Below, piece by piece: positions 1 to 57,385 of a stretch of 57,385 nt of DNA. Every line of letters begins with the position of its first letter. Positions within the stretch are counted from its first letter, which is position 1. A model generated the notes under the pieces. It was not told where the DNA came from and searched no databases. It saw only the letters and a list, made by a program, of their open reading frames with translations. Position numbers and translations under genes: made by a program. This DNA comes from an uncultured Ignavibacteriota bacterium. Its GTDB lineage: Bacteria > Bacteroidota > Ignavibacteria > UBA10030 > UBA8401. The stretch lies in contig CAISDA010000065.1 in the NCBI GenBank assembly GCA_903884005.1, positions 1-57,385 on the forward strand, written 5' to 3'.

Positions 1-152
1 CGAAGATCGGCACGAAGCTGAACACGGACTTCATCAAAGGCATGGGAAAACGGGATGAGAAGTTTGTCATCATCCTGGACATCGAGCGCATTTTCTCGAC
101 GGACGAACTTGCCGCGGTGACGTCCTCGGTCGGACAGACAACGGAAGAATAA
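1..152 (+). CDS. cheW: CheW-like chemotaxis coupling protein, C-terminal end only
   Basis: The reading frame is open from the window edge (codons in frame from base 3) to a TAA at 150-152 and encodes the last 49 residues of a protein. The piece GTKLNTDFIKGMGKRDEKF followed by VIILDIERIFS is the usual end of a CheW domain, the adaptor that links chemoreceptors to the CheA kinase. The rest of the gene lies to the left of the window. cheR, cheB and cheD follow on the same strand, which supports a chemotaxis operon. Confidence 0.85.
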   Translation, partial: KIGTKLNTDFIKGMGKRDEKFVIILDIERIFSTDELAAVTSSVGQTTEE

Positions 153-244
153 CGTAGTACAGGAGCAGTGTCGGCCGGGTCAATCATCGGCCCGGCTGAC
201 GTTCGCTCTTGGAGCCACCGTACTCGCACATTAAATCGATCACT

Positions 245-2208
<1,964 letters not shown>

Positions 2209-2228
2209 CAGCCGGAAAGTACCAGCCG

Positions 2229-2834
2229 ATGATCGGTCACCGTTCCCTGAAGTTACCAACGATGAAAGAGAAGCATCTGCATCAACTGCACCATGTGACT
2301 CTCCATATCGGCGACCTTCATGTGAGCCAGGTTCCCGTCAAGATCAAGACCATTCTCGGCTCCTGCATCGCCGCATGTTTGTTCGACCCCGTGACGCGCA
2401 TCGGAGGGATGAACCATTTTCTCCTTCCCGGCGACACCGAAGACCCTGAGCTGTCGACGCGCTACGGCGTGAACGCGATGGAAGTCCTCATCAACGATAT
2501 GATGAAACTCGGCGCGCGGCGCGCGTCCATCCAGGCGAAGATCTTCGGCGGCGGCGACATCTTCCGTTCCGGCCATCCGTACATGATGGTCGGCGAAAAA
2601 AATATACGCTTCGTCCACGGATTTCTGGAAACAGAATCCATTCCCGTTATCACATCGCGTGTCGGCGGAAAGCAGGGGCTGATGGTCGTCTACCTTCCCC
2701 ACACGTTTGAAGTGTTCGTCAAATCTCTCACCACGGAGCGCTTCAGCTCTACCGAAGACCGGGAGATCACATACCGCGGAAAATTGACGCACGAACTGAA
2801 CAACAAGCCATCGGATAACATTACATTTTTTTAG
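2229..2834 (+). CDS. cheD: Chemoreceptor glutamine deamidase CheD
   Basis: Deamidates glutamines in chemoreceptors and, in species with CheC, talks to that phosphatase. The catalytic Cys46 lies in TILGSCIAAC and His63 in GGMNHFLLP, 17 residues apart as in characterised CheD. Other family signatures are AKIFGGGDIF and GEKNIRFV. It starts 20 bp after cheB. GGAAAG at 2214-2219 is a weak ribosome site for the ATG at 2229; an internal ATG at 2262 is the alternative start. The protein is a little longer than usual because of a 35-residue tail after the core. Confidence 0.93.
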   Translation: MIGHRSLKLPTMKEKHLHQLHHVTLHIGDLHVSQVPVKIKTILGSCIAACLFDPVTRIGGMNHFLLPGDTEDPELSTRYGVNAMEVLINDMMKLGARRASIQAKIFGGGDIFRSGHPYMMVGEKNIRFVHGFLETESIPVITSRVGGKQGLMVVYLPHTFEVFVKSLTTERFSSTEDREITYRGKLTHELNNKPSDNITFF

Positions 2835-2855
2835 CGGACAGACATACTCTATTGT

Positions 2856-5800
2856 ATGCATGCTCAATTAGATTATCTCTATTTTATCAGCGGCTGCGCG
2901 TTCCTGCTCGCCGCCGCATCGGCATTTAAGGCCTCCAGAGCCGATATCGGCTCGCGGGCGCTGTGGCGCCGGCTCGGATTTGTCGGATCGGCCCTGGGTC
3001 TGCACGACTGGTGTGACGTGCCGGCACAGAGCATCCACCCGTCGGCGTGGATCGCTGTGCCGAAAATATTTTTCCTCCTTGTGTCCCTCGCCATGCTGAT
3101 CGATTTCGCACGGCGTGGAAGACAACTCGCGCTCAAGCATGACGCCCCCGCCTGGATATTCATTCTTGCTGTTCTTTTCGCCGCAGCCGGTGTGTGCACG
3201 CTTGTGCCGGCATTCAGCCAGTGGATCGAGTCATACTCAGGCTTCCCTGCCGTCCTGGTGCGCATCGTGCTCGCGCTCGGTGCTAGCGTCTCGTTCCCGC
3301 GGCATTCGTTCTCTTCCCCAACGGTCCGCACCGGGGAAAATATTGCGGCCACATGGCCGTTGCTCGCCCTGCTGACCGTGTTCATCGGATTCGGTTGGAT
3401 AGGAACCGAGTGGCGCGGACGGTTTACGGAAGACGGGGTGAGCCAAAAATATTTGGAATATGCTTCCGATGTCGCAAAGTCGGTTCCTCCGGATGAGATC
3501 CTTGCGCTGTCGTTTACCGGGGAGGATGCGGCCCGTCCCGAATACACGTTCATCCGGGCTCAATTTATCGCGTATGCAAAATATATGGGCGATATCCGCG
3601 GAATTTTCAGCATGGCCCTGCGCGACACATCGATCGTGTTCGGACCTGAGACGTACGACACGAACAGTCCGATGGCATCCCTGCCGGGCCAACGCTATGT
3701 GGTTCCGCCTGCTTCATTAAAAACAGAATTCACTACGGCACAGCCGGACGTTGTCGGTCCCTATACCGATGAATACGGCACGTTCGTCACGGCCTATGCG
3801 CCGGTCATCTCGAGGCAAACCAACCGTGTCATTCTTATCATCGGGATCGATCTTCCCGCCGGCGATTGGCATGCCGCTGTCGGCGCTGCCAGGCGTGTGT
3901 CGATACTGCTTACGTTGATCCTGAGTGCTCTTGTGGCGGCCGGATGGGAAATGTTCGCGCTTCGAAAACGGTCGGCGAAGGTGAACAAACATTGGTGGAT
4001 GCGCCACGCCGCCTCTCTTTTCTCCGCATGCGTTGGGTCGATGTTGACCGTCATCTTCGTGAACATTGTGTACAATATTGAAGCGCGAAAATCGGAACGG
4101 GATTTTCACCGGACGGCGGTGATGTTGCAGAATGAGATTCACGACAGGCTCTCCGATGTGCAAAATTATTTGGAAGGGCTGGCCTTGTATGCCGAAAGCA
4201 GCAACGATTTGACCCTTCGCGGATTTTCGTCATATGTTGCGCCGGTGAATATCACGCTCGGCGTGCAGGCGTGGGCGTGGGTGCCGAAAATCCCCGCTGC
4301 CCGGAAGGGGCGCTACGAGGACCGTCTTCGTCGGGAGGGACTGCGAGGCTTTAAAATTTTCGGCGGTTCCCCGGGTTCCGCGGGCGGTGCCCAGAGGCAG
4401 ACCGGTCCGTATTTCCCCGCGGCGTATATCATGCCTCGTGCAAAGAACGCGGCTGCAGAAGGGTTCGATCTTTCGAGCGAAGGCGTGAGGAAGTCCGCAA
4501 TCGATGCGGCGATCAGGTCTCGGCTCACCGTCTCGACAGGCGCTATTCCTCTCGTGCAAATTCCTGACAGCGGAACCGGAGTGCTCCTCTTTCATCCGGT
4601 GTTCGATTGGAGCATTGACAGTCTCGAAGGACTCATGCTGGCAGTGATGAGGCCGCAGCGGCTGCTCGACCGGATCACTATTCTGCATCCAGAGATCAAT
4701 GCTCACATAGAAGTGGATATTGTGGATGCCCACAGTGAAGGCGGCGTGAGCCTCCTTGCATTTACCAGGGGGGGGGATTCGACCGAAGAGCATCTCTCTA
4801 CCGAACGGCTCGGCAGCTATGAACATTACGACGTGTCGCCTCTGTTCTTGTTCGGCCGAACATGGGCAACTGTGATCCATCAACGCAGCGAGTACGGCAA
4901 CTCACGGCCGATGTGGTACGCCGAATTTTCGGGAGCCGCAGGATTGTTGCTGACGGCCGTGTTGGCCGCATTCATCGGGTTCGTTGGACGCCGGAAGGAC
5001 GTTCTCGAAGAAATGATAGAAAAGGGGACCCTTGAACTTCGGCAGAGCGATCTGCGGTTTCGCAACCTGTTCGAACAGTCTCCGGACCCTCATCTGCTGC
5101 TTTTAGACAACGTCATTGTCGCATGCAACGACGCTGCTGCAACGATGCTCAACGGCACGCGCGAACAGATCGTCGGATCGGCCATTCTCGACCTATTTCC
5201 GCAAATGCAGTACGACAGCGTTTTGTCCTGGAAGCAAGCGGAAGCGGTCCTGGAGGAAAATCTAAAGGATAAAGTCAGGCATAGTGAATGGACGGGCAGG
5301 AAATTGGACGGCACGAAATTCTGGGCCGAGGCGTCGCATACCGTTTTAACGATCGACCACCAGACAATGTCGTTCTTTTCATTCCGCGACATTTCGGATC
5401 GAAAAAAAATCGAAGCCGAACGTGAACGAGCGACCATTGAACTGAGCGATGCCGTCATACGCACCAACGAGATGGCGGTACGGGCAGATGCGGCCAATGT
5501 GGTCAAGAGCAATTTTCTGGCGAACATGAGCCACGAGATGCGAACGCCCTTGAACGGCGTGATCGGCTTCGCGGGCCTGCTGATCGATTCGCCGCTGACC
5601 GAAGAACAGCATTCGTATGCCGGATTGGTGCATTCGAGCGCCTTGCTGCTGCTGAAGCTCATCGACGACATCCTCGACTTGTCAAAATTGGAACATTGCG
5701 CCATCATGCTCGAAGAAAAACCGTTCGATCTGCAAGTGCTGCTCGACGAGTTTGCGTCGGTGTGCGCCATTGACGCTCAGACGAAAGGGCTGGACCTTGT

Positions 5801-6611
5801 CTGCATCACGCACCCGGATGTGCCGGTACTGCTGAAGGGTGACCCGAGACGTCTTCGCCAGGTGCTTGTTGCTCTCACTGAAAACGCCGTGAAATTTACG
5901 TTGGCGGGCGAGGTCACCATCCGTTCGAGCCTGCTCTCCGAAACGAGCGAAACGGTCGACATCCGTTTCAGCGTGAGCGATACCGGAGTCGGCATCTCTG
6001 AGGATCAACAGGGATTGCTGTTCCGCACGTTTACACAGGTCGATGCGTCTTCAACGAGAAAATTCAACGGATCAGGGATGGGCCTTGCAATTGCAAAACA
6101 GCTCGTCGCGCTGATGAACGGGCAGATCGGCGTGTTCAGCGCGGAAGGCCGCGGGGCGGAGTTCTGGTTCACGGTCCGTTATACCAAACAGCCGCAATGC
6201 AGACAGACGGCAGAGGTGTATCCAGCTATCATCGGCATGCACGTGCTTGTCGTCGACGCCAATGCCGCCAACAGGATGATGCTGACGCTTCGCCTTCAAT
6301 CATGGGGCGTGAGGGTTGAAGAAGAGACGGACGGTGCTGCCGTGTTGGAATTGCTTCATGCAATGAAAGACTCCGGTGACCCGCTTCATTGTGTGTTCGT
6401 CGACATGCGCACAATCGGCATGGCAGGCGATGCGCTCGCCAAAAGGGTCAAGGCGAATCCCAATCTGAATGACACGCGAGTGATCATGATGGTACGGCCG
6501 GGTGAACGTCACACTGCCGATGGAGCATCGCCGAGCGATGGAACTGCCGTCATCAACAAACCGATCGCCAAAGCCGAACTGCTTGAATGTCTGACCGGGG
6601 AAGCGCATTGA
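2856..6611 (+). CDS. Hybrid sensor histidine kinase with CHASE and PAS domains
   Basis: A 1251-residue membrane sensor. The N-terminal half has several hydrophobic helices (about residues 1-175), a first soluble region, another helix near 345-365, a helix at about 385, then a CHASE-type extracytoplasmic domain (about 410-680) closed by a helix at about 687. In the cytoplasm follow a PAS domain (735-850), a coiled linker, HisKA with the phospho-His in MSHEMRTPLNG (about 892), HATPase_c with LTENAVKF and the GMGLAI lid, and a C-terminal receiver with VVDANAANR, acceptor Asp near 1182 and Lys in INKPI. The receiver has only one residue of the usual acidic pair. A run of nine G lies in the CHASE part (4768-4776). 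It starts 21 bp after cheD. The ligand cannot be read from sequence. Confidence 0.9.
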   Translation: MHAQLDYLYFISGCAFLLAAASAFKASRADIGSRALWRRLGFVGSALGLHDWCDVPAQSIHPSAWIAVPKIFFLLVSLAMLIDFARRGRQLALKHDAPAWIFILAVLFAAAGVCTLVPAFSQWIESYSGFPAVLVRIVLALGASVSFPRHSFSSPTVRTGENIAATWPLLALLTVFIGFGWIGTEWRGRFTEDGVSQKYLEYASDVAKSVPPDEILALSFTGEDAARPEYTFIRAQFIAYAKYMGDIRGIFSMALRDTSIVFGPETYDTNSPMASLPGQRYVVPPASLKTEFTTAQPDVVGPYTDEYGTFVTAYAPVISRQTNRVILIIGIDLPAGDWHAAVGAARRVSILLTLILSALVAAGWEMFALRKRSAKVNKHWWMRHAASLFSACVGSMLTVIFVNIVYNIEARKSERDFHRTAVMLQNEIHDRLSDVQNYLEGLALYAESSNDLTLRGFSSYVAPVNITLGVQAWAWVPKIPAARKGRYEDRLRREGLRGFKIFGGSPGSAGGAQRQTGPYFPAAYIMPRAKNAAAEGFDLSSEGVRKSAIDAAIRSRLTVSTGAIPLVQIPDSGTGVLLFHPVFDWSIDSLEGLMLAVMRPQRLLDRITILHPEINAHIEVDIVDAHSEGGVSLLAFTRGGDSTEEHLSTERLGSYEHYDVSPLFLFGRTWATVIHQRSEYGNSRPMWYAEFSGAAGLLLTAVLAAFIGFVGRRKDVLEEMIEKGTLELRQSDLRFRNLFEQSPDPHLLLLDNVIVACNDAAATMLNGTREQIVGSAILDLFPQMQYDSVLSWKQAEAVLEENLKDKVRHSEWTGRKLDGTKFWAEASHTVLTIDHQTMSFFSFRDISDRKKIEAERERATIELSDAVIRTNEMAVRADAANVVKSNFLANMSHEMRTPLNGVIGFAGLLIDSPLTEEQHSYAGLVHSSALLLLKLIDDILDLSKLEHCAIMLEEKPFDLQVLLDEFASVCAIDAQTKGLDLVCITHPDVPVLLKGDPRRLRQVLVALTENAVKFTLAGEVTIRSSLLSETSETVDIRFSVSDTGVGISEDQQGLLFRTFTQVDASSTRKFNGSGMGLAIAKQLVALMNGQIGVFSAEGRGAEFWFTVRYTKQPQCRQTAEVYPAIIGMHVLVVDANAANRMMLTLRLQSWGVRVEEETDGAAVLELLHAMKDSGDPLHCVFVDMRTIGMAGDALAKRVKANPNLNDTRVIMMVRPGERHTADGASPSDGTAVINKPIAKAELLECLTGEAH

Positions 6612-6702
6612 TGATGGATGCAGTACCGCAGGCAAAAATTAGCACCGATCTCAAGTGCATTCATTGCCCCGTTTTTTCGCGGGGCGCGAAGGAACCAACG
6701 CA

Positions 6703-9048
6703 ATGATCAAGAACGCCGCTTCGGGATTTTCAACAACCGACGAAATGCTGAAACTTTATCAGGATCTTGTGGAGACATCGCAGGACCTTACCTGGCAATG
6801 CGACGTGCACGGAAGGTTCACGTACCTCAATCCGGCATGGGAAACAGCGTTTGGCTATAAACTTGCGGACATGCGCGGTCGAAAATTTTCAGACTTCCAA
6901 TCGCCGGATATGGCGAGGCGCGACATGCGCGAGTTCCTGCTGTTGATACGGGGCGGATCGCTCACAGAGTATGAAACGGTGTATCTGATGCAATCGGGAG
7001 AAGAACTACAGCTTCTCATGAATTCGAAATGCATTCGTGACAATGCCGGCGACATCGTCGGCACACGGGGAACTGCCCACGACATCACGAAGCGCAAGAA
7101 GACAGAGGAGGCTCTTCGGGAAAACGAACAGAACTACAAAAGTCTGGCAGATTCGGGCCAGGCCTTGATCTGGGTCGCAGGTACGGATAAGCTCTGCAAT
7201 TATTTCAATCGGGTCTGGCTGAAATTCACAGGCCGTACGCTGGCGCAGGAAATGGGAAATGGCTGGGCCGACGGCGTGCATGAGAGTGACCTGCAGCGCT
7301 GCCTGGACATCTACGTGACGGCGTTCGACCGGCGGGAAAAATTCAGCATGGAGTATCGCCTGCGCCGATACGACGGCGAATACCGATGGATATTGGATGA
7401 CGGTTCTCCGCGGTATAATAGCGGCGGCGAATTCATCGGATACATCGGTCACTGCCTGGATATTACAGACCGCATACGAGTGGAGGAATCGTTAATATCG
7501 GAACGGAATCTTCTCCTGACGATGATCAACACGATCCCGGACAGAGTGTATGTGAAAGACCGGGAGTGCCGGTTCCTCCTTAATAACACCGCCCACATCC
7601 ACGCATTGGGTGCTCAGTCTCAGGCCGAGGTCTCGGGGAAGACGGATCACGATTTTCGCACGTTCGAACTCGCCGACGATTCATTGGCCGACGATCGGCA
7701 TGTCATTCAAACAGGCGAAGCCCTCTACAACCGTGAAGAATCGACGATCACACCGACGGGTGAGACAGCAACAATACTCGTCAGTAAAGTTCCCTTCCGC
7801 GATTCGAAGGGAGACACAATCGGGCTCGTGGGCGTGAGCCGGGACATCAGCAACCGCAAACAATTTGAAGCGCGGCTCATGCAATCGGAACGAATGGACG
7901 CCATTGGCCAGCTCGCCGGCGGCATTGCGCACGACTTCAACAATGTGCTTGGCGGCATCATCGGCTACACGGATATGTCGCTCGCTCTGGTTGAAAAGAA
8001 TTCGGTGGTGGAGCAAAATCTTCGCAAAGTCCTCCAGGCTTCAGACAGGGCGGCTCGTCTGGTCCAGCAGATACTGGCATTCAGCCAAACCAGTAATCAG
8101 CAGAAATCTGTTACATCCATCCGCCCGATCATAAAAGAAGCGCTGGAACTGCTCAGGGCTTCGATTCCTTCGTCGGTCATCATAGAGTCCGATCTGCACA
8201 CAAACACGAAACCGGTTCTGGCAGACCCGAGACGGCTGCACGAAGTGCTCCTTAATCTCGCCGCCAACGCGGTGCATGCCATGAGCCGGAAGGGAACGCT
8301 GACGGTACGTCTTTCCGCTGTCTGCCTCGACCATGTGGAACACGGGCGAAGCGGACAAATCGCACCAGGCGAGTATGCAATGATAGAGATTGCAGACACG
8401 GGCTGCGGCATGGATGCCATGACACAAGTGAAGGCCTTCGAACCGTTCTTTACGACAAAAACCGTGGGCGATGGGATCGGCATGGGGCTCAGTGTTGTTC
8501 TCGGAATTGTGCAGTCGCATGGCGGCGATATCTGTATGGAAACCGAAGTTGGAAAAGGGACAACGTTCCGAATTTATCTGCCTGCGGCCAAGATGACGGA
8601 TTCGAAAAACAGTGAGCCCGAATCTGCGGCGTGCACCAGCGGTAGCGAACGGATCCTCTTTGTTGACGACGAACCGATGATTGTCGAGATGGTGAAAGAT
8701 CGGCTGGCCAGTCTCGGCTATGTGGTAACGGCCATGACGGAAAGTCCGGCAGCGCTGGCCTTTATAAAAAAGAAGAGCAGCGAGATCGACATCCTCATCA
8801 CCGACCAGACGATGCCGGGCATGACAGGCATCGAGCTCGCAAAAGAGGCCTTGAAGATTAATAAAAATATTCCCATTATCTTGTGTACCGGCTTCAGCAG
8901 CGAAGTGAATCCCGAACGGGCGTCGTCGATCGGCATCAAAAAATTCGTGATGAAGCCATTTAGGCCACATGAACTCTGTGCGGCAATTCGATACGTACTG
9001 GACAATACAAAAAAGGAGCAGCCGGATGCCAAAAATCCTGGTCATTGA
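6703..9048 (+). CDS. Soluble multi-PAS hybrid histidine kinase
   Basis: No membrane segment is seen, so the kinase is probably cytoplasmic. Three PAS/PAC units in series cover about residues 20-385 (each PAC ends in a DIT/DIS-x-RK-like motif). HisKA follows with GGIAHDFNNVLGG (phospho-His near 407), then HATPase_c with NLAANAVHAM, ADTGCGMD and FFTTK, and a receiver with FVDDEP, acceptor Asp in ITDQTMPGMTG (about 700) and Lys in VMKPF. The ATG at 6703 is preferred because AAGGA lies 9 nt upstream; an upstream ATG at 6655 lacks a site. Its end overlaps the next receiver gene by 23 bp, so the two probably share a phosphorelay. Confidence 0.92.
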   Translation: MIKNAASGFSTTDEMLKLYQDLVETSQDLTWQCDVHGRFTYLNPAWETAFGYKLADMRGRKFSDFQSPDMARRDMREFLLLIRGGSLTEYETVYLMQSGEELQLLMNSKCIRDNAGDIVGTRGTAHDITKRKKTEEALRENEQNYKSLADSGQALIWVAGTDKLCNYFNRVWLKFTGRTLAQEMGNGWADGVHESDLQRCLDIYVTAFDRREKFSMEYRLRRYDGEYRWILDDGSPRYNSGGEFIGYIGHCLDITDRIRVEESLISERNLLLTMINTIPDRVYVKDRECRFLLNNTAHIHALGAQSQAEVSGKTDHDFRTFELADDSLADDRHVIQTGEALYNREESTITPTGETATILVSKVPFRDSKGDTIGLVGVSRDISNRKQFEARLMQSERMDAIGQLAGGIAHDFNNVLGGIIGYTDMSLALVEKNSVVEQNLRKVLQASDRAARLVQQILAFSQTSNQQKSVTSIRPIIKEALELLRASIPSSVIIESDLHTNTKPVLADPRRLHEVLLNLAANAVHAMSRKGTLTVRLSAVCLDHVEHGRSGQIAPGEYAMIEIADTGCGMDAMTQVKAFEPFFTTKTVGDGIGMGLSVVLGIVQSHGGDICMETEVGKGTTFRIYLPAAKMTDSKNSEPESAACTSGSERILFVDDEPMIVEMVKDRLASLGYVVTAMTESPAALAFIKKKSSEIDILITDQTMPGMTGIELAKEALKINKNIPIILCTGFSSEVNPERASSIGIKKFVMKPFRPHELCAAIRYVLDNTKKEQPDAKNPGH

Positions 9049-9397
9049 CGATGATACGATCATGAACGCTATGGTCGTGCAGTTGCTGTCGGGTGCCGGC
9101 TATGAAGCAGAAGGAGCACACGATGGTCGGGCCGGATTGAATCTGCTCGAAACCAAATCCTTCGATCTGATTGTCACAGATATTATCATGCCGGAAAAGG
9201 AAGGGCTCGAGACAATCGTCGCGATACGCAAGAAGAGCAAGACGATCCCCATCATCGCCATTTCAGGAGGCGGAAAATTGGGGCCAAAACAATATCTGCA
9301 TATGGCCCAGCAGTTCGGAGCCGATTATGCATTTCAGAAACCTTTTGTCAACGAGCAATTTTTAGCCGCCGTCCGCGAGTGTCTGTCGGGGACGTAA
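9026..9397 (+). CDS. Stand-alone response regulator receiver (CheY-like)
   Basis: A 123-residue protein made of one receiver domain: acidic residues in LVIDDD, acceptor Asp52 in IVTDIIMP, Thr/Ser position in PIIAISGGG and Lys in FQKPF. No output domain is present, so it works by protein contact or as a phospho-intermediate. AAAGGAG upstream supports the ATG at 9026 over the ATG at 8969, which would lie deep in the kinase gene. The 23-bp overlap with the hybrid kinase suggests it is its partner. Confidence 0.92.
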   Translation: MPKILVIDDDTIMNAMVVQLLSGAGYEAEGAHDGRAGLNLLETKSFDLIVTDIIMPEKEGLETIVAIRKKSKTIPIIAISGGGKLGPKQYLHMAQQFGADYAFQKPFVNEQFLAAVRECLSGT

Positions 9398-9611
9398 GTC
9401 CCCCGCAGAGCATCGCGTCCATTTCCACGTTCAACTCCCCGCCGCTAACGGCATGGGTAGTGTTTTCCGGCATTTCCTATCCGTTCCAAGCACCCATTCA
9501 TGCCCCGCACGTGCCTGTTCACCGAATAAATACGTAATTTCCCCTCCGATGTGTTATTTTTGTTCAATCATTAACACAAACATGGGCATGTATTCCGTGA
9601 TCCAGATCCTT

Positions 9612-10346
9612 ATGAAAAACGCACACTTCCATACACTCATCGATCTTCCCGGCGTCGTCCTGCTGCGCTTTGCCCTGATCTCGGGGTGTTTCATCGCATT
9701 CCTGGCAGTCGGCATGGCGTCGGAAAACGGGAAGCCGGCACGCACATACGACCATTTCGACACGGATCTCGCCGAAAAGCTCATCGCCGCAGCCTGGGAA
9801 CGATATCCCGCAAACCGTACGTTCGAAAGCCGTGTCCGGACAGCCGAAGAGCAGGTGCACCAGACACGGTGGTCATACCTGAACTCGGTGAATCTTTCAT
9901 ACCTCTACACGCCCGATTTCATGAGTACGGCCAGCACGGGAACTTCCGATCAGCGCTTTGGACTCGGCCTTGCAATCAATGTCGGGGGACTCCTCAGCGT
10001 ACCCAGCCGTATCGTTCAGGCCGAAGAAGGACTGAAGATCGAAAACGCGATGCTTGCGACGCAGCGTCTGTTCATCCGAAAAGACGTGTTGCAGCGGTAT
10101 GCTCGCTTCGTCGAGCAATATCGTGTGTGCACGCTTCGGACGCAGACGGCCCGTGAGTTCCAGGATATGCTGATGCTGACAAAGAAGAAATTTGAAGAGG
10201 GGGAAGTGCAGCTCGATCGGTACACGCTTGCACTCACCAGTTATTCCGATGCGCTGGTCGCACAGGTGGGTGCAGAGAGTGCGTTGGAGAGCAACAGGGC
10301 TGCGCTGGAAGAACTCCTCGGAACGACAATCGAAGAGGTGCAGTGA
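9612..10346 (+). CDS. TolC-like outer-membrane efflux protein, short form
   Basis: A signal-peptide-like N-terminus (hydrophobic stretch near residues 15-37, ending around AVGMAS) is followed by a helical region typical of one outer-membrane efflux repeat: FESRVRTAEEQVHQTRWSYL, then SLSYLYTP-like and GLGLAINVGGLLSVPSR beta strands, and a second long helical pair ending NRAALEELLGT. At about 244 residues it is roughly half the length of TolC, so it holds a single repeat. Starts at 9582 or 9588 are possible. It opens the polysaccharide operon and touches the Wzz-like gene, which suggests a role in envelope passage of the polymer. A TATTTTTG motif at 9555-9562 resembles a Bacteroidetes -7 box but lacks a convincing -33 partner. 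Confidence 0.72.
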   Translation: MKNAHFHTLIDLPGVVLLRFALISGCFIAFLAVGMASENGKPARTYDHFDTDLAEKLIAAAWERYPANRTFESRVRTAEEQVHQTRWSYLNSVNLSYLYTPDFMSTASTGTSDQRFGLGLAINVGGLLSVPSRIVQAEEGLKIENAMLATQRLFIRKDVLQRYARFVEQYRVCTLRTQTAREFQDMLMLTKKKFEEGEVQLDRYTLALTSYSDALVAQVGAESALESNRAALEELLGTTIEEVQ

Positions 10347-12583
10347 TGGATCTCATCCATTTCATCCATGTGCTGCTGAAGAGAAAATTTGTGCTCCTGA
10401 CCGTGCCGCCGATCGCCATTATCGCGGCGCTGCTGCTGATGCGGAATGCCGCCAATTCGTATACCGCCGAGGCCGAGATCGCGACGGGATTGACCGACGG
10501 CAACAACGCCGCGCTCATGGACAATGAAATACGCATGAGCGACCTGCAGTTGAAATTTTCGAACCTCATCGCCATGATGCATTCGAAACGGGTGGTCGAT
10601 CTCGTGTCCATGAGACTGATGATCAACGATTTGGGAACGGAAAGACCGTTTCGCGTTCCCAGCAAACTTTTTACGTCTTTTACTGCCGGAGAAAAGGTAA
10701 AGGCCGCGGCACTGCTTCGACAGAAGGTCGACTCGGCATTGAGCCTCGAGTTTACCGATGCATATCAACGAACACTGATCGATGTCATCGAGAGCATGGA
10801 GTACGATAATATCTCCATCGATAAAAATTTGAAGATTTTCCGGCTCGAAAATTCCGATTTCATCCACATCACGTACGAATCGGACGACCCGTACCTGTCG
10901 GCCTTCGTTGTGAACACACTGGCGTCCGAGTTCATTCGGTACTTCAAGGAAACCTCGAAGAAGAACGCCGGAGAGGTTGTCGCCTTTTTTTCACGGCTGA
11001 CCGAAGAAAAAAAGAGCGAGCTCGATCAGAAGGTCGGTGTGCTCAAGGAGTATAAGATCAGGAACCGCATCATCAATCTTACCGACCAGACCAGAGGCAT
11101 CGACGGCCAGATCAATCAGATTGAAATTATGCGCGAGGGCGTACAGCAGACCATTCCCGCCTTTGAGGCCGCCATTGCGGAGATCGACAAAAAATTTTCG
11201 CACACGGAGCGCATGTACCTCGAATCGGACCTCAAGCCTTTCAATGCCGAGATCCTGAAGCGCAAGAGCCGCGTCTCGGGTTTCTCACAGGCACTTGTCG
11301 TTGCTACAAGCGACGGCGGTGCGCTGCGCGATTCGCTCGCGGTCGCGCAGGCGGACCTCGATGCGGTCATCAAAAAAGTAGCGGATGTGTTCGCCCTGGA
11401 TCCGAATGTTCCGAAGCAGGATCTGGCCATGAAACGTCTTACGTACGAGATCAGCCGGGACATGGCGGTCAACAACGTCCGGTCGATCGACGACAATCTC
11501 AGGCGGCTTCAGAAAAAATTCGATTTGTTTATTCCATACGAAGCCACGATCACCGCCTTTGAACGCGACGTCGATGTGGCGGCCAAAGTGTACCTCAATT
11601 TTCTTGAGAAGCTCAACGAAGCGATCTTCACGAACAACGTGGGGGCGGATCTGCGCCAGACGCAGCTGGGGATGCCGGGGCATCCGAAGCCGTCAAAAAA
11701 ATCTCTGCTTGTGATGCTTGCCGGCGCCATCAGCTTCATTGCCTGCGTCGTCGTCATCTTCGTGCTCGAATATATCGATCTCACGATCCGCACGCCCAAG
11801 CGATTCGCCCGTCTCAACAGCAGCCGGCTTATGGGATATTTGAACCAACTGCCGGCGGGAACCATGGGCGCAGAGGAGATCTTTGGCGGCGAACCGGCAT
11901 CGGTCGAACATCGCATTTTCAGACAGCTGCTGCGGTCTGTGCGTTCCGAATTTTCCGCCTCGTCTGAAGCGGGCCGGATCATTCTCTTTACCGGCACACG
12001 AACGGGATCAGGGAAATCGCTGACAATGGCCTGCCTCGCATACGCATTGGCGAAGGTCGAAAAGCGTGTGTTGCTTGTGGATACGCATTTCAGACAGAAC
12101 GGCCTCTCGCTGCTCTTTGCCGCCCGTCCGGCGTTGGAAGAATGTCTGCGTACCGGCGATGCGGACGATGCCACAGTGACGCATACGGGTCAGCCGGGCG
12201 TGGACATTCTCGGTTCGCAGGGAGGCGAATACTCGCCCTGCGAGGTTGCCGGCGCGGCGAAACTGCGGTCGCTTCTTGAACGCCTCGCGCACCAGTACGA
12301 TTACGTGTTCGTGGAAGGCGCCCCGTTGAATTCATACTCCGATTCGAAGGAACTTGCAGACGCGGCCGATTCCGTCGTCGCGGTCGTTTCGGCGCATGCC
12401 GTGCTCGATGAACCGGACAGGCGCTCGTTCGAATACCTGGCCTCGCTCAACGGCAAGTTTGCAGGGTGCATACTGAACTCTGTCAGGACCGAGGATCTTG
12501 AAGAAACCTACGGTGAAGTGGAGCGAAAAAGGAGCACGATCCGCAAGTTTGTGAAACGTATTGTAAAAAGGAACTTGAATTAA
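10346..12583 (+). CDS. Wzz-type polysaccharide co-polymerase fused to a tyrosine-kinase-like ATPase
   Basis: Controls polymer length and export in Wzx/Wzy systems. A first membrane helix (about 14-33) precedes a long periplasmic coiled-coil domain; the second helix (about 450-475) follows the GNVR-like VYLNFLEKLNEA and a Pro-rich MPGHPKPSKK stretch. The cytoplasmic part carries a Walker A, GTRTGSGKS (550-558), and a Walker A' in VLLVDTHFRQ. The usual Walker B IID-T-PP is VFVEGAPL here, with Glu in place of Asp, and the C-terminus has one Tyr instead of a Tyr cluster. It may therefore be a weak or non-autophosphorylating BY-kinase. The ATG at 10346 overlaps the previous stop by one base; a GTG three bases earlier is also possible. 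Confidence 0.85.
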   Translation: MDLIHFIHVLLKRKFVLLTVPPIAIIAALLLMRNAANSYTAEAEIATGLTDGNNAALMDNEIRMSDLQLKFSNLIAMMHSKRVVDLVSMRLMINDLGTERPFRVPSKLFTSFTAGEKVKAAALLRQKVDSALSLEFTDAYQRTLIDVIESMEYDNISIDKNLKIFRLENSDFIHITYESDDPYLSAFVVNTLASEFIRYFKETSKKNAGEVVAFFSRLTEEKKSELDQKVGVLKEYKIRNRIINLTDQTRGIDGQINQIEIMREGVQQTIPAFEAAIAEIDKKFSHTERMYLESDLKPFNAEILKRKSRVSGFSQALVVATSDGGALRDSLAVAQADLDAVIKKVADVFALDPNVPKQDLAMKRLTYEISRDMAVNNVRSIDDNLRRLQKKFDLFIPYEATITAFERDVDVAAKVYLNFLEKLNEAIFTNNVGADLRQTQLGMPGHPKPSKKSLLVMLAGAISFIACVVVIFVLEYIDLTIRTPKRFARLNSSRLMGYLNQLPAGTMGAEEIFGGEPASVEHRIFRQLLRSVRSEFSASSEAGRIILFTGTRTGSGKSLTMACLAYALAKVEKRVLLVDTHFRQNGLSLLFAARPALEECLRTGDADDATVTHTGQPGVDILGSQGGEYSPCEVAGAAKLRSLLERLAHQYDYVFVEGAPLNSYSDSKELADAADSVVAVVSAHAVLDEPDRRSFEYLASLNGKFAGCILNSVRTEDLEETYGEVERKRSTIRKFVKRIVKRNLN

Positions 12584-12584
12584 T

Positions 12585-13937
12585 ATGAAGCCGACAACCG
12601 CAGCATTCTGGATCCGCTCGGGATTCTTCTCTATGCTGCAAAATATTGCCGCCCTCGGTCTGGGTATGGCCGGATTTCTTCTGCTCGTCCGCGTTGTGAC
12701 GAAGGAGGAGTTCGGTGTCTGGGTCCTGTTGACAACGATCACGACGCTGATCGAACTCACGCGCAACGGCATGATCCAGAATGCACTCGTGAAGTTTGCA
12801 GGGGCAGCCAATCCAGAGCAGTATCCGTCGGTGCTCCGTGCGGCCATGAACCTGAACATCATCCTGACCGCAGCCGGATCGCTGCTTGTGTGCCTTGTTG
12901 CGCACCCGCTCGCCCTGCTGTGGTCGGCGCCTGCGTTGGAGTCGCTGCTGTATCTGTTCGCCGTCCTGTCGTTCCTTTCCATTCCTGTGTCGCAGTCGAC
13001 GTATGTGCTCCAGACGAACATGCGCTTCACGTCGCTGTTCTACACGAAGGTCGTTAACCAGGGAACGTTTGTGGGGGGAATCGCGGCGGCGGCATTTTTC
13101 GGGTATGGCGTATCGCTTTCGGTACTGCTCGGCCTGCAGACCCTCGGTTGGATCTTGTCCGGAGGTTTGGCATATTATTTTACAAGGGGCAGCGCCCCGT
13201 TGTCGCGCGGCCTCGAGCTCGAGTGGATGATGAAACTTTTCCACTTCGGCAAATTCACGTTCGGTACCACAGTCAGTTCCGTCATCTTCAACAATATCGA
13301 CACGATGATGCTCGGTGCGTTCCTGGGCACTCCTGCTGTCGCTTCGTACAATGCAGCCTTCCGCATCGCGAATGTGATGGAGATACCAATGACGTCGCTT
13401 TCGGCCGTCGTCTTTCCGAAGAGCGTCGAACGAAGCAAAGTCGAGGGGCCTTCGGCCGTGAAGTATTTATACGAACGCTCCGTCGGCGCGATCTTTGCAA
13501 TGACGGTCCCTGCGGCGCTTGCGCTCATTCTCTTTTCGCAGACCGCCGTGCGTCTTATTGCCGGTGCGAAATATCAAGACGCGGCGCCGATTCTTACCAT
13601 TGTCGTGCTCTTCTCGCTCATCAAGCCGTTCGGCCGTCAGTTCGGCATCGCGATGGAGTCGATCGGAAAACCGCGCGTCAATTTTTCTATCACGCTCACG
13701 ACCATGCTGATCAACATCGCGAGCAATTATTTCTACCTGCATTTTTTCGGCTTCCTCGGAGCTGCATACGGAACACTGACCGCGCTTGTCATCGGATTTT
13801 TCATTACGCGGCATGCGGCCTCGAAAGAGCTCGGCATCAAAACGTCGACAGTGCTGCGACATGCACTCAGTTTCTATGCGGAGGGCTTTCACCAGGTGAC
13901 ATACCTGATCGTCATGCGAAAGGAACGAACGGCATGA
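12585..13937 (+). CDS. Wzx-type oligosaccharide flippase (MOP superfamily)
   Basis: A 450-residue integral membrane protein with about 12-14 hydrophobic helices and no signal peptide. The N-terminus (FGVWVLLTTITTLIEL) and the middle (NNIDTMMLGAFLGTPAVASYNAAF) fit the polysaccharide flippases that move lipid-linked repeat units across the inner membrane. It begins 1 bp after the co-polymerase gene and overlaps the next glycosyltransferase by 4 bp, so it sits inside the operon as expected for a Wzx/Wzy route. Substrate specificity cannot be inferred. Confidence 0.87.
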   Translation: MKPTTAAFWIRSGFFSMLQNIAALGLGMAGFLLLVRVVTKEEFGVWVLLTTITTLIELTRNGMIQNALVKFAGAANPEQYPSVLRAAMNLNIILTAAGSLLVCLVAHPLALLWSAPALESLLYLFAVLSFLSIPVSQSTYVLQTNMRFTSLFYTKVVNQGTFVGGIAAAAFFGYGVSLSVLLGLQTLGWILSGGLAYYFTRGSAPLSRGLELEWMMKLFHFGKFTFGTTVSSVIFNNIDTMMLGAFLGTPAVASYNAAFRIANVMEIPMTSLSAVVFPKSVERSKVEGPSAVKYLYERSVGAIFAMTVPAALALILFSQTAVRLIAGAKYQDAAPILTIVVLFSLIKPFGRQFGIAMESIGKPRVNFSITLTTMLINIASNYFYLHFFGFLGAAYGTLTALVIGFFITRHAASKELGIKTSTVLRHALSFYAEGFHQVTYLIVMRKERTA

Positions 13938-15127
13938 AGATCCTGATGGTATCGAAGGCGCTGCCCACGTCCTATCCCGGCGGAACGCAGACGCATACGG
14001 TTAATCTGTCGCATGCGCTCGGTGCGCGCGGGCACGAAGTGACCATCCTCACGGCGTCCGGCAGTCTGACGAACCGGCGGGCGTATCGCATCGGGGAGCA
14101 CATCACGATTCAGCCTGTGTTCTATGTGCCGGGACGCCTCGGCGTGCTCCGTCTTCATACAATCGACGATGCGACATTCGCATTGTCCGTTCTGCGCTTT
14201 CTTAAGAGACACGCCGGCGAGTTCGACATTGTCCACCTTCAGGGCCGAAGCGGCGCGCTCTTCGCCGGCGACCGGACGCGAAGGAAGACTCCGTGCGTCG
14301 TGACGTTTCACGGACATCTCCGGTCTGAACATGCGGCCGCGATCTCGACCGGCACAATCGGCCCGAAGCTGCGATGCGAAATGGCATGTGCAGCCGGGTA
14401 TGCTTCGGCGCATGAACGGCGGATGGCGCGGCATGCGGACGGTGTTATTGCCGTGAGCGGCTCGATGCTCGAGACGGTGACGTCAGACATTGCGCCCTTG
14501 CATCAACCGCATGCGGTGATACCCAACGGAGTGAATGCGGGGGACTTCATGCCGGCGCCGCATCGCACGGTGCCGCTTCGCATCGTGTCCGTCTCGCGCC
14601 TCGATCCGCTGAAGGGGCATACCTATCTTCTGGCGGCGGCTGCAAAGCTCATGCCGTTGGTTCCGGGCCTTACGCTGCACATTGTCGGAGAGGGCCCCCA
14701 ACGTCCGCTGCTCGAACGCATGATGTCCGACCTGCATCTGGAAGGCGTCGTAACGCTTACCGGCGCACTGCGAGGCCAGGCGCTGCTGGACGAACTTCAG
14801 CAGGCGGAGCTCTTCGTGCTGCCATCGCTGCGCGAGACGCAGGGCATCGCATTCATGGAGGCGTTGCTGTGCGGTGTGCCGGTGGTCGGATTCGATATTC
14901 CCGGCGTGGACGAAGTGCTCGCCAACGGGAACACCGCGACGCTTGTTCCGCTTCGCGACGAGGCGGCGTTGACGCGCGCCATCGGCGATGCGCTGCTCGA
15001 TGCGGACTCATATGCCGCCATGGCTGCACGCGGGCGGACGCACATACTGGAGCGTTTTCAATGGCCGGCGATCGCCCAACGGACCGAACAATTTTATCAC
15101 ACAGTCATCGAGAAACACTATGCTTAG
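13934..15127 (+). CDS. Family 4 glycosyltransferase (GT-B)
   Basis: Retaining nucleotide-sugar transferase of 397 residues. The N-terminal domain begins MKILMVSKALPTSYPGGTQT with the glycine loop for acceptor binding. The C-terminal domain has IPNGVN, SVSRLDPLKGH, LHIVGEGPQ and the EX7E motif in RETQGIAFMEALLCG, where both Glu residues are kept. The ATG at 13934 overlaps the flippase stop (ATGA); the open frame extends far upstream but only as a shadow of the flippase gene. It probably adds a sugar to the lipid-linked repeat unit. Confidence 0.93.
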   Translation: MKILMVSKALPTSYPGGTQTHTVNLSHALGARGHEVTILTASGSLTNRRAYRIGEHITIQPVFYVPGRLGVLRLHTIDDATFALSVLRFLKRHAGEFDIVHLQGRSGALFAGDRTRRKTPCVVTFHGHLRSEHAAAISTGTIGPKLRCEMACAAGYASAHERRMARHADGVIAVSGSMLETVTSDIAPLHQPHAVIPNGVNAGDFMPAPHRTVPLRIVSVSRLDPLKGHTYLLAAAAKLMPLVPGLTLHIVGEGPQRPLLERMMSDLHLEGVVTLTGALRGQALLDELQQAELFVLPSLRETQGIAFMEALLCGVPVVGFDIPGVDEVLANGNTATLVPLRDEAALTRAIGDALLDADSYAAMAARGRTHILERFQWPAIAQRTEQFYHTVIEKHYA

Positions 15128-16325
15128 AGATCTCTTCATTGCCGCGGAAGTGATTGCGGTATTCATGCTGCTCATACCCTTTATGACGACGGCAATTGCC
15201 CTTCTGCGAACACGGCTGCCGCTGCCGCCGGGGGATGTGCCGGAACGTGATATCGCCGCGGTCATCACTGCCTATAACGATGCCGGCACAGCCGTACCGC
15301 TCGTGCACTCGCTCCTCTCGCAGCGCTACGCACGTTTCCATATTTACCTCGTCGCCGACGGTTGTGCGCCGGAGAGCCTGCCGTCCATCCCGGGCAATGT
15401 AACGATGCTTGTACCGGAGCAGAAACTGAATTCGAAGGCGGGATCGATCTCGTATGCATTCTCCCGCTTCGTGCGCGAACACGACGCTGTTGTCGTCTTC
15501 GATCCGGACAACATTGCGCATTCAGATTTTTTAAGCACCATCAACCGTTACCTTGCATCAGGGTTCAACGTCGTGCAGGGACGGCGCACCGCGAAGAACC
15601 TCGATACGCTGTATGCACGGCTCGATGCGCTTGGCGAACTCTACTACAATCATATTACACGCTTTGCTCTTTTCCATGCCGGCTCTTCGGCCGTCATTGC
15701 CGGGTCGGGAATGGCGATCGAGACGAAATTGTTCAGGAGCATCCTGTCGTCCGATGTGTTTCGGGAACAGGGACGTGTGGTCGCCGGCGAGGATAAGGTC
15801 TTTCAGGTGCAGATCGTCGGCGCCGGCGAACGCATCGCATTTGCCGACACGGCCATCATCTTCGACGAAAAGGTGGGCACGGGAAAGCAGATCGAACGGC
15901 AGCGAACGCGCTGGCTGAATTCGTATTTCGAAAATGTGTCTGGTGCAGTCGCGCTCATTGGCAGAGGAATCCGGGCGCGCGATTTTAATGCATTCGCATT
16001 CGGATTGGCAACCAGCGTTCCTCCCCTTATCGTTACGCTCGGCATGTCGGCGGCGTGCGTGCTCATCGCAGCCATCACATCCGCTCCCGAAGTCTACGCA
16101 TGGCCGGCGGCATTCGCGCTCTTTGCGGCAACAGTGGCCTACTCGCTCATTCACGGCGGCGCCGATGCCCGGATCTGGACGTCCGTGTGGGGCATACCGG
16201 TGTTTCTTGGGAGGCAGATCGTGTCACTGCTTCAGATGGGGAAATCGAAACGCGACTTCATGATCACCGAGCATCGGACGGATGTAAGGATAGTCGAACA
16301 CCTCGTTCACAAGGAGCGGCCATGA
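15120..16325 (+). CDS. Membrane-bound family 2 glycosyltransferase with processive-type motifs
   Basis: A 401-residue protein with an N-terminal helix (about 5-27), a GT-A catalytic domain, and C-terminal helices from about residue 290. It carries VADG, the DxD-type FDPDN (about 127), the catalytic AGEDKVF and the QRTRW motif (about 261), i.e. the D,D,D,QxxRW set of cellulose- and hyaluronan-synthase-like enzymes. The start overlaps the previous gene by 8 bp. It may be a synthase for a simple polymer or a single-step transferase; the QxxRW motif favours the first. Confidence 0.88.
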   Translation: MLRDLFIAAEVIAVFMLLIPFMTTAIALLRTRLPLPPGDVPERDIAAVITAYNDAGTAVPLVHSLLSQRYARFHIYLVADGCAPESLPSIPGNVTMLVPEQKLNSKAGSISYAFSRFVREHDAVVVFDPDNIAHSDFLSTINRYLASGFNVVQGRRTAKNLDTLYARLDALGELYYNHITRFALFHAGSSAVIAGSGMAIETKLFRSILSSDVFREQGRVVAGEDKVFQVQIVGAGERIAFADTAIIFDEKVGTGKQIERQRTRWLNSYFENVSGAVALIGRGIRARDFNAFAFGLATSVPPLIVTLGMSAACVLIAAITSAPEVYAWPAAFALFAATVAYSLIHGGADARIWTSVWGIPVFLGRQIVSLLQMGKSKRDFMITEHRTDVRIVEHLVHKERP

Positions 16326-17539
16326 CCGGACAGCCCGATTTCATCATTCTCGCCCTGCCGCGTTGGGATGCGGTGTATTCGTCGGGAACGTACTCGACGG
16401 CAAAAGCGCTTGCCAACGGCGGACGCGTGTTTTACATCGATCATCCCTTCACGCTGAAGGACTTCGTGACAAAATTCACAGCGCCCGAAATTCGCCGGCG
16501 CCTGAAGGCGCTGTTGTTCGGCCGGGATATCTATACGAAGGTGCCGGGTCTTCCCGAAACGTTCACTGCCGTTACACCGCGCCTCATGCTGCCGGTGAAT
16601 GTGCTTCCCGAGGGACGGCTGTACGATTTTCTCTCTCGCGTGAACGACCGCATCCTGTACGCAACGGTGCGGCGCATCATCAGGGATTTCGGCGTCACAT
16701 CGTTCGTGTATCTCAACTCGTACGATCCGTGCTATGGACTGCATTTCCCTGCGTCATTCCGTCCGTCGCTTACAGTCTACAAGACGTCGGATGACATCAG
16801 CCAGGCGCCGTACACTGCCCGCCACGGCGTTCGTACCGAGAATGAAATGATCCGCCGTGCCGGGCTCACGCTTGCCACATCGAAACATCTGACCGCGTTG
16901 AAAACAGGAATCTCGCCAAGCGTGCGATATCTGCCCAACGCAGCCGACACCGAATTGTTCCGCCGTGCCGGCACTGAAGCGCTGCCGCGTCCGGCAGAAT
17001 TGCGCTCCATCTCCACAAAGATCATCGGATATATGGGGGCGCTCAGCACGCGGCTCGATTACGAACTTCTGAAGAAAACCGCAGAGTACCATGCGGACAA
17101 GACACTCGTTCTCGTCGGATCGAAGGACAATGCCGATTACCGTCCGGTCGGACTCGAGGACATGCCGAATGTCGTCTTTACCGGTGCGCGCCGGCTCGAT
17201 GAGCTTCCCGCGTACCTTGCCTGCTTCGATTGCGCCATCATTCCCTTCGAATGCAGCGTGCTTACTAAAAGCATCTATCCGCTCAAGTTGAACGAATATT
17301 TGTCCGGAGGCAAACCCGTCGTGATGACGGACTTTGCCGATGTGAGCGAATTCGAGAGCGTCGTTGCTATCGCGCGCTCTCACGATGAATTCATCCGGCG
17401 CATCGACGAGGAGATCGCGTCCGATTCTCCGTCCAAACGATCGGACCGGATGGCTGCTGCATCATCACACAACTGGCAGGCGCGGGCAACAGAACTGCTT
17501 GCAATGATACGCGAAGCATCAAACCTGGAGGCGGCATGA
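16322..17539 (+). CDS. GT-B glycosyltransferase, TuaH-like
   Basis: A 405-residue soluble protein. The N-terminal part (FIILALPRWDAVYSSGTYS, then FYIDHPF) resembles TuaH-like transferases, and the C-terminal part has IGYMGALS, LVLVGSKDN, VVFTGARRLDELPAYL and SIYPLKLNEYLSGGKPVV, the usual donor-binding half of family 1/4 enzymes. It overlaps the GT2 stop by 4 bp (ATGA) and its own stop overlaps the start of a 29-codon gene. The sugar specificity is unknown. Confidence 0.83.
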   Translation: MTGQPDFIILALPRWDAVYSSGTYSTAKALANGGRVFYIDHPFTLKDFVTKFTAPEIRRRLKALLFGRDIYTKVPGLPETFTAVTPRLMLPVNVLPEGRLYDFLSRVNDRILYATVRRIIRDFGVTSFVYLNSYDPCYGLHFPASFRPSLTVYKTSDDISQAPYTARHGVRTENEMIRRAGLTLATSKHLTALKTGISPSVRYLPNAADTELFRRAGTEALPRPAELRSISTKIIGYMGALSTRLDYELLKKTAEYHADKTLVLVGSKDNADYRPVGLEDMPNVVFTGARRLDELPAYLACFDCAIIPFECSVLTKSIYPLKLNEYLSGGKPVVMTDFADVSEFESVVAIARSHDEFIRRIDEEIASDSPSKRSDRMAAASSHNWQARATELLAMIREASNLEAA

Positions 17540-17625
17540 AGACGGACAACACTGCACGCATGTGGGCCATTGGATTTGTCTTGTTCACACTCATTGCACT
17601 CTTCATCAAGATCATTTTTTTATGA
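17536..17625 (+). CDS. 29-residue single-pass membrane peptide in the polysaccharide operon
   Basis: A short gene of 30 codons starts at an ATG that overlaps the previous TGA (ATGA) and is preceded by a clear GGAGG at 17527-17531. The product has a short polar N-terminus (MKTDNTARMW) and then an uninterrupted hydrophobic helix through AIGFVLFTLIALF to the Leu end. The coupled start, good ribosome site and clean membrane helix argue for a real protein. Its role is unknown; a small partner of the nearby membrane glycosyltransferase or polymerase is one guess. Confidence 0.55.
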   Translation: MKTDNTARMWAIGFVLFTLIALFIKIIFL

Positions 17626-17661
17626 CAATCGACTGTTCGATCATCATGATACACTTCGAAT

Positions 17662-17874
17662 ATGAAGGAGCTGCTGCTGAATCCCGGCACCGTTATAGCC
17701 GCCGACGCTATCGGAACAATGCTCGACTCTCTTGCCGCACGCTGCAGTGGCATTATTTTTCCGAAAGCATGGTCACGGTATGAGAAAAATCACGTTTACA
17801 ATGAAGAAGCCGACCCCGGCCGCCGCCGGGTGGCGAGGCATCGGCCGCCGGGCCGTATCGGAGATACTGCGTGA
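17662..17874 (+). CDS. Possible 70-codon gene of unknown function
   Basis: The gap between the small peptide gene and the polymerase gene holds two overlapping candidates. This one (MKELLLNPGTVIAADAIGTM...) has third-codon GC preference like the real genes over its first 45 codons, but no ribosome site, and it runs 95 bp into the next gene. The alternative frame, 17622-17783, is coupled at both ends (ATGA with the 29-codon gene and ATGA with 17780) but is Arg-rich and unlike a normal protein. At most one is real. No family is recognised. Confidence 0.3.
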   Translation: MKELLLNPGTVIAADAIGTMLDSLAARCSGIIFPKAWSRYEKNHVYNEEADPGRRRVARHRPPGRIGDTA

Positions 17875-19270
17875 GAAATTGAATACGCCCGCCGGGTATG
17901 CGTTCTTCGTCGCGCTCGCGCTCGCCTCTGCGGCGATCGTTGCGCGTGCCGGACTCAGCGGCGGCGTTCTTTTTGTGGTGCTGCTCGTCGGCATTCCTCT
18001 CGGTCTGACGGTTATGCTGGATCTCCGCTTCGGCATCATACTGCTTTTAATCATGGCATTTCTCGTGCTGGGCATGAAGCGGGCGCTCTCGGGCATACCG
18101 CTGGGGCTGGCCATGGACGCTTTGGTGGCCGTGATGGGATTCGGCCTCTTCGTTCGTCAGACGAAAGAACGCGACTGGTCGTTCGCGGCCAATCCGATCA
18201 GCCGTATCATCGGTGTGTGGATCCTCTACACGTTCCTGGAGGTAGCCAACCCTGTTGCCGAATCCCGAATGGCCTGGGTCTATACGATCCGGGGTACGGC
18301 CGGATATATGGCGATGTATTTCGTTGTTCTCTACAGTCTGAAGAGTGTGAAGGATGTAACGCTGATACTGAAAGTCTGGATCGCGCTGGCGTTTCTTGGC
18401 GCCTTCTGGGGATTATATCAGGAATATGTCGGCCTTCTGCCTTTCGAAATGCAGTCGGTGATCGACGAAGGGAAAATGAACCTGTGGATTGTGAACGGAC
18501 ATTTTCGGAAATTTTCATTCTATTCAGATCCGATGGTCTTCGGCATCGTGACCTCGTATTCGGCGATCCTGTGCTTCGCGCTCGCGAGGGGGGCCTTCTC
18601 CCTGTTTAAGCGCGGGCTGTTGTTCGCATGCGGAATCTTCATGAGCTATGCCATGCTGTTCTCGGGCACGCGTGCCGCGTATGTGCTTCCCGGCGCTGCG
18701 CTCTTTTTCTATGCCGTGCTGACGGCGAAAAAATCCGTTCTCCTGTCGTCGCTGATGATCGGCCTCGTCGCGCTTGTATTTCTGAATATTCCCAGCAGCA
18801 ATGAGCACGTCCGGCGTTTTCAGTCGGCCTTTCATCCCTCGGACGATGCATCGTATAAAGTGCGGGCGCAGAACCAGGCGTTCATACAGCCGTATATACA
18901 GACGCATCCGTTCGGCGGCGGGCTCGGCAGTGTGGGCGTGTGGGGACAACGGTTTTCTCCGAATTCGGCGCTCGCGAAATTTCCGCCCGACAGCGGATAT
19001 ATACGCACCGCCGTTGAGATGGGATGGATCGGCCTGCTGCTGTATTTTGCATTTCTCTACACGGTGTTCCATGTGGGCATCACCGATTATCATCGCATCA
19101 GGGACCCGCGTCTCAAGACGTACAGCGCCGCGATGCTGACTTTGTTGTTCACGCTGCTGGTTGCAAATTTTCCGCAGGAAGCGCTCATACAATTTCCGAC
19201 CAGCCTCATCATCTATGTTGTGATCGCGATCATCAACAAACTACCGCACTTTGAAGGAAGGATGTCATGA
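17780..19270 (+). CDS. O-antigen polymerase/ligase-like membrane protein (Wzy_C type)
   Basis: A polytopic membrane protein of about 496 residues with at least ten hydrophobic helices and a large outside loop near 330-390. That loop holds FQSAFHPSDDASYKVRAQN and THPFGGGLGSVGVWG, which fits the O-antigen ligase/polymerase family (HxxxGxG-like loop). In a Wzx/Wzy operon it is the likely polymerase that joins repeat units in the periplasm. The ATG at 17780 is favoured; 17801 is another candidate, and neither has a good ribosome site. It overlaps the next gene by 4 bp. Confidence 0.8.
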   Translation: MRKITFTMKKPTPAAAGWRGIGRRAVSEILREKLNTPAGYAFFVALALASAAIVARAGLSGGVLFVVLLVGIPLGLTVMLDLRFGIILLLIMAFLVLGMKRALSGIPLGLAMDALVAVMGFGLFVRQTKERDWSFAANPISRIIGVWILYTFLEVANPVAESRMAWVYTIRGTAGYMAMYFVVLYSLKSVKDVTLILKVWIALAFLGAFWGLYQEYVGLLPFEMQSVIDEGKMNLWIVNGHFRKFSFYSDPMVFGIVTSYSAILCFALARGAFSLFKRGLLFACGIFMSYAMLFSGTRAAYVLPGAALFFYAVLTAKKSVLLSSLMIGLVALVFLNIPSSNEHVRRFQSAFHPSDDASYKVRAQNQAFIQPYIQTHPFGGGLGSVGVWGQRFSPNSALAKFPPDSGYIRTAVEMGWIGLLLYFAFLYTVFHVGITDYHRIRDPRLKTYSAAMLTLLFTLLVANFPQEALIQFPTSLIIYVVIAIINKLPHFEGRMS

Positions 19271-20118
19271 CGACCATACCACTCACACTGCCCCTATGGG
19301 CCCGGCGCTGCATTGCCGACGCGGCGATCGGCGGCGATCCGGTTTCGCTGGATTCCCGTATCCGCCTCGGATTGGCCCGCTTCAATGTTCCCGATCCGGT
19401 CGTCTCGATCGTGATCCCCGCATGGAATGAGGAGGACTCGATAGTACGGACGCTGCTCTCGTTTGCGTCGATGGATGTGACGGTGCCGACCGAGCTGATC
19501 GTCGTGAACAACAACTCGACGGATCGGACGCAGGAGATACTCGAGCGCCTCGGGGTCCGCACGATCCAGGAGACGCGGCAGGGTGTAAGTTTTGCGCGGC
19601 AGGCGGGACTGATGGCCGCGCGTGGATCGATCCATCTCTGCGCCGATGCCGACTCGATCTATCCTCCCACATGGATCGGCCCGTACGTTTCGATGCTGTC
19701 CGATCAGACCGTCTCCTGTGCGTACGAGCGGTACTCGTTCATTCCTCCCAACGGATCGTCGCGTTTCCCGTTGTACGTGTATGAAGTTGTGACGGACAAG
19801 TTCTTCCGTCTCAAGCGGAGGGCGAAGGAGTTTCTGTATGTGCGCGGCGCGAATTTCGGATTCCGCACGGCCGACGGAATCGCCGCAGGCGGATTCGATA
19901 CATCAAGCATGGTGCTCGAAGACGGACGCATGGGGTTGGCGCTCTCGGGCCTCGGGCGCATCCGCCATCTCGATTCTGCCGATGCGCGCATCTGGACGGA
20001 CGCACGCCGGCTCACCGCCGACGGATCGCTTGGTGCGGCGTTCACACGCCGGGTCGTAAAAGAAATCAAGCGTATTCCCGGCTATCTCTCACTCTCACGA
20101 AAGGCGCTTGCACGATGA
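19267..20118 (+). CDS. Family 2 glycosyltransferase (GT-A)
   Basis: A 283-residue soluble enzyme. VSIVIPAWNEEDSI opens the nucleotide-binding fold, followed by ELIVVNNNSTDRT, the SFARQAGLMAARG helix, the metal-binding DxD in CADADSIYP, and an acceptor region with RGANFGFR and a GGFD loop. It transfers one sugar from an NDP-sugar, probably in repeat-unit assembly. Both ends overlap neighbours by 4 bp. Confidence 0.92.
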   Translation: MTTIPLTLPLWARRCIADAAIGGDPVSLDSRIRLGLARFNVPDPVVSIVIPAWNEEDSIVRTLLSFASMDVTVPTELIVVNNNSTDRTQEILERLGVRTIQETRQGVSFARQAGLMAARGSIHLCADADSIYPPTWIGPYVSMLSDQTVSCAYERYSFIPPNGSSRFPLYVYEVVTDKFFRLKRRAKEFLYVRGANFGFRTADGIAAGGFDTSSMVLEDGRMGLALSGLGRIRHLDSADARIWTDARRLTADGSLGAAFTRRVVKEIKRIPGYLSLSRKALAR

Positions 20119-21185
20119 AACGATTTGTCCTGGTGCGCAGGGATAATTATCCCGAAGGCGGCGCGTATGTTGTCGCATGTTCGATCCTCAAGGCGGTGCA
20201 GCGGTTCAATGTGCCGATCGCCGATTCGTATGTTGAACGAGGCCGTGTGATCATTGAAACCGATGGAGAAAAAAAAGACGTTGGTGGCATCGGCGTGCTT
20301 CCGCCGTTCCTCCATGGACTGTGGCAGAACTATCTGCTGCGTGTGCATCTGCGCGACGGAGACGTGCTGATAGCTGAGAACGGGATTTCACTGCTGCTTC
20401 CGCGGCGATTGAAAAAGATCGTCTACGTCCATCACAGTTTTGCGTTCCGCTATATCGACGATATGCTGTGGAAGCCCGCGCTCAGGAAGGCGGCGAATCT
20501 TGCTGCGGCGCTCGTGTTCTTCTGCGTCGAAATGCTTCAGCATCCGGATGTGCTCATGTTCAACAGCCGTTATTCGCTCAAAAGGGGCGGCCATATGCGC
20601 GCACGGAAAGGGAAGACGGTTCTCTATCCGCCCGTGCCGATGCCCGCAACGGTTCCTGCCGTTGAAAAACACGTATCGCCGATCGTCTCGCTCGGCAGGA
20701 TCCATCCGGAGAAGCGGCATTGGCTGCAGCTTGAAATGGCGCGCCGATTTCCGCAGTACGAGTTTGTCATCATCGGCTTCGGGTACAAAGGCGACCCGTA
20801 CGTGCAGCACTTCCTCGAACAGGCGGCGGCATTGCCGAACGTCACGGTGAAAATGAACTGCAGCGATCGGGAGATCGAAGAGTACCTGAGCGGTGCGCGG
20901 ATATTCCTCCACACGATGCGGGGCGAACATTTCGGCATCGCGATCGCGCAGGCGGCTGCGCACGGATGCACGATTCTCCTGCACCGGAGAGGCGGAGCGC
21001 CGGAAATCGCGCCCGCTGCAACGCTTCTCTGGGAGGATGTGGACGAACTGGAGAACGCCCTTCGGCGCGCCGCACAGGATTCGGCGCCGCAGCCATCGGG
21101 CAGGGAAGAGATCGCAGAGAAATTTTCGACTAAAAAATTTGAAGAGAGTTTTTACGGCATCGTTTCGAATGCGCTTGCGACATGA
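20115..21185 (+). CDS. Family 4-like glycosyltransferase (GT-B)
   Basis: A 356-residue protein with the donor-side motifs SLGRIHPEKRHW, FVIIGFGYKGDPYVQHF, LPNVTVKMNCSDREIEEYL and GEHFGIAIAQAAAHGC. The second Glu of the EX7E motif is Gln (E-HFGIAIA-Q), as in some Alg11-like members. It is the last gene of the polysaccharide operon. No terminator with a U tract is seen behind it. Confidence 0.85.
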   Translation: MKRFVLVRRDNYPEGGAYVVACSILKAVQRFNVPIADSYVERGRVIIETDGEKKDVGGIGVLPPFLHGLWQNYLLRVHLRDGDVLIAENGISLLLPRRLKKIVYVHHSFAFRYIDDMLWKPALRKAANLAAALVFFCVEMLQHPDVLMFNSRYSLKRGGHMRARKGKTVLYPPVPMPATVPAVEKHVSPIVSLGRIHPEKRHWLQLEMARRFPQYEFVIIGFGYKGDPYVQHFLEQAAALPNVTVKMNCSDREIEEYLSGARIFLHTMRGEHFGIAIAQAAAHGCTILLHRRGGAPEIAPAATLLWEDVDELENALRRAAQDSAPQPSGREEIAEKFSTKKFEESFYGIVSNALAT

Positions 21186-21329
21186 AAGCGCATGTGAAAT
21201 ATCGCAGCAATGCTGTTGCGTGCATGATGGCGAATCAGTCATTCAAGTCGTGTGACGCCGAAAGTGTGGGATGATCTTAAAGCTGATCGGCTAAAATTTT
21301 CTTCAGAGTCTGGACACCCGCACATTTTT

Positions 21330-21363
21330 TTTGCTCGACACAAATAAATTATCCGTATATTGG
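21330..21363 (+). promoter_or_regulatory. Candidate Bacteroidetes-type promoter for the acyltransferase pair
   Basis: TTTG at 21330-21333 and TATATTGG at 21356-21363 match the FCB -33 (TTTG) and -7 (TAnnTTTG, one mismatch) boxes with 22 bp between them, in a 259-bp gap that otherwise shows nothing. It would drive the MBOAT gene at 21445. Confidence 0.35.
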
Positions 21364-21444
21364 TGGGCAATACACACGGCAGCCGGGCAGGATGAACTTT
21401 TGCGCGCGGAAATTTTTAGTACTGATGATGAATGAACGGATACG

Positions 21445-22896
21445 ATGCTTTTTAATTCAATACACTTTGCACTGTTTTTGCCGATCGTATTTCTTCTTTA
21501 TTGGTTTGCGACAGAGGGAAAAGCACGACGTCAGAATGTGCTGCTGCTTGTGTCCAGTTACTTTTTTTACGCGTGCTGGGATCCGAGGTTTTTACTGCTG
21601 CTGATATTTTCGACAGTGCTCGATTATGTCACTGGAATAAAAATGTTCGAGGCGGAGAACCGGAACAGGAAGAGGTTTTGGTTCTGGCTCAGCGTCTGCG
21701 TCAACGTCGGCTTTCTGGGAATATTCAAGTATTACAATTTTTTCAGCGCCTCTTTTGCCGATGCCCTTTCGCTGTTGGGAATGAAAGTGAATTTCGGAAC
21801 CCTGCAGGTGATATTGCCTGTGGGAATATCGTTTTACACGTTCCACGGCTTGTCCTATGTTATAGACATCTACAAGGGAAGAATAACTCCGGAAAAAAAC
21901 TTCGTCGATTATTCGGTCTTCGTCAGTTTTTTCCCCCTGCTCGTTGCCGGGCCCATCGAACGGGCCACACACCTTTTGCCGCAAATACTCAAAGAACGGA
22001 AGTTCGACTATTCACAGGCTGTCGATGGAGCGAGGCAGATCCTCTGGGGCCTCTTTAAAAAGATCGTCATCGCGGACAATTGCGCCGAATACGCAAACAT
22101 GATCTTCTCGAACTCCGGTTCCGCATCGGGCAGTACGCTCCTTGCGGGGGCATTGTTCTTTACGTTTCAAATTTACTGCGATTTTTCGGGATACTCGGAT
22201 ATTGCGCTGGGCACGGCCCGGCTCTTTGGGATCGATCTCCTGCGTAACTTTGCGTACCCGTATTTTTCGCGCGATATCGCCGAATTCTGGAGACGCTGGC
22301 ATATCTCGCTTTCGACATGGTTCAGGGACTATTTATATATTCCGCTTGGCGGCAGCAAGGGCGGAACACTGACTACCGTGCGCAATACATTCATCATTTT
22401 TTTGGTAAGCGGGTTTTGGCACGGAGCAAATTGGACGTTCATCGCCTGGGGCGGACTCAATGCGCTCTTCATCATGCCCTCGGTCCTGTTGAAGACCAAT
22501 CGGGTCAACCTGAACAGTGCCGCCAGGGGAAAGATGTTCCCGACGGTGAAGGAATTTGCGGCTATACTCAGGACGTTCTGTTTGACCGTCTTTGCATGGA
22601 TCGTGTTCAGGGCCGAGAGCATAGACCACGCAGTGAAATATTGTGCCGGGATTTTTTCCATGTCATTGTTTACCGTTCCCCGATTCGAAAAAATAGACAA
22701 TGCCGTCGTCATCATGTTCCTGGTGCTCGCATTTTTTGTCGTGGAATGGATCGGCAGGGAACAGCACTATGCGATCGCACGGGTCGGGATCCGTTGGCCC
22801 CGCCCCGTCCGGTGGATGTTCTACTCGCTGCTGATCTTCATCATGGGAATGTTCATGCAAACAACGGAAACGCCGTTCATCTATTTTCAATTCTGA
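21445..22896 (+). CDS. MBOAT O-acyltransferase (AlgI/DltB-like)
   Basis: A 483-residue polytopic membrane enzyme that moves an acyl group, usually acetyl, across or onto an extracytoplasmic polymer. It opens MLFNSIHFALFLPIVFLLYW, then shows PVGISFYTFHGLSYVID, FPLLVAGPIERA, FWRRWHISLSTWFRDYLYIP and the catalytic His in GFWHGANWTFIAWG (about 325). These are diagnostic for the alginate O-acetylation family. The next gene encodes an SGNH-like partner, as in AlgI/AlgJ-type pairs, and the upstream operon makes a polysaccharide, so surface-sugar acetylation is likely. Confidence 0.93.
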   Translation: MLFNSIHFALFLPIVFLLYWFATEGKARRQNVLLLVSSYFFYACWDPRFLLLLIFSTVLDYVTGIKMFEAENRNRKRFWFWLSVCVNVGFLGIFKYYNFFSASFADALSLLGMKVNFGTLQVILPVGISFYTFHGLSYVIDIYKGRITPEKNFVDYSVFVSFFPLLVAGPIERATHLLPQILKERKFDYSQAVDGARQILWGLFKKIVIADNCAEYANMIFSNSGSASGSTLLAGALFFTFQIYCDFSGYSDIALGTARLFGIDLLRNFAYPYFSRDIAEFWRRWHISLSTWFRDYLYIPLGGSKGGTLTTVRNTFIIFLVSGFWHGANWTFIAWGGLNALFIMPSVLLKTNRVNLNSAARGKMFPTVKEFAAILRTFCLTVFAWIVFRAESIDHAVKYCAGIFSMSLFTVPRFEKIDNAVVIMFLVLAFFVVEWIGREQHYAIARVGIRWPRPVRWMFYSLLIFIMGMFMQTTETPFIYFQF

Positions 22897-22900
22897 TATC

Positions 22901-23824
22901 ATGAAAAGGTTCTTACGATCGATAGCGCTTTTTTTCCCGTTCGCTGCGGCGATCTATGTTCTCCTGGTTGTGTTGACGGGAAATTTTGAGGCGGGACTGC
23001 ATAGGAAGAACCTGAGTTACAGAAAAGGTTCGATCGGGTATTTATATACCAGACTGCAGGAGATCGATCGGGCGAAGAACACCGACATCCTGTTCCTTGG
23101 ATCATCCCATTGTTATCGGGGATTCGACACGAGAATATTTACGCGGCATGGGCTGCGCACTTTAAATTTGGGATCGAGCGCTCAATCCGTGATCCAAACG
23201 GAGGTGCTGCTGAAACGGTATTTGGAAAAGATCCACCCCGCCACGATCGTCTGGGAGGTCGGTCCCGCATCGCTCATGTCCGACGGCGTTGAATCGTCGC
23301 TCGATGTCATTTCGAACGACCCGAACGATCTGAATTCGGTCATGATGGCGGTAAAGCAAAATCATATCACTGTCTACAACACATTGATCTATAGCGTCTA
23401 TCTCGACGTCTTCCATAAGAATGCGTCGTTCACCGAAGCGAAGAGGAAGGCCGATGACGTTTATATTGAAGGCGGCTTTGTTGAAAAGGATCCGCAGCCC
23501 TACCAGATCATCAATCGAAGCACATCTGAAGTCCGCTTGAACGACAAACAATTCGCCGCATTCGAGAACTGCGTCTCGTTGATCAAACGAAGCGGCTCCA
23601 AACTGCTCATGGTGCAGGCGCCTATTGCCCGATCGTTATACGCATCGTACCTGCACCACGACGCATTTGACGACAAGATCAGTGCCTACGGCGCATACCG
23701 AAATTTCAACAACATCCTTGCATTGCACGATTCGACAGATTTTTATGATTCGGACCACCTGAACGCGTCGGGAGTCGCGGCGTTCAATACTGCGTTGATG
23801 AGCATGTTGTCCGTCGCGCAGTAA
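22901..23824 (+). CDS. SGNH-like hydrolase or acyltransferase partner of the MBOAT protein
   Basis: A 307-residue protein with one N-terminal helix (about 6-27) that anchors it in the membrane with the rest outside. It carries a block I-like FLGSSHCYRGFD (Ser about 68), LNLGSSAQSV, WEVGPAS and a C-terminal DSDHLNASGVAAFN (Asp-x-x-His near 283), the layout of AlgJ/AlgX/DltD-like SGNH proteins. It starts 4 bp after the MBOAT gene and probably takes the acyl group from it and places it on the polymer. A strong terminator follows. Confidence 0.78.
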   Translation: MKRFLRSIALFFPFAAAIYVLLVVLTGNFEAGLHRKNLSYRKGSIGYLYTRLQEIDRAKNTDILFLGSSHCYRGFDTRIFTRHGLRTLNLGSSAQSVIQTEVLLKRYLEKIHPATIVWEVGPASLMSDGVESSLDVISNDPNDLNSVMMAVKQNHITVYNTLIYSVYLDVFHKNASFTEAKRKADDVYIEGGFVEKDPQPYQIINRSTSEVRLNDKQFAAFENCVSLIKRSGSKLLMVQAPIARSLYASYLHHDAFDDKISAYGAYRNFNNILALHDSTDFYDSDHLNASGVAAFNTALMSMLSVAQ

Positions 23825-23926
23825 CACGCCGATGCGCCATCCGTCACAATATCCGATGAAGGTCAACGGAACCGCCGGTTGTTTTCAGCTCTCGTGTGTG
23901 ACAGAAATACTTGCCGACCGTCACAA

Positions 23927-23966
23927 CAAGCCGTCCTTTCAAATGGAGGACGGCTTGTTTTTTTTT
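23927..23966 (+). terminator. Rho-independent terminator after the acyltransferase pair
   Basis: An 11-bp perfect stem CAAGCCGTCCT / AGGACGGCTTG with a 9-nt loop (23938-23946) is followed by nine T (23958-23966). It ends the MBOAT/SGNH transcript and separates it from mscL. Confidence 0.93.
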
Positions 23967-24052
23967 GGAATTTCTATATATTTCGTCTATTCTGGGTTCA
24001 TCGCTGAGGACACGACTACAGATATGTGTATCACATTATGGAGGGAGTAACC

Positions 24053-24481
24053 ATGTCACTCGTCAAAGAATTCAAAGAATTTGCCATGAAGGGCAATGTC
24101 GTCGATATGGCGGTCGGTATCATCATCGGCGGAGCATTCGGCAAGATCATCACATCGCTCGTTAACGATGTTATTATGCCTCCCATCGGCATGCTTCTCG
24201 GCGGAGTGGACTTCAAAGGGTTGATGATACCGCTGAAACAATCGGCTCCCGGCGTTGTCGACGTGGCGATCAAGTACGGTGCGTTCATGAACACTGTGCT
24301 CGACTTCGCGATCGTTGCTGCCGCAATTTTCCTTATCGTGAAGGGTATGAACAGCCTTAGGAAGCAGCCGATACCCGCGCCGGCGGAACCAACCTCGAAA
24401 CCGTGTCCGGAGTGCATGATGGAGATCCCCCTTGCCGCCAAACGCTGCGGTCATTGCACGTCTGTTTTCCACTCATCATAA
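24053..24481 (+). CDS. mscL: Large-conductance mechanosensitive channel MscL with a C-terminal zinc-ribbon-like tail
   Basis: Pressure-release channel of the inner membrane. Residues 1-45 hold the classic N-terminal helix and pore helix ([43 protein letters not shown]), the second helix is [17 protein letters not shown], and the tail has CPECMM and CGHC, two CxxC pairs that could bind zinc. A strong GGAGGGAG site upstream fixes the ATG at 24053, not the ATG at 24026. The length (142) is normal for the version with the Cys tail. Confidence 0.96.
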
Positions 24482-24499
24482 AATGAAGGAAGAACTTTA

Positions 24500-25360
24500 A
24501 TGAAAAATTTTATCTGTACGGTGGCACTTGCGGCGGCCTGCCTCTCTGCGGCAACGGCGCAAACTCCCGACACGGCCGCTCAACCGAGAGACACGACGTG
24601 GAAACACACGGGTGTCGCCAGTCTCTCCGCTACGCAGGTTGCATTTACCGATTGGGTCAAGGGCGGCGAAAATGCCATCGCCTGGACGGTACGTCTCGAG
24701 GGGAAATCGGAAATGATCGTTCCGCGGTGGACGTGGACGAACAATTACAAGTTTGCGTTCGGCCAGGCTAAACTTGATGGAAAATCGGTACGGAAAACCG
24801 ACGACAAGATAGACCTCTCTTCGGTTCTGGCGTATACGACAGGCTGGCCTGTGAATCCGTACTGCGCAGCCACGCTCCTGACGCAATTCACCGACGGCTA
24901 CACGTATGATGCGAACGACAATCCCATCGCCGTCTCCGCATTCTTCGACCCCGCGTATCTCGTGCAGTCTATCGGTTTCGAATACAAACCGTCCCCTGTC
25001 ATCAAGACCCGGTTCGGCGCGGCGCTCCGTGAAGTGATCACATCGACCTATACAGTCTACTCCGACGATCCTTCGACAGTGGCGGTCGAAAAGACGAAAA
25101 CAGACGGCGGCATCGAGTCTGTCACCGACCTCGAAGTGAAACTCGATGACAACGTGCTCTTCACATCTCATTTGGAACTGTTCGATCCCGTCAACCATCT
25201 CGATCGCATTGTCGTTCGCTCGGACAATATGGTCACCGCCAAAGTGAGCAAGTATATCGTCGTGTCGCTCAACCTTGTCCTTATCAACGACGTGCAGGTG
25301 ACACCACGCACGCAGGTCAAACAAATGCTGGCGCTTGGGGTTAACTACTCAGTTTTCTGA
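24500..25360 (+). CDS. DUF3078-type outer-membrane protein
   Basis: A signal peptide (MKNFICTVALAAACLSAATAQ) leads to a beta-strand-rich 265-residue body. SLSATQVAFTDWVKGGENAI is the recognisable DUF3078 signature, a family found mostly in Bacteroidetes-related genomes and thought to be an outer-membrane barrel. The C-terminal strand ends in a hydrophobic pattern with a final Phe (LALGVNYSVF), typical for barrel assembly. GAAGGAAG precedes the start. Function unknown. Confidence 0.78.
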   Translation: MKNFICTVALAAACLSAATAQTPDTAAQPRDTTWKHTGVASLSATQVAFTDWVKGGENAIAWTVRLEGKSEMIVPRWTWTNNYKFAFGQAKLDGKSVRKTDDKIDLSSVLAYTTGWPVNPYCAATLLTQFTDGYTYDANDNPIAVSAFFDPAYLVQSIGFEYKPSPVIKTRFGAALREVITSTYTVYSDDPSTVAVEKTKTDGGIESVTDLEVKLDDNVLFTSHLELFDPVNHLDRIVVRSDNMVTAKVSKYIVVSLNLVLINDVQVTPRTQVKQMLALGVNYSVF

Positions 25361-25411
25361 GAAATACCAATAGTTCAATTCGGAGCGGATGGGCCATGTA
25401 CGCGGGATTTT

Positions 25412-26026
25412 TTACAGACTCAAGTCGGCCGGTGAAGAAATCGATACACCAAGGTCTTTGAGCATGCCATCGGCGATGTCGTAGATCCATCCATGGACGA
25501 CGATGTGCTGTCCGCGCTTCCAGCCGTCCTTGATGATCGTCGTGTTGACGGCATTGATGACCTGTTCAACGACATTCAATTCGCATAATCGGCGAATTCG
25601 CTCGGGTTCATTTTCGATGCACTCAAGGATCCGCCCATGACGCTGCTGTATGTCGCGAATATGTCTCAGCCAGTTGTCGACTAATCCGTGCGGCCTGTCT
25701 TCCATTGCCGCCATCACACCGCCGCACCCATAATGTCCGCATACGATCACATGTTTGACCTTGAGAATATCGACGGCATATTGCAGCACTGAGAGACAAT
25801 TCATGTCCGTGTGGATGACAAGATTGGCAATATTGCGGTGGACGAATAATTCCCCCGGAAGCAGGCCGACGATCTCATTCGCCGGCACCCGGCTGTCTGA
25901 GCATCCGATCCAAAGATATTCGGGAGACTGTTGTGCCGCGAGCCCTGAAAAAAAATCGGGATTGGCGGCGGATATTTCTGAAGCCCACTTTTTATTATTT
26001 TCAAAAAGGTGCGGCAGTGTGATCAT
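25412..26026 (-). CDS. Beta-class carbonic anhydrase
   Basis: Interconverts carbon dioxide and bicarbonate in the cytoplasm. The zinc ligands are Cys42 (IGCSDSR), His98 and Cys101 (CGHYGCGG); the Asp44-Arg46 dyad is intact. RNIANLV and LQYAVDILKVKHVIVCGHYG are typical. AAGGAG 7 nt upstream supports the ATG at 26026 rather than a TTG 18 bp further up. The length is 204 residues. It is convergent with the DUF3078 gene. Confidence 0.95.
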   Translation of the reverse strand: MITLPHLFENNKKWASEISAANPDFFSGLAAQQSPEYLWIGCSDSRVPANEIVGLLPGELFVHRNIANLVIHTDMNCLSVLQYAVDILKVKHVIVCGHYGCGGVMAAMEDRPHGLVDNWLRHIRDIQQRHGRILECIENEPERIRRLCELNVVEQVINAVNTTIIKDGWKRGQHIVVHGWIYDIADGMLKDLGVSISSPADLSL

Positions 26027-26233
26027 CGGAATTCTCCTTGACAAATGGACGGTCGTCCATTTGTAATAACAGTGAAATCCTTATCAATCACAAATATGAC
26101 GGTCTCGTTTTTCAGAGGCAGAACGGCAGCGATTGTATCCACCGTTAAGGGATGCGTGCAAGGTAACATTTTGGTTGTTATCCAGACCCGCGTGAACATA
26201 AAAAAGTCATGAAAACAATTTCTTTAGTTCTGA

Positions 26234-26740
26234 TGCGATAAACAAAACTTCATCCTTACAACGACAGAATGGGCGGATACCTATGGGGGAACACCATTCC
26301 GTATAATTTCCTTTGCCGGAAAAATGGCGTCGGGTGGCCCGTTGAAATTCACGTGGCCGGCAACGTGGCTTGAAGTGATTAGGTGGGATGACATGACATT
26401 GGTGACGCACTCCGATGTCCTCGCACAATTCAGTGACCATACGGGTATGGATGTGACCGGTACGGGTGTCAAGGAAAAATACGGTGGATTACATTGGTTC
26501 GTTTGACGGCATGCGACTTGTGGCAGGTTTTCATATTGAGGGATTCCAGCGAAGATTGGGTTCAACGGGAGCACCATACGATGTTATGCACGACGGCCCG
26601 ATCTCCGTGAACTTCTCGCTCGACCTGACGGTGGCGAAGAGACCCACATCATCACGAAAAATGATTGCCACAACCAGGTACAAATACAAACGGTCGGATC
26701 TGATTCAGACCCGACCGTTTACGGTTCCCCCGACTGTTTC
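26234..26740 (+). pseudogene. Probable decayed gene remnant of unknown family
   Basis: The gap between the carbonic anhydrase and the tRNA genes has no intact gene. An open frame from 26234 reads a plausible protein (EWADTYGG, FRIISFAGKM, LKFTWPATWLEV, VKEKYGGLHW) and stops at 26504-26506. The neighbouring frame then continues with YIGSFDGMRLVAGFHIEG to beyond 26640, as if one frameshift split a single gene. There is no good start codon or ribosome site. 26045-26233 shows nothing recognisable. It may also be non-coding. Confidence 0.3.
26688..26720. repeat. Inverted repeat, possible weak terminator
   Basis: AAACGGTCGG (26688-26697) and CCGACCGTTT (26711-26720) form a 10-bp perfect stem with a 13-nt loop. 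No U tract follows on the plus strand; on the minus strand the stem is followed by a short T-rich stretch. It could mark the end of the remnant gene or act as a second stop for the tRNA transcript. Confidence 0.45.
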
Positions 26741-26822
26741 ATAAGAGCGTCCCCATACTGTTTTTCAATTGGAAAAAGTGCAAGCTAAAGTGCAAGTTGG
26801 AAGCCCATCCAATCCCCTTTAA

Positions 26823-26876
26823 AACAGCAATTCCGCAATTCTCTTCGAGGAAGAAAATGGCGGAATCGGACTGTTT
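26823..26876 (-). terminator. Terminator of the tRNA-His/tRNA-Glu transcript, possibly bidirectional
   Basis: AACAG plus ATTCCGC on the left pair with GCGGAAT plus CTGTT on the right, separated by a small internal loop, with a further short hairpin in the loop. Reading the minus strand it follows tRNA-Glu by 3 bp and ends in TTTT; on the plus strand it ends in TTTTT. Confidence 0.6.
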
Positions 26877-26879
26877 TTG

Positions 26880-26952
26880 TACCCCCGACGGGATTCGAAC
26901 CCGTGTACTGGGCTTGAAAAGCCCATGTCCTAGGCCTCTAGACGACAAGGGC
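26880..26952 (-). tRNA. tRNA-Glu (anticodon UUC)
   Basis: Read on the minus strand, the 73-nt sequence folds into a full cloverleaf: acceptor GCCCTTG / CGGGGGT with G-U pairs, D arm GTCT...AGGAC, anticodon stem TGGGC / GCCCA around TTTTCAA (anticodon TTC), and T arm ACGGG-TTCGAAT-CCCGT. The CCA end is not encoded. It lies 69 bp downstream of tRNA-His, probably in the same transcript. Confidence 0.96.
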
Positions 26953-27021
26953 AGGAATACAAATATTCTACAAACGGCAAAGAGTGACTGTACAACGAGG
27001 TGGAGTCTTTGAAGAACTCTG

Positions 27022-27096
27022 GGTGACCAGTGGGACTTGAACCCACGACCTCCAGGGCCACAACCTGGCGTTCTAACCGACTGAACTATGGCCACC
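27022..27096 (-). tRNA. tRNA-His (anticodon GUG)
   Basis: The minus strand gives a 75-nt cloverleaf: acceptor GTGGCCA / TGGTCAC with an extra 5' G opposite the discriminator C73, which is the identity mark of tRNA-His; anticodon stem CCAGG / CCTGG around TTGTGGC (anticodon GTG); T arm GTGGG-TTCAAGT-CCCAC. CCA is not encoded. The 210 bp upstream on the minus strand hold no gene and must contain its promoter, which I could not identify. Confidence 0.96.
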
Positions 27097-27306
27097 ATTG
27101 AAACGCAAAAAAGTCCGTCATCGTGCATGCCGACAGACTTAATCTGTCTATTAAGATAGGGAAAAAAATCGCCGAAGGCAAGAATTTTTTTCGCGTCCGT
27201 TGTTTCCGCTGAGCATCTGCGATGAAAAATTTACACATGCGATAGGCCTTCAGAACGATCTCAGGGAACAAGTTTTTCCGTAAAATACTCTTGTGCGGTA
27301 TCGCCG

Positions 27307-28293
27307 CTATTCCACCACTTCCCCCTCAACGCGGTTCCACCAGGCGTCGATCTTCTTTCCGCTCCAAATTGTGAAGGCAAAGAAAATCACGCCGGCTGCT
27401 ACGTCGACCACATAATGATAGCGGAGGTACACGGTCGCGGCGATCAGCAGCGTGCCGAGCGCCAGCATGATCCAGCGTGTCCGGATACGATCTGAAAATG
27501 CGACATACAGCGCCACCAGCGTGACCTGCGTATGGCCGCTGGGAAAAATGTCGCGCTGTGCGAACGCGGCGGCGTTGACGACGCCATCGGGAATGGACTC
27601 TCCGACGTTCACAAAATGGCGCAGGCTCTCGGTGAGCCAGACGCCGGGAAGTTCGATGTTGAGCATGCCGAATTCATGAAGAGTGAACCGCGGCCCGACT
27701 CCGGGAAAAAGAAAATACCCGATATACGAGAGATAGAATCCGTAGATGAGCAGAAATCCCGCCGTGAAAAACTGCGCCCTGTTCGCGCGCTGATACAGTT
27801 CGATGACCGGCAGCAGCAGCAGCACGTAATAGGAGTTATAACTCAACTGCAGCAACTCGGTGAGCAACGGATGCGAAAAGGCCGTGAGCCAGTGCGTGGG
27901 ATGAACGCCGAAGATGAAGAAATCGGCTGCGATCAAATACGAGTCGTAATCGACGGGGTGTATCGGGTGCACCATATAGTACGTCTCTTTGAAGACGAAC
28001 AGCAGCATGCCGATTGGATACCAGTTGTGGAGAAGGCGAAGCGACCGCGAGTGCGACGTCATGGCCGCATGAGAAATGACGAGGATGCCGGCAATGATCG
28101 CGATGTTGAGCGACACGAGCGTCGGCCAAATTGTGACGCGTGCATAAAAAATGCCATTCAACAGAGTCAGGAAGAGCAGGAACATGAGCGTGATGAATTC
28201 GCTGGTGGATAATGCGCCGAACGCCTGGCGGAGCCACCGGTTGCCCCTTTCGAGTCCGTGAGGCGCGGTTGATATGAATTCTTCTTCAGGCAT
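27307..28293 (-). CDS. PAP2-superfamily membrane phosphatase or phosphotransferase (Aur1/Ipt1-like)
   Basis: A polytopic protein of 328 residues with about six hydrophobic helices. The PAP2 signature is present in order: KETYYMVHPIHPVDYD region, FPSGHTQVT (catalytic His) and RYHYVVDVAAG (Arg, His, Asp). This form, with a long N-terminal membrane part, resembles the inositol phosphotransferase-like group that handles lipid phosphate esters. The ATG at 28293 is preferred; it overlaps ksgA by 8 bp, while the further 23 codons upstream lie inside ksgA. It is cotranscribed with ksgA. Confidence 0.8.
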   Translation of the reverse strand: MPEEEFISTAPHGLERGNRWLRQAFGALSTSEFITLMFLLFLTLLNGIFYARVTIWPTLVSLNIAIIAGILVISHAAMTSHSRSLRLLHNWYPIGMLLFVFKETYYMVHPIHPVDYDSYLIAADFFIFGVHPTHWLTAFSHPLLTELLQLSYNSYYVLLLLPVIELYQRANRAQFFTAGFLLIYGFYLSYIGYFLFPGVGPRFTLHEFGMLNIELPGVWLTESLRHFVNVGESIPDGVVNAAAFAQRDIFPSGHTQVTLVALYVAFSDRIRTRWIMLALGTLLIAATVYLRYHYVVDVAAGVIFFAFTIWSGKKIDAWWNRVEGEVVE

Positions 28294-29116
28294 GCTCGTC
28301 GTCGGAGACCAGCGGTGTGATGATGCCGGCAATGGGGAGCAGCTGATTGGAGAGCAGGACAAAATCGGCGACCGTCAATTCTTCGGGACGCCAGTCCAGA
28401 TTCACCGAGAGCGTGTCCAGCACTTCCGGCGGCACATTCAGGCTTTTCAGTCCGTTCCTCATTGTTTTTCTGCGCTTGCCGAATGTTCCCCGTACGATCG
28501 TGCGAAACAATACGTCGTTTTCAGCCGTCGGATCGGCCGGCGTAGTGAAATTCATGGACACGACCGCCGATGTCACGGCGGGGATCGGGAAGAACGAGTT
28601 GCGCGAGACGCCGAAGAGCAGGCGCGGCGCGGCGTAATATTGCGCGAAGATCGAGAGAATTCCGTAGTCCTTGGTCCGCGGTTTCGCCACGAGCCTGGCT
28701 GCGACCTCCGTCTGCATCATCACCATGAAATCCTGCACGGCGTCGCGCGTGTCGATCACGTGAAAGAGGATCGGACTGGTGATGTTATACGGAATGTTCC
28801 CGATGATGCGGAGCTTCTTTCCGCGTTCTGCGGCGATGGCGCGCAGGTCGACCGACAGGATGTCCTGATGCAGCAGCGTGAGCCTGTCGCCGTACGTCAT
28901 CTGCAGTGACGCAGCGAGTTCGTTGTCCAATTCCACCGCTGTCAGATGAGGGAGCTGTTCCATGAGCATGGATGTCAGCGCCCCGCGCCCCGGTCCGATC
29001 TCGAGTACGTTTTCGGTGGGTTGTGCATCGAACGAGCGAATGATCTTTTGAATGACATTCGTGTCGTGGAGAAAATTCTGCCCAAGTGATTTTTTTGGTC
29101 TGCTATGTATGCTCAC
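28286..29116 (-). CDS. rsmA: 16S rRNA dimethyladenosine transferase KsgA/RsmA
   Basis: Methylates two adjacent adenosines near the 3' end of 16S rRNA late in small-subunit assembly. The N-terminus KKSLGQNFLHD is diagnostic; the SAM pocket is LEIGPGRGAL, the acidic loop VELDNEL and the catalytic IGNIPYNITSPI. The C-terminal RNA-binding helical domain (FGKRRKTMRNGLKSL) is intact. The length is 276 residues from a GTG start. It is divergent from the HD phosphohydrolase gene across 163 bp that must hold both promoters. Confidence 0.97.
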   Translation of the reverse strand: MSIHSRPKKSLGQNFLHDTNVIQKIIRSFDAQPTENVLEIGPGRGALTSMLMEQLPHLTAVELDNELAASLQMTYGDRLTLLHQDILSVDLRAIAAERGKKLRIIGNIPYNITSPILFHVIDTRDAVQDFMVMMQTEVAARLVAKPRTKDYGILSIFAQYYAAPRLLFGVSRNSFFPIPAVTSAVVSMNFTTPADPTAENDVLFRTIVRGTFGKRRKTMRNGLKSLNVPPEVLDTLSVNLDWRPEELTVADFVLLSNQLLPIAGIITPLVSDDEHA

Positions 29117-29279
29117 TGCGTGTGCCGGGGAAAGCCGAGCAGAAGGTCTTCATGAACCGCTCAGAGGTGATAAAAAAAACTGTGACACTAATATAAGAAC
29201 GCGGGGCGCATTTGTCAACCGCCTCCGCAGTGCGGTTGCATATCCTTCATTTTATTCAGATATTCATACCTAATACCCC

Positions 29280-31583
29280 ATGAGCATCGTTACAGAATAC
29301 ATACGGCCGCTGGCAAAAAGAGACAGCTTCTCTGCCAAATGGCTCCTCCTGCTTGTCAGTGCACTGGCCATGGCGCTGATGTTCCCATCGAGCATCAGCG
29401 TCGAGAACGAGTATGCGCTCGGATCGGTGTGGACGGACAACGATCTCTATGCGCCGTTTTCCTTCCCGCTGTTCAAGGATGATCAGGAATACCAGCGCGA
29501 ACGCACGGACGCAGCCGCTCACGTCTACCGGGTCTTCGAACAGGAGACGGATGTGCCGCGCCAGGCAGCCGATTCCATCCACATGTTTTTTTCCGATCTC
29601 CGGATGATCATCGATAACCGGAAGGCCGATTCTGCGGCAATACAACGCCTCACCCGGTCCCTGCCCGTCTCGTTCACGAACGATGAATGGAATAGTCTCT
29701 GGCACCTGCGCACGCGAGAACTGCAGCACGGCGGACGCCAGACACTGGCGACATTCGAACGTGATGTGCTTGGCGTCGTGGACAGGTTGTACGGCCAGGG
29801 AATCATCGATATCCGGAGTTCGGAGGCGGATACCGTCGGCGCAGTCCGGAAAAAAACGGTCGAACGCATCGTGCCCCTCAACACCTTTATCGACAGCGAC
29901 GCCCTCGGCAGGAAAACCGAAGAAACATTCACCGCGCTCTACCGCGGCGACAACGACACGGTGGCGATCGCCTCCAAGATCGTGCTGTCATTCATCGCGC
30001 CGAACATCCAATTCCGGAAGACACAGACGGAACGCGAAATGCGGTTCGCTGTCGAATCGGTGCCGCACACGTACGGTGCGGTGAAGGAAGGCGACCGGAT
30101 CATCCGGAAGAACGAACGCATCACCGGAGAGGTCAAGCGGAAGCTCGACTCGCTCCGAAAATCGAAAATTGAACGGGGCGCCGATATCAACAGGGCGGCA
30201 ACCTTTGCGGGAAAATTTCTCCACGCTTTCGTGATCATGTGGCTCTTCAGCATGTACATGTACATGTTCCGGAAATCGATCTTCCACAACAACGCGAAGC
30301 TGGGCATGATCGCGCTCATCGTTCTGAGCAGCGCGGTGGCCGCCTATGCGACCACGCTCTATGAGGGCGAACTGCCGATGAAATTTCTTATCGTCGTTCC
30401 CGTCACATCAATGCTGCTGGCGATCATCTTCGACTCGCGCGTGGCCTTCTATGGAACGGTGGTGACCTCGCTCCTGGTGGCGGGCGTACGGGGCAACGAT
30501 TATTCCGTCGCGCTCTGCTCGCTTGCCGCGGGCGCGCTTGCCGTGTATACCGTGCGCGACATTAAAACGCGGACGCAATTGTTCCGCTCCATCACATTCA
30601 TTTTTTTGGGCTATGCCGTTTCGATCTGCGCGCTGGCGCTCGAACGCTGCGACGCGCCGGCCGTCGCCGTGAGCCAGGTGCTCATGGCCGCGCTCAACGC
30701 CGTGCTGTCGCCCGTGCTTACCTACGGCCTCCTCATCTTTTTCGAGAAGGTGCTGCATGTGTCCACCGATCTAGCACTGCTGGACCTTTCAAATTTCAAT
30801 CATCCGCTCTTAAAGGAGCTGTCGCTTAAAACACCCGGAACGTTCCATCACAGCGTGAGCATGAGCACGCTGGCCGAAGCCGCCGCCGACGCCGTCGGGG
30901 CAAATCCCGTGCTGACGCGCGTGGGTGCCCTCTACCACGACATTGGAAAGATCGTGAATCCGGTAATGTTCGTTGAAAATCAGAAGGGTGATGAAAACAT
31001 GCACGAAGCGATCAATCCGAAAAAAAGCGCCAGGATCATCGCCTCGCATGTAGCAGACGGCATCCGGCTGGGGCGCGAGTACGGGATACCCGAAGAAGTG
31101 CTCCTGTTCATCCCGATGCATCACGGCAAGACGAAGATCGGCTTCTTCCATGAACAGGCCCTTGAGCAGAGCCTCGCTCCGGAGACGGTCAACGAAAAAG
31201 ACTTCCGATATCTCGGCCCGCGTCCTAACTCGAAAGAAGCGGCGATCGTCATGCTGGCCGACGCCGTTGAAGCGTCGACACGGTCGATCGAAGAACCCAC
31301 ATCGGAAAGGATCAAGGAGAACATCAGCGCCATCTTCAAGGCGCGCTTCATGGAAGGGGAATTGGACGAGAGCAACCTGACGCTGAGCGATCTCACGAAA
31401 ATTCAGGATCGGTTCCTCGCCATCCTGCTCGGCGTCTATCATCCGCGCATCCGGTATCCCGAAAAAGACGAAGCGGACGACGCGCGCGCGGCCGAGCTTT
31501 CGGGCGAGACGAAAGTTAAAATAAAAAAGACGGAGGAGGACAAACCTCGCCGCCGCCGGCCTCCCAAAGCGGATACGGTATGA
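29280..31583 (+). CDS. 7TM-HD family phosphohydrolase (PgpH-like, c-di-AMP phosphodiesterase type)
   Basis: A 767-residue protein with one N-terminal helix (about 20-38), a large extracytoplasmic 7TMR-HDED-type domain (about 45-295), a bundle of about seven membrane helices (about 305-495) and a cytoplasmic HD domain. The HD metal site reads GTFHHSVSM (about 520), ALYHDIGK (His553-Asp554), ASHVADG and MHHGKT. Characterised members with this exact order degrade cyclic di-AMP. A charged Lys/Arg-rich tail closes the protein. It overlaps the xerD-like gene by 4 bp. Confidence 0.9.
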   Translation: MSIVTEYIRPLAKRDSFSAKWLLLLVSALAMALMFPSSISVENEYALGSVWTDNDLYAPFSFPLFKDDQEYQRERTDAAAHVYRVFEQETDVPRQAADSIHMFFSDLRMIIDNRKADSAAIQRLTRSLPVSFTNDEWNSLWHLRTRELQHGGRQTLATFERDVLGVVDRLYGQGIIDIRSSEADTVGAVRKKTVERIVPLNTFIDSDALGRKTEETFTALYRGDNDTVAIASKIVLSFIAPNIQFRKTQTEREMRFAVESVPHTYGAVKEGDRIIRKNERITGEVKRKLDSLRKSKIERGADINRAATFAGKFLHAFVIMWLFSMYMYMFRKSIFHNNAKLGMIALIVLSSAVAAYATTLYEGELPMKFLIVVPVTSMLLAIIFDSRVAFYGTVVTSLLVAGVRGNDYSVALCSLAAGALAVYTVRDIKTRTQLFRSITFIFLGYAVSICALALERCDAPAVAVSQVLMAALNAVLSPVLTYGLLIFFEKVLHVSTDLALLDLSNFNHPLLKELSLKTPGTFHHSVSMSTLAEAAADAVGANPVLTRVGALYHDIGKIVNPVMFVENQKGDENMHEAINPKKSARIIASHVADGIRLGREYGIPEEVLLFIPMHHGKTKIGFFHEQALEQSLAPETVNEKDFRYLGPRPNSKEAAIVMLADAVEASTRSIEEPTSERIKENISAIFKARFMEGELDESNLTLSDLTKIQDRFLAILLGVYHPRIRYPEKDEADDARAAELSGETKVKIKKTEEDKPRRRRPPKADTV

Positions 31584-32494
31584 CGGCGCCCCGCATCCGC
31601 GAGATCGAGGAATACTTCCGCTTTCTGCAATTGGAAAAAGGATTGTCTCCGAACACGCTCGAGGCCTATCGGCGCGACGTGGGTGTGTATTGCGGGTTCC
31701 TCGCGGCCGAGGGCATCGGCGGCATCGGCCTGGCGACGGACGAACATGCCGCGGCATTTGTGCGCGCGTTGAGCGGCGTCGGCCTCTCGGCCAAAAGCAT
31801 TGCGCGCACCATTTCAGCACTCAAGGGGCTCCACCGGTATCTGCTCGGCGAAAAAAAAATCGACACCGATCCGACGCAGAATCTTGAACTGCCCAGGATC
31901 GGCCATGCGCTGCCCGATGTACTGAGCTACGACGAGGTCGAACTGATCCTGTCGGCCGCGACTCCCTCCGGCACCACCGAGAGCGGACTCTGGATGCGCG
32001 ACCGGGCGCTGCTCGAAACATTGTATGCCACCGGCATACGAGTCTCTGAAGCGACGACGCTGAAACGAGCAGACATCTTTCCCGATCAGCAGCTCATACG
32101 CGTGTTCGGCAAAGGCTCCAAAGAACGGCTCGTGCCTATCGGCGCGCCGGCCTTGGAGTGGATCGCCCGATACTCGGAAGGCGTGCGCGTGACGCTCGCC
32201 GCGAAAAAGCAGACCGGCGACGCGGTCTTCCTGAATTGGCGCGGGAGGCCCCTGTCGCGCGTGGCGGTGTGGAATATCGTGAAAGAATATACGCGCCGCG
32301 CCGGCATAGAAAAAGACGTGCACCCGCATTCGTTCAGACATTCGTTTGCAACACACCTGCTCGAAGGAGGCGCGGATCTCCGGTCGGTTCAGGAAATGCT
32401 CGGGCATGCGGATATCGCCACGACACAAATCTACACGCACGTCGACCGCGAATTGATGAAGGCCGAACACGCAAAATACCATCCACGAGGATAA
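31580..32494 (+). CDS. xerD: XerC/XerD-type tyrosine recombinase
   Basis: Resolves chromosome dimers at dif. Of 304 residues, the N-terminal SAM-like core-binding domain covers 1-100. The catalytic set is complete: Arg154 (TGIRVSEA), Lys in FGKGSKER (about 178), His250 and Arg253 (HPHSFRHSF), His276 (MLGHADI) and Tyr285 (IYTHV). A run of nine A (31851-31859) lies in the coding sequence. The chromosomal context and standard length argue for a housekeeping Xer protein rather than a phage or integron integrase; C versus D cannot be settled here. Confidence 0.9.
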   Translation: MTAPRIREIEEYFRFLQLEKGLSPNTLEAYRRDVGVYCGFLAAEGIGGIGLATDEHAAAFVRALSGVGLSAKSIARTISALKGLHRYLLGEKKIDTDPTQNLELPRIGHALPDVLSYDEVELILSAATPSGTTESGLWMRDRALLETLYATGIRVSEATTLKRADIFPDQQLIRVFGKGSKERLVPIGAPALEWIARYSEGVRVTLAAKKQTGDAVFLNWRGRPLSRVAVWNIVKEYTRRAGIEKDVHPHSFRHSFATHLLEGGADLRSVQEMLGHADIATTQIYTHVDRELMKAEHAKYHPRG

Positions 32495-32503
32495 CGTTCG
32501 CCA

Positions 32504-33499
32504 ATGCCTGCACCGAGAGACAACACGAAGAGAACAACACCGATGTCCGTACTAAGCAGCACTACGAAATTGAGTAAGCCGATGCCTGCACCGAGAAACA
32601 AAACGATGAGTGTGACGAAGGATGAGCACACGGTGCTTCTGGCCGAATGTGTGCGCATGCATGCGACGGCATCGCCCGGCGAGGTCGTCAATACGACGAT
32701 CAATCAGGACATCATGAGCGCCGCCGGCTTTCTGCCCTCATCGTTTGTGGACCTGTTGTTTTTGGATCCGCCGTACAACATGAAGAAAAAATTCAACGCC
32801 GCCTCGTTCTCGCAGCGCTCCATCGAAGACTATGCCCAATGGATGGACACATGGCTGTCGAAAATCGTGCGATGCCTGAAACCGAACGCATCGGTGTACA
32901 TCTGCGGCGACTGGCGGAGCTCCACGGCGATCGAACTCGTGGCCCGAAAATATTTTCTCATCCGCAACCGCATCACCTGGGAACGCGAGAAGGGAAGGGG
33001 CGCCAAGGCGAATTGGAAAAATGCATCGGAAGATATTTGGTTCTGTACGATGTCGGACGACTATACGTTCAATCTCGACGCTGTCAAGCTGAGGCGCAAA
33101 GTGCTCGCGCCATACACACACGGTAACGGCGATCCGAAGGACTGGAAGAAAACCGAGGAAGGGAGTTTCCGCGTCACGCACCCGTCCAATATGTGGACGG
33201 ACCTGACGGTGCCGTTTTGGTCCATGTCCGAAAACACGGAACATCCCACACAAAAACCCGAAAAATTACTCGCCAAGATTGTGCTGGCCAGTTCGAACCA
33301 CGGGGATGTGGTGATGGATCCGTTCCTCGGATCGGGCACTACCTCCGTCGTCGCCAAAAAACTTGGCCGCCGCTACGTCGGGATCGAGATAGACGAAGCC
33401 TATGCGTGTCTTGCGCAGAAGCGCCTTGGGCTCACGGCACAGCATGCGGCGATACAGGGAATCCGCGCCGGCATGTTTTACGAACGCAACAGCATCTGA
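32504..33499 (+). CDS. Orphan site-specific DNA methyltransferase, beta-type N6/N4
   Basis: A 331-residue enzyme with motif IV LDPPYNM (88-93) ahead of the SAM-binding motif I DPFLGSGTT (about 271-279), the motif order of beta-class methyltransferases; DPPY favours adenine-N6. RRYVGIEID follows. No restriction gene is adjacent. The N-terminus is odd: a near-identical 31-bp segment occurs at 32500-32530 and 32578-32608, so MPAPR-like starts appear twice and there are candidate ATGs at 32504, 32543, 32582 and 32606. The conserved part begins around the last one. Confidence 0.85.
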   Translation: MPAPRDNTKRTTPMSVLSSTTKLSKPMPAPRNKTMSVTKDEHTVLLAECVRMHATASPGEVVNTTINQDIMSAAGFLPSSFVDLLFLDPPYNMKKKFNAASFSQRSIEDYAQWMDTWLSKIVRCLKPNASVYICGDWRSSTAIELVARKYFLIRNRITWEREKGRGAKANWKNASEDIWFCTMSDDYTFNLDAVKLRRKVLAPYTHGNGDPKDWKKTEEGSFRVTHPSNMWTDLTVPFWSMSENTEHPTQKPEKLLAKIVLASSNHGDVVMDPFLGSGTTSVVAKKLGRRYVGIEIDEAYACLAQKRLGLTAQHAAIQGIRAGMFYERNSI

Positions 33500-33545
33500 G
33501 CTCACAGTGAACTTGTTGCTCGCGCAACAGCAACGAAAAAACCAT

Positions 33546-34580
33546 ATGAGAAAAATTCTGGCGCTGGCCGAGGGACGGTTCAGTCCGTTGAAATCGAAAA
33601 CTGCCAACGGAGCCCTGGCGTATTTGCCTAATGAAGTTGTCGCAATCGTGGACAGTACGAAAGCGGGCATGACGGCCCGCGATGTGCTCGGCTACGGCGG
33701 CGCAGTGCCCGTGGTTGCAAGCATCGAAGAGGGCATGGCATACGGCCCCGACTCTCTCCTCATCGGCATCGCCCCTCCAGGCGGACGCCTTCCCGATGAA
33801 TGGAGGCAATGGATCCTCTCGGCGCTGCGAAACGGGATGAATATTCTCTCGGGCCTTCACACCATCCTTTCGGACGACGCCGAGTTCTCTCTAGTTGCAG
33901 AGGAATGCGGATGCACGATCACCGACTGGCGCAAAATTCCGTTCGAGTACGAGGTCGTGGCCAAAGGCCATTGGCGGACACGCACGGCAAAGACCATTCT
34001 CACCGTGGGGTCGGATTGCAATATCGGCAAGATGACGACGATGCTGGAGGTCTATAAGGAATTCCGGGTGCGAGGCCTCTCGAGCGATTTCGTCGGCACG
34101 GGGCAGACGGGTATCATGATCTCCGGCAAAGGCATTGCGGTGGATGCGGCGATCAGCGACTACATCGCCGGCAGCATCGAAAAAGCGATAGACGAGTCCG
34201 CCGCCGAAGGCCACGCGTATATTTTTGTGGAAGGGCAGGGCGCGCTGACGCATCAGGGATATTCCGGCGTCACCTACGGACTGATGCACGGCACCATGCC
34301 CGATGCCATGATCCTGTGCCATCAGCCGACACGAACGCACGACGATTACGGCATGGCAATTCCCGACCTTCATCGCCTTATCCGCCTGCATGAAGAGGTC
34401 ATCTCGATATTCCGTTCGACGAAGGTCGTCGGCATCGGCATCAATTCGATCGGGCTCACCGACGACGAGAGCGCGCGCGCGGCCGACGCGATCGAAGACG
34501 CCACGGGCCTGCCGGCTGTCGACGCGTTCCGCTTCGGCGGCGCGAAGCTGGCCGACGCGCTCGTATCCTATTTGACGTAG
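33546..34580 (+). CDS. DUF1611-family P-loop protein
   Basis: A 344-residue protein with a Rossmann-like N-terminal half (ARDVLGYGGAVPVVAS, LLIGIAPPGGRLP) and a P-loop half starting at about residue 152: LTVGSDCNIGKMTTMLEV, GTGQTGIM, VEGQGALTHQGYSGVTYGLMHG and CHQPTR. This is the DUF1611 pattern. Some members (DgcN) have been reported to act in D-glutamate breakdown together with a DgcA enzyme; no dgcA-like gene is visible here, so that role is only a possibility. The ATG at 33546 is chosen because the upstream extension overlaps the methyltransferase gene. Confidence 0.75.
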   Translation: MRKILALAEGRFSPLKSKTANGALAYLPNEVVAIVDSTKAGMTARDVLGYGGAVPVVASIEEGMAYGPDSLLIGIAPPGGRLPDEWRQWILSALRNGMNILSGLHTILSDDAEFSLVAEECGCTITDWRKIPFEYEVVAKGHWRTRTAKTILTVGSDCNIGKMTTMLEVYKEFRVRGLSSDFVGTGQTGIMISGKGIAVDAAISDYIAGSIEKAIDESAAEGHAYIFVEGQGALTHQGYSGVTYGLMHGTMPDAMILCHQPTRTHDDYGMAIPDLHRLIRLHEEVISIFRSTKVVGIGINSIGLTDDESARAADAIEDATGLPAVDAFRFGGAKLADALVSYLT

Positions 34581-34617
34581 TGCTCCGGGGCGGGATGCAT
34601 ATCGACCCGGCCCGCAT

Positions 34618-34786
34618 GTATGCCACAGACATTCTGAGTTAATCATCTTGACTTCGTCAAGAATCTTCATACATATCGGACATACGTACTGTGTCATTCT
34701 GAGCGCAAGCGATGAATCTTGCATCGTGTGTGCAGCAGGCGAGATTCTTCAGTCGCTCGGGCTCCTTCAGAATGGGACATGAACTT
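34618..34786. repeat. Imperfect palindromic intergenic repeat with ATTCTGAG/AGAATC units
   Basis: The gap after the DUF1611 gene contains ATTCTGAG followed by AAGAATCTT twice, and GAGATTCTTCAGTCGCTCGG with CTTCAGAATG at the right end. The outer arms TCATTCTGAGCG and CTCCTTCAGAATG are near-inverted, giving a long imperfect hairpin of about 90 bp (34696-34786) with a half-copy to its left. This resembles the CATTCTGA...TCAGAATG intergenic repeats common in bacterial genomes. Confidence 0.6.
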
Positions 34787-34842
34787 TAGGACGCGGTGAA
34801 TATGTACTGCATACCTGCTATGATCACATACACGGAGGAATT

Positions 34843-35325
34843 ATGGTACTGTCGATCGTAACCATCGAAAAGCCAGAGGCGGTCAATTTTATCCTTGGCC
34901 AGTCGCATTTCATCAAGACGGTCGAAGACATGCATGAGGCCGTTGTGCAGGCCAACAGCGCAATGCTGTTCGGCCTTGCCTTCTGCGAATCGTCGGGTCC
35001 GGCGCTCGTGCGGTACTCGGGGAACAATGCGGCGCTCATCGACCTCGCAAAAAAGAATGCCCTTGCGCTTTCGTGCGGACATTCGTTTATTTTATTCATG
35101 GAGAACGGCTTCCCCATCAATATTTTGAACGCCGTGAAGAACCTCCCGGAGGTATGCCGGATCTTCTGCGCCACGGCTAATCCCGTTGAAGTGATTGTTG
35201 CCGAGACTGAACAGGGGCGCGGCATCATGGGAGTGATCGACGGAGTTGCGTCGAAGGGCATCGAATCCGAGGCCGATATTGTGCAGCGGAAAATTTTTTT
35301 GCGGACCATAGGATACAAACTTTAA
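34843..35325 (+). CDS. Adenosine-specific kinase family protein (PF04008)
   Basis: A 160-residue protein with IEKPEAVNFILGQSHFIKTVEDMHEA, FGLAFCESSGPALVR, CGHSFILFM and ICCATANP-like RIFCATANPVEVI, all typical of the small adenosine-specific kinase family known from structural work on archaeal members. GGAGG lies 5 nt before the start. The physiological role in bacteria is unclear. It precedes the aspartokinase gene by 21 bp but has no obvious link to it. Confidence 0.85.
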   Translation: MVLSIVTIEKPEAVNFILGQSHFIKTVEDMHEAVVQANSAMLFGLAFCESSGPALVRYSGNNAALIDLAKKNALALSCGHSFILFMENGFPINILNAVKNLPEVCRIFCATANPVEVIVAETEQGRGIMGVIDGVASKGIESEADIVQRKIFLRTIGYKL

Positions 35326-35346
35326 TCACAGGCGAATGAGCACCCA

Positions 35347-36729
35347 ATGATCATTATGAAATTCGGCGGCACTTCGGTGGAAGATGCGAAGGCCATTGCC
35401 AATGTTGCGGAGATCGTGAAGAGGAACGTTGCCAACAGCCCGGTCGTTGTCTCGTCGGCGTGCGCGGGAATCACGAACCAGCTTTTAAAAACGGCGTCGC
35501 TCGCCCAGCAGGGGAATAAAGACGCAGCGCTCGAGAATGTGGCCGCCATTGAAAGCCGCCATAAAAAAATTGTGAAGGATCTCTTCGAGGGCGAGACGGC
35601 AAAAAGCCTCAACAAGCATCTCGCCGCGTGCGCCGAAGAACTCGCCGCCCTCGTCAACGGCGTGGCCGTGCTGGGAGAATTGACGCCGCGCTCGATCGAT
35701 GCGTTCGCAGCATACGGCGAACGGCTGTCGTCCTTCCTCCTCCAGTATTATTTAGACAAGATCGATGTGCGTTCCGTATGGATCGACGCGCGCAAGATCA
35801 TCATCACCGACGACAAGTTCACCAAGGCGGCAGTGCAACTGGACCTCACGGAATTCAAGCTCAGGAATTTTGTGCTGCCCAAGGTTGTCACGGGGCATGT
35901 GGTGGTGACGCAGGGATTCATCGGTGCCACCGAACAGGGCATCACGACAACGATCGGCCGCGGCGGTTCCGATTATTCGGCGGCGATCATCGGCGCCCTG
36001 ATCGGCGCCGATGAAATTCAGATCTGGACGGATGTGGACGGCATTCTTACCGCCGATCCGAGCGTTGTGAAGGACGCAAAAAAAATCAAGGTCATGTCGT
36101 TCAACGAAGCGTCCGAGCTGGCGTACTTCGGCGCGCGCGTGCTGCATCCCGATACGATCATGCCTGCGGTGTCGAAGAATATTCCGGTGCGCGTCTTGAA
36201 TTCGAAACGGCCGTCCTCCACCGGCACATTGATCGTGACAAAGCCGAAGATCGACAACCGCTGCTTCGTGAAATCCATCGCCTATAAGGAAGGGGTCACG
36301 CTCATCGGCATCGTGTCGTCGCGCATGTTCCTCGCCCACGGCTTTCTGGAGCAGGTGTTCACCGTGTTCGACAAACATCAGACCACCGTCCATACGGTGG
36401 CGACGTCCGAGGTGAGCATCTCGGTGACCGTCGACGATTCCAAGAATCTCGATTCCATCGTCCGAGAATTGCGCGCGTTCGCCACGGTCACCGTGGCCGA
36501 AAAAAAGGCGATCATCTGCGTGGTCGGGGACAATCTCCGCAATGTGCCGGGCGTGGCCGCGCGCGTGCTCAGTTCCATCAGCGAGATCAACATCAATATG
36601 ATATCGCAGGGCGCGTCCGAGATCAATTTTAGTTTTGTCGTCGATGAAGACAATGTGGACGACGTGGTTCGGAGGCTGCACCGCGAGCTGTTCTCGGATG
36701 TGACGGCGTTGACGGAAATTTTCGAATAA
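35347..36729 (+). CDS. lysC: Aspartokinase, lysine-sensitive type with ACT domains
   Basis: First step of the aspartate pathway: aspartate to 4-phosphoaspartate. The catalytic domain (1-290) has MKFGGTSV, GERLSSFLL, TTIGRGGSDYSA, IWTDVDGILTADP and ELAYFGARVLHP; the C-terminal part (300-460) carries two ACT domains with VTLIGIVSSRM and IICVVGDNLRNVPGVAARV, which give feedback control. The 460-residue monofunctional form resembles LysC (AKIII). asd follows 21 bp downstream. With lysA and the dehydrogenase further right it points to lysine and diaminopimelate synthesis. Confidence 0.95.
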   Translation: MIIMKFGGTSVEDAKAIANVAEIVKRNVANSPVVVSSACAGITNQLLKTASLAQQGNKDAALENVAAIESRHKKIVKDLFEGETAKSLNKHLAACAEELAALVNGVAVLGELTPRSIDAFAAYGERLSSFLLQYYLDKIDVRSVWIDARKIIITDDKFTKAAVQLDLTEFKLRNFVLPKVVTGHVVVTQGFIGATEQGITTTIGRGGSDYSAAIIGALIGADEIQIWTDVDGILTADPSVVKDAKKIKVMSFNEASELAYFGARVLHPDTIMPAVSKNIPVRVLNSKRPSSTGTLIVTKPKIDNRCFVKSIAYKEGVTLIGIVSSRMFLAHGFLEQVFTVFDKHQTTVHTVATSEVSISVTVDDSKNLDSIVRELRAFATVTVAEKKAIICVVGDNLRNVPGVAARVLSSISEININMISQGASEINFSFVVDEDNVDDVVRRLHRELFSDVTALTEIFE

Positions 36730-36750
36730 CTCTATACTGCAAAGGATGCT

Positions 36751-37752
36751 ATGAACACATACGACGTGATCGTTGCCGGGGCGACCGGCATGGTGGGCCG
36801 CAAGATGATCCAGGTGCTGGAAGAACGGAAATTTCCCGTTGAGCGGTTGATTCCGCTCGCGTCTGAACGGTCGGTCGGCAAAGAAGTGGAATTTCAGGGC
36901 CGGAAGGTGCCGGTCGAACTGCTGTCCGCCGAAACGCTCGCCCGCTATAAAGCCCCGATCGGCTTGTTCTCTGCGGGGGCATCGGTGAGCCGCGAATTCG
37001 GCCCGATCGCGGCCGCCAACGGCACGCTGGTGATCGACAACAGCAGCGCATTTCGAATGGACCCCGCCGTGCCGCTGGTGGTGCCCGAAGTGAACCGCGA
37101 AATGATCTTCCGGCACAACGGCATCATCGCAAATCCGAACTGCTCCACGATCCAAATGGTCGTGGCGCTGAAGCCGCTGCACGATCGCTACCGCGTGAAG
37201 CGCGTCATCGTGTCGACCTACCAATCCGTCACCGGCGCCGGCCAGCGCGGGTTCGACCAGCTCATGAGCGAACTGAAGAACGAAGTGCCGGAATTCCAAA
37301 AATTTCCGTACCAAATTCTCTTCAACTGCCTGCCGCATATCGACGAATTCACCGACGACGGCTACACCAAGGAAGAGCATAAGATGATCAACGAAACACA
37401 AAAGATCATGGGCGATGCGTCGATCTCCGTCTCCGCAACATGCGTGCGCGTGCCGACCGTGGGCGGCCACAGCGAATCCGTCAACGTCGAGTTCGAACAG
37501 CCGTTCGACATGGACGACGTGATCACGCTGCTGAGCGACGCGAAGGGCATCATCATGCAAAATGATCCGAAAAATAAAATATATCCGATGCCCATCTGGG
37601 CGCACGACAAGGATGAGACATTCGTGGGCCGTGTGCGCCGCGATTTTTCGGTGCCGAACGGTTTGAATCTCTGGATCGTGGCGGACAATCTCCGCAAGGG
37701 CGCCGCCACCAACGCGGTCCAGATCGCAGAGGAATGGATCAAGGGCCAATGA
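36751..37752 (+). CDS. asd: Aspartate-semialdehyde dehydrogenase
   Basis: Reduces aspartyl phosphate to aspartate semialdehyde with NADPH. The NADP loop is VAGATGMVGRKM, the catalytic Cys is in NPNCSTIQM (about 132), with SVTGAGQRG and the catalytic His in VGGHSESVNVEF. Length 333 residues is standard. It follows lysC, so the first two steps of the aspartate pathway form one unit. Confidence 0.97.
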   Translation: MNTYDVIVAGATGMVGRKMIQVLEERKFPVERLIPLASERSVGKEVEFQGRKVPVELLSAETLARYKAPIGLFSAGASVSREFGPIAAANGTLVIDNSSAFRMDPAVPLVVPEVNREMIFRHNGIIANPNCSTIQMVVALKPLHDRYRVKRVIVSTYQSVTGAGQRGFDQLMSELKNEVPEFQKFPYQILFNCLPHIDEFTDDGYTKEEHKMINETQKIMGDASISVSATCVRVPTVGGHSESVNVEFEQPFDMDDVITLLSDAKGIIMQNDPKNKIYPMPIWAHDKDETFVGRVRRDFSVPNGLNLWIVADNLRKGAATNAVQIAEEWIKGQ

Positions 37753-37768
37753 GAGCCACGGGTGTCCG

Positions 37769-40363
37769 ATGATGCTGAATGATTCGCGCGTATTCTCCAT
37801 AACAACATCAGTGAACCGTATCGCACTCGCACTGCTCGTTGCGGCCTCGGCATGGGCGCAGAACAGCCGCATTGAATTGCGCTCGTTCCCCAGCACCGCA
37901 TTGGGCATTATAAAAAGCTACAACATTTACCTGCCGAAAGACTACGACAAGTCCACCGAGCGCTACCCTGTTATTTATTTGTTCCGCGGACACGAGCGCG
38001 AGTGGGCAAATCCGGACGAGGACGGATCGCGCCTGGGGAAAACGGTGAAGGACGATGCCGACGCGCTTGCCGCCTCGGGAGCGATCGGCGGCACGATCCT
38101 GGTGATGCCGGGTATGTCCTCCGCCGATAATGCCGTGCCGGCGTGCGGCGTGAATATGCTCAATGTGAGCATCGCCGCGAGCAGGGACGGCCTCGGCACC
38201 GGTGCGTTTGAAGACTATCTGGTGAAGGAACTCATCCCGTATGTGGACAATAATTTCCGCACCATCCCATCGCGCTGGTTCCGCGCGGTGGATGGGTTCT
38301 CGCTCGGGGGACAAACATCGATGATGTTCGCCATAAAGCACCCGGAGCTCTTTTGCTCCGCGGGCTCGTTCGACGGTACTCTCATGTGGCTCGATTTTAA
38401 AGGGGCTTCTTCCACCGGCGTAATGAACGATCTGTGGGTCACCAACAGCATGTTCGATCCGATGTTCAACAAGCCGCGCGACATCGCCTCCATGACGCAC
38501 TACAATGCCTCGAACATCGTCCGCGATGCATCGCCCGCGCTCACCGCGGCGTTGAAGCAAATGCAGTTCCTGTTCCACGCAACGCCGGGCGGCAACGACG
38601 ACAGGACAAATGCGCTGATCGGATTGCTGGCAAACAAGGGGATCCCCAACGGATTCGCCGTGGTCAATATCACACCCACTGCGCAGCACAACTGGTTCTA
38701 TGCAGACATGCACGCCGCGCAGACGTTCCCCAGACACTGGACGAAATTTCAATCTCCGATCGCATCGCTCTATACGCCGCTTGCCGGTCCGGCCCCTTCG
38801 AGCGTTGTCGCCGGAACGGTCCCTCTCGCATGGCTGCGCGGTACGCGCGACAGCGCGATGACTCTGCTGCAAACGAGCAGCGACGGCGGCACGACATGGC
38901 AGACGCTGCGTATGTCCACGACGCGTGATTCCGTTGTTCAATGGGATACGCGGCTGATGCCGGACGGCACGCGGTACATGCTGCGCCTGTTCATCATTGC
39001 CGATTCAAGCATCGGCGTTGCCCGCAGCGCGGGACGCTTTACGGTGAATAATCCCGGCAACGCGGCGCCCGATGTCGAGCTCCTCTCGCCGTCACCGAAC
39101 GACACGGTGAGCAATACTGTGTCCGTGCGATGGAAGGCGGCCGATGCCGAGGGCGATTCGCTGCGCGTGTCCATCGAGTTCAGCGCGGATAACGGCGTGT
39201 CGTGGAAGACGATCGCCTCGTCGCTCATGAATACCGGCTCCTGCATGTGGAACTCCGCTGCCGACGTCAATTCCGCGAAGTGCCTGCTTCGCATCACGTG
39301 TTCGGACGGAACGGCATCGACCGCGGTCTCTTCCGGTGTCTTCACCGTGAAGAACAAGCGCTATCCGCTCTATCCGTTCATCGTCCACCGAACCGGCAGC
39401 GGCGACGGTTCGATCGCTCTTGTCCGCGTCGATACCTCGCCGGTCGTGGCCACAGGCTATCGAATAAAATTTGATGACTCGGATGTTTCCGCCAGGTACT
39501 ATACCGTCGACAATATTGCACGCGCACTGCACGTCGTGCCGAAAACACGCATCGTCAACGGCCAGGAAGGGCCCTACTTCGACGGATTACGCCTGATCAT
39601 CTCGGATTATACCGCCCCTCAGCCTCTCGCCGATTCCATCCGATGGACCAACGGGCACAGTCAATTGGAAGGGAGCGTGTCGCTTCCCGAATTCATGCTG
39701 GGAACCGGCCTCGTCAGGGGCGTCCCCTATCCGGCGGATTATGTCGTCACGACGGCGGACAACGTGATGGATACATCGAGCGCGTTTCTCGACGCCGTGC
39801 CGTCACCGATGAAATTCACCGTGTGGAACCGGACCGAAAACCGCCGGGCCGAAGTGCTCTATAATGATAACGACAACGACGCATCGATCAGCCGCAACGA
39901 CGAACTCTATGTCGTCGAAAAAAATTCCAAAGGGACGAAGCAACTGACGTGGCAGATCATGTTCACCGCGAACGATGTGTATGTAAAACCGGCAGCCGGC
40001 GATCAGTTCCTCATTAAAATTGCGAAGCCGTTCACCTCGAACGACGTGTTCGAATTTACACCGGTCATCGACGACGTGCAGGGCAGTGCCGCTGCTCCCG
40101 AGACGTGGTACTTGGGACAGAACTATCCGAATCCATTCAACCCCTCGACACGCATTCAGTACTCCATCGCCCGGACGCAGCATGTGCATCTCGCGGTCTT
40201 CGATGTTCTCGGCCGCGAAGTGGCGACCCTCTCGAACGAACGCATGCAGCCGGGACGATATTCCGTCCAATGGAATGCCGGGAATTTCGCCAGCGGTGTC
40301 TATTTCTACCGCCTCGATGCGGGAACATTTTCTGAGACAAAAAAACTGGTGCTCACACGATGA
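37769..40363 (+). CDS. Secreted esterase-D-like hydrolase with type IX secretion sorting domain
   Basis: A hydrophobic signal segment (IALALLVAASAWAQ) precedes an alpha/beta hydrolase domain of the putative-esterase family (about 35-330): YNIYLPKDYDK, YPVIYLFRGHEREW, the nucleophile in VDGFSLGGQTSMMFA (Ser about 177), and the His region QHNWFYADMHA. Two Ig-like or fibronectin-like regions follow (about 335-540), then a further beta-rich part. The C-terminal 85 residues hold WYLGQNYPNPFNPSTRIQYS and NFASGVYFYRLDAG, the sorting signal used for secretion or surface anchoring in FCB bacteria. The substrate is unknown. Confidence 0.85.
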   Translation: MMLNDSRVFSITTSVNRIALALLVAASAWAQNSRIELRSFPSTALGIIKSYNIYLPKDYDKSTERYPVIYLFRGHEREWANPDEDGSRLGKTVKDDADALAASGAIGGTILVMPGMSSADNAVPACGVNMLNVSIAASRDGLGTGAFEDYLVKELIPYVDNNFRTIPSRWFRAVDGFSLGGQTSMMFAIKHPELFCSAGSFDGTLMWLDFKGASSTGVMNDLWVTNSMFDPMFNKPRDIASMTHYNASNIVRDASPALTAALKQMQFLFHATPGGNDDRTNALIGLLANKGIPNGFAVVNITPTAQHNWFYADMHAAQTFPRHWTKFQSPIASLYTPLAGPAPSSVVAGTVPLAWLRGTRDSAMTLLQTSSDGGTTWQTLRMSTTRDSVVQWDTRLMPDGTRYMLRLFIIADSSIGVARSAGRFTVNNPGNAAPDVELLSPSPNDTVSNTVSVRWKAADAEGDSLRVSIEFSADNGVSWKTIASSLMNTGSCMWNSAADVNSAKCLLRITCSDGTASTAVSSGVFTVKNKRYPLYPFIVHRTGSGDGSIALVRVDTSPVVATGYRIKFDDSDVSARYYTVDNIARALHVVPKTRIVNGQEGPYFDGLRLIISDYTAPQPLADSIRWTNGHSQLEGSVSLPEFMLGTGLVRGVPYPADYVVTTADNVMDTSSAFLDAVPSPMKFTVWNRTENRRAEVLYNDNDNDASISRNDELYVVEKNSKGTKQLTWQIMFTANDVYVKPAAGDQFLIKIAKPFTSNDVFEFTPVIDDVQGSAAAPETWYLGQNYPNPFNPSTRIQYSIARTQHVHLAVFDVLGREVATLSNERMQPGRYSVQWNAGNFASGVYFYRLDAGTFSETKKLVLTR

Positions 40364-40764
40364 ACAATCGACTTGTTGCGGCTCTCATCCTCTTTACTGT
40401 GCAGGCGCTGGCGGCACAGAACCCCGACTCGCTTCGCGTCGGCATCCATCAACTGAAATCCGAGCAGTACCGGTGGGAGGACCTGAAACTCGTTCAGGGC
40501 GTCGGCGCATTCGTCCACGGAAAGGCATGCGCGGTGAAGGGCGACTTGAAAGGCGCGATCGTCGAATTTCAAAAGGGCGTGAAGAAGAGCAAGGCCGCGG
40601 CATATTATAACATCGGCCTGACGTACTTTTACATGCACAATTATCCCGTTGCCATACAGTACTTCAAGAAGGCCGAACGGATCAAGCCCGATGCTCTCTC
40701 GCGATCCTACCGGCAGACTGCAGCGCGCAAACTCAAGGAAAAACCGAACGCCATGAAAAAATGA
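40360..40764 (+). CDS. Exported TPR protein
   Basis: A 134-residue protein with a signal peptide (LVAALILFTVQALAAQ) and at least two tetratricopeptide helices pairs, seen in GDLKGAIVEFQKGVKKSK and AAYYNIGLTYFYMHNYPVAIQYFKKAERIKPD. It overlaps the secreted esterase gene by 4 bp and probably works with it in the periplasm or at the surface, as a scaffold. No catalytic motif. Confidence 0.75.
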   Translation: MNNRLVAALILFTVQALAAQNPDSLRVGIHQLKSEQYRWEDLKLVQGVGAFVHGKACAVKGDLKGAIVEFQKGVKKSKAAAYYNIGLTYFYMHNYPVAIQYFKKAERIKPDALSRSYRQTAARKLKEKPNAMKK

Positions 40765-40925
40765 GATACGGCGAGTTTCGCGTACGCGTGTGTGCTGTCA
40801 GACTCTTCCGGTTCTGCTCTCCCGCCCCCGGCACAGATTCTTGTTCACTCCATGCACCTGCGTGAAAGCGGGAGCCACGCGAACGACTCCTGATCATGCA
40901 CACATACATCTAATCATTAATAACT

Positions 40926-41990
40926 ATGGAACGACGATCATTTCTTGCACACGCAGCAGCGGCCGCCGCTGCACTCGGATTGCCCGCATCGGTGCTGGCG
41001 GCAGAGACAGTGCCGCGCCGCACTTTGCGCCGCCGAACGATCAAACCGAAAGCCCTGAAGCCGGGCGACACGATCGGCATCATCGCCCCCGCCTCGTACG
41101 TGGAGAAACAGGCGGACATCGATGAAGCGCGCTCAACGATCGAAGGCCTGGGCTTCACGACCGTCTTCGGCGGCCACGTCTCCGACCGGTACGGGTACCT
41201 GGCAGGCGGCGACCGGGACAGGGCCGAAGATGTGAACGCGATGTTCCGGCGTAAGGACGTGAACGGTATCATCTGCCTGAGGGGAGGCTGGGGCTGCCTG
41301 CGCATGATCCCCTACCTCGACTACGCGATGATCCGGCGGCACCCCAAGGTGATCATGGGATACAGCGACATCACGACGATGTTGAACGCGATCTATCACC
41401 GCACGGGACTGGTGACGTTCCACGGACCCGTCGCCATTTCCACATTCAACGAGTATACGAACGAATACCTTAAAAAAGCGGTCTTCACACCGAAGCCGAT
41501 CGGTCTCGTGGTGCAGCCGCCGGCGGGCACAGACGACACACCAGACACATCGATCGTGTCGCTCGGCAAGGGAAGGGGAAGCGGGCCGCTCGTGGGCGGC
41601 AACCTTTCGCTCATCGTGACGATGCTCGGCACGCCGTTCGAGATCGACCTGAGGGGAAAGGTGCTGTTCCTGGAAGAGGTGGACGAAGAGCCGTATCGCG
41701 TGGACCGCATGCTGACGCACCTGTGGATGACGGGACACCTGCAGCGGCTTGCGGGACTCGTGATCGGAAAATTTCACAACTGCGTGCCGAAGAAAAACAA
41801 TCCGGAATATACATCGTCCTTCACGGTCGAAGAGTTGTTTCAGCAGCGGATTGTGCCGCTCGGCATTCCTGCAATCTCCGGCGTGATGATCGGACATATC
41901 AAGAACAAACTGACGATGCCGATCGGCGTGCGCGCCACGGTGGATGCCGACGCGAAGACGCTGACGATCACCGAAGCAGCCGTCTCCTGA
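40926..41990 (+). CDS. Muramoyltetrapeptide (LD-) carboxypeptidase, S66 family, with Tat signal
   Basis: Serine peptidase that removes the terminal D-Ala from cell-wall tetrapeptides, cutting the L,D bond next to diaminopimelate. The N-terminus MERRSFLAHAAAAAAALG is a twin-arginine signal ending near LAAE. The catalytic Ser147 is in MGYSDITTM, the Glu in LFLEEVDEEPYRVDRML (about 250) and the His in IGHIKNKLTMPIGV (about 324). A Tat-exported S66 enzyme is less usual than the cytoplasmic LdcA. It lies just before lysA, so its product pool contains the DAP that nearby enzymes use. Confidence 0.88.
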   Translation: MERRSFLAHAAAAAAALGLPASVLAAETVPRRTLRRRTIKPKALKPGDTIGIIAPASYVEKQADIDEARSTIEGLGFTTVFGGHVSDRYGYLAGGDRDRAEDVNAMFRRKDVNGIICLRGGWGCLRMIPYLDYAMIRRHPKVIMGYSDITTMLNAIYHRTGLVTFHGPVAISTFNEYTNEYLKKAVFTPKPIGLVVQPPAGTDDTPDTSIVSLGKGRGSGPLVGGNLSLIVTMLGTPFEIDLRGKVLFLEEVDEEPYRVDRMLTHLWMTGHLQRLAGLVIGKFHNCVPKKNNPEYTSSFTVEELFQQRIVPLGIPAISGVMIGHIKNKLTMPIGVRATVDADAKTLTITEAAVS

Positions 41991-42113
41991 CGCCCGCGCG
42001 CGGCACATGCGACACTATATTTCGTTAATTGCAGGAAAGAGATTGCATCTCGCACAAATAATAATTTATTATAAAGACGAAGTACAATTGTTTCATCATA
42101 TCAGGGTCGCTGC

Positions 42114-43376
42114 ATGGGTCACCATTTTCGCTATCGCAACAAAGAGATGTTCTGTGAAGGCGTTCGCCTTTCCGACATCGTGAAGGAAGTCGGATCGCCG
42201 GTATACATCTACAGCAAGAGAACACTGCTGGAGGCATACACGGAATTTGATACGGCATTTGCAAACGTCGATCATCTTGTTTGTTTCGCGATGAAGGCGA
42301 ACAGCAGCCTGAGCGTTGTGTCGCTGCTTGCGAAGGCCGGGGCGGGGATCGACTGCAATTCGGGCGGAGAGATCTTCCGCGCATTGAAGGCGGGCGCCCA
42401 TCCGAGCAAGATCATCTTCACGGGCGTCGGTAAGACCGAAGAGGAGATCCGCTTCGCGCTGCAATACGACATCCTCATGTTCAAGGTCGAATCGCGCAGC
42501 GAACTTCGCGCGATAGACCGCATTGCCGGAGAAATGGGAAAGAAGGCGCCGGTCGGCATTCGCATCAATCCGAATGTCGATCCTAAAACGCATCCGTACA
42601 TCGCCACCGGACTCGCCGAAGATAAATTCGGCATCGACCAATCCATGGCATTCGAATCGTTCGGACTCGCAGCCTCGCTGCCGAATCTTCGCGTGGTCGG
42701 TCTGGACATGCACATCGGTTCGCAGATTGTCGACGTGGATCCCTTCGTCCAGGCTGCAACGAAGATGGCGGTGCTGGCGCTGGAATTGAAAAAGGCCGGG
42801 TTCAATATCGAGCACTTGGATATAGGCGGCGGAATGGCGATTCCCTATAAAGTCGAGAAGCCCGCGTCGCCGAAGGATCTGGCCGACGCGATCTCCTCCA
42901 TCTTAAATGTGACCGATTGCAAGATCCTCTTTGAGCCGGGACGTTTTCTTGTGGGCAACGCCGGCGTGCTCGTGACGAAAGTGCTCTACACAAAGAAGCA
43001 CAAGAATAAAAATTTTCTCATCGTCGATGCCGCAATGAACGACCTCATACGGCCCAGTCTCTACGACGCCTATCATAAAATACGCGCGGTGGAACTGAAA
43101 AAAGTAGAGACCATGGTTGCGGACATCGTCGGACCCGTGTGCGAATCGGGAGATTTTTTCGCGCACAACCGGACGATCAACAAGTGCAAACAAAATGACC
43201 TCCTTGCCATCATGTCTGCCGGCGCATACGGATTCACCATGAGTTCGAACTATAATGCCCGGTTGCGTGTGCCCGAGGTGTTAGTGGACGGAAATAAATT
43301 TTACGTTGTGCGCGACCGTGAAACCTACGACGACCTCATTCGCGGCGAACGGATCCCCGAGGAGCTGGTGAAATAG
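42114..43376 (+). CDS. lysA: Diaminopimelate decarboxylase LysA
   Basis: PLP enzyme of fold type III that makes L-lysine from meso-diaminopimelate. The Schiff-base Lys61 lies in CFAMKANSS, followed by GIDCNSGGEIFRA, HIGSQI, GGGMAIPY, the PLP-phosphate site EPGRFLVGNAG, the partner-subunit Cys in CESGDFF (about 342) and the substrate Tyr in AYGFTMSSNYN. Length 420 is standard. The 120-bp gap before it shows only a small hairpin GAGAT-tgc-ATCTC; no lysine riboswitch is seen. A GC-rich hairpin and the GntR gene follow. Confidence 0.95.
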   Translation: MGHHFRYRNKEMFCEGVRLSDIVKEVGSPVYIYSKRTLLEAYTEFDTAFANVDHLVCFAMKANSSLSVVSLLAKAGAGIDCNSGGEIFRALKAGAHPSKIIFTGVGKTEEEIRFALQYDILMFKVESRSELRAIDRIAGEMGKKAPVGIRINPNVDPKTHPYIATGLAEDKFGIDQSMAFESFGLAASLPNLRVVGLDMHIGSQIVDVDPFVQAATKMAVLALELKKAGFNIEHLDIGGGMAIPYKVEKPASPKDLADAISSILNVTDCKILFEPGRFLVGNAGVLVTKVLYTKKHKNKNFLIVDAAMNDLIRPSLYDAYHKIRAVELKKVETMVADIVGPVCESGDFFAHNRTINKCKQNDLLAIMSAGAYGFTMSSNYNARLRVPEVLVDGNKFYVVRDRETYDDLIRGERIPEELVK

Positions 43377-43404
43377 TCTGTTCGTCTGAAGTGCCACGTT
43401 GTCA

Positions 43405-43440
43405 CAGTCCCCGCAGCGCCATAAGGCATTGCGGGGACTG
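43405..43440 (+). terminator. GC-rich hairpin after lysA, weak or factor-dependent terminator
   Basis: CAGTCCCCGCA (43405-43415) and TGCGGGGACTG (43430-43440) form a perfect 11-bp stem; inside it GCC-ataa-GGC can stack as an extension. No U tract follows (the next bases are CTGTTGTGGG), so classical intrinsic termination is doubtful. It separates lysA from the regulator gene. Confidence 0.5.
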
Positions 43441-43531
43441 CTGTTGTGGGCCCCTTCTGCAGCGGCACTGAATTTCCTCTCCGATGCTAAAATATTCCTT
43501 GACTTTTCAAGAAAAATCAGCGATCATGTTC

Positions 43532-43550
43532 ATTGTATACAATATACAAT
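43532..43550. promoter_or_regulatory. Perfect 19-bp palindromic operator for the GntR-family regulator
   Basis: ATTGTATA and TATACAAT are perfect inverted arms around CAA, ending 11 bp before the regulator's start codon. A 12-bp palindrome ATTGTATACAAT is nested at its left. The size and AT-rich TTGTATAC character fit the operators of FadR/FCD-type GntR proteins, so autoregulation is likely. I saw no second copy before the other genes of the cluster. Confidence 0.75.
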
Positions 43551-43561
43551 AGGGAGCACCT

Positions 43562-44275
43562 GTGAACACTGTGCATACTATGCGCACGTCTCGGATCAAT
43601 CTGGACCGCGCTGAAATTCAGTCGCTGCGCGAAAAATTGGTCACGACGATCCGCGATGCCATCATCGAAGGCAAGATCAAGCCGAACGAACGCCTGACGG
43701 AAGAAAATGTTTCGATGATGCTGGGGGTCAGCCGCACTCCGCTTCGCGAGGCATTTCTGCAGCTCGAATCCGAAGGCTTTGTGAAAGTAACACCCCGCCG
43801 CGGAGCCGTTGTTGCCGAACTCTCCGAAAAAGATGCGGGAGAGATCTATCTCATTAAAAGCGTTCTGGAAGGCCTCGCAGCCGGGTTGGCCGCCTCACGC
43901 GCCCAACAACCGGTCATCGACAAGCTTGCCGCACTCAATGATCAGATGAGAGCCCATGTGTCTGCCAAGAAAAAAGACATGCGCATGCTCCTCGACCTCA
44001 ACTCCCGCTTCCATTCGCTGCTGAACGGCATCTGCGGGAATGAAAAATTGTACCAGCTCATAGACATCCTGCGCAAGCAGTCGCTCCGCTACAATTTTAT
44101 TTATGTCACGGGACTGTCCAATCTCGAACGATCGGTGCATGACCACGATGATATTATCGCTGCACTGAAACGGCAGGATGCGCAGGCCGCAGAAACTATC
44201 GTGAAGGCGCACAGCAACACCGCGCGTCAGGCATTGTGCGAATTCATTCACCAGCGCATGCTCGAAAGTAAGTGA
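43562..44275 (+). CDS. GntR-family transcriptional regulator with FCD ligand domain
   Basis: A 237-residue DNA-binding protein. The winged helix (about 20-88) reads REKLVTTIRDAIIEGKIKPNERLTEE and LGVSRTPLREAFLQLESEGFV, then the FCD all-helical effector domain (about 95-225) follows, with metal-binding His candidates in NSRFHSLL and HDHDDIIAAL. The start is GTG with GGGAG 5 nt upstream. It lies between lysA and the diamino-acid enzyme genes and most likely controls the latter; FCD proteins usually sense small carboxylic acids, such as a pathway substrate or intermediate. Confidence 0.9.
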   Translation: MNTVHTMRTSRINLDRAEIQSLREKLVTTIRDAIIEGKIKPNERLTEENVSMMLGVSRTPLREAFLQLESEGFVKVTPRRGAVVAELSEKDAGEIYLIKSVLEGLAAGLAASRAQQPVIDKLAALNDQMRAHVSAKKKDMRMLLDLNSRFHSLLNGICGNEKLYQLIDILRKQSLRYNFIYVTGLSNLERSVHDHDDIIAALKRQDAQAAETIVKAHSNTARQALCEFIHQRMLESK

Positions 44276-44318
44276 GACCCCCACATGATGTGTTCAATAT
44301 AAAAATTCAGGAGAATGT

Positions 44319-45224
44319 ATGAATAAGTTAAAAATTGCCATTGTCGGTTACGGAAACGTCGGACGTTCAGCACTGGAAGCGATCTCACAGGAACCGGATA
44401 TGGAACTCGTCGGCATCGTCCGCCGCAAAAATTCAGTTGGCGCAGATCAGCCCCTTGAACTCTCGCGCACAAAGATCGTCACCACGATCGCGGAACTCGG
44501 CAAAGTGGATGTCGCCGTGCTCTGCGGGCCGACGCGCTCTATCAAAGAGACGGCTTCGGAAATCCTGAAGCTCGGCATCAATACCGTTGATAGCTTCGAC
44601 ATTCACGGCGAAATTCCAGGTCTGAGGGCTGATCTCGGCGCAGTGGCGAAAGAACATAATGCCGTCTCCATTATTTCGGCTGGGTGGGACCCGGGAGTCA
44701 ATTCCGTTATCCGCGGTTGGTTCATGGCTATGGCCCCGAAAGGCATTACCTATACCAACTACGGCCCGGGCATGTCCATGGGACACACGGTTGCCGTGAA
44801 GGCGGTCTCGGGCGTGAAGAACGCGCTCTCCATCACCGTGCCTGCGGGCATGGGCATCCACCGCCGCATGGTGTATGTTGAATTAGAAGCAGGCGCGGCG
44901 TTCGAAGAAGTTGAAAAGAATATCAAGCAGGATCCGTACTTCATCAAAGACCGCACGTACGTGACGCAGGTGGAAAACATAGAGAACCTTATCGATATGG
45001 GACACGGCGTGCTCATGGAACGCAAAGGCGTCTCGGGCATCACCCAGAACCAGATCATGAAGTTCGAATTGAAGGTGAACAATCCCGCGCTCACGGCGCA
45101 GGTCATGGTGTCGTCGGCGCGCGCAACAATGAAACAGAAGCCGGGCTGCTACACAATGATCGAGATCCCCGTGGTCGATTATCTCTGCGGCGGCATCGAC
45201 GCGTTCGTGAAGTCACTCGTCTAG
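44319..45224 (+). CDS. ddh: Meso-diaminopimelate D-dehydrogenase-like enzyme
   Basis: NAD(P)-dependent amino-acid dehydrogenase of 301 residues. The N-terminal Rossmann motif is IVGYGNVGRSALEAI. The substrate half keeps marks of meso-DAP dehydrogenase: VDSFDIHGEIP, SAGWDPGVNSV, YGPGMSMGHTVAVKAVSGVKNAL, HRRMVYVELEAG and NNPALTAQVM, including Asp, Trp-Asp, Arg and Asn positions known to hold DAP. It may make meso-DAP for lysine and cell wall, with LysA close by. But it sits at the head of an aminomutase cluster, so it could instead oxidise an aminomutase product such as 2,5-diaminohexanoate or 2,4-diaminopentanoate. GGAG precedes the start. Confidence 0.8.
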   Translation: MNKLKIAIVGYGNVGRSALEAISQEPDMELVGIVRRKNSVGADQPLELSRTKIVTTIAELGKVDVAVLCGPTRSIKETASEILKLGINTVDSFDIHGEIPGLRADLGAVAKEHNAVSIISAGWDPGVNSVIRGWFMAMAPKGITYTNYGPGMSMGHTVAVKAVSGVKNALSITVPAGMGIHRRMVYVELEAGAAFEEVEKNIKQDPYFIKDRTYVTQVENIENLIDMGHGVLMERKGVSGITQNQIMKFELKVNNPALTAQVMVSSARATMKQKPGCYTMIEIPVVDYLCGGIDAFVKSLV

Positions 45225-45232
45225 GAAATATC

Positions 45233-45664
45233 ATGGGCGATCCATACGCACGCAAACTGACGAATATAAATTTTTTCCATGCCAAGACCGCCGTCACCGG
45301 CAGAGTCGTCGTGGTGCTGGACGGTCTGCTGGAGAACCGCGGGCTGAATCTCATTCAGCCGATCTCCCGGGCGTTTCCGCACGGGTCAATCATCGAACTC
45401 ATCGGCACGGCCGAAAAGAACGTGGGTCCAGGAACTGTGGTGGAGACGATCGCGTATATCGCCTTCGTCGAAATGACCGCCGGCGGCGTGCTCTTGGTCG
45501 GCGACGAACTCGTGTGGAACGATACGGTCATCGGCACCATCGCCGGCTACGACGATACGCATGTGCCAAACCACCAGAACACGATCGTCCTCATGAAGGA
45601 ACGCGTCTCCGGCAAGGGGATGGGCATGAAGGCCGGCGACGAAATTTTCATCAAAGGTTTTTAA
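45233..45664 (+). CDS. Conserved-looking 143-residue protein of unknown function
   Basis: It begins 8 bp after the dehydrogenase gene. The protein looks beta-rich and soluble: VTGRVVVVLDGLLENRGL, HGSIIELIGTAEKNVGPG, TAGGVLLVGDELVWNDTVIGTIAGYDD, VPNHQNTIVLMKE and a short GDEIFIKGF end. No signal peptide, membrane helix, Cys cluster or known motif is seen. The regular GTIAGYDDTHVPNHQN segment, with Asp and His residues, could be a ligand or metal site. Its place between a dehydrogenase and a PLP enzyme suggests a small enzyme or subunit of the same pathway. I do not recognise the family. Confidence 0.7.
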   Translation: MGDPYARKLTNINFFHAKTAVTGRVVVVLDGLLENRGLNLIQPISRAFPHGSIIELIGTAEKNVGPGTVVETIAYIAFVEMTAGGVLLVGDELVWNDTVIGTIAGYDDTHVPNHQNTIVLMKERVSGKGMGMKAGDEIFIKGF

Positions 45665-45738
45665 CGAAATTTTTTTTACCGAAGGAATTGGATCTTCCTC
45701 TCCCTTCAAACGTGGATATCATACAGAAAGGACACACC

Positions 45739-47202
45739 ATGTCAGCTCCCAAATATCGATTTCAGATGTATAAAAAATTACAGCAGTCGATGCCGGCCAT
45801 TTATGCCGACGCGAAAAAAGCAGCCGAGTCTCTCAATATCCCAGCAGAATTAAAAGGCGCCTTCGGCCTTACCGGCGCCATTTCGGGCTGTCCCGCTCCG
45901 CTTCGCGACGATATCGAACATGCGATGCAGACCGAGGGAAAGAAGGTCGTGCCGCTTGCGGTGTACGTGGACCAGATCCGCGAGATCGTGAAGGACGTGT
46001 ATGGCGACGGGTACGACGCCTGCCCGATCAACACGTGCGAAGCCGGCCTCTGGGTCTCGTTCGATACGCTCATGACGCCTCCCGCACTTGGCCGCGGCGA
46101 CAATTATCGCACGCGCTACATTGCGCCGCTCGAACGCCACATGCATCATCAGGCGGCATACGGCCGTCCGTTCCCCGCGAAGTATAAGGACATTCTTGCA
46201 GACCGCGGCGTCGCCTCGGGCGAACTCGGGTTTTACGGCAAACGCCAGAATAATTTCGACACCGTCATGGTCCCGCTCGAAGGAGCCGATTATACGGTGC
46301 ACGGCATTAAACCGTGGTCCACTCCGCTGCTGAAGAACGTGAAGGCGAAAGCATCCCTCGCATCCATCGAACAGGCTGCACAGACCAATGCGCATCTGCT
46401 CGGCGGCTTTGCCTCCATCGGCTACGACACGCCGGGATACGGATACGGCGAGAAGGACGAAAACGGAACGCCGCTGCTCTCGAAAGGCATCGCCGCAATC
46501 GCAAAAAAATACAACGTGCCCTACGTCATGGACAATGCATGGGGTTTGCCTTTCGTCGGCACAAACATCAAGAACGTCGGCGCCGATGTCATGATCTATT
46601 CAATGGACAAGGCAACCGGCTCGCCCACCAGCGCACTCATCATCGGCAAGGAAGATGTGATGGTAAACATCCGGCGCGCCATGGGTGTGCACGGCAACCG
46701 CGCGGGCTCGATGTCGTACGGCAAGGCCGCCTATGTCGGATTCGATCCGGGCAAGGAAGCCCTCGCGGGCCAGGTCGCCGCATTGAAAGTGCTGCGCGAC
46801 AATCCCGCCAAGGCGAAGAAGCCGGTGGAAGATCTGTTCGCCGTCGTGACGGCGGAATTCGACAAGATCGACCCGCGCCTCAAACCGTTCTTCAAGATCT
46901 ACAAGAGCTACAACTCGGGTGCGGTCGAAGTGAACTACGAGGACAGCTGGGCGAACGGCAAGATGGGCATTCCCATTTTCTCGATCGAAGACATGTACGC
47001 CAGCACCAACCTCTTCCAGGACGGCTGCGCGCAGATGGGCATCATTCCCACGATCGCCTATGACGGAAACTTCTTCATCTCGCCGGGCCTCGGAACGACG
47101 GATAATCAAGGCAACCTGATCCCGGAACGCATGGCCATGGCGGTGCGCGGTCTCGTGATGCTCGTCGAGATCGTTTCGAAATACGCAGGCATTCTCGACT
47201 AA
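45739..47202 (+). CDS. Fold-type-I PLP-dependent enzyme of unknown reaction
   Basis: A 487-residue enzyme. The PLP pair of fold type I is clear: Asp265 in YVMDNAWGLPFVG and the Schiff-base Lys291 in YSMDKATGSPTSALIIG. An unusual 160-residue N-terminal part carries AISGCPAPLRDDIEHA, CPINTCEAGLW and HMHHQAAYGRPFP, with Cys and His residues that could be functional. The C-terminal part has YKSYNSGAVEVNYEDSW and SPGLGTTDN. It resembles the SelA / aminotransferase V-like branch, but I cannot name the reaction: transamination, beta-elimination, or C-C cleavage of a keto-amino acid are all possible. AAAGGA 7 nt upstream sets the start. Confidence 0.78.
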   Translation: MSAPKYRFQMYKKLQQSMPAIYADAKKAAESLNIPAELKGAFGLTGAISGCPAPLRDDIEHAMQTEGKKVVPLAVYVDQIREIVKDVYGDGYDACPINTCEAGLWVSFDTLMTPPALGRGDNYRTRYIAPLERHMHHQAAYGRPFPAKYKDILADRGVASGELGFYGKRQNNFDTVMVPLEGADYTVHGIKPWSTPLLKNVKAKASLASIEQAAQTNAHLLGGFASIGYDTPGYGYGEKDENGTPLLSKGIAAIAKKYNVPYVMDNAWGLPFVGTNIKNVGADVMIYSMDKATGSPTSALIIGKEDVMVNIRRAMGVHGNRAGSMSYGKAAYVGFDPGKEALAGQVAALKVLRDNPAKAKKPVEDLFAVVTAEFDKIDPRLKPFFKIYKSYNSGAVEVNYEDSWANGKMGIPIFSIEDMYASTNLFQDGCAQMGIIPTIAYDGNFFISPGLGTTDNQGNLIPERMAMAVRGLVMLVEIVSKYAGILD

Positions 47203-47228
47203 GAGGCGTCTGCGATGTGAACGTCGAC

Positions 47229-47271
47229 ACAATGACCGTTACCGCTACCGTCGGTGGCGGTCATTGTTTTT
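47229..47271 (+). terminator. Strong intrinsic terminator or attenuator inside the diamino-acid cluster
   Basis: A 16-bp stem (47229-47244 with 47252-47267, two G-U pairs) closes a 7-nt loop CTACCGT and is followed by TTTT. It lies 27 bp after the PLP enzyme stop and 18 bp before the next start, so it should lower or regulate expression of the downstream aminomutase genes. Confidence 0.85.
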
Positions 47272-47288
47272 CATGGGAGATGAGAACG

Positions 47289-47525
47289 ATGAATACAGCA
47301 ATGAACAGCGTGATGGATGCGATCGATATCGAAACCTATATCGTGTGCGCAACGGCCGCCGAGGGCAAAACGCTTGCGCTTGCGCTCGGCCGCGAAATGA
47401 ATCTCGGCGATGTGGACATCATGTTCGAAGAATTCGACGGCTATGGCATGCGCCTCCGAATGCGGAAATACATCTACCGGCCCGGGGCACGGTACGAGTG
47501 GCTCGCGGCCCGTGTGAAGGCATGA
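47289..47525 (+). CDS. 78-residue protein, possible small subunit of the B12 enzyme
   Basis: The product has DIETYIVCATAAEGKTLALALGR, then MNLGDVDIMFEEFDGYGMRL and a basic MRKYIYRPGARYEWLAARV end. It is soluble, with no signal or membrane helix. GGGAG 9 nt upstream supports the ATG at 47289; earlier start codons at 47217 or 47280 lie before or on the terminator and are unlikely. It is directly upstream of the cobalamin protein. Ornithine 4,5-aminomutase also has a small subunit (OraS) encoded next to the large one, but I see no sequence match, so that role is a guess. Confidence 0.55.
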   Translation: MNTAMNSVMDAIDIETYIVCATAAEGKTLALALGREMNLGDVDIMFEEFDGYGMRLRMRKYIYRPGARYEWLAARVKA

Positions 47526-47554
47526 ACCCGTCATAACGATAAGGAATGGAAACG

Positions 47555-49360
47555 ATGGCAAAAATTCTCTGCGTACCGCTCGATCCGGTGCACGATGTCG
47601 GCATCAAGATCATCAACGGCGAACTCGTCAAACACGGGCACCAGACGCTGCTGCTCCAGCCCGACCTGCCAATGGAGACGATCGTCAAGAAGGCCTCGGA
47701 AGGAGAGTATGACTTCATCATGGTCAGCCGTACGCTAGGGTACGGGGTTGCCGAACTCCTGGCCCGCTTCACCGACCTGCTCGATGCCGCCGGCATCCGC
47801 GAACGCTCGAAGGTCGTGATCGGCGGCAAGCCCGTCACGCCCGAACTTGCGGCCGAACTCGGCTACGACAAAGGCTTCGGCGCCCAGTCGTCCATCGACG
47901 AGATCATCGCCTATGTGGAAGGGCGTGAGCTCCCGAAGGAAGCCGCGGGACTCACGAGAACGAAGAAGGATATTACCGGCGGGTACTCGTATAGATTTTT
48001 CGACGCGGAGGTCGAATCGCTCCTGAACTCGATCTGCGACAAGCTCCTCGCGTGGGCCGAACGCAGAACCTCCCCGGGCGTGGAGCGGATGAAGCTCCGC
48101 GACGCCATGCTGCACACAGCCGATAGTGCGGCGGCGGCGGAATCGCGCGTGCGCTACAACGCCCTCTGCGACGCGGTGATCGTGGATGCGAACCACCACA
48201 ACATCCTGCCCAAGGGAGTGCGCACGGTCTCGAATGAGGAACTGGGTGCGCTCTCGTCGTTTCTCTCGGCCTCCTTGCCATACCAGCCGGTGCGCATTCA
48301 GCACAACGAGAAGCAGCCCGTCGTCTTCAAATTTTTAGGCAGCGGATGCCCGATCATGGACATTACGCACGGCAAGATCTGCGAGCGCTGGGGAATCAAC
48401 GGCTTCCTTATCATCAATCCCTCGTGGGAAGCCCGGTACGAAGGATTGATCGAAGGATGCCTGACGCATGAGAACGACGGCACCATCACATCGCTCGAGA
48501 ACATACGCCTCATGCGCCAAAGCCTCGACGAATCCACACTGCTCACCGTGCGGGCGCATCGGGGACTCAACACGCCCGAGACGGTGCTGCTCGCCGGCGA
48601 GGCCGGAGCAAATCTGTCCAAGATCGATTTGGTCTACGGTTCGCTCGGCGCAGGCACGGACCCTGAGCGCATCGTGGTGGACGGGATCGAAGCGATGAAA
48701 CTCTGCGCGCGCTACAACATGGCGTTCGACATCCCGGGGAACGACGAACTGAGCGGGGTGCCCGCGTGGAAAACGCTCGCCGGCCTGCTCATCAATGTGA
48801 TGCTCGGCAAGAAACTGGGCGCGAAGGCGATACTGAAGCCGCTCTTCTGCTACGGGCCGCACATCGTGCTGAACGGACAGATGAAACAAAATTTCGTGGA
48901 TTACAACTCGGCAAAAATTTATGCGCTACGGCATATCGTGGATTGTCCGATCTGGCCCGGCGAGCCGATCGCATTCATGACGCAGTCCGAGGAACGCATT
49001 CAATCGGCCAATACGACGTCGTATCACGCCGCGCTGGCAGCCACACTCGGCGTGGATGCGATCACCATCGCCTCGACCGACGAAGCATATTCGCGCGGAC
49101 CCATCTGCATCACCTCGCGCATCGATACGATACGCGCAGTGACCGATGCGTTCCGGTTCATGGGCGACGCACAGATCGCTCCGAGCCCGATGGCGGCAGA
49201 GTACACGGACGAACTGTTGACAAAGATCAAGGACGTGCTCCGCGAGGTCGCCGCACTTCCGACACTGCACGAGGCGATCTATGCGGGCCTCCTCGGCAAC
49301 GAGGAAGACGGCGCGTATCCCGGAAAATTCGGCGCCGGTACCGTAACGCTCACCATGTAG
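47555..49360 (+). CDS. Cobalamin-dependent aminomutase-like protein, B12 domain fused in front of a KamD/OraE-like barrel
   Basis: A 601-residue protein. Residues 1-130 are a B12-binding Rossmann domain of the KamE/OraE type: LCVPLDPVHDVG with cobalt-ligand candidate His13, FIMVSRTLGYG, LLDAAGIRERSKVVIGGKPVTP and ELAAELGYDKGFGA. Residues about 230-601 resemble the TIM barrel of lysine 5,6-aminomutase alpha (KamD): PIMDITHG, GTITSLENIRLMRQSLDE, PETVLLAGEAGANLSKIDLV, DPERIVVDGIEAMKL, and a GLLGNEEDGAYPGKFGAG-type end. In OraE the order is barrel then Rossmann, so this is a rearranged fusion. The Lys that holds PLP in KamE (11 residues after the His) is Leu here. AAGGA 9 nt upstream supports the ATG at 47555. 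The stop codon lies in a palindromic repeat. Confidence 0.72.
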   Translation: MAKILCVPLDPVHDVGIKIINGELVKHGHQTLLLQPDLPMETIVKKASEGEYDFIMVSRTLGYGVAELLARFTDLLDAAGIRERSKVVIGGKPVTPELAAELGYDKGFGAQSSIDEIIAYVEGRELPKEAAGLTRTKKDITGGYSYRFFDAEVESLLNSICDKLLAWAERRTSPGVERMKLRDAMLHTADSAAAAESRVRYNALCDAVIVDANHHNILPKGVRTVSNEELGALSSFLSASLPYQPVRIQHNEKQPVVFKFLGSGCPIMDITHGKICERWGINGFLIINPSWEARYEGLIEGCLTHENDGTITSLENIRLMRQSLDESTLLTVRAHRGLNTPETVLLAGEAGANLSKIDLVYGSLGAGTDPERIVVDGIEAMKLCARYNMAFDIPGNDELSGVPAWKTLAGLLINVMLGKKLGAKAILKPLFCYGPHIVLNGQMKQNFVDYNSAKIYALRHIVDCPIWPGEPIAFMTQSEERIQSANTTSYHAALAATLGVDAITIASTDEAYSRGPICITSRIDTIRAVTDAFRFMGDAQIAPSPMAAEYTDELLTKIKDVLREVAALPTLHEAIYAGLLGNEEDGAYPGKFGAGTVTLTM

Positions 49361-49399
49361 GGCGAGATGGTATCTCGCCCCGCACCGCGAAGCGGTGCG
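49360..49399 (+). repeat. Dispersed palindromic repeat, copy 1 (double hairpin)
   Basis: Arms GGGCGAGAT and ATCTCGCCC around GGT (49360-49380) are followed by a second perfect hairpin CGCACCGC-gaa-GCGGTGCG (49381-49399). The last base of the aminomutase stop codon is the first base of the repeat. Near-identical copies occur at 51913 and 56340. Confidence 0.9.
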
Positions 49400-49417
49400 T
49401 GTTTCCAGTCACCAAAG

Positions 49418-50479
49418 ATGCACCTCATGCACATCATCGGAATCGTTGGCACTGCAAAAAATACGGGGAAGACGACGACGCTCGCCGCGCTCATCCGGGA
49501 AGCCGGCCGCAGGCGCGAGCGCATCGGCGTGACCGGCATCGGCTACGACGGGGAGGAGATCGACACCGTCACTGGGCTGCCGAAGCCGCGCTTGCTGCTG
49601 CAGCCGGGCACCATCGTTGCCACTTCTGAACGGTGCCTGCTCACAACCTCCGCCGAATATACCGTGATCAAACGTACGGAGACGCACACCGCGCTCGGGG
49701 CCGTCATTATTGTTGAAATTCTCAAGGCCGGACTCATGGTGCTTGCCGGCCCCAATACGAAGCGGCTGCTTCAAGGCCTCATCGCGGAGCTGGAGGGCAT
49801 GAACCTTGCTGCATTGTTTGTGGACGGTTCGCTCAACCGCATCGCCGCAACGGCCGTTGTGGACACGATGGTCTTCTCGACCGGCGCATCGCGCACCGTC
49901 GACCTTTCGTTCTTAGCCGAAGAAGCGCGCGCGATCATCAGTGTGTTTAAAGGAAAAAATTACGATCTTGCTTCGTCGCCCCTCGGCATCGCTCTGCATG
50001 ACGCCTCGGGCGTGCTCGTGAAGCACCTGGCCATGCGCTCCCTCTTCGATGCGGACGATGCGCGCTCTGCTGTGGAATCGATGACCGTCCCGCCGGCAAG
50101 CATGGTTATACCGAACATGGTGTCGCTTCAGGCGCTTGAGTACATGACCGAGAGGCTCCGGGCACAGCCTCACGCACCTATGGCGATCATTGTCAACGAT
50201 CCGACGATCGCGCTCCTTGCGGGCGAGCCCATCGCAGTGCGGCGGTGGATGGATAGTGCTGCCGGGCATGGGATGTCCATCGGCTACCGCCATGCAATAC
50301 GAGCGGCGGCAATGACCGTCAATCCGTTCTATCCGTGCCAGCACGATCATGCATTTATGCCGGCGTACATCGACAAGGACTCGCTGCTCCATGCGGTGAG
50401 TGCCGCAGTGGACGTTCCAGTCTACAATATCATGGACGAAGGAGCGGCATCGGCGCTCTATGAATTGCTACTCTTATGA
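49418..50479 (+). CDS. P-loop NTPase, possible aminomutase reactivase
   Basis: A 353-residue protein starting with a Walker A loop, GIVGTAKNTGKTTT (Lys18), then GVTGIGYDGEEIDTVTG (a possible switch region), LVLAGPNTKR-like VLAGPNTKRLLQG, LFVDGSLNRIAA (Walker B-like) and a long second half with no known motif. The TAKNTGKTT loop resembles SIMIBI-class GTPases/ATPases that serve metal- or cofactor-dependent enzymes. Directly behind a B12 enzyme, a role in exchanging damaged cobalamin, like KamB/KamC or MutL-type reactivases, is plausible but unproven. The ATG at 49427 is an alternative start; the open frame's earlier ATG at 49367 lies in the repeat and is rejected. Confidence 0.65.
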   Translation: MHLMHIIGIVGTAKNTGKTTTLAALIREAGRRRERIGVTGIGYDGEEIDTVTGLPKPRLLLQPGTIVATSERCLLTTSAEYTVIKRTETHTALGAVIIVEILKAGLMVLAGPNTKRLLQGLIAELEGMNLAALFVDGSLNRIAATAVVDTMVFSTGASRTVDLSFLAEEARAIISVFKGKNYDLASSPLGIALHDASGVLVKHLAMRSLFDADDARSAVESMTVPPASMVIPNMVSLQALEYMTERLRAQPHAPMAIIVNDPTIALLAGEPIAVRRWMDSAAGHGMSIGYRHAIRAAAMTVNPFYPCQHDHAFMPAYIDKDSLLHAVSAAVDVPVYNIMDEGAASALYELLLL

Positions 50480-51327
50480 TCACACTTGAAAATTCGGAAC
50501 TTGGCGTTTCCATCCTTCATCCCGTGGCCGACCGTGCTCGTCTCGGGGCGCGATACTGCGCCGGCGGCTATGTGTATCAGGTGGAGGACAAACAAATGGG
50601 ACCGCTCTTGTCCGGCCCCGAATACCCGCAGGATGTTCCGTCCGTGATCAATGGACAGGGCATGCCCGACGTGTTTCAGTTCACATTTTTTGCAGACCCG
50701 GAAGAATGTCCGCCGAAGAAAATGATCATCGGAGTCGGCGTGCTGGACAATTCCGCGCGACAGAAGGCGTCAGACAGTCATTTCTCGCTTCCCGTATCCG
50801 TAGCATGCGAATGGGATATTAGAACCGCCGCCGATACTGTTTCGATGACGACCCGGCAGGCTCATGGCGGCCGTTCGCTCGAGCTCGCGCGGACGCTCCA
50901 CCTCAGCGAGCGAACGCTCGCATCGACAACAACACTGAAAAACACCGGTGCCGGCGAAATGCCGTTCCGATGGTTCGCTCATCCCTTCTTCCCCCGCATG
51001 GCGAAGAACGAAGCGTGCTCTCCGGGCTTCGCGTATGTGCTTCCCGAATGCGCAGGATTTTTTGTAGACAGGACCGGGGCGATCGGATTGCGCGAATCAT
51101 TCGACTGGAATGCCGGCTGCTTTCAGCTGCTGGAGGGGATAGAAGATGAGCAATTCTGCATTCGGCAGCACCATCCCCTCTGCGGCGTAGTGCACGCGGA
51201 CGGCAACTTTCCGCTTTTCCGCGTGGCGCTGTGGGCAAACCGCAACACATTTTCCATTGAACCGTTCCTGCAGCGCACGCTGCAGCCTGGAGAAGAGTAC
51301 GCATGGACACTCACGTACAGGTTTTAA
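50476..51327 (+). CDS. Aldose-1-epimerase/galactose-mutarotase-like protein
   Basis: A 283-residue beta-sandwich-type protein. FRWFAHPFFPRM supplies the catalytic-type His and FSIEPFLQRTLQPGEEYAW the Glu, in the positions seen in mutarotase-fold proteins; RTLHLSERTLASTTTLKNTGAGEMPF is the usual central strand pattern. The substrate may not be a sugar. It overlaps the P-loop gene by 4 bp (ATGA) and the next gene by 25 bp, so it is cotranscribed with the cluster, though no pathway link is evident. Confidence 0.7.
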   Translation: MITLENSELGVSILHPVADRARLGARYCAGGYVYQVEDKQMGPLLSGPEYPQDVPSVINGQGMPDVFQFTFFADPEECPPKKMIIGVGVLDNSARQKASDSHFSLPVSVACEWDIRTAADTVSMTTRQAHGGRSLELARTLHLSERTLASTTTLKNTGAGEMPFRWFAHPFFPRMAKNEACSPGFAYVLPECAGFFVDRTGAIGLRESFDWNAGCFQLLEGIEDEQFCIRQHHPLCGVVHADGNFPLFRVALWANRNTFSIEPFLQRTLQPGEEYAWTLTYRF

Positions 51328-51800
51328 GTACGCCGGTCTACGACCGTATCGTCGCATTGTTGACCGAACGATCTATCGCCTATCGCGCGGTGCATCACGA
51401 GCCGACAACCACATCGGAACAGTCGGCGCTCGCTCGCGGCGAATCCATTGCCGTTGGAGGCAAGGCGATACTCATGAAAGTGGATGCCGATTTCAGGATC
51501 TTCGTGCTGAGCGCCGCATTGAAGATCGATTCAAAAAAGATCAAGGAGCATTTCGGCGCGAAGAAGATCCGCTTCGCCACTTCCGAAGAGCTTCTGGAGA
51601 AGACCGGCCTCGTTCCGGGTTCCCTTCCGCCGTTCGGCCCTCCGATTTTTGACATTCCTCTCTACGTCGACTCGTCGGTGCTTGCCAATGCGATCGTTGC
51701 GTTCAACGCCGGCTCGCTCACCGATTCGCTCATCATCTCCACCGCTGAGTATGCAGCCGCAGCGGCTCCCGAGGTGTTCGAATTTTCGGTCGCGTCGTGA
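51303..51800 (+). CDS. YbaK/ProX-type aminoacyl-tRNA deacylase
   Basis: A 165-residue protein of the YbaK editing family: IAYRAVHHEPTTTSEQSA, GGKAILMKVDADFRIFVLSA, KIDSKKIKEHFGAKKIRFAT and EKTGLVPGSLPPFG. Such proteins hydrolyse mischarged tRNAs (for example Ala- or Cys-tRNA-Pro). Presence next to an unusual amino-acid pathway could mean clearing of a tRNA mischarged with a pathway amino acid; this is speculation. The 25-bp overlap with the mutarotase-like gene implies coupling. Confidence 0.88.
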   Translation: MDTHVQVLSTPVYDRIVALLTERSIAYRAVHHEPTTTSEQSALARGESIAVGGKAILMKVDADFRIFVLSAALKIDSKKIKEHFGAKKIRFATSEELLEKTGLVPGSLPPFGPPIFDIPLYVDSSVLANAIVAFNAGSLTDSLIISTAEYAAAAAPEVFEFSVAS

Positions 51801-51893
51801 CCCCTCCTCGTACTGCCGGCGCTTGTGCTGATTTGCACATCACTCTGTTTTTGGGTACAATGAATATCACTCTCAAGTAACTACACAAAAACA

Positions 51894-52062
51894 TGCACCG
51901 CTTCGCTCGAGCGGGCGAGATACCATCTCGCCCTACAATGCTGCGTCTGCGAAACTGGCATTTTCATGCGGGGTGGTGAACCCCATATTAATGCACGCTA
52001 CATGCGCACCGATGCAACGGCAGCGAGGTGCTTCGAGAAAAAAATTTGCCGTTGGCGAACAG
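51894..52062 (-). repeat. Dispersed palindromic repeat, copy 2, with long shared flank
   Basis: In the 331-bp gap after the YbaK-like gene the palindrome (51913-51933) occurs in inverted orientation, with a degenerate GC-rich hairpin to its left (CCGCT...AGCGG). 51998-52062 matches, on the minus strand, the sequence in front of copy 3 over about 60 bp (CTGTTCGCCAACGGCAAATT, CTCGCTG, CGTTGCATCGGTGCG). The 64 bp between flank and palindrome are extra relative to copy 3. Nothing else is recognised in this gap. Confidence 0.85.
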
Positions 52063-52131
52063 ACTGTGCTGTTCATTACATGTTCTAGTCCGTGTCCATA
52101 ACAATTTCCTTTCACCACTCCCATATTCCGC

Positions 52132-52365
52132 ATGCGCACCAAAATTGAAATCACCATCGTGCTGCTGCTCCTGGTCATCGTGTTCACGGTGCAAAATTCG
52201 GATCCGGTGTCCGTCACATTATGGTTCTGGAAGATCTCGATCTCCAAAGCACTCCTCATTTTTTCGCTTCTGGCCGTCGGCGTTGTTCTCGGCCTTATCG
52301 TTGGAAGTCTCGCGCCTCGCAAGAAACTGCCGCATCTTCCTCCCGATCATGTGCAGAAGCTGTAA
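52132..52365 (+). CDS. Small LapA/DUF1049-type membrane protein
   Basis: A 77-residue protein with two hydrophobic helices: EITIVLLLLVIVFTVQNSDPVSVTLWFW (the VxQN motif is typical) and ALLIFSLLAVGVVLGLIVGSL, then a short basic, Pro-rich tail. This is the LapA domain found in lipopolysaccharide assembly protein A. No ribosome site is seen. It stands alone between repeat copy 2 and an exported phosphatase. Confidence 0.85.
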   Translation: MRTKIEITIVLLLLVIVFTVQNSDPVSVTLWFWKISISKALLIFSLLAVGVVLGLIVGSLAPRKKLPHLPPDHVQKL

Positions 52366-52425
52366 GTATGCACGGCTGAGCGCTGCACTTTGTCACTCAC
52401 AAGCAAGAATGGATACACGCTTACC

Positions 52426-54360
52426 ATGAAAATTATTTCTTCCGCTGCATTGCTCACAGTCGTACTCTTCTTCATCACAGAAACACAGGCGCAGGTTCCT
52501 TCGGCCATTATCGATCCGGCGGAACGGGGCTACACGCTGCAGCCGGAACAGCGCGCATATGCGCTGACGCAGCGGCAACTGTATCCCTCGGTGATCTTTT
52601 CGGCCGATGAAAAGGGACTGAAACTGGACCTCGGCGATTCGACGCTCTACGGCCGGCTCCATTACGGTCCCGCATATTTCGACTATGTCAATTCGGATTA
52701 TTATGAGGCGCGGTTCCGGTCGCGTTCGGACATCAAGAAGGGGAAGGGGCTGCTCGAGATCAATTCGTACTTCAAGAAAGAATCCCTCAGCAATGTGAAC
52801 CACTGGACGACCTCGGGCACGTTCGGATTCAGGCTCGAGCTGATGAGGATAAGAGACGGCGCCCCCGTCACGCTCGGCGTGTTCGACGGCAGGGTCGATT
52901 TCAGGAAGACCGCATCGGGATATGCGACGCCGCTGTCCATCGTCGAAGGGCCGATCGTCGGATGCATACAAAGCGACCACCCGGAGTGGATGCTGATCGG
53001 TTTCGACACCGATCGCATGTCCACCGGCATGATCGAACTCGAAGAGATCGGCGTGTATCCGGATCTGTCCGTCTCACTGCATCACGAAATTACGATCGGC
53101 AACCTCCAGCCGGCGCACCGCTACCGCTATCGCGCCGTTGCAATCGTCGGAACCGATTCTGTGATCACGCCGTGGATGTCGTTCAAGACCGCTCCCGTGA
53201 AGGGAAAAGGCACTGTCGTGTTCGCATACAGCGGCGACGGAAGAGCGACCACGGGCGGAGGCGAGAATGAATACATCGGCGTGAACCGCACTACGATCAC
53301 ACAGATCGCCAAACAGGCGTTCAGGCGCGGGACCGACTTTTTTCTCTTCGGCGGCGACATGATCGGCGGCTACACCTCCTCGGCCGAGGATTTCACGCTC
53401 ATGCTGAAGGCGTTTAAGACCACGTTCTCCGGATATATGAACTCGGTTCCCGTTTACTGCGCAGTGGGAAATCATGAAGCGCATTATTTCGGATATGCCG
53501 ATGCGCGGGGGAAAAAAGTCAATATCGACAAATACCCGTACGACAGCCTGAGCTCCGAGGCGATCATCGCCCGCGAATTCATACAGCCCTCCACGGGGCC
53601 CGATGCATACCCCGGCATGCCGACATACAAACGCAACGTGTACGGTTTTCAGTACGGCCCGGTGAAATCGATCGTGCTCAACACCGATTACTGGAACACG
53701 TCCGCCAATGCGATCAGCACGTTTGGCGGATCACCCGAGGGCTACATGCTGCCCAATCAGGTGGAATGGTTCGAGCGCGAATTGAAGGCCGCCGAAGCCG
53801 ACCCGACCGTAAAATACATCGTGCTACTCGCACACGAGCCGTTTTTTCCGAATGGGGGCCACGCGAGCGATGCAATGTGGCACTTCGGCGACAACACGGT
53901 CCGGTCCTATCGCGCCGTGAACGGCACAATGACACCATTCGACTATGGCGTGATCGACATGAGGGACAGGCTGTGGGAAGTGATCAGCCGGTCGAAAAAA
54001 GTAGCCGCCGTGCTCGGTTCGGACGAACACAATTACCACCGCTCGCTCATCACGAACACGACCCCCGTGGGCGTGCCGGAGCTCGACGACTTGAACCACG
54101 ACGGCATCCTGAACGATGGCCGGTTCTCGCCCGATGCGAAGTTCACACATCCCACATGGTTCATGGTGTGCGGAGGCGCGGGCGCGCCGTACTATACGCA
54201 GGAACCGACGCCGTGGAGCGGTGCGGTGAAAAAATTCACGGCGCAGAATAATTATTTCATTTTCACGGCGAACGAAAAAAAGATCGGACTCGAGGTCTTC
54301 AATGCGAACGGGCAGCTCCTGGACGCCGTGCCGGACCTTCTCGAAGTCAGAAAAAAATAA
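52426..54360 (+). CDS. Exported calcineurin-like metallophosphoesterase with fibronectin-like N-terminal domain
   Basis: The ATG at 52426 begins a good signal peptide (MKIISSAALLTVVLFFITETQAQ), so the ATG at 52390 is rejected. A beta-rich N-terminal region (about 30-265) ends in a purple-acid-phosphatase-like fibronectin fold (LQPAHRYRYRAVAIVG). The phosphoesterase domain follows with VFAYSGDGR, FLFGGDMIGG, VYCAVGNHEAHYFG, VLLAHEPFFPNGGH and SDEHNYHRS, the ordered metal ligands of this superfamily. Length 644 residues. No sorting domain is seen at the end. The substrate is unknown. Confidence 0.85.
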   Translation: MKIISSAALLTVVLFFITETQAQVPSAIIDPAERGYTLQPEQRAYALTQRQLYPSVIFSADEKGLKLDLGDSTLYGRLHYGPAYFDYVNSDYYEARFRSRSDIKKGKGLLEINSYFKKESLSNVNHWTTSGTFGFRLELMRIRDGAPVTLGVFDGRVDFRKTASGYATPLSIVEGPIVGCIQSDHPEWMLIGFDTDRMSTGMIELEEIGVYPDLSVSLHHEITIGNLQPAHRYRYRAVAIVGTDSVITPWMSFKTAPVKGKGTVVFAYSGDGRATTGGGENEYIGVNRTTITQIAKQAFRRGTDFFLFGGDMIGGYTSSAEDFTLMLKAFKTTFSGYMNSVPVYCAVGNHEAHYFGYADARGKKVNIDKYPYDSLSSEAIIAREFIQPSTGPDAYPGMPTYKRNVYGFQYGPVKSIVLNTDYWNTSANAISTFGGSPEGYMLPNQVEWFERELKAAEADPTVKYIVLLAHEPFFPNGGHASDAMWHFGDNTVRSYRAVNGTMTPFDYGVIDMRDRLWEVISRSKKVAAVLGSDEHNYHRSLITNTTPVGVPELDDLNHDGILNDGRFSPDAKFTHPTWFMVCGGAGAPYYTQEPTPWSGAVKKFTAQNNYFIFTANEKKIGLEVFNANGQLLDAVPDLLEVRKK

Positions 54361-54401
54361 CACTCAAGGATAAACGCCGGATCGTTAAAGGAACAATCGC
54401 C

Positions 54402-56270
54402 ATGGCTTCATCACGCAGAATCGCTGTACTCGCCCTAATATTTCTTTTTTCCGCTGCACTCAATGCCCGCGCCGAGGACCGGTTCGACGTCGGCGAACAT
54501 TATACGAAACGCGAATACTCTATTCCCATGCGGGACGGGAAAAAATTATTTACCGCCGTCTACACGCCGGTGGATACGACGCGCAACTATCCCGTGCTGA
54601 TGATGCGCACTCCGTACAGCATCGCCCCGTACGGCGCGGCAGAGTTCAAGCTGACTCTGGGCCCCTCAGACATCACGATGAAGGAAGGATACATCTTCGT
54701 GTATCAGGATGTGCGGGGAAAAATGATGAGCGAAGGGGAGTACGAAAACATCCGCCCGTATGCGGCCGTGAAGAAAATTCCAGCCGACATCGACGAGAGT
54801 TCGGACACGTACGACACGATCGACTGGCTCGTGAAGCACATTGCCCACTCGAACGGACGCGTGGGGCTCTATGGCATCTCGTATCCCGGATTTTATGCGG
54901 CGCTCGGACTCATCGATGCGCATCCGGCGCTGAAGGCCGTTTCTCCACAGGCGCCGATCGACGATTGGTTCATGGGCGACGACTTTCATCACAACGGCGC
55001 GCTCTTCCTGCTCGATGCATTCAACTTCATGTCCGGCTTCGGCCAGCACCGTGCCGAGCCCACGAAAGGATATGCGAAGGGATATGTGCATACGAATCCC
55101 GATCCGTACCGGTTCCTGCTCGGCGTGGGCGCCATCGCTAACATCAACACCCGCATTTTCAAGAACACGATCGGATTCTGGAACGACATGGCCGCACATT
55201 CTTCATACGACCAATTCTGGAAAGACCGGAACGTGGCGAGCCGCTTAACGCATGTCTCTCCCGCGGTGATGACGGTCGGCGGCCTGTTCGATGCCGAGGA
55301 TTTTTACGGCCCTTTGCACATCTATCATGCGATCGAAGAGAACAATCCCAAGGCGGCGAACACGCTCGTGGTGGGGCCGTGGTATCACGGAGGCTGGTCT
55401 CGTTCTGCAGGCGAGCAACTGGGCAATATCGGCTTCGACAGCAAGACGTCGGAATATTATCGCGACAGTATCGAGGCCGTTTTTTTCCGCTACTATTTGA
55501 AGGACGAGGGTTCGCCGACCATACCCGAGGCGCTCGTCTTTCAAACCGGATCGAATGTGTGGAGGCGCTATGCGCAGTGGCCTCCCGTACGGCTCGAGCG
55601 CAAGAAACTGTATTTCAATGAGAATGGAACATTGTCGTTCCTTCCCCCCGAAGGCGGATCGGCGTTCGACGACTACGTGAGCGACCCGAACCACCCCGTG
55701 CCGTACACATCAGAGATACATACGAACCGCAACCGCGAGTTCATGACGGAAGACCAGCGCTTCGCGTTTTACAGGCCCGATGTCGTGTCGTATGAGACGC
55801 ATATACTGGACGACGACCTGACTCTCACAGGCCCGATCACAGTGAACCTGAACGTCTCGACCACGGGCACCGACGCCGACTTTATCGTGAAACTCATCGA
55901 TGTGCTGCCCGACGATGCGAAGCCCTCGGTTGCGCACCCCGTCTATTCGCCGATGGGCGGATATCAAATGCCCGTGCGCATGGACGTCATGCGCGGCAAG
56001 TTCCGCAACAGTTTCGAGAAGCCCGAGCCCTTTACGCCCAATGCCGTGACACAGGTGCGCTACACGTTGAACGACATCAACCACTGCTTCCGCGCGGGGC
56101 ACAAGATCATGGTGCAGGTGCAATCCAGCTGGTTCCCGCTCGTGGACCGGAACCCGCAGACATTCGTCGATATCTACCATGCGGCGGATGCCGATTACCG
56201 GAAAGCTACGCACAGAATTTATCACACGCCGGAGGCTCCGTCGTTCCTGGAAGTCGGTCTCGTTAAATAG
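54402..56270 (+). CDS. Exported CocE/NonD family hydrolase (S15, alpha-amino-acid ester hydrolase-like)
   Basis: A 622-residue protein with signal peptide (VLALIFLFSAALNARA). Domains: alpha/beta hydrolase with cap (about 30-400) and a C-terminal jelly-roll (about 410-620) typical of the X-Pro dipeptidyl-peptidase/cocaine esterase family. The nucleophile is in LYGISYPGFYAALG (Ser about 161), the Asp in VGGLFDAEDFYG and the His in VGPWYHGGWSR. YQDVRGKMMSEGEY is the usual oxyanion Tyr region. Family members cleave amino-acid esters, acyl amides or N-terminal dipeptides. It follows the metallophosphoesterase by 41 bp and may be cotranscribed. Confidence 0.9.
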   Translation: MASSRRIAVLALIFLFSAALNARAEDRFDVGEHYTKREYSIPMRDGKKLFTAVYTPVDTTRNYPVLMMRTPYSIAPYGAAEFKLTLGPSDITMKEGYIFVYQDVRGKMMSEGEYENIRPYAAVKKIPADIDESSDTYDTIDWLVKHIAHSNGRVGLYGISYPGFYAALGLIDAHPALKAVSPQAPIDDWFMGDDFHHNGALFLLDAFNFMSGFGQHRAEPTKGYAKGYVHTNPDPYRFLLGVGAIANINTRIFKNTIGFWNDMAAHSSYDQFWKDRNVASRLTHVSPAVMTVGGLFDAEDFYGPLHIYHAIEENNPKAANTLVVGPWYHGGWSRSAGEQLGNIGFDSKTSEYYRDSIEAVFFRYYLKDEGSPTIPEALVFQTGSNVWRRYAQWPPVRLERKKLYFNENGTLSFLPPEGGSAFDDYVSDPNHPVPYTSEIHTNRNREFMTEDQRFAFYRPDVVSYETHILDDDLTLTGPITVNLNVSTTGTDADFIVKLIDVLPDDAKPSVAHPVYSPMGGYQMPVRMDVMRGKFRNSFEKPEPFTPNAVTQVRYTLNDINHCFRAGHKIMVQVQSSWFPLVDRNPQTFVDIYHAADADYRKATHRIYHTPEAPSFLEVGLVK

Positions 56271-56276
56271 CGCGAT

Positions 56277-56378
56277 CTGTTCGCCAACGGCAAATTCTCT
56301 TCTCGAAATAACTCGCTGTCGTTGCATCGGTGCGATGTAGGGCGAGATGGTATCTCGCCCGCACCGCGTGCGCGGTGC
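56277..56378 (+). repeat. Dispersed palindromic repeat, copy 3, with long shared flank
   Basis: 56277-56340 matches the minus strand of 51998-52062 over about 60 bp. It is followed directly by the palindrome GGGCGAGAT-ggt-ATCTCGCCC (56340-56360) and the hairpin GCACCGC-gtgc-GCGGTGC (56361-56378). The order flank, palindrome, hairpin probably shows the full element of about 100 bp. Confidence 0.88.
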
Positions 56379-56445
56379 AAGTTTTTCGGTATAGTTACGT
56401 AAGGGTGATGCGGCGCGGCTCCATAACGCTGGCGACAAATACTGC

Positions 56446-56469
56446 GAAAAAAATCCCGCGTGTACGCGG
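56446..56469 (-). terminator. Second hairpin with T run, downstream of dinB
   Basis: On the minus strand a CCGCG-taca-CGCGG hairpin is followed by GA and seven T. It may back up the stronger dinB terminator. Confidence 0.5.
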
Positions 56470-56495
56470 CCTGGAAATCGTCAATTGGGCTGCAT

Positions 56496-56519
56496 AAAAA
56501 AAGCCGCCCGAGGGCGGCT
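56496..56519 (-). terminator. Rho-independent terminator of dinB
   Basis: On the minus strand AGCCGCC and GGCGGCT form a stem with a 4-nt loop followed by seven T (56496-56502 on the plus strand are A). It lies 28 bp after the dinB stop codon. Confidence 0.88.
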
Positions 56520-56547
56520 CTGCTTGCCGGTCGGCAACCGTGTTGTC

Positions 56548-57045
56548 CTACATGTTGCTCTCATCGGCCGAAGGGCCGTAGATCGAGGGTACCGCCACAT
56601 CATTCAACCGCAAATAGACGCCCAGCTGCGCCCGGTGATGGATAAGATGGTTCATCATAAACGACCGGATGACGGCAATTTTCGGCATCGTGAATATCAC
56701 TGTCTCTCCGTTTTTCAACGACCACGTCTTGAAAAAATCCTCGTCGTGCGCATTGACCAGTGCCGTTCGTGCCTCCGCGGCAGACTTTTCGAACACCGCC
56801 AAGACGTCGTTCCTGTTTTGAATGGCGTATTGCGGGAAGGGCGCCGTCACATCGAGATGATCCGAATTCAGCGTGGTGTTCAGCCACGACGGCAGTGTCG
56901 CGACATGCACTGCGAGCTTTTGGAGCGTGAACGATTTAGCGTGAGGCTTCCACGCGAATTTATCTTCGGGGATGCGTTCGAGCGTCTTTCGTGTATTGTT
57001 CATTTCCATGTCGAATTCAGGTAAAAGCATTTCGCTGATGTTCAT
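56548..57045 (-). CDS. DinB/DUF664 family putative metal-dependent protein
   Basis: A 165-residue four-helix-bundle protein of the DinB/YfiT type. Metal ligands fit the family: His in KLAVHVATLPSW and the pair in MMNHLIHHRAQLGVYLRL. NISEMLLPEFDMEMNNTRKTL and RIPEDKFAWKPHAKS are typical. GGAGG 6 nt upstream supports the ATG at 57045; the open frame continues upstream through the TG repeat and the insertion-sequence end, which cannot be coding. Possible roles include thiol-dependent transferase activity. It is transcribed away from the IS element. Confidence 0.88.
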   Translation of the reverse strand: MNISEMLLPEFDMEMNNTRKTLERIPEDKFAWKPHAKSFTLQKLAVHVATLPSWLNTTLNSDHLDVTAPFPQYAIQNRNDVLAVFEKSAAEARTALVNAHDEDFFKTWSLKNGETVIFTMPKIAVIRSFMMNHLIHHRAQLGVYLRLNDVAVPSIYGPSADESNM

Positions 57046-57057
57046 CTGTTCCTCCAA

Positions 57058-57073
57058 TGTGTGTGTGTGTGTG
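57058..57073. repeat. (TG)8 dinucleotide repeat in the dinB leader
   Basis: Eight TG units lie directly upstream of the dinB ribosome site (CA repeat in the transcript). It is outside the coding sequence; slippage here could change the distance to the promoter. Confidence 0.9.
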
Positions 57074-57120
57074 CAGTGAGCTGCCTGCGATGACGTTCGC
57101 GAACGGTGTTCGTGAACCAG

Positions 57121-57385
57121 TAGTGTCCTGTTAAGAGAATTTGCATCTCTGTAAGTAGCTGAATTAAAACCGATTATAGCATTTTGTAGTTTTTTCGATT
57201 TGAATTTCATTGCTCCAAAAATGGTATTTTTATTTTTCCCCCTGACCATTTTTACGGAGCTTTGGCATGAATGTTGGGAGAACGGTTTTTTCTCAGTTGA
57301 CGGACTTTATCAATGACTATGTTTTTATTTCAATGGTCGATCAACACAACGGCAACAATCGCGTTCGACACTTTACATGCTGGGA
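57121..57385 (+). mobile_element. Left end of an IS4-family insertion sequence, truncated by the window
   Basis: The transposase start at 57267 and the AT-rich leader before it show an IS end. The terminus is probably near TAGTGTCCTGTTAAG (57121-57135), a sequence typical for such ends, but the other end and any target duplication lie outside the window. The base composition drops sharply compared with the flanking genes. Confidence 0.65.
57267..57385 (+). CDS. IS4-family transposase, N-terminal fragment (DUF4372)
   Basis: The frame is open to the end of the window and gives 39 residues: MNVGRTVFSQLTDFI, then FISMVDQHNGNNRVRHFTCW. This is the DUF4372 N-terminal domain of IS4/IS5-like transposases (family pattern VFxQLxxF ... 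YxG ... RxFSCW). GGAG lies about 8 nt upstream of the ATG. The catalytic DDE domain is outside the window, so it is not known whether the element is intact. Confidence 0.88.
   Translation, partial: MNVGRTVFSQLTDFINDYVFISMVDQHNGNNRVRHFTCW

Follow-up and report, generated by a model that had tools for sequence, protein, structure and literature searches.

A putative B12-dependent radical mutase of Ignavibacteria with rearranged aminomutase domains and an apparently missing PLP site

We report that a stretch of 57,385 nucleotides from an uncultured Ignavibacteriota bacterium (the whole stretch analysed, here called the window) encodes two adjacent proteins which are best explained as a two-subunit AdoCbl radical mutase with the fold, and probably the ancestry, of lysine 5,6- and ornithine 4,5-aminomutase, working without PLP. 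We put the probability of this reading at roughly 0.55. The two aminomutases are well known for depending on B12 as well as B6. The reading is built on the order of the domains, the cobalt-binding histidine, a missing lysine segment, the replacement of the side chains that bind the PLP phosphate, and a conserved operon, all of which are read from sequence.

The large subunit lies in an open reading frame of 604 aa on the + strand (47546-49360), for which the relatives favour the ATG at 47555 as start (Table 1). An earlier sequence-only reading had placed the B12 domain first and the barrel second, and this order was borne out by the PF02310 match and by comparison of residues 153-604 of the predicted model with KamD. 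Among the NCBIfam models the B12 domain scored 47.3 bits with KamE (NF052385, beta subunit, cut-off 280 bits) and 46.7 bits with OraE (NF040743, cut-off 800 bits), both far under cut-off, while the KamD alpha-subunit model (NF052384, cut-off 600 bits) found no match at E 0.001 in genome G000. The cobalt-ligand motif has the form D-x-x-H-x-x-G, as had been noticed before, and is kept in 7/7 rows covering the site in alignment A1 and in 11/11 covering rows of the 12-row alignment A6, where the remaining row (L003) is truncated before the motif; the usual D-x-H-x-x-G, seen in KamE and OraE, has one residue fewer between Asp and His.

Table 1. Features of the mutase operon in the window (positions in nucleotides; residues numbered in the large subunit)
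Feature	Position	Strand	Basis or remark
GntR/FCD regulator, operon head	43562..44275	+	family match
meso-Diaminopimelate dehydrogenase family	44319..45224	+	best PDB match 3wb9; sole copy over cut-off in genome
DUF6917 protein, conserved operon member	45233..45664	+	family match
Probable PLP-dependent enzyme, conserved operon member	45739..47202	+	weak matches to DgaE/SelA and Cys/Met-metabolism enzymes
78-aa protein with predicted KamE/OraE dimerisation-domain fold, probable small subunit	47289..47525	+	model and conservation
Large subunit	47555..49360	+	B12-binding Rossmann domain, then KamD-type helical region and TIM barrel
B12 (Rossmann) domain, residues ~5-125	47558..47920	+	PF02310 residues 14-114, E 5.3e-10
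Cobalt-ligand motif D13-P-V-H16-D-V-G19 (D-x-x-H-x-x-G)	47582..47602	+	family alignments
Loop/helix past the ligand His, without OraE's lysine-bearing segment	47594..47638	+	L27 at His+11
Helical region and TIM barrel, residues 150-604, nearest fold KamD	47993..49357	+	predicted model, profile comparison
N291-P-S-W-E-A-R297, replacing KamD PLP-phosphate motif R184-x-x-G-Q-S189	48416..48436	+	invariant 12/12
Y364 (= KamD PLP-stacking Tyr263, kept) to A369 (= phosphate-binding R268, lost)	48635..48652	+	alignment
E513, candidate counterpart of OraE Glu338 (adenosyl ribose)	49082..49084	+	hhalign yes, MAFFT no
KamB-like aminomutase reactivase	49427..50479	+	contains GTAKNTGKTT; 196.4 bits vs cut-off 210

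In KamE the PLP lysine stands 11 residues past the ligand His (H133, K144), and at the same distance from H16 the large subunit has Leu27; Lys21 at +5 is conserved and Lys29 at +13 is not. The loop is 4 residues shorter than that of OraE, which needs a 4-residue insertion in the alignment, and aligns free of gaps with the corrinoid protein 1y80. Judged from these alignments, the segment that carries the PLP lysine in OraE is absent from the large subunit rather than mutated. The Leu at +11, the Lys at +5, the shortened loop and the spacing in KamE are all as the sequence-only reading had given them, and the loss of the lysine, which it had proposed to check in homologues, is common to every family row covering the site. 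A tree of the B12 domain with 25 rows (11 family rows, the truncated L003 omitted, 5 canonical sequences and 9 hand-chosen B12-only loci) recovered the family as one clade (100/98), with long-branch warnings, and did not resolve its placement with KamE/OraE, with GlmS or with corrinoid proteins; the tree therefore does not decide between a lysine that was lost and one that was never there.

The barrel part is supported as a KamD fold by the predicted model. Residues 153-604 matched KamD (1xrs_A) with Z 31.1 and rmsd 3.1 over 377 aligned residues, in a model made from 8 sequences with mean pLDDT 73 and pTM 0.72 and with several active-site loops below 50. Other KamD structures followed closely (8t0v_A Z 31.0, 9q1a_C Z 30.7), then glutamate mutase E (GlmE, Z 26.2), OraE (Z 23.7), other barrels at about 18 and dihydropteroate synthase barrels at about 16-17, a ranking (by VIA) in which, by the tool's own warning, the B12 domain is barely tested. 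Foldseek gave the order KamD (E 7.1e-16), OraE (2.2e-10) and GlmE (7.1e-10). In sequence the barrel matched PF09043 weakly (16.3 bits against a cut-off of 25), 9/12 family members matching it at E up to 1, the best at 4.6e-5; a search of the own genome with PF09043 gave nothing useful, with no control detected in it; profile comparison with hhalign paired the family with the alignment of KamD and OraE (3 sequences) at E 3.6e-6 over 326 columns and with that of GlmE (2 sequences, C-terminus slightly cut) at E 0.4. Kinship with KamD, KamE and OraE rather than with glutamate mutase, as previously proposed, thus agrees with the profiles. Glutamate mutase, which uses AdoCbl without PLP, shares the architecture of barrel and Rossmann domain; membership in that family was rejected, given the GlmE profile at E 0.4 and the absence of GlmE from the Pfam matches of the 12 members. 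The fold score of GlmE is also under that of KamD, and the GlmS model TIGR01501 reached just 17.1 bits with the large subunit (cut-off 135.8). The label "aminomutase" itself is not supported, because no aminomutase family model reaches its cut-off and the residues that would contact the substrate differ.

In lysine 5,6-aminomutase the PLP lysine is Lys144, the phosphate is held by Arg184, Arg268, Ser189 and the main chain of 187-189, Ser238 contacts the pyridine N, Tyr263 stacks on PLP, and Asn299 contacts its phenolic oxygen (PMC3958899, in extract). The numbering of F. vincentii KamD equals that of 1xrs_A in the PLP-contact region, and its R184, G187, Q188, S189 and R268 align with N291, W294, E295, A296 and A369 of the large subunit in 8/8 rows, these five residues being also invariant in 12/12 rows of A6. 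The counterpart of Tyr263, Y364, is present in 12/12 members. KamD S238 faces a gap in the MAFFT alignment but R339 in that of hhalign, and N299 aligns with D400, with N399 falling on the Asn beside OraE His225 (numbering offset 3); both assignments are uncertain, and the pairings R339/S238, N399/N299 and E513/Glu338 all depend on the aligner. The family retains Y364, as well as an Asn beside the position of N299, which counts against the PLP-free reading and would fit another kind of PLP site. The substrate contacts of OraE, E81, H182, R297 and Q299, correspond to F263, K359, W470 and G472, the last two read via a numbering offset of 3.

Of 103 columns in which the three canonical sequences agree throughout, the family keeps only 22, so that losing the PLP contacts is in itself statistically unremarkable. 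The argument for the loss of PLP is chemical, resting on the alignments in which the family conserves other residues at the PLP positions. Three outcomes had been envisaged for the missing lysine: PLP held elsewhere, PLP supplied by the adjacent PLP enzyme, or an enzyme that is not PLP-dependent. The last appears the likeliest, because the phosphate side chains are replaced as well (by N, A and A in 12/12), while nothing speaks for supply by the neighbour beyond membership in the same operon. The PLP site thus appears to be missing from the large subunit, which probably catalyses a different reaction from the lysine and ornithine aminomutases.

The strongest competitor, which we nevertheless hold to be rather unlikely, is a PLP-dependent aminomutase in which PLP is bound non-covalently or on another invariant barrel lysine (e.g., K262, K359 or K431) and whose substrate is neither lysine nor ornithine. 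It would account for the retained place of the PLP-stacking Tyr, for the several lysines that are invariant in 12/12 members, and for an operon layout that parallels the ornithine operon (L029: dehydrogenase, small protein, PLP enzyme, small subunit, mutase). In ornithine aminomutase (OAM), moreover, the lysine leaves PLP once substrate binds, and is therefore not obviously needed for the rearrangement (PMC4256349, in extract). Against it stand the replacement of all three KamD phosphate side chains, for which no substitute phosphate motif was identified, and the position of K262, which is beside and not at that of OraE E81.

KamE and OraE carry a small dimerisation domain. The sequence-only reading had seen in the large subunit a fusion of KamE with KamD, which is correct as far as the Rossmann domain and barrel share one chain; it is not a full fusion, because the N-terminal dimerisation domain of KamE is missing from that chain. 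Just upstream of the mutase gene is the 78-aa open reading frame, kept in every locus covering that place, and the dimerisation domain probably survives here as a separate protein, as judged from predicted models (five, mean pLDDT 83 for the best and 72 to 60 for the other four). In a Foldseek search with the best model OraE and KamE took ranks 1-4 among 350,542 PDB chains (E 0.025-0.17, probability 1.00), and no match reached E 0.001. With VIA they took ranks 1-6 at Z 6.2-6.7, the next row being at Z 5.2, values which, being below 8, are modest and by the tool's warning may reflect merely a common arrangement. The model superposed on 1xrs_B with 1.5 A over 51 residues, and on the other OraE/KamE rows with 4.7-5.1 A over 71-74. 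The idea of a dimerisation domain had been noted before the fold search was made, and the ranking picks the expected family out of all PDB chains. Sequence methods did not find the domain significantly: hhalign placed the protein at OraE 509-546 with P 0.07, and against a 3-sequence dimerisation-domain profile gave P 0.0019 in local and 0.025 in global mode; Pfam's PF16554 (OAM_dimer) had no match in 7 small proteins or in genome G000, 2/7 small proteins matched TSP_NTD instead (best E 0.0016), and hmmsearch of the 78-aa family against PDB sequences returned unrelated weak matches only. In six loci (L026, L027, L028, L085, L086 and L087) the genes of the small and the large subunit share 4 bases (ATGA or GTGA), on the assumption that the large gene starts at the codon aligned with its relatives; they are about 20-30 bases apart in the window, a CorA gene lies between them in L002 and L025, and the gap in L084 is similarly large.

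With the dimerisation domain as the upstream gene, the order dimer / Rossmann-barrel would be a circular permutation of the barrel-dimer-Rossmann order of OraE. The same three domains are thus found as in D-ornithine 4,5-aminomutase (OraE and OraS; 3kow-3kp1), but in rotated order, with the PLP lysine segment and the PLP and substrate contacts gone. Lysine 5,6-aminomutase (KamD and KamE; 1xrs, 8t0v, 9q1a; reactivase KamB) shares the predicted whole KamD fold, the B12 Rossmann domain, the predicted dimerisation-domain fold in a neighbouring protein and a KamB-like neighbour. It differs in that its Rossmann domain follows the dimerisation domain in KamE, whereas here it is fused before the barrel, the dimerisation domain stands on its own and the family cut-offs are not reached; the PLP lysine is absent and the PLP-phosphate residues are replaced, and on reading the neighbouring genes (without a model) no KamC-like gene was seen adjoining the mutase operon.

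The gene after the mutase encodes a KamB-like protein, which scored under the model cut-off of 210 bits in the window and in two relatives (L026 188.0, L087 208.8 bits), compared with 387.8 bits for F. vincentii KamB; the KamB-like genes of the other loci were compared by BLAST only. A match to the KamD model and OraS (PF16552) were each found in 0/9 operon genomes, both searches detecting their control in G156 (OraE for the former), and the mutase is therefore probably the client of the KamB-like protein. A PduO-type adenosyltransferase was present in 12/12 genomes searched, including 3 without the operon, and so shows only that AdoCbl can be made. Glu338 of OraE aids Co-C homolysis (PMC4413051, in extract), and E513 may be its counterpart in the large subunit, hhalign pairing it with KamD E411 where MAFFT does not. 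These partners also bear on the possibility, which we consider improbable, of a corrinoid protein of the methyltransferase type, working with methyl-cobalamin and without radical chemistry. The gap-free alignment of the B12 loop with 1y80, the placement of the B12 domain that the tree left unresolved and the matches to dihydropteroate synthase (pterin-binding) barrels would all be compatible with such a protein; however, the barrel is far nearer to KamD in fold, its sequence matches KamD and OraE, and partners resembling KamB and the dimerisation domain go with radical aminomutases.

The order GntR regulator, DAP dehydrogenase, DUF6917, PLP enzyme, small protein, (CorA in some), mutase and KamB-like protein is found in all 10 loci that are long enough, the KamB-like gene of L028 being cut by the contig end. 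In searches that covered one phylum, relatives of the large subunit were found in 5/247 genomes drawn evenly from it (its own genome and four others), with 12 further genomes matching only via the B12 domain or an OraE, and in 13/60 near relatives, with 3 further genomes matching only in the B12 domain. Both samples together gave 14 genomes, in three of which (G249, G263 and G264) the gene is split over contig ends; the alignments omit the fragments from G263 and G264. A search of viral contigs gave nothing useful, and in plasmids searched with the window protein only an F. vincentii record matched. DUF6917 was present in exactly 5/247 genomes, and the PLP enzyme at full length also in 5 (25 others matched a short stretch only), these being the same five that carry the mutase. 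A search of PDB sequences with the DUF6917 protein gave nothing useful. The DAP dehydrogenase exceeded the cut-off of TIGR01921 (334.3 against 180.6 bits) and matched 3wb9 over its whole length (420 bits), but, unlike that enzyme, it sits in a mutase operon. One copy over cut-off, on the operon contig, was found in each of the 9 operon genomes and none in 3/3 relatives without the operon (one weak match), so that it probably serves the mutase pathway. DAP-dehydrogenase-type enzymes act on D-amino centres. LysA (42114-43376) was rejected as a candidate gene of the pathway: of the loci that reach there, just the window, L001 and L002 have it next to the operon, and exactly one copy over cut-off occurs in 9/9 genomes (an additional, weaker match in 5 of them), which makes it probably the usual lysine gene of biosynthesis. 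The canonical ornithine operon (Ord, OrtA, OrtB, OraE, OraS) was found in G156, the only genome of the 247 with an OAM_dimer match; homology of the small protein with OraS, of DUF6917 with OrtA and of the operon PLP enzyme with OrtB was rejected, no match being found within any of these pairs. The best reading is that the operon belongs to an amino-acid pathway with several uncharacterised genes. In the titles and abstracts of open-licence papers that were searched no description of this mutase family, and none of DUF6917, was found.

That the mutase and the PLP enzyme occur in the same five genomes, and that the latter keeps Asp267 and Lys293, presumably its cofactor residues, would also suit a PLP enzyme that passes on the substrate as a ready-made PLP adduct, which would spare the mutase both the lysine and the phosphate site. 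We regard this as highly improbable: the two genes share the operon with five others that are conserved, a PLP enzyme does not normally part with its cofactor, and phosphate contacts should still be required for binding a PLP adduct. The missing cofactor-site residues could finally be taken for those of a degenerate, inactive aminomutase heading for loss, which we find barely credible, since 75% mean column identity over 12 rows, full-length matches without internal stops, invariant residues at the former PLP positions and the conserved operon indicate strong selection.

For a mutase working without PLP, we propose that the small protein dimerises the enzyme and that the Rossmann domain would carry AdoCbl over the barrel, where, with PLP no longer bound, substrate would trigger homolysis; H-abstraction would start the reaction and a radical rearrangement would follow. 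A barrel without PLP but with invariant basic residues (among them R339 and K359) may bind a carboxylate-rich amino acid directly. Without PLP a change of carbon skeleton is chemically more plausible than an amino shift, going by the mechanisms of the families, and a carbon-skeleton rearrangement of the glutamate mutase type would be a likelier reaction than a 1,2-amino shift assisted by PLP. Steps before or after the mutase in an amino-acid pathway may be the work of the DAP-dehydrogenase-type enzyme, the PLP enzyme and DUF6917, and the KamB-like protein would repair inactivated enzyme. Because the neighbours include a DAP-dehydrogenase-type enzyme and a PLP enzyme, our guess for the substrate is a diaminopimelate-like diamino dicarboxylate. 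Tentatively, and with less confidence than in the reading as a PLP-free mutase, the family might represent a new class of AdoCbl mutase in Bacteroidota/Ignavibacteria, with a permuted aminomutase scaffold whose dimerisation domain has been freed as a subunit, free of PLP and acting on a diamino- or amino-dicarboxylic substrate in an undescribed pathway (perhaps diaminopimelate turnover); it may even preserve a pre-PLP state.

In the known enzymes the swing of the B12 domain is thought to be freed when the lysine-PLP tether is released (PMC4256349, in extract), and the same fold without tether and PLP-phosphate site would be a natural experiment on the roles of both PLP and the tether. The family would also show how such a scaffold is reshuffled, by circular permutation of three domains and detachment of one of them, and would lead to an amino-acid pathway in which several genes are uncharacterised. 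Should its independence of PLP be proved, the family would count as an enzyme class of its own, built on a known scaffold.

The PLP enzyme of the operon had no match in Pfam and only weak matches in NCBIfam, of the DgaE/SelA type, while its identity to six aligned relatives was 71-93%. Judged by sequence, this enzyme and its relatives constitute an uncharacterised family. Across the sample of 247 genomes of the phylum the DUF6917 protein always occurred with the mutase operon and never without it, and alignment of its relatives showed a conserved D-D-T-H-x-P-N-H-Q-N motif.

The only match to the OAM_dimer family among these 247 genomes was in a canonical ornithine degradation operon (locus L029), held by a genome of the same class (G156). 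Two more genes, which by eye appear to be MutL-like and alanine-racemase-like, lie downstream in this locus.

Features of the operon, of related operons in other genomes and of the ornithine operon
Feature	Location	Coordinates	Position
DUF6917 gene	window	45233-45664	
PLP enzyme gene	window	45739-47202	
CorA gene	L002	7047-7964	between small and large (mutase) gene
CorA gene	L025	7655-8566	between small and large gene
Nramp and MgtE_N/PRC protein genes	L003	1824-4322	between mutase and KamB-like gene
DAO-family FAD oxidoreductase gene	L025	3583-4785	immediately after KamB-like gene
Na+/H+ antiporter-family gene	L026	11513-12997	downstream
Ord, OrtA, OrtB, OraS, OraE	L029 (G156:C33)	3114-11021	

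Core metabolic operons were also found on two records labelled as plasmids, NZ_CP154629.1 (L033, 2.6 Mb) and NZ_CP084075.1 (L034, 2.1 Mb), which look like mislabelled chromosomes.

The oxidoreductase gene that follows the KamB-like gene in L025 and the downstream antiporter-family gene in L026 may belong to the pathway, and the metal transporter genes inside the relatives' operons possibly represent a link to cobalt or manganese supply.
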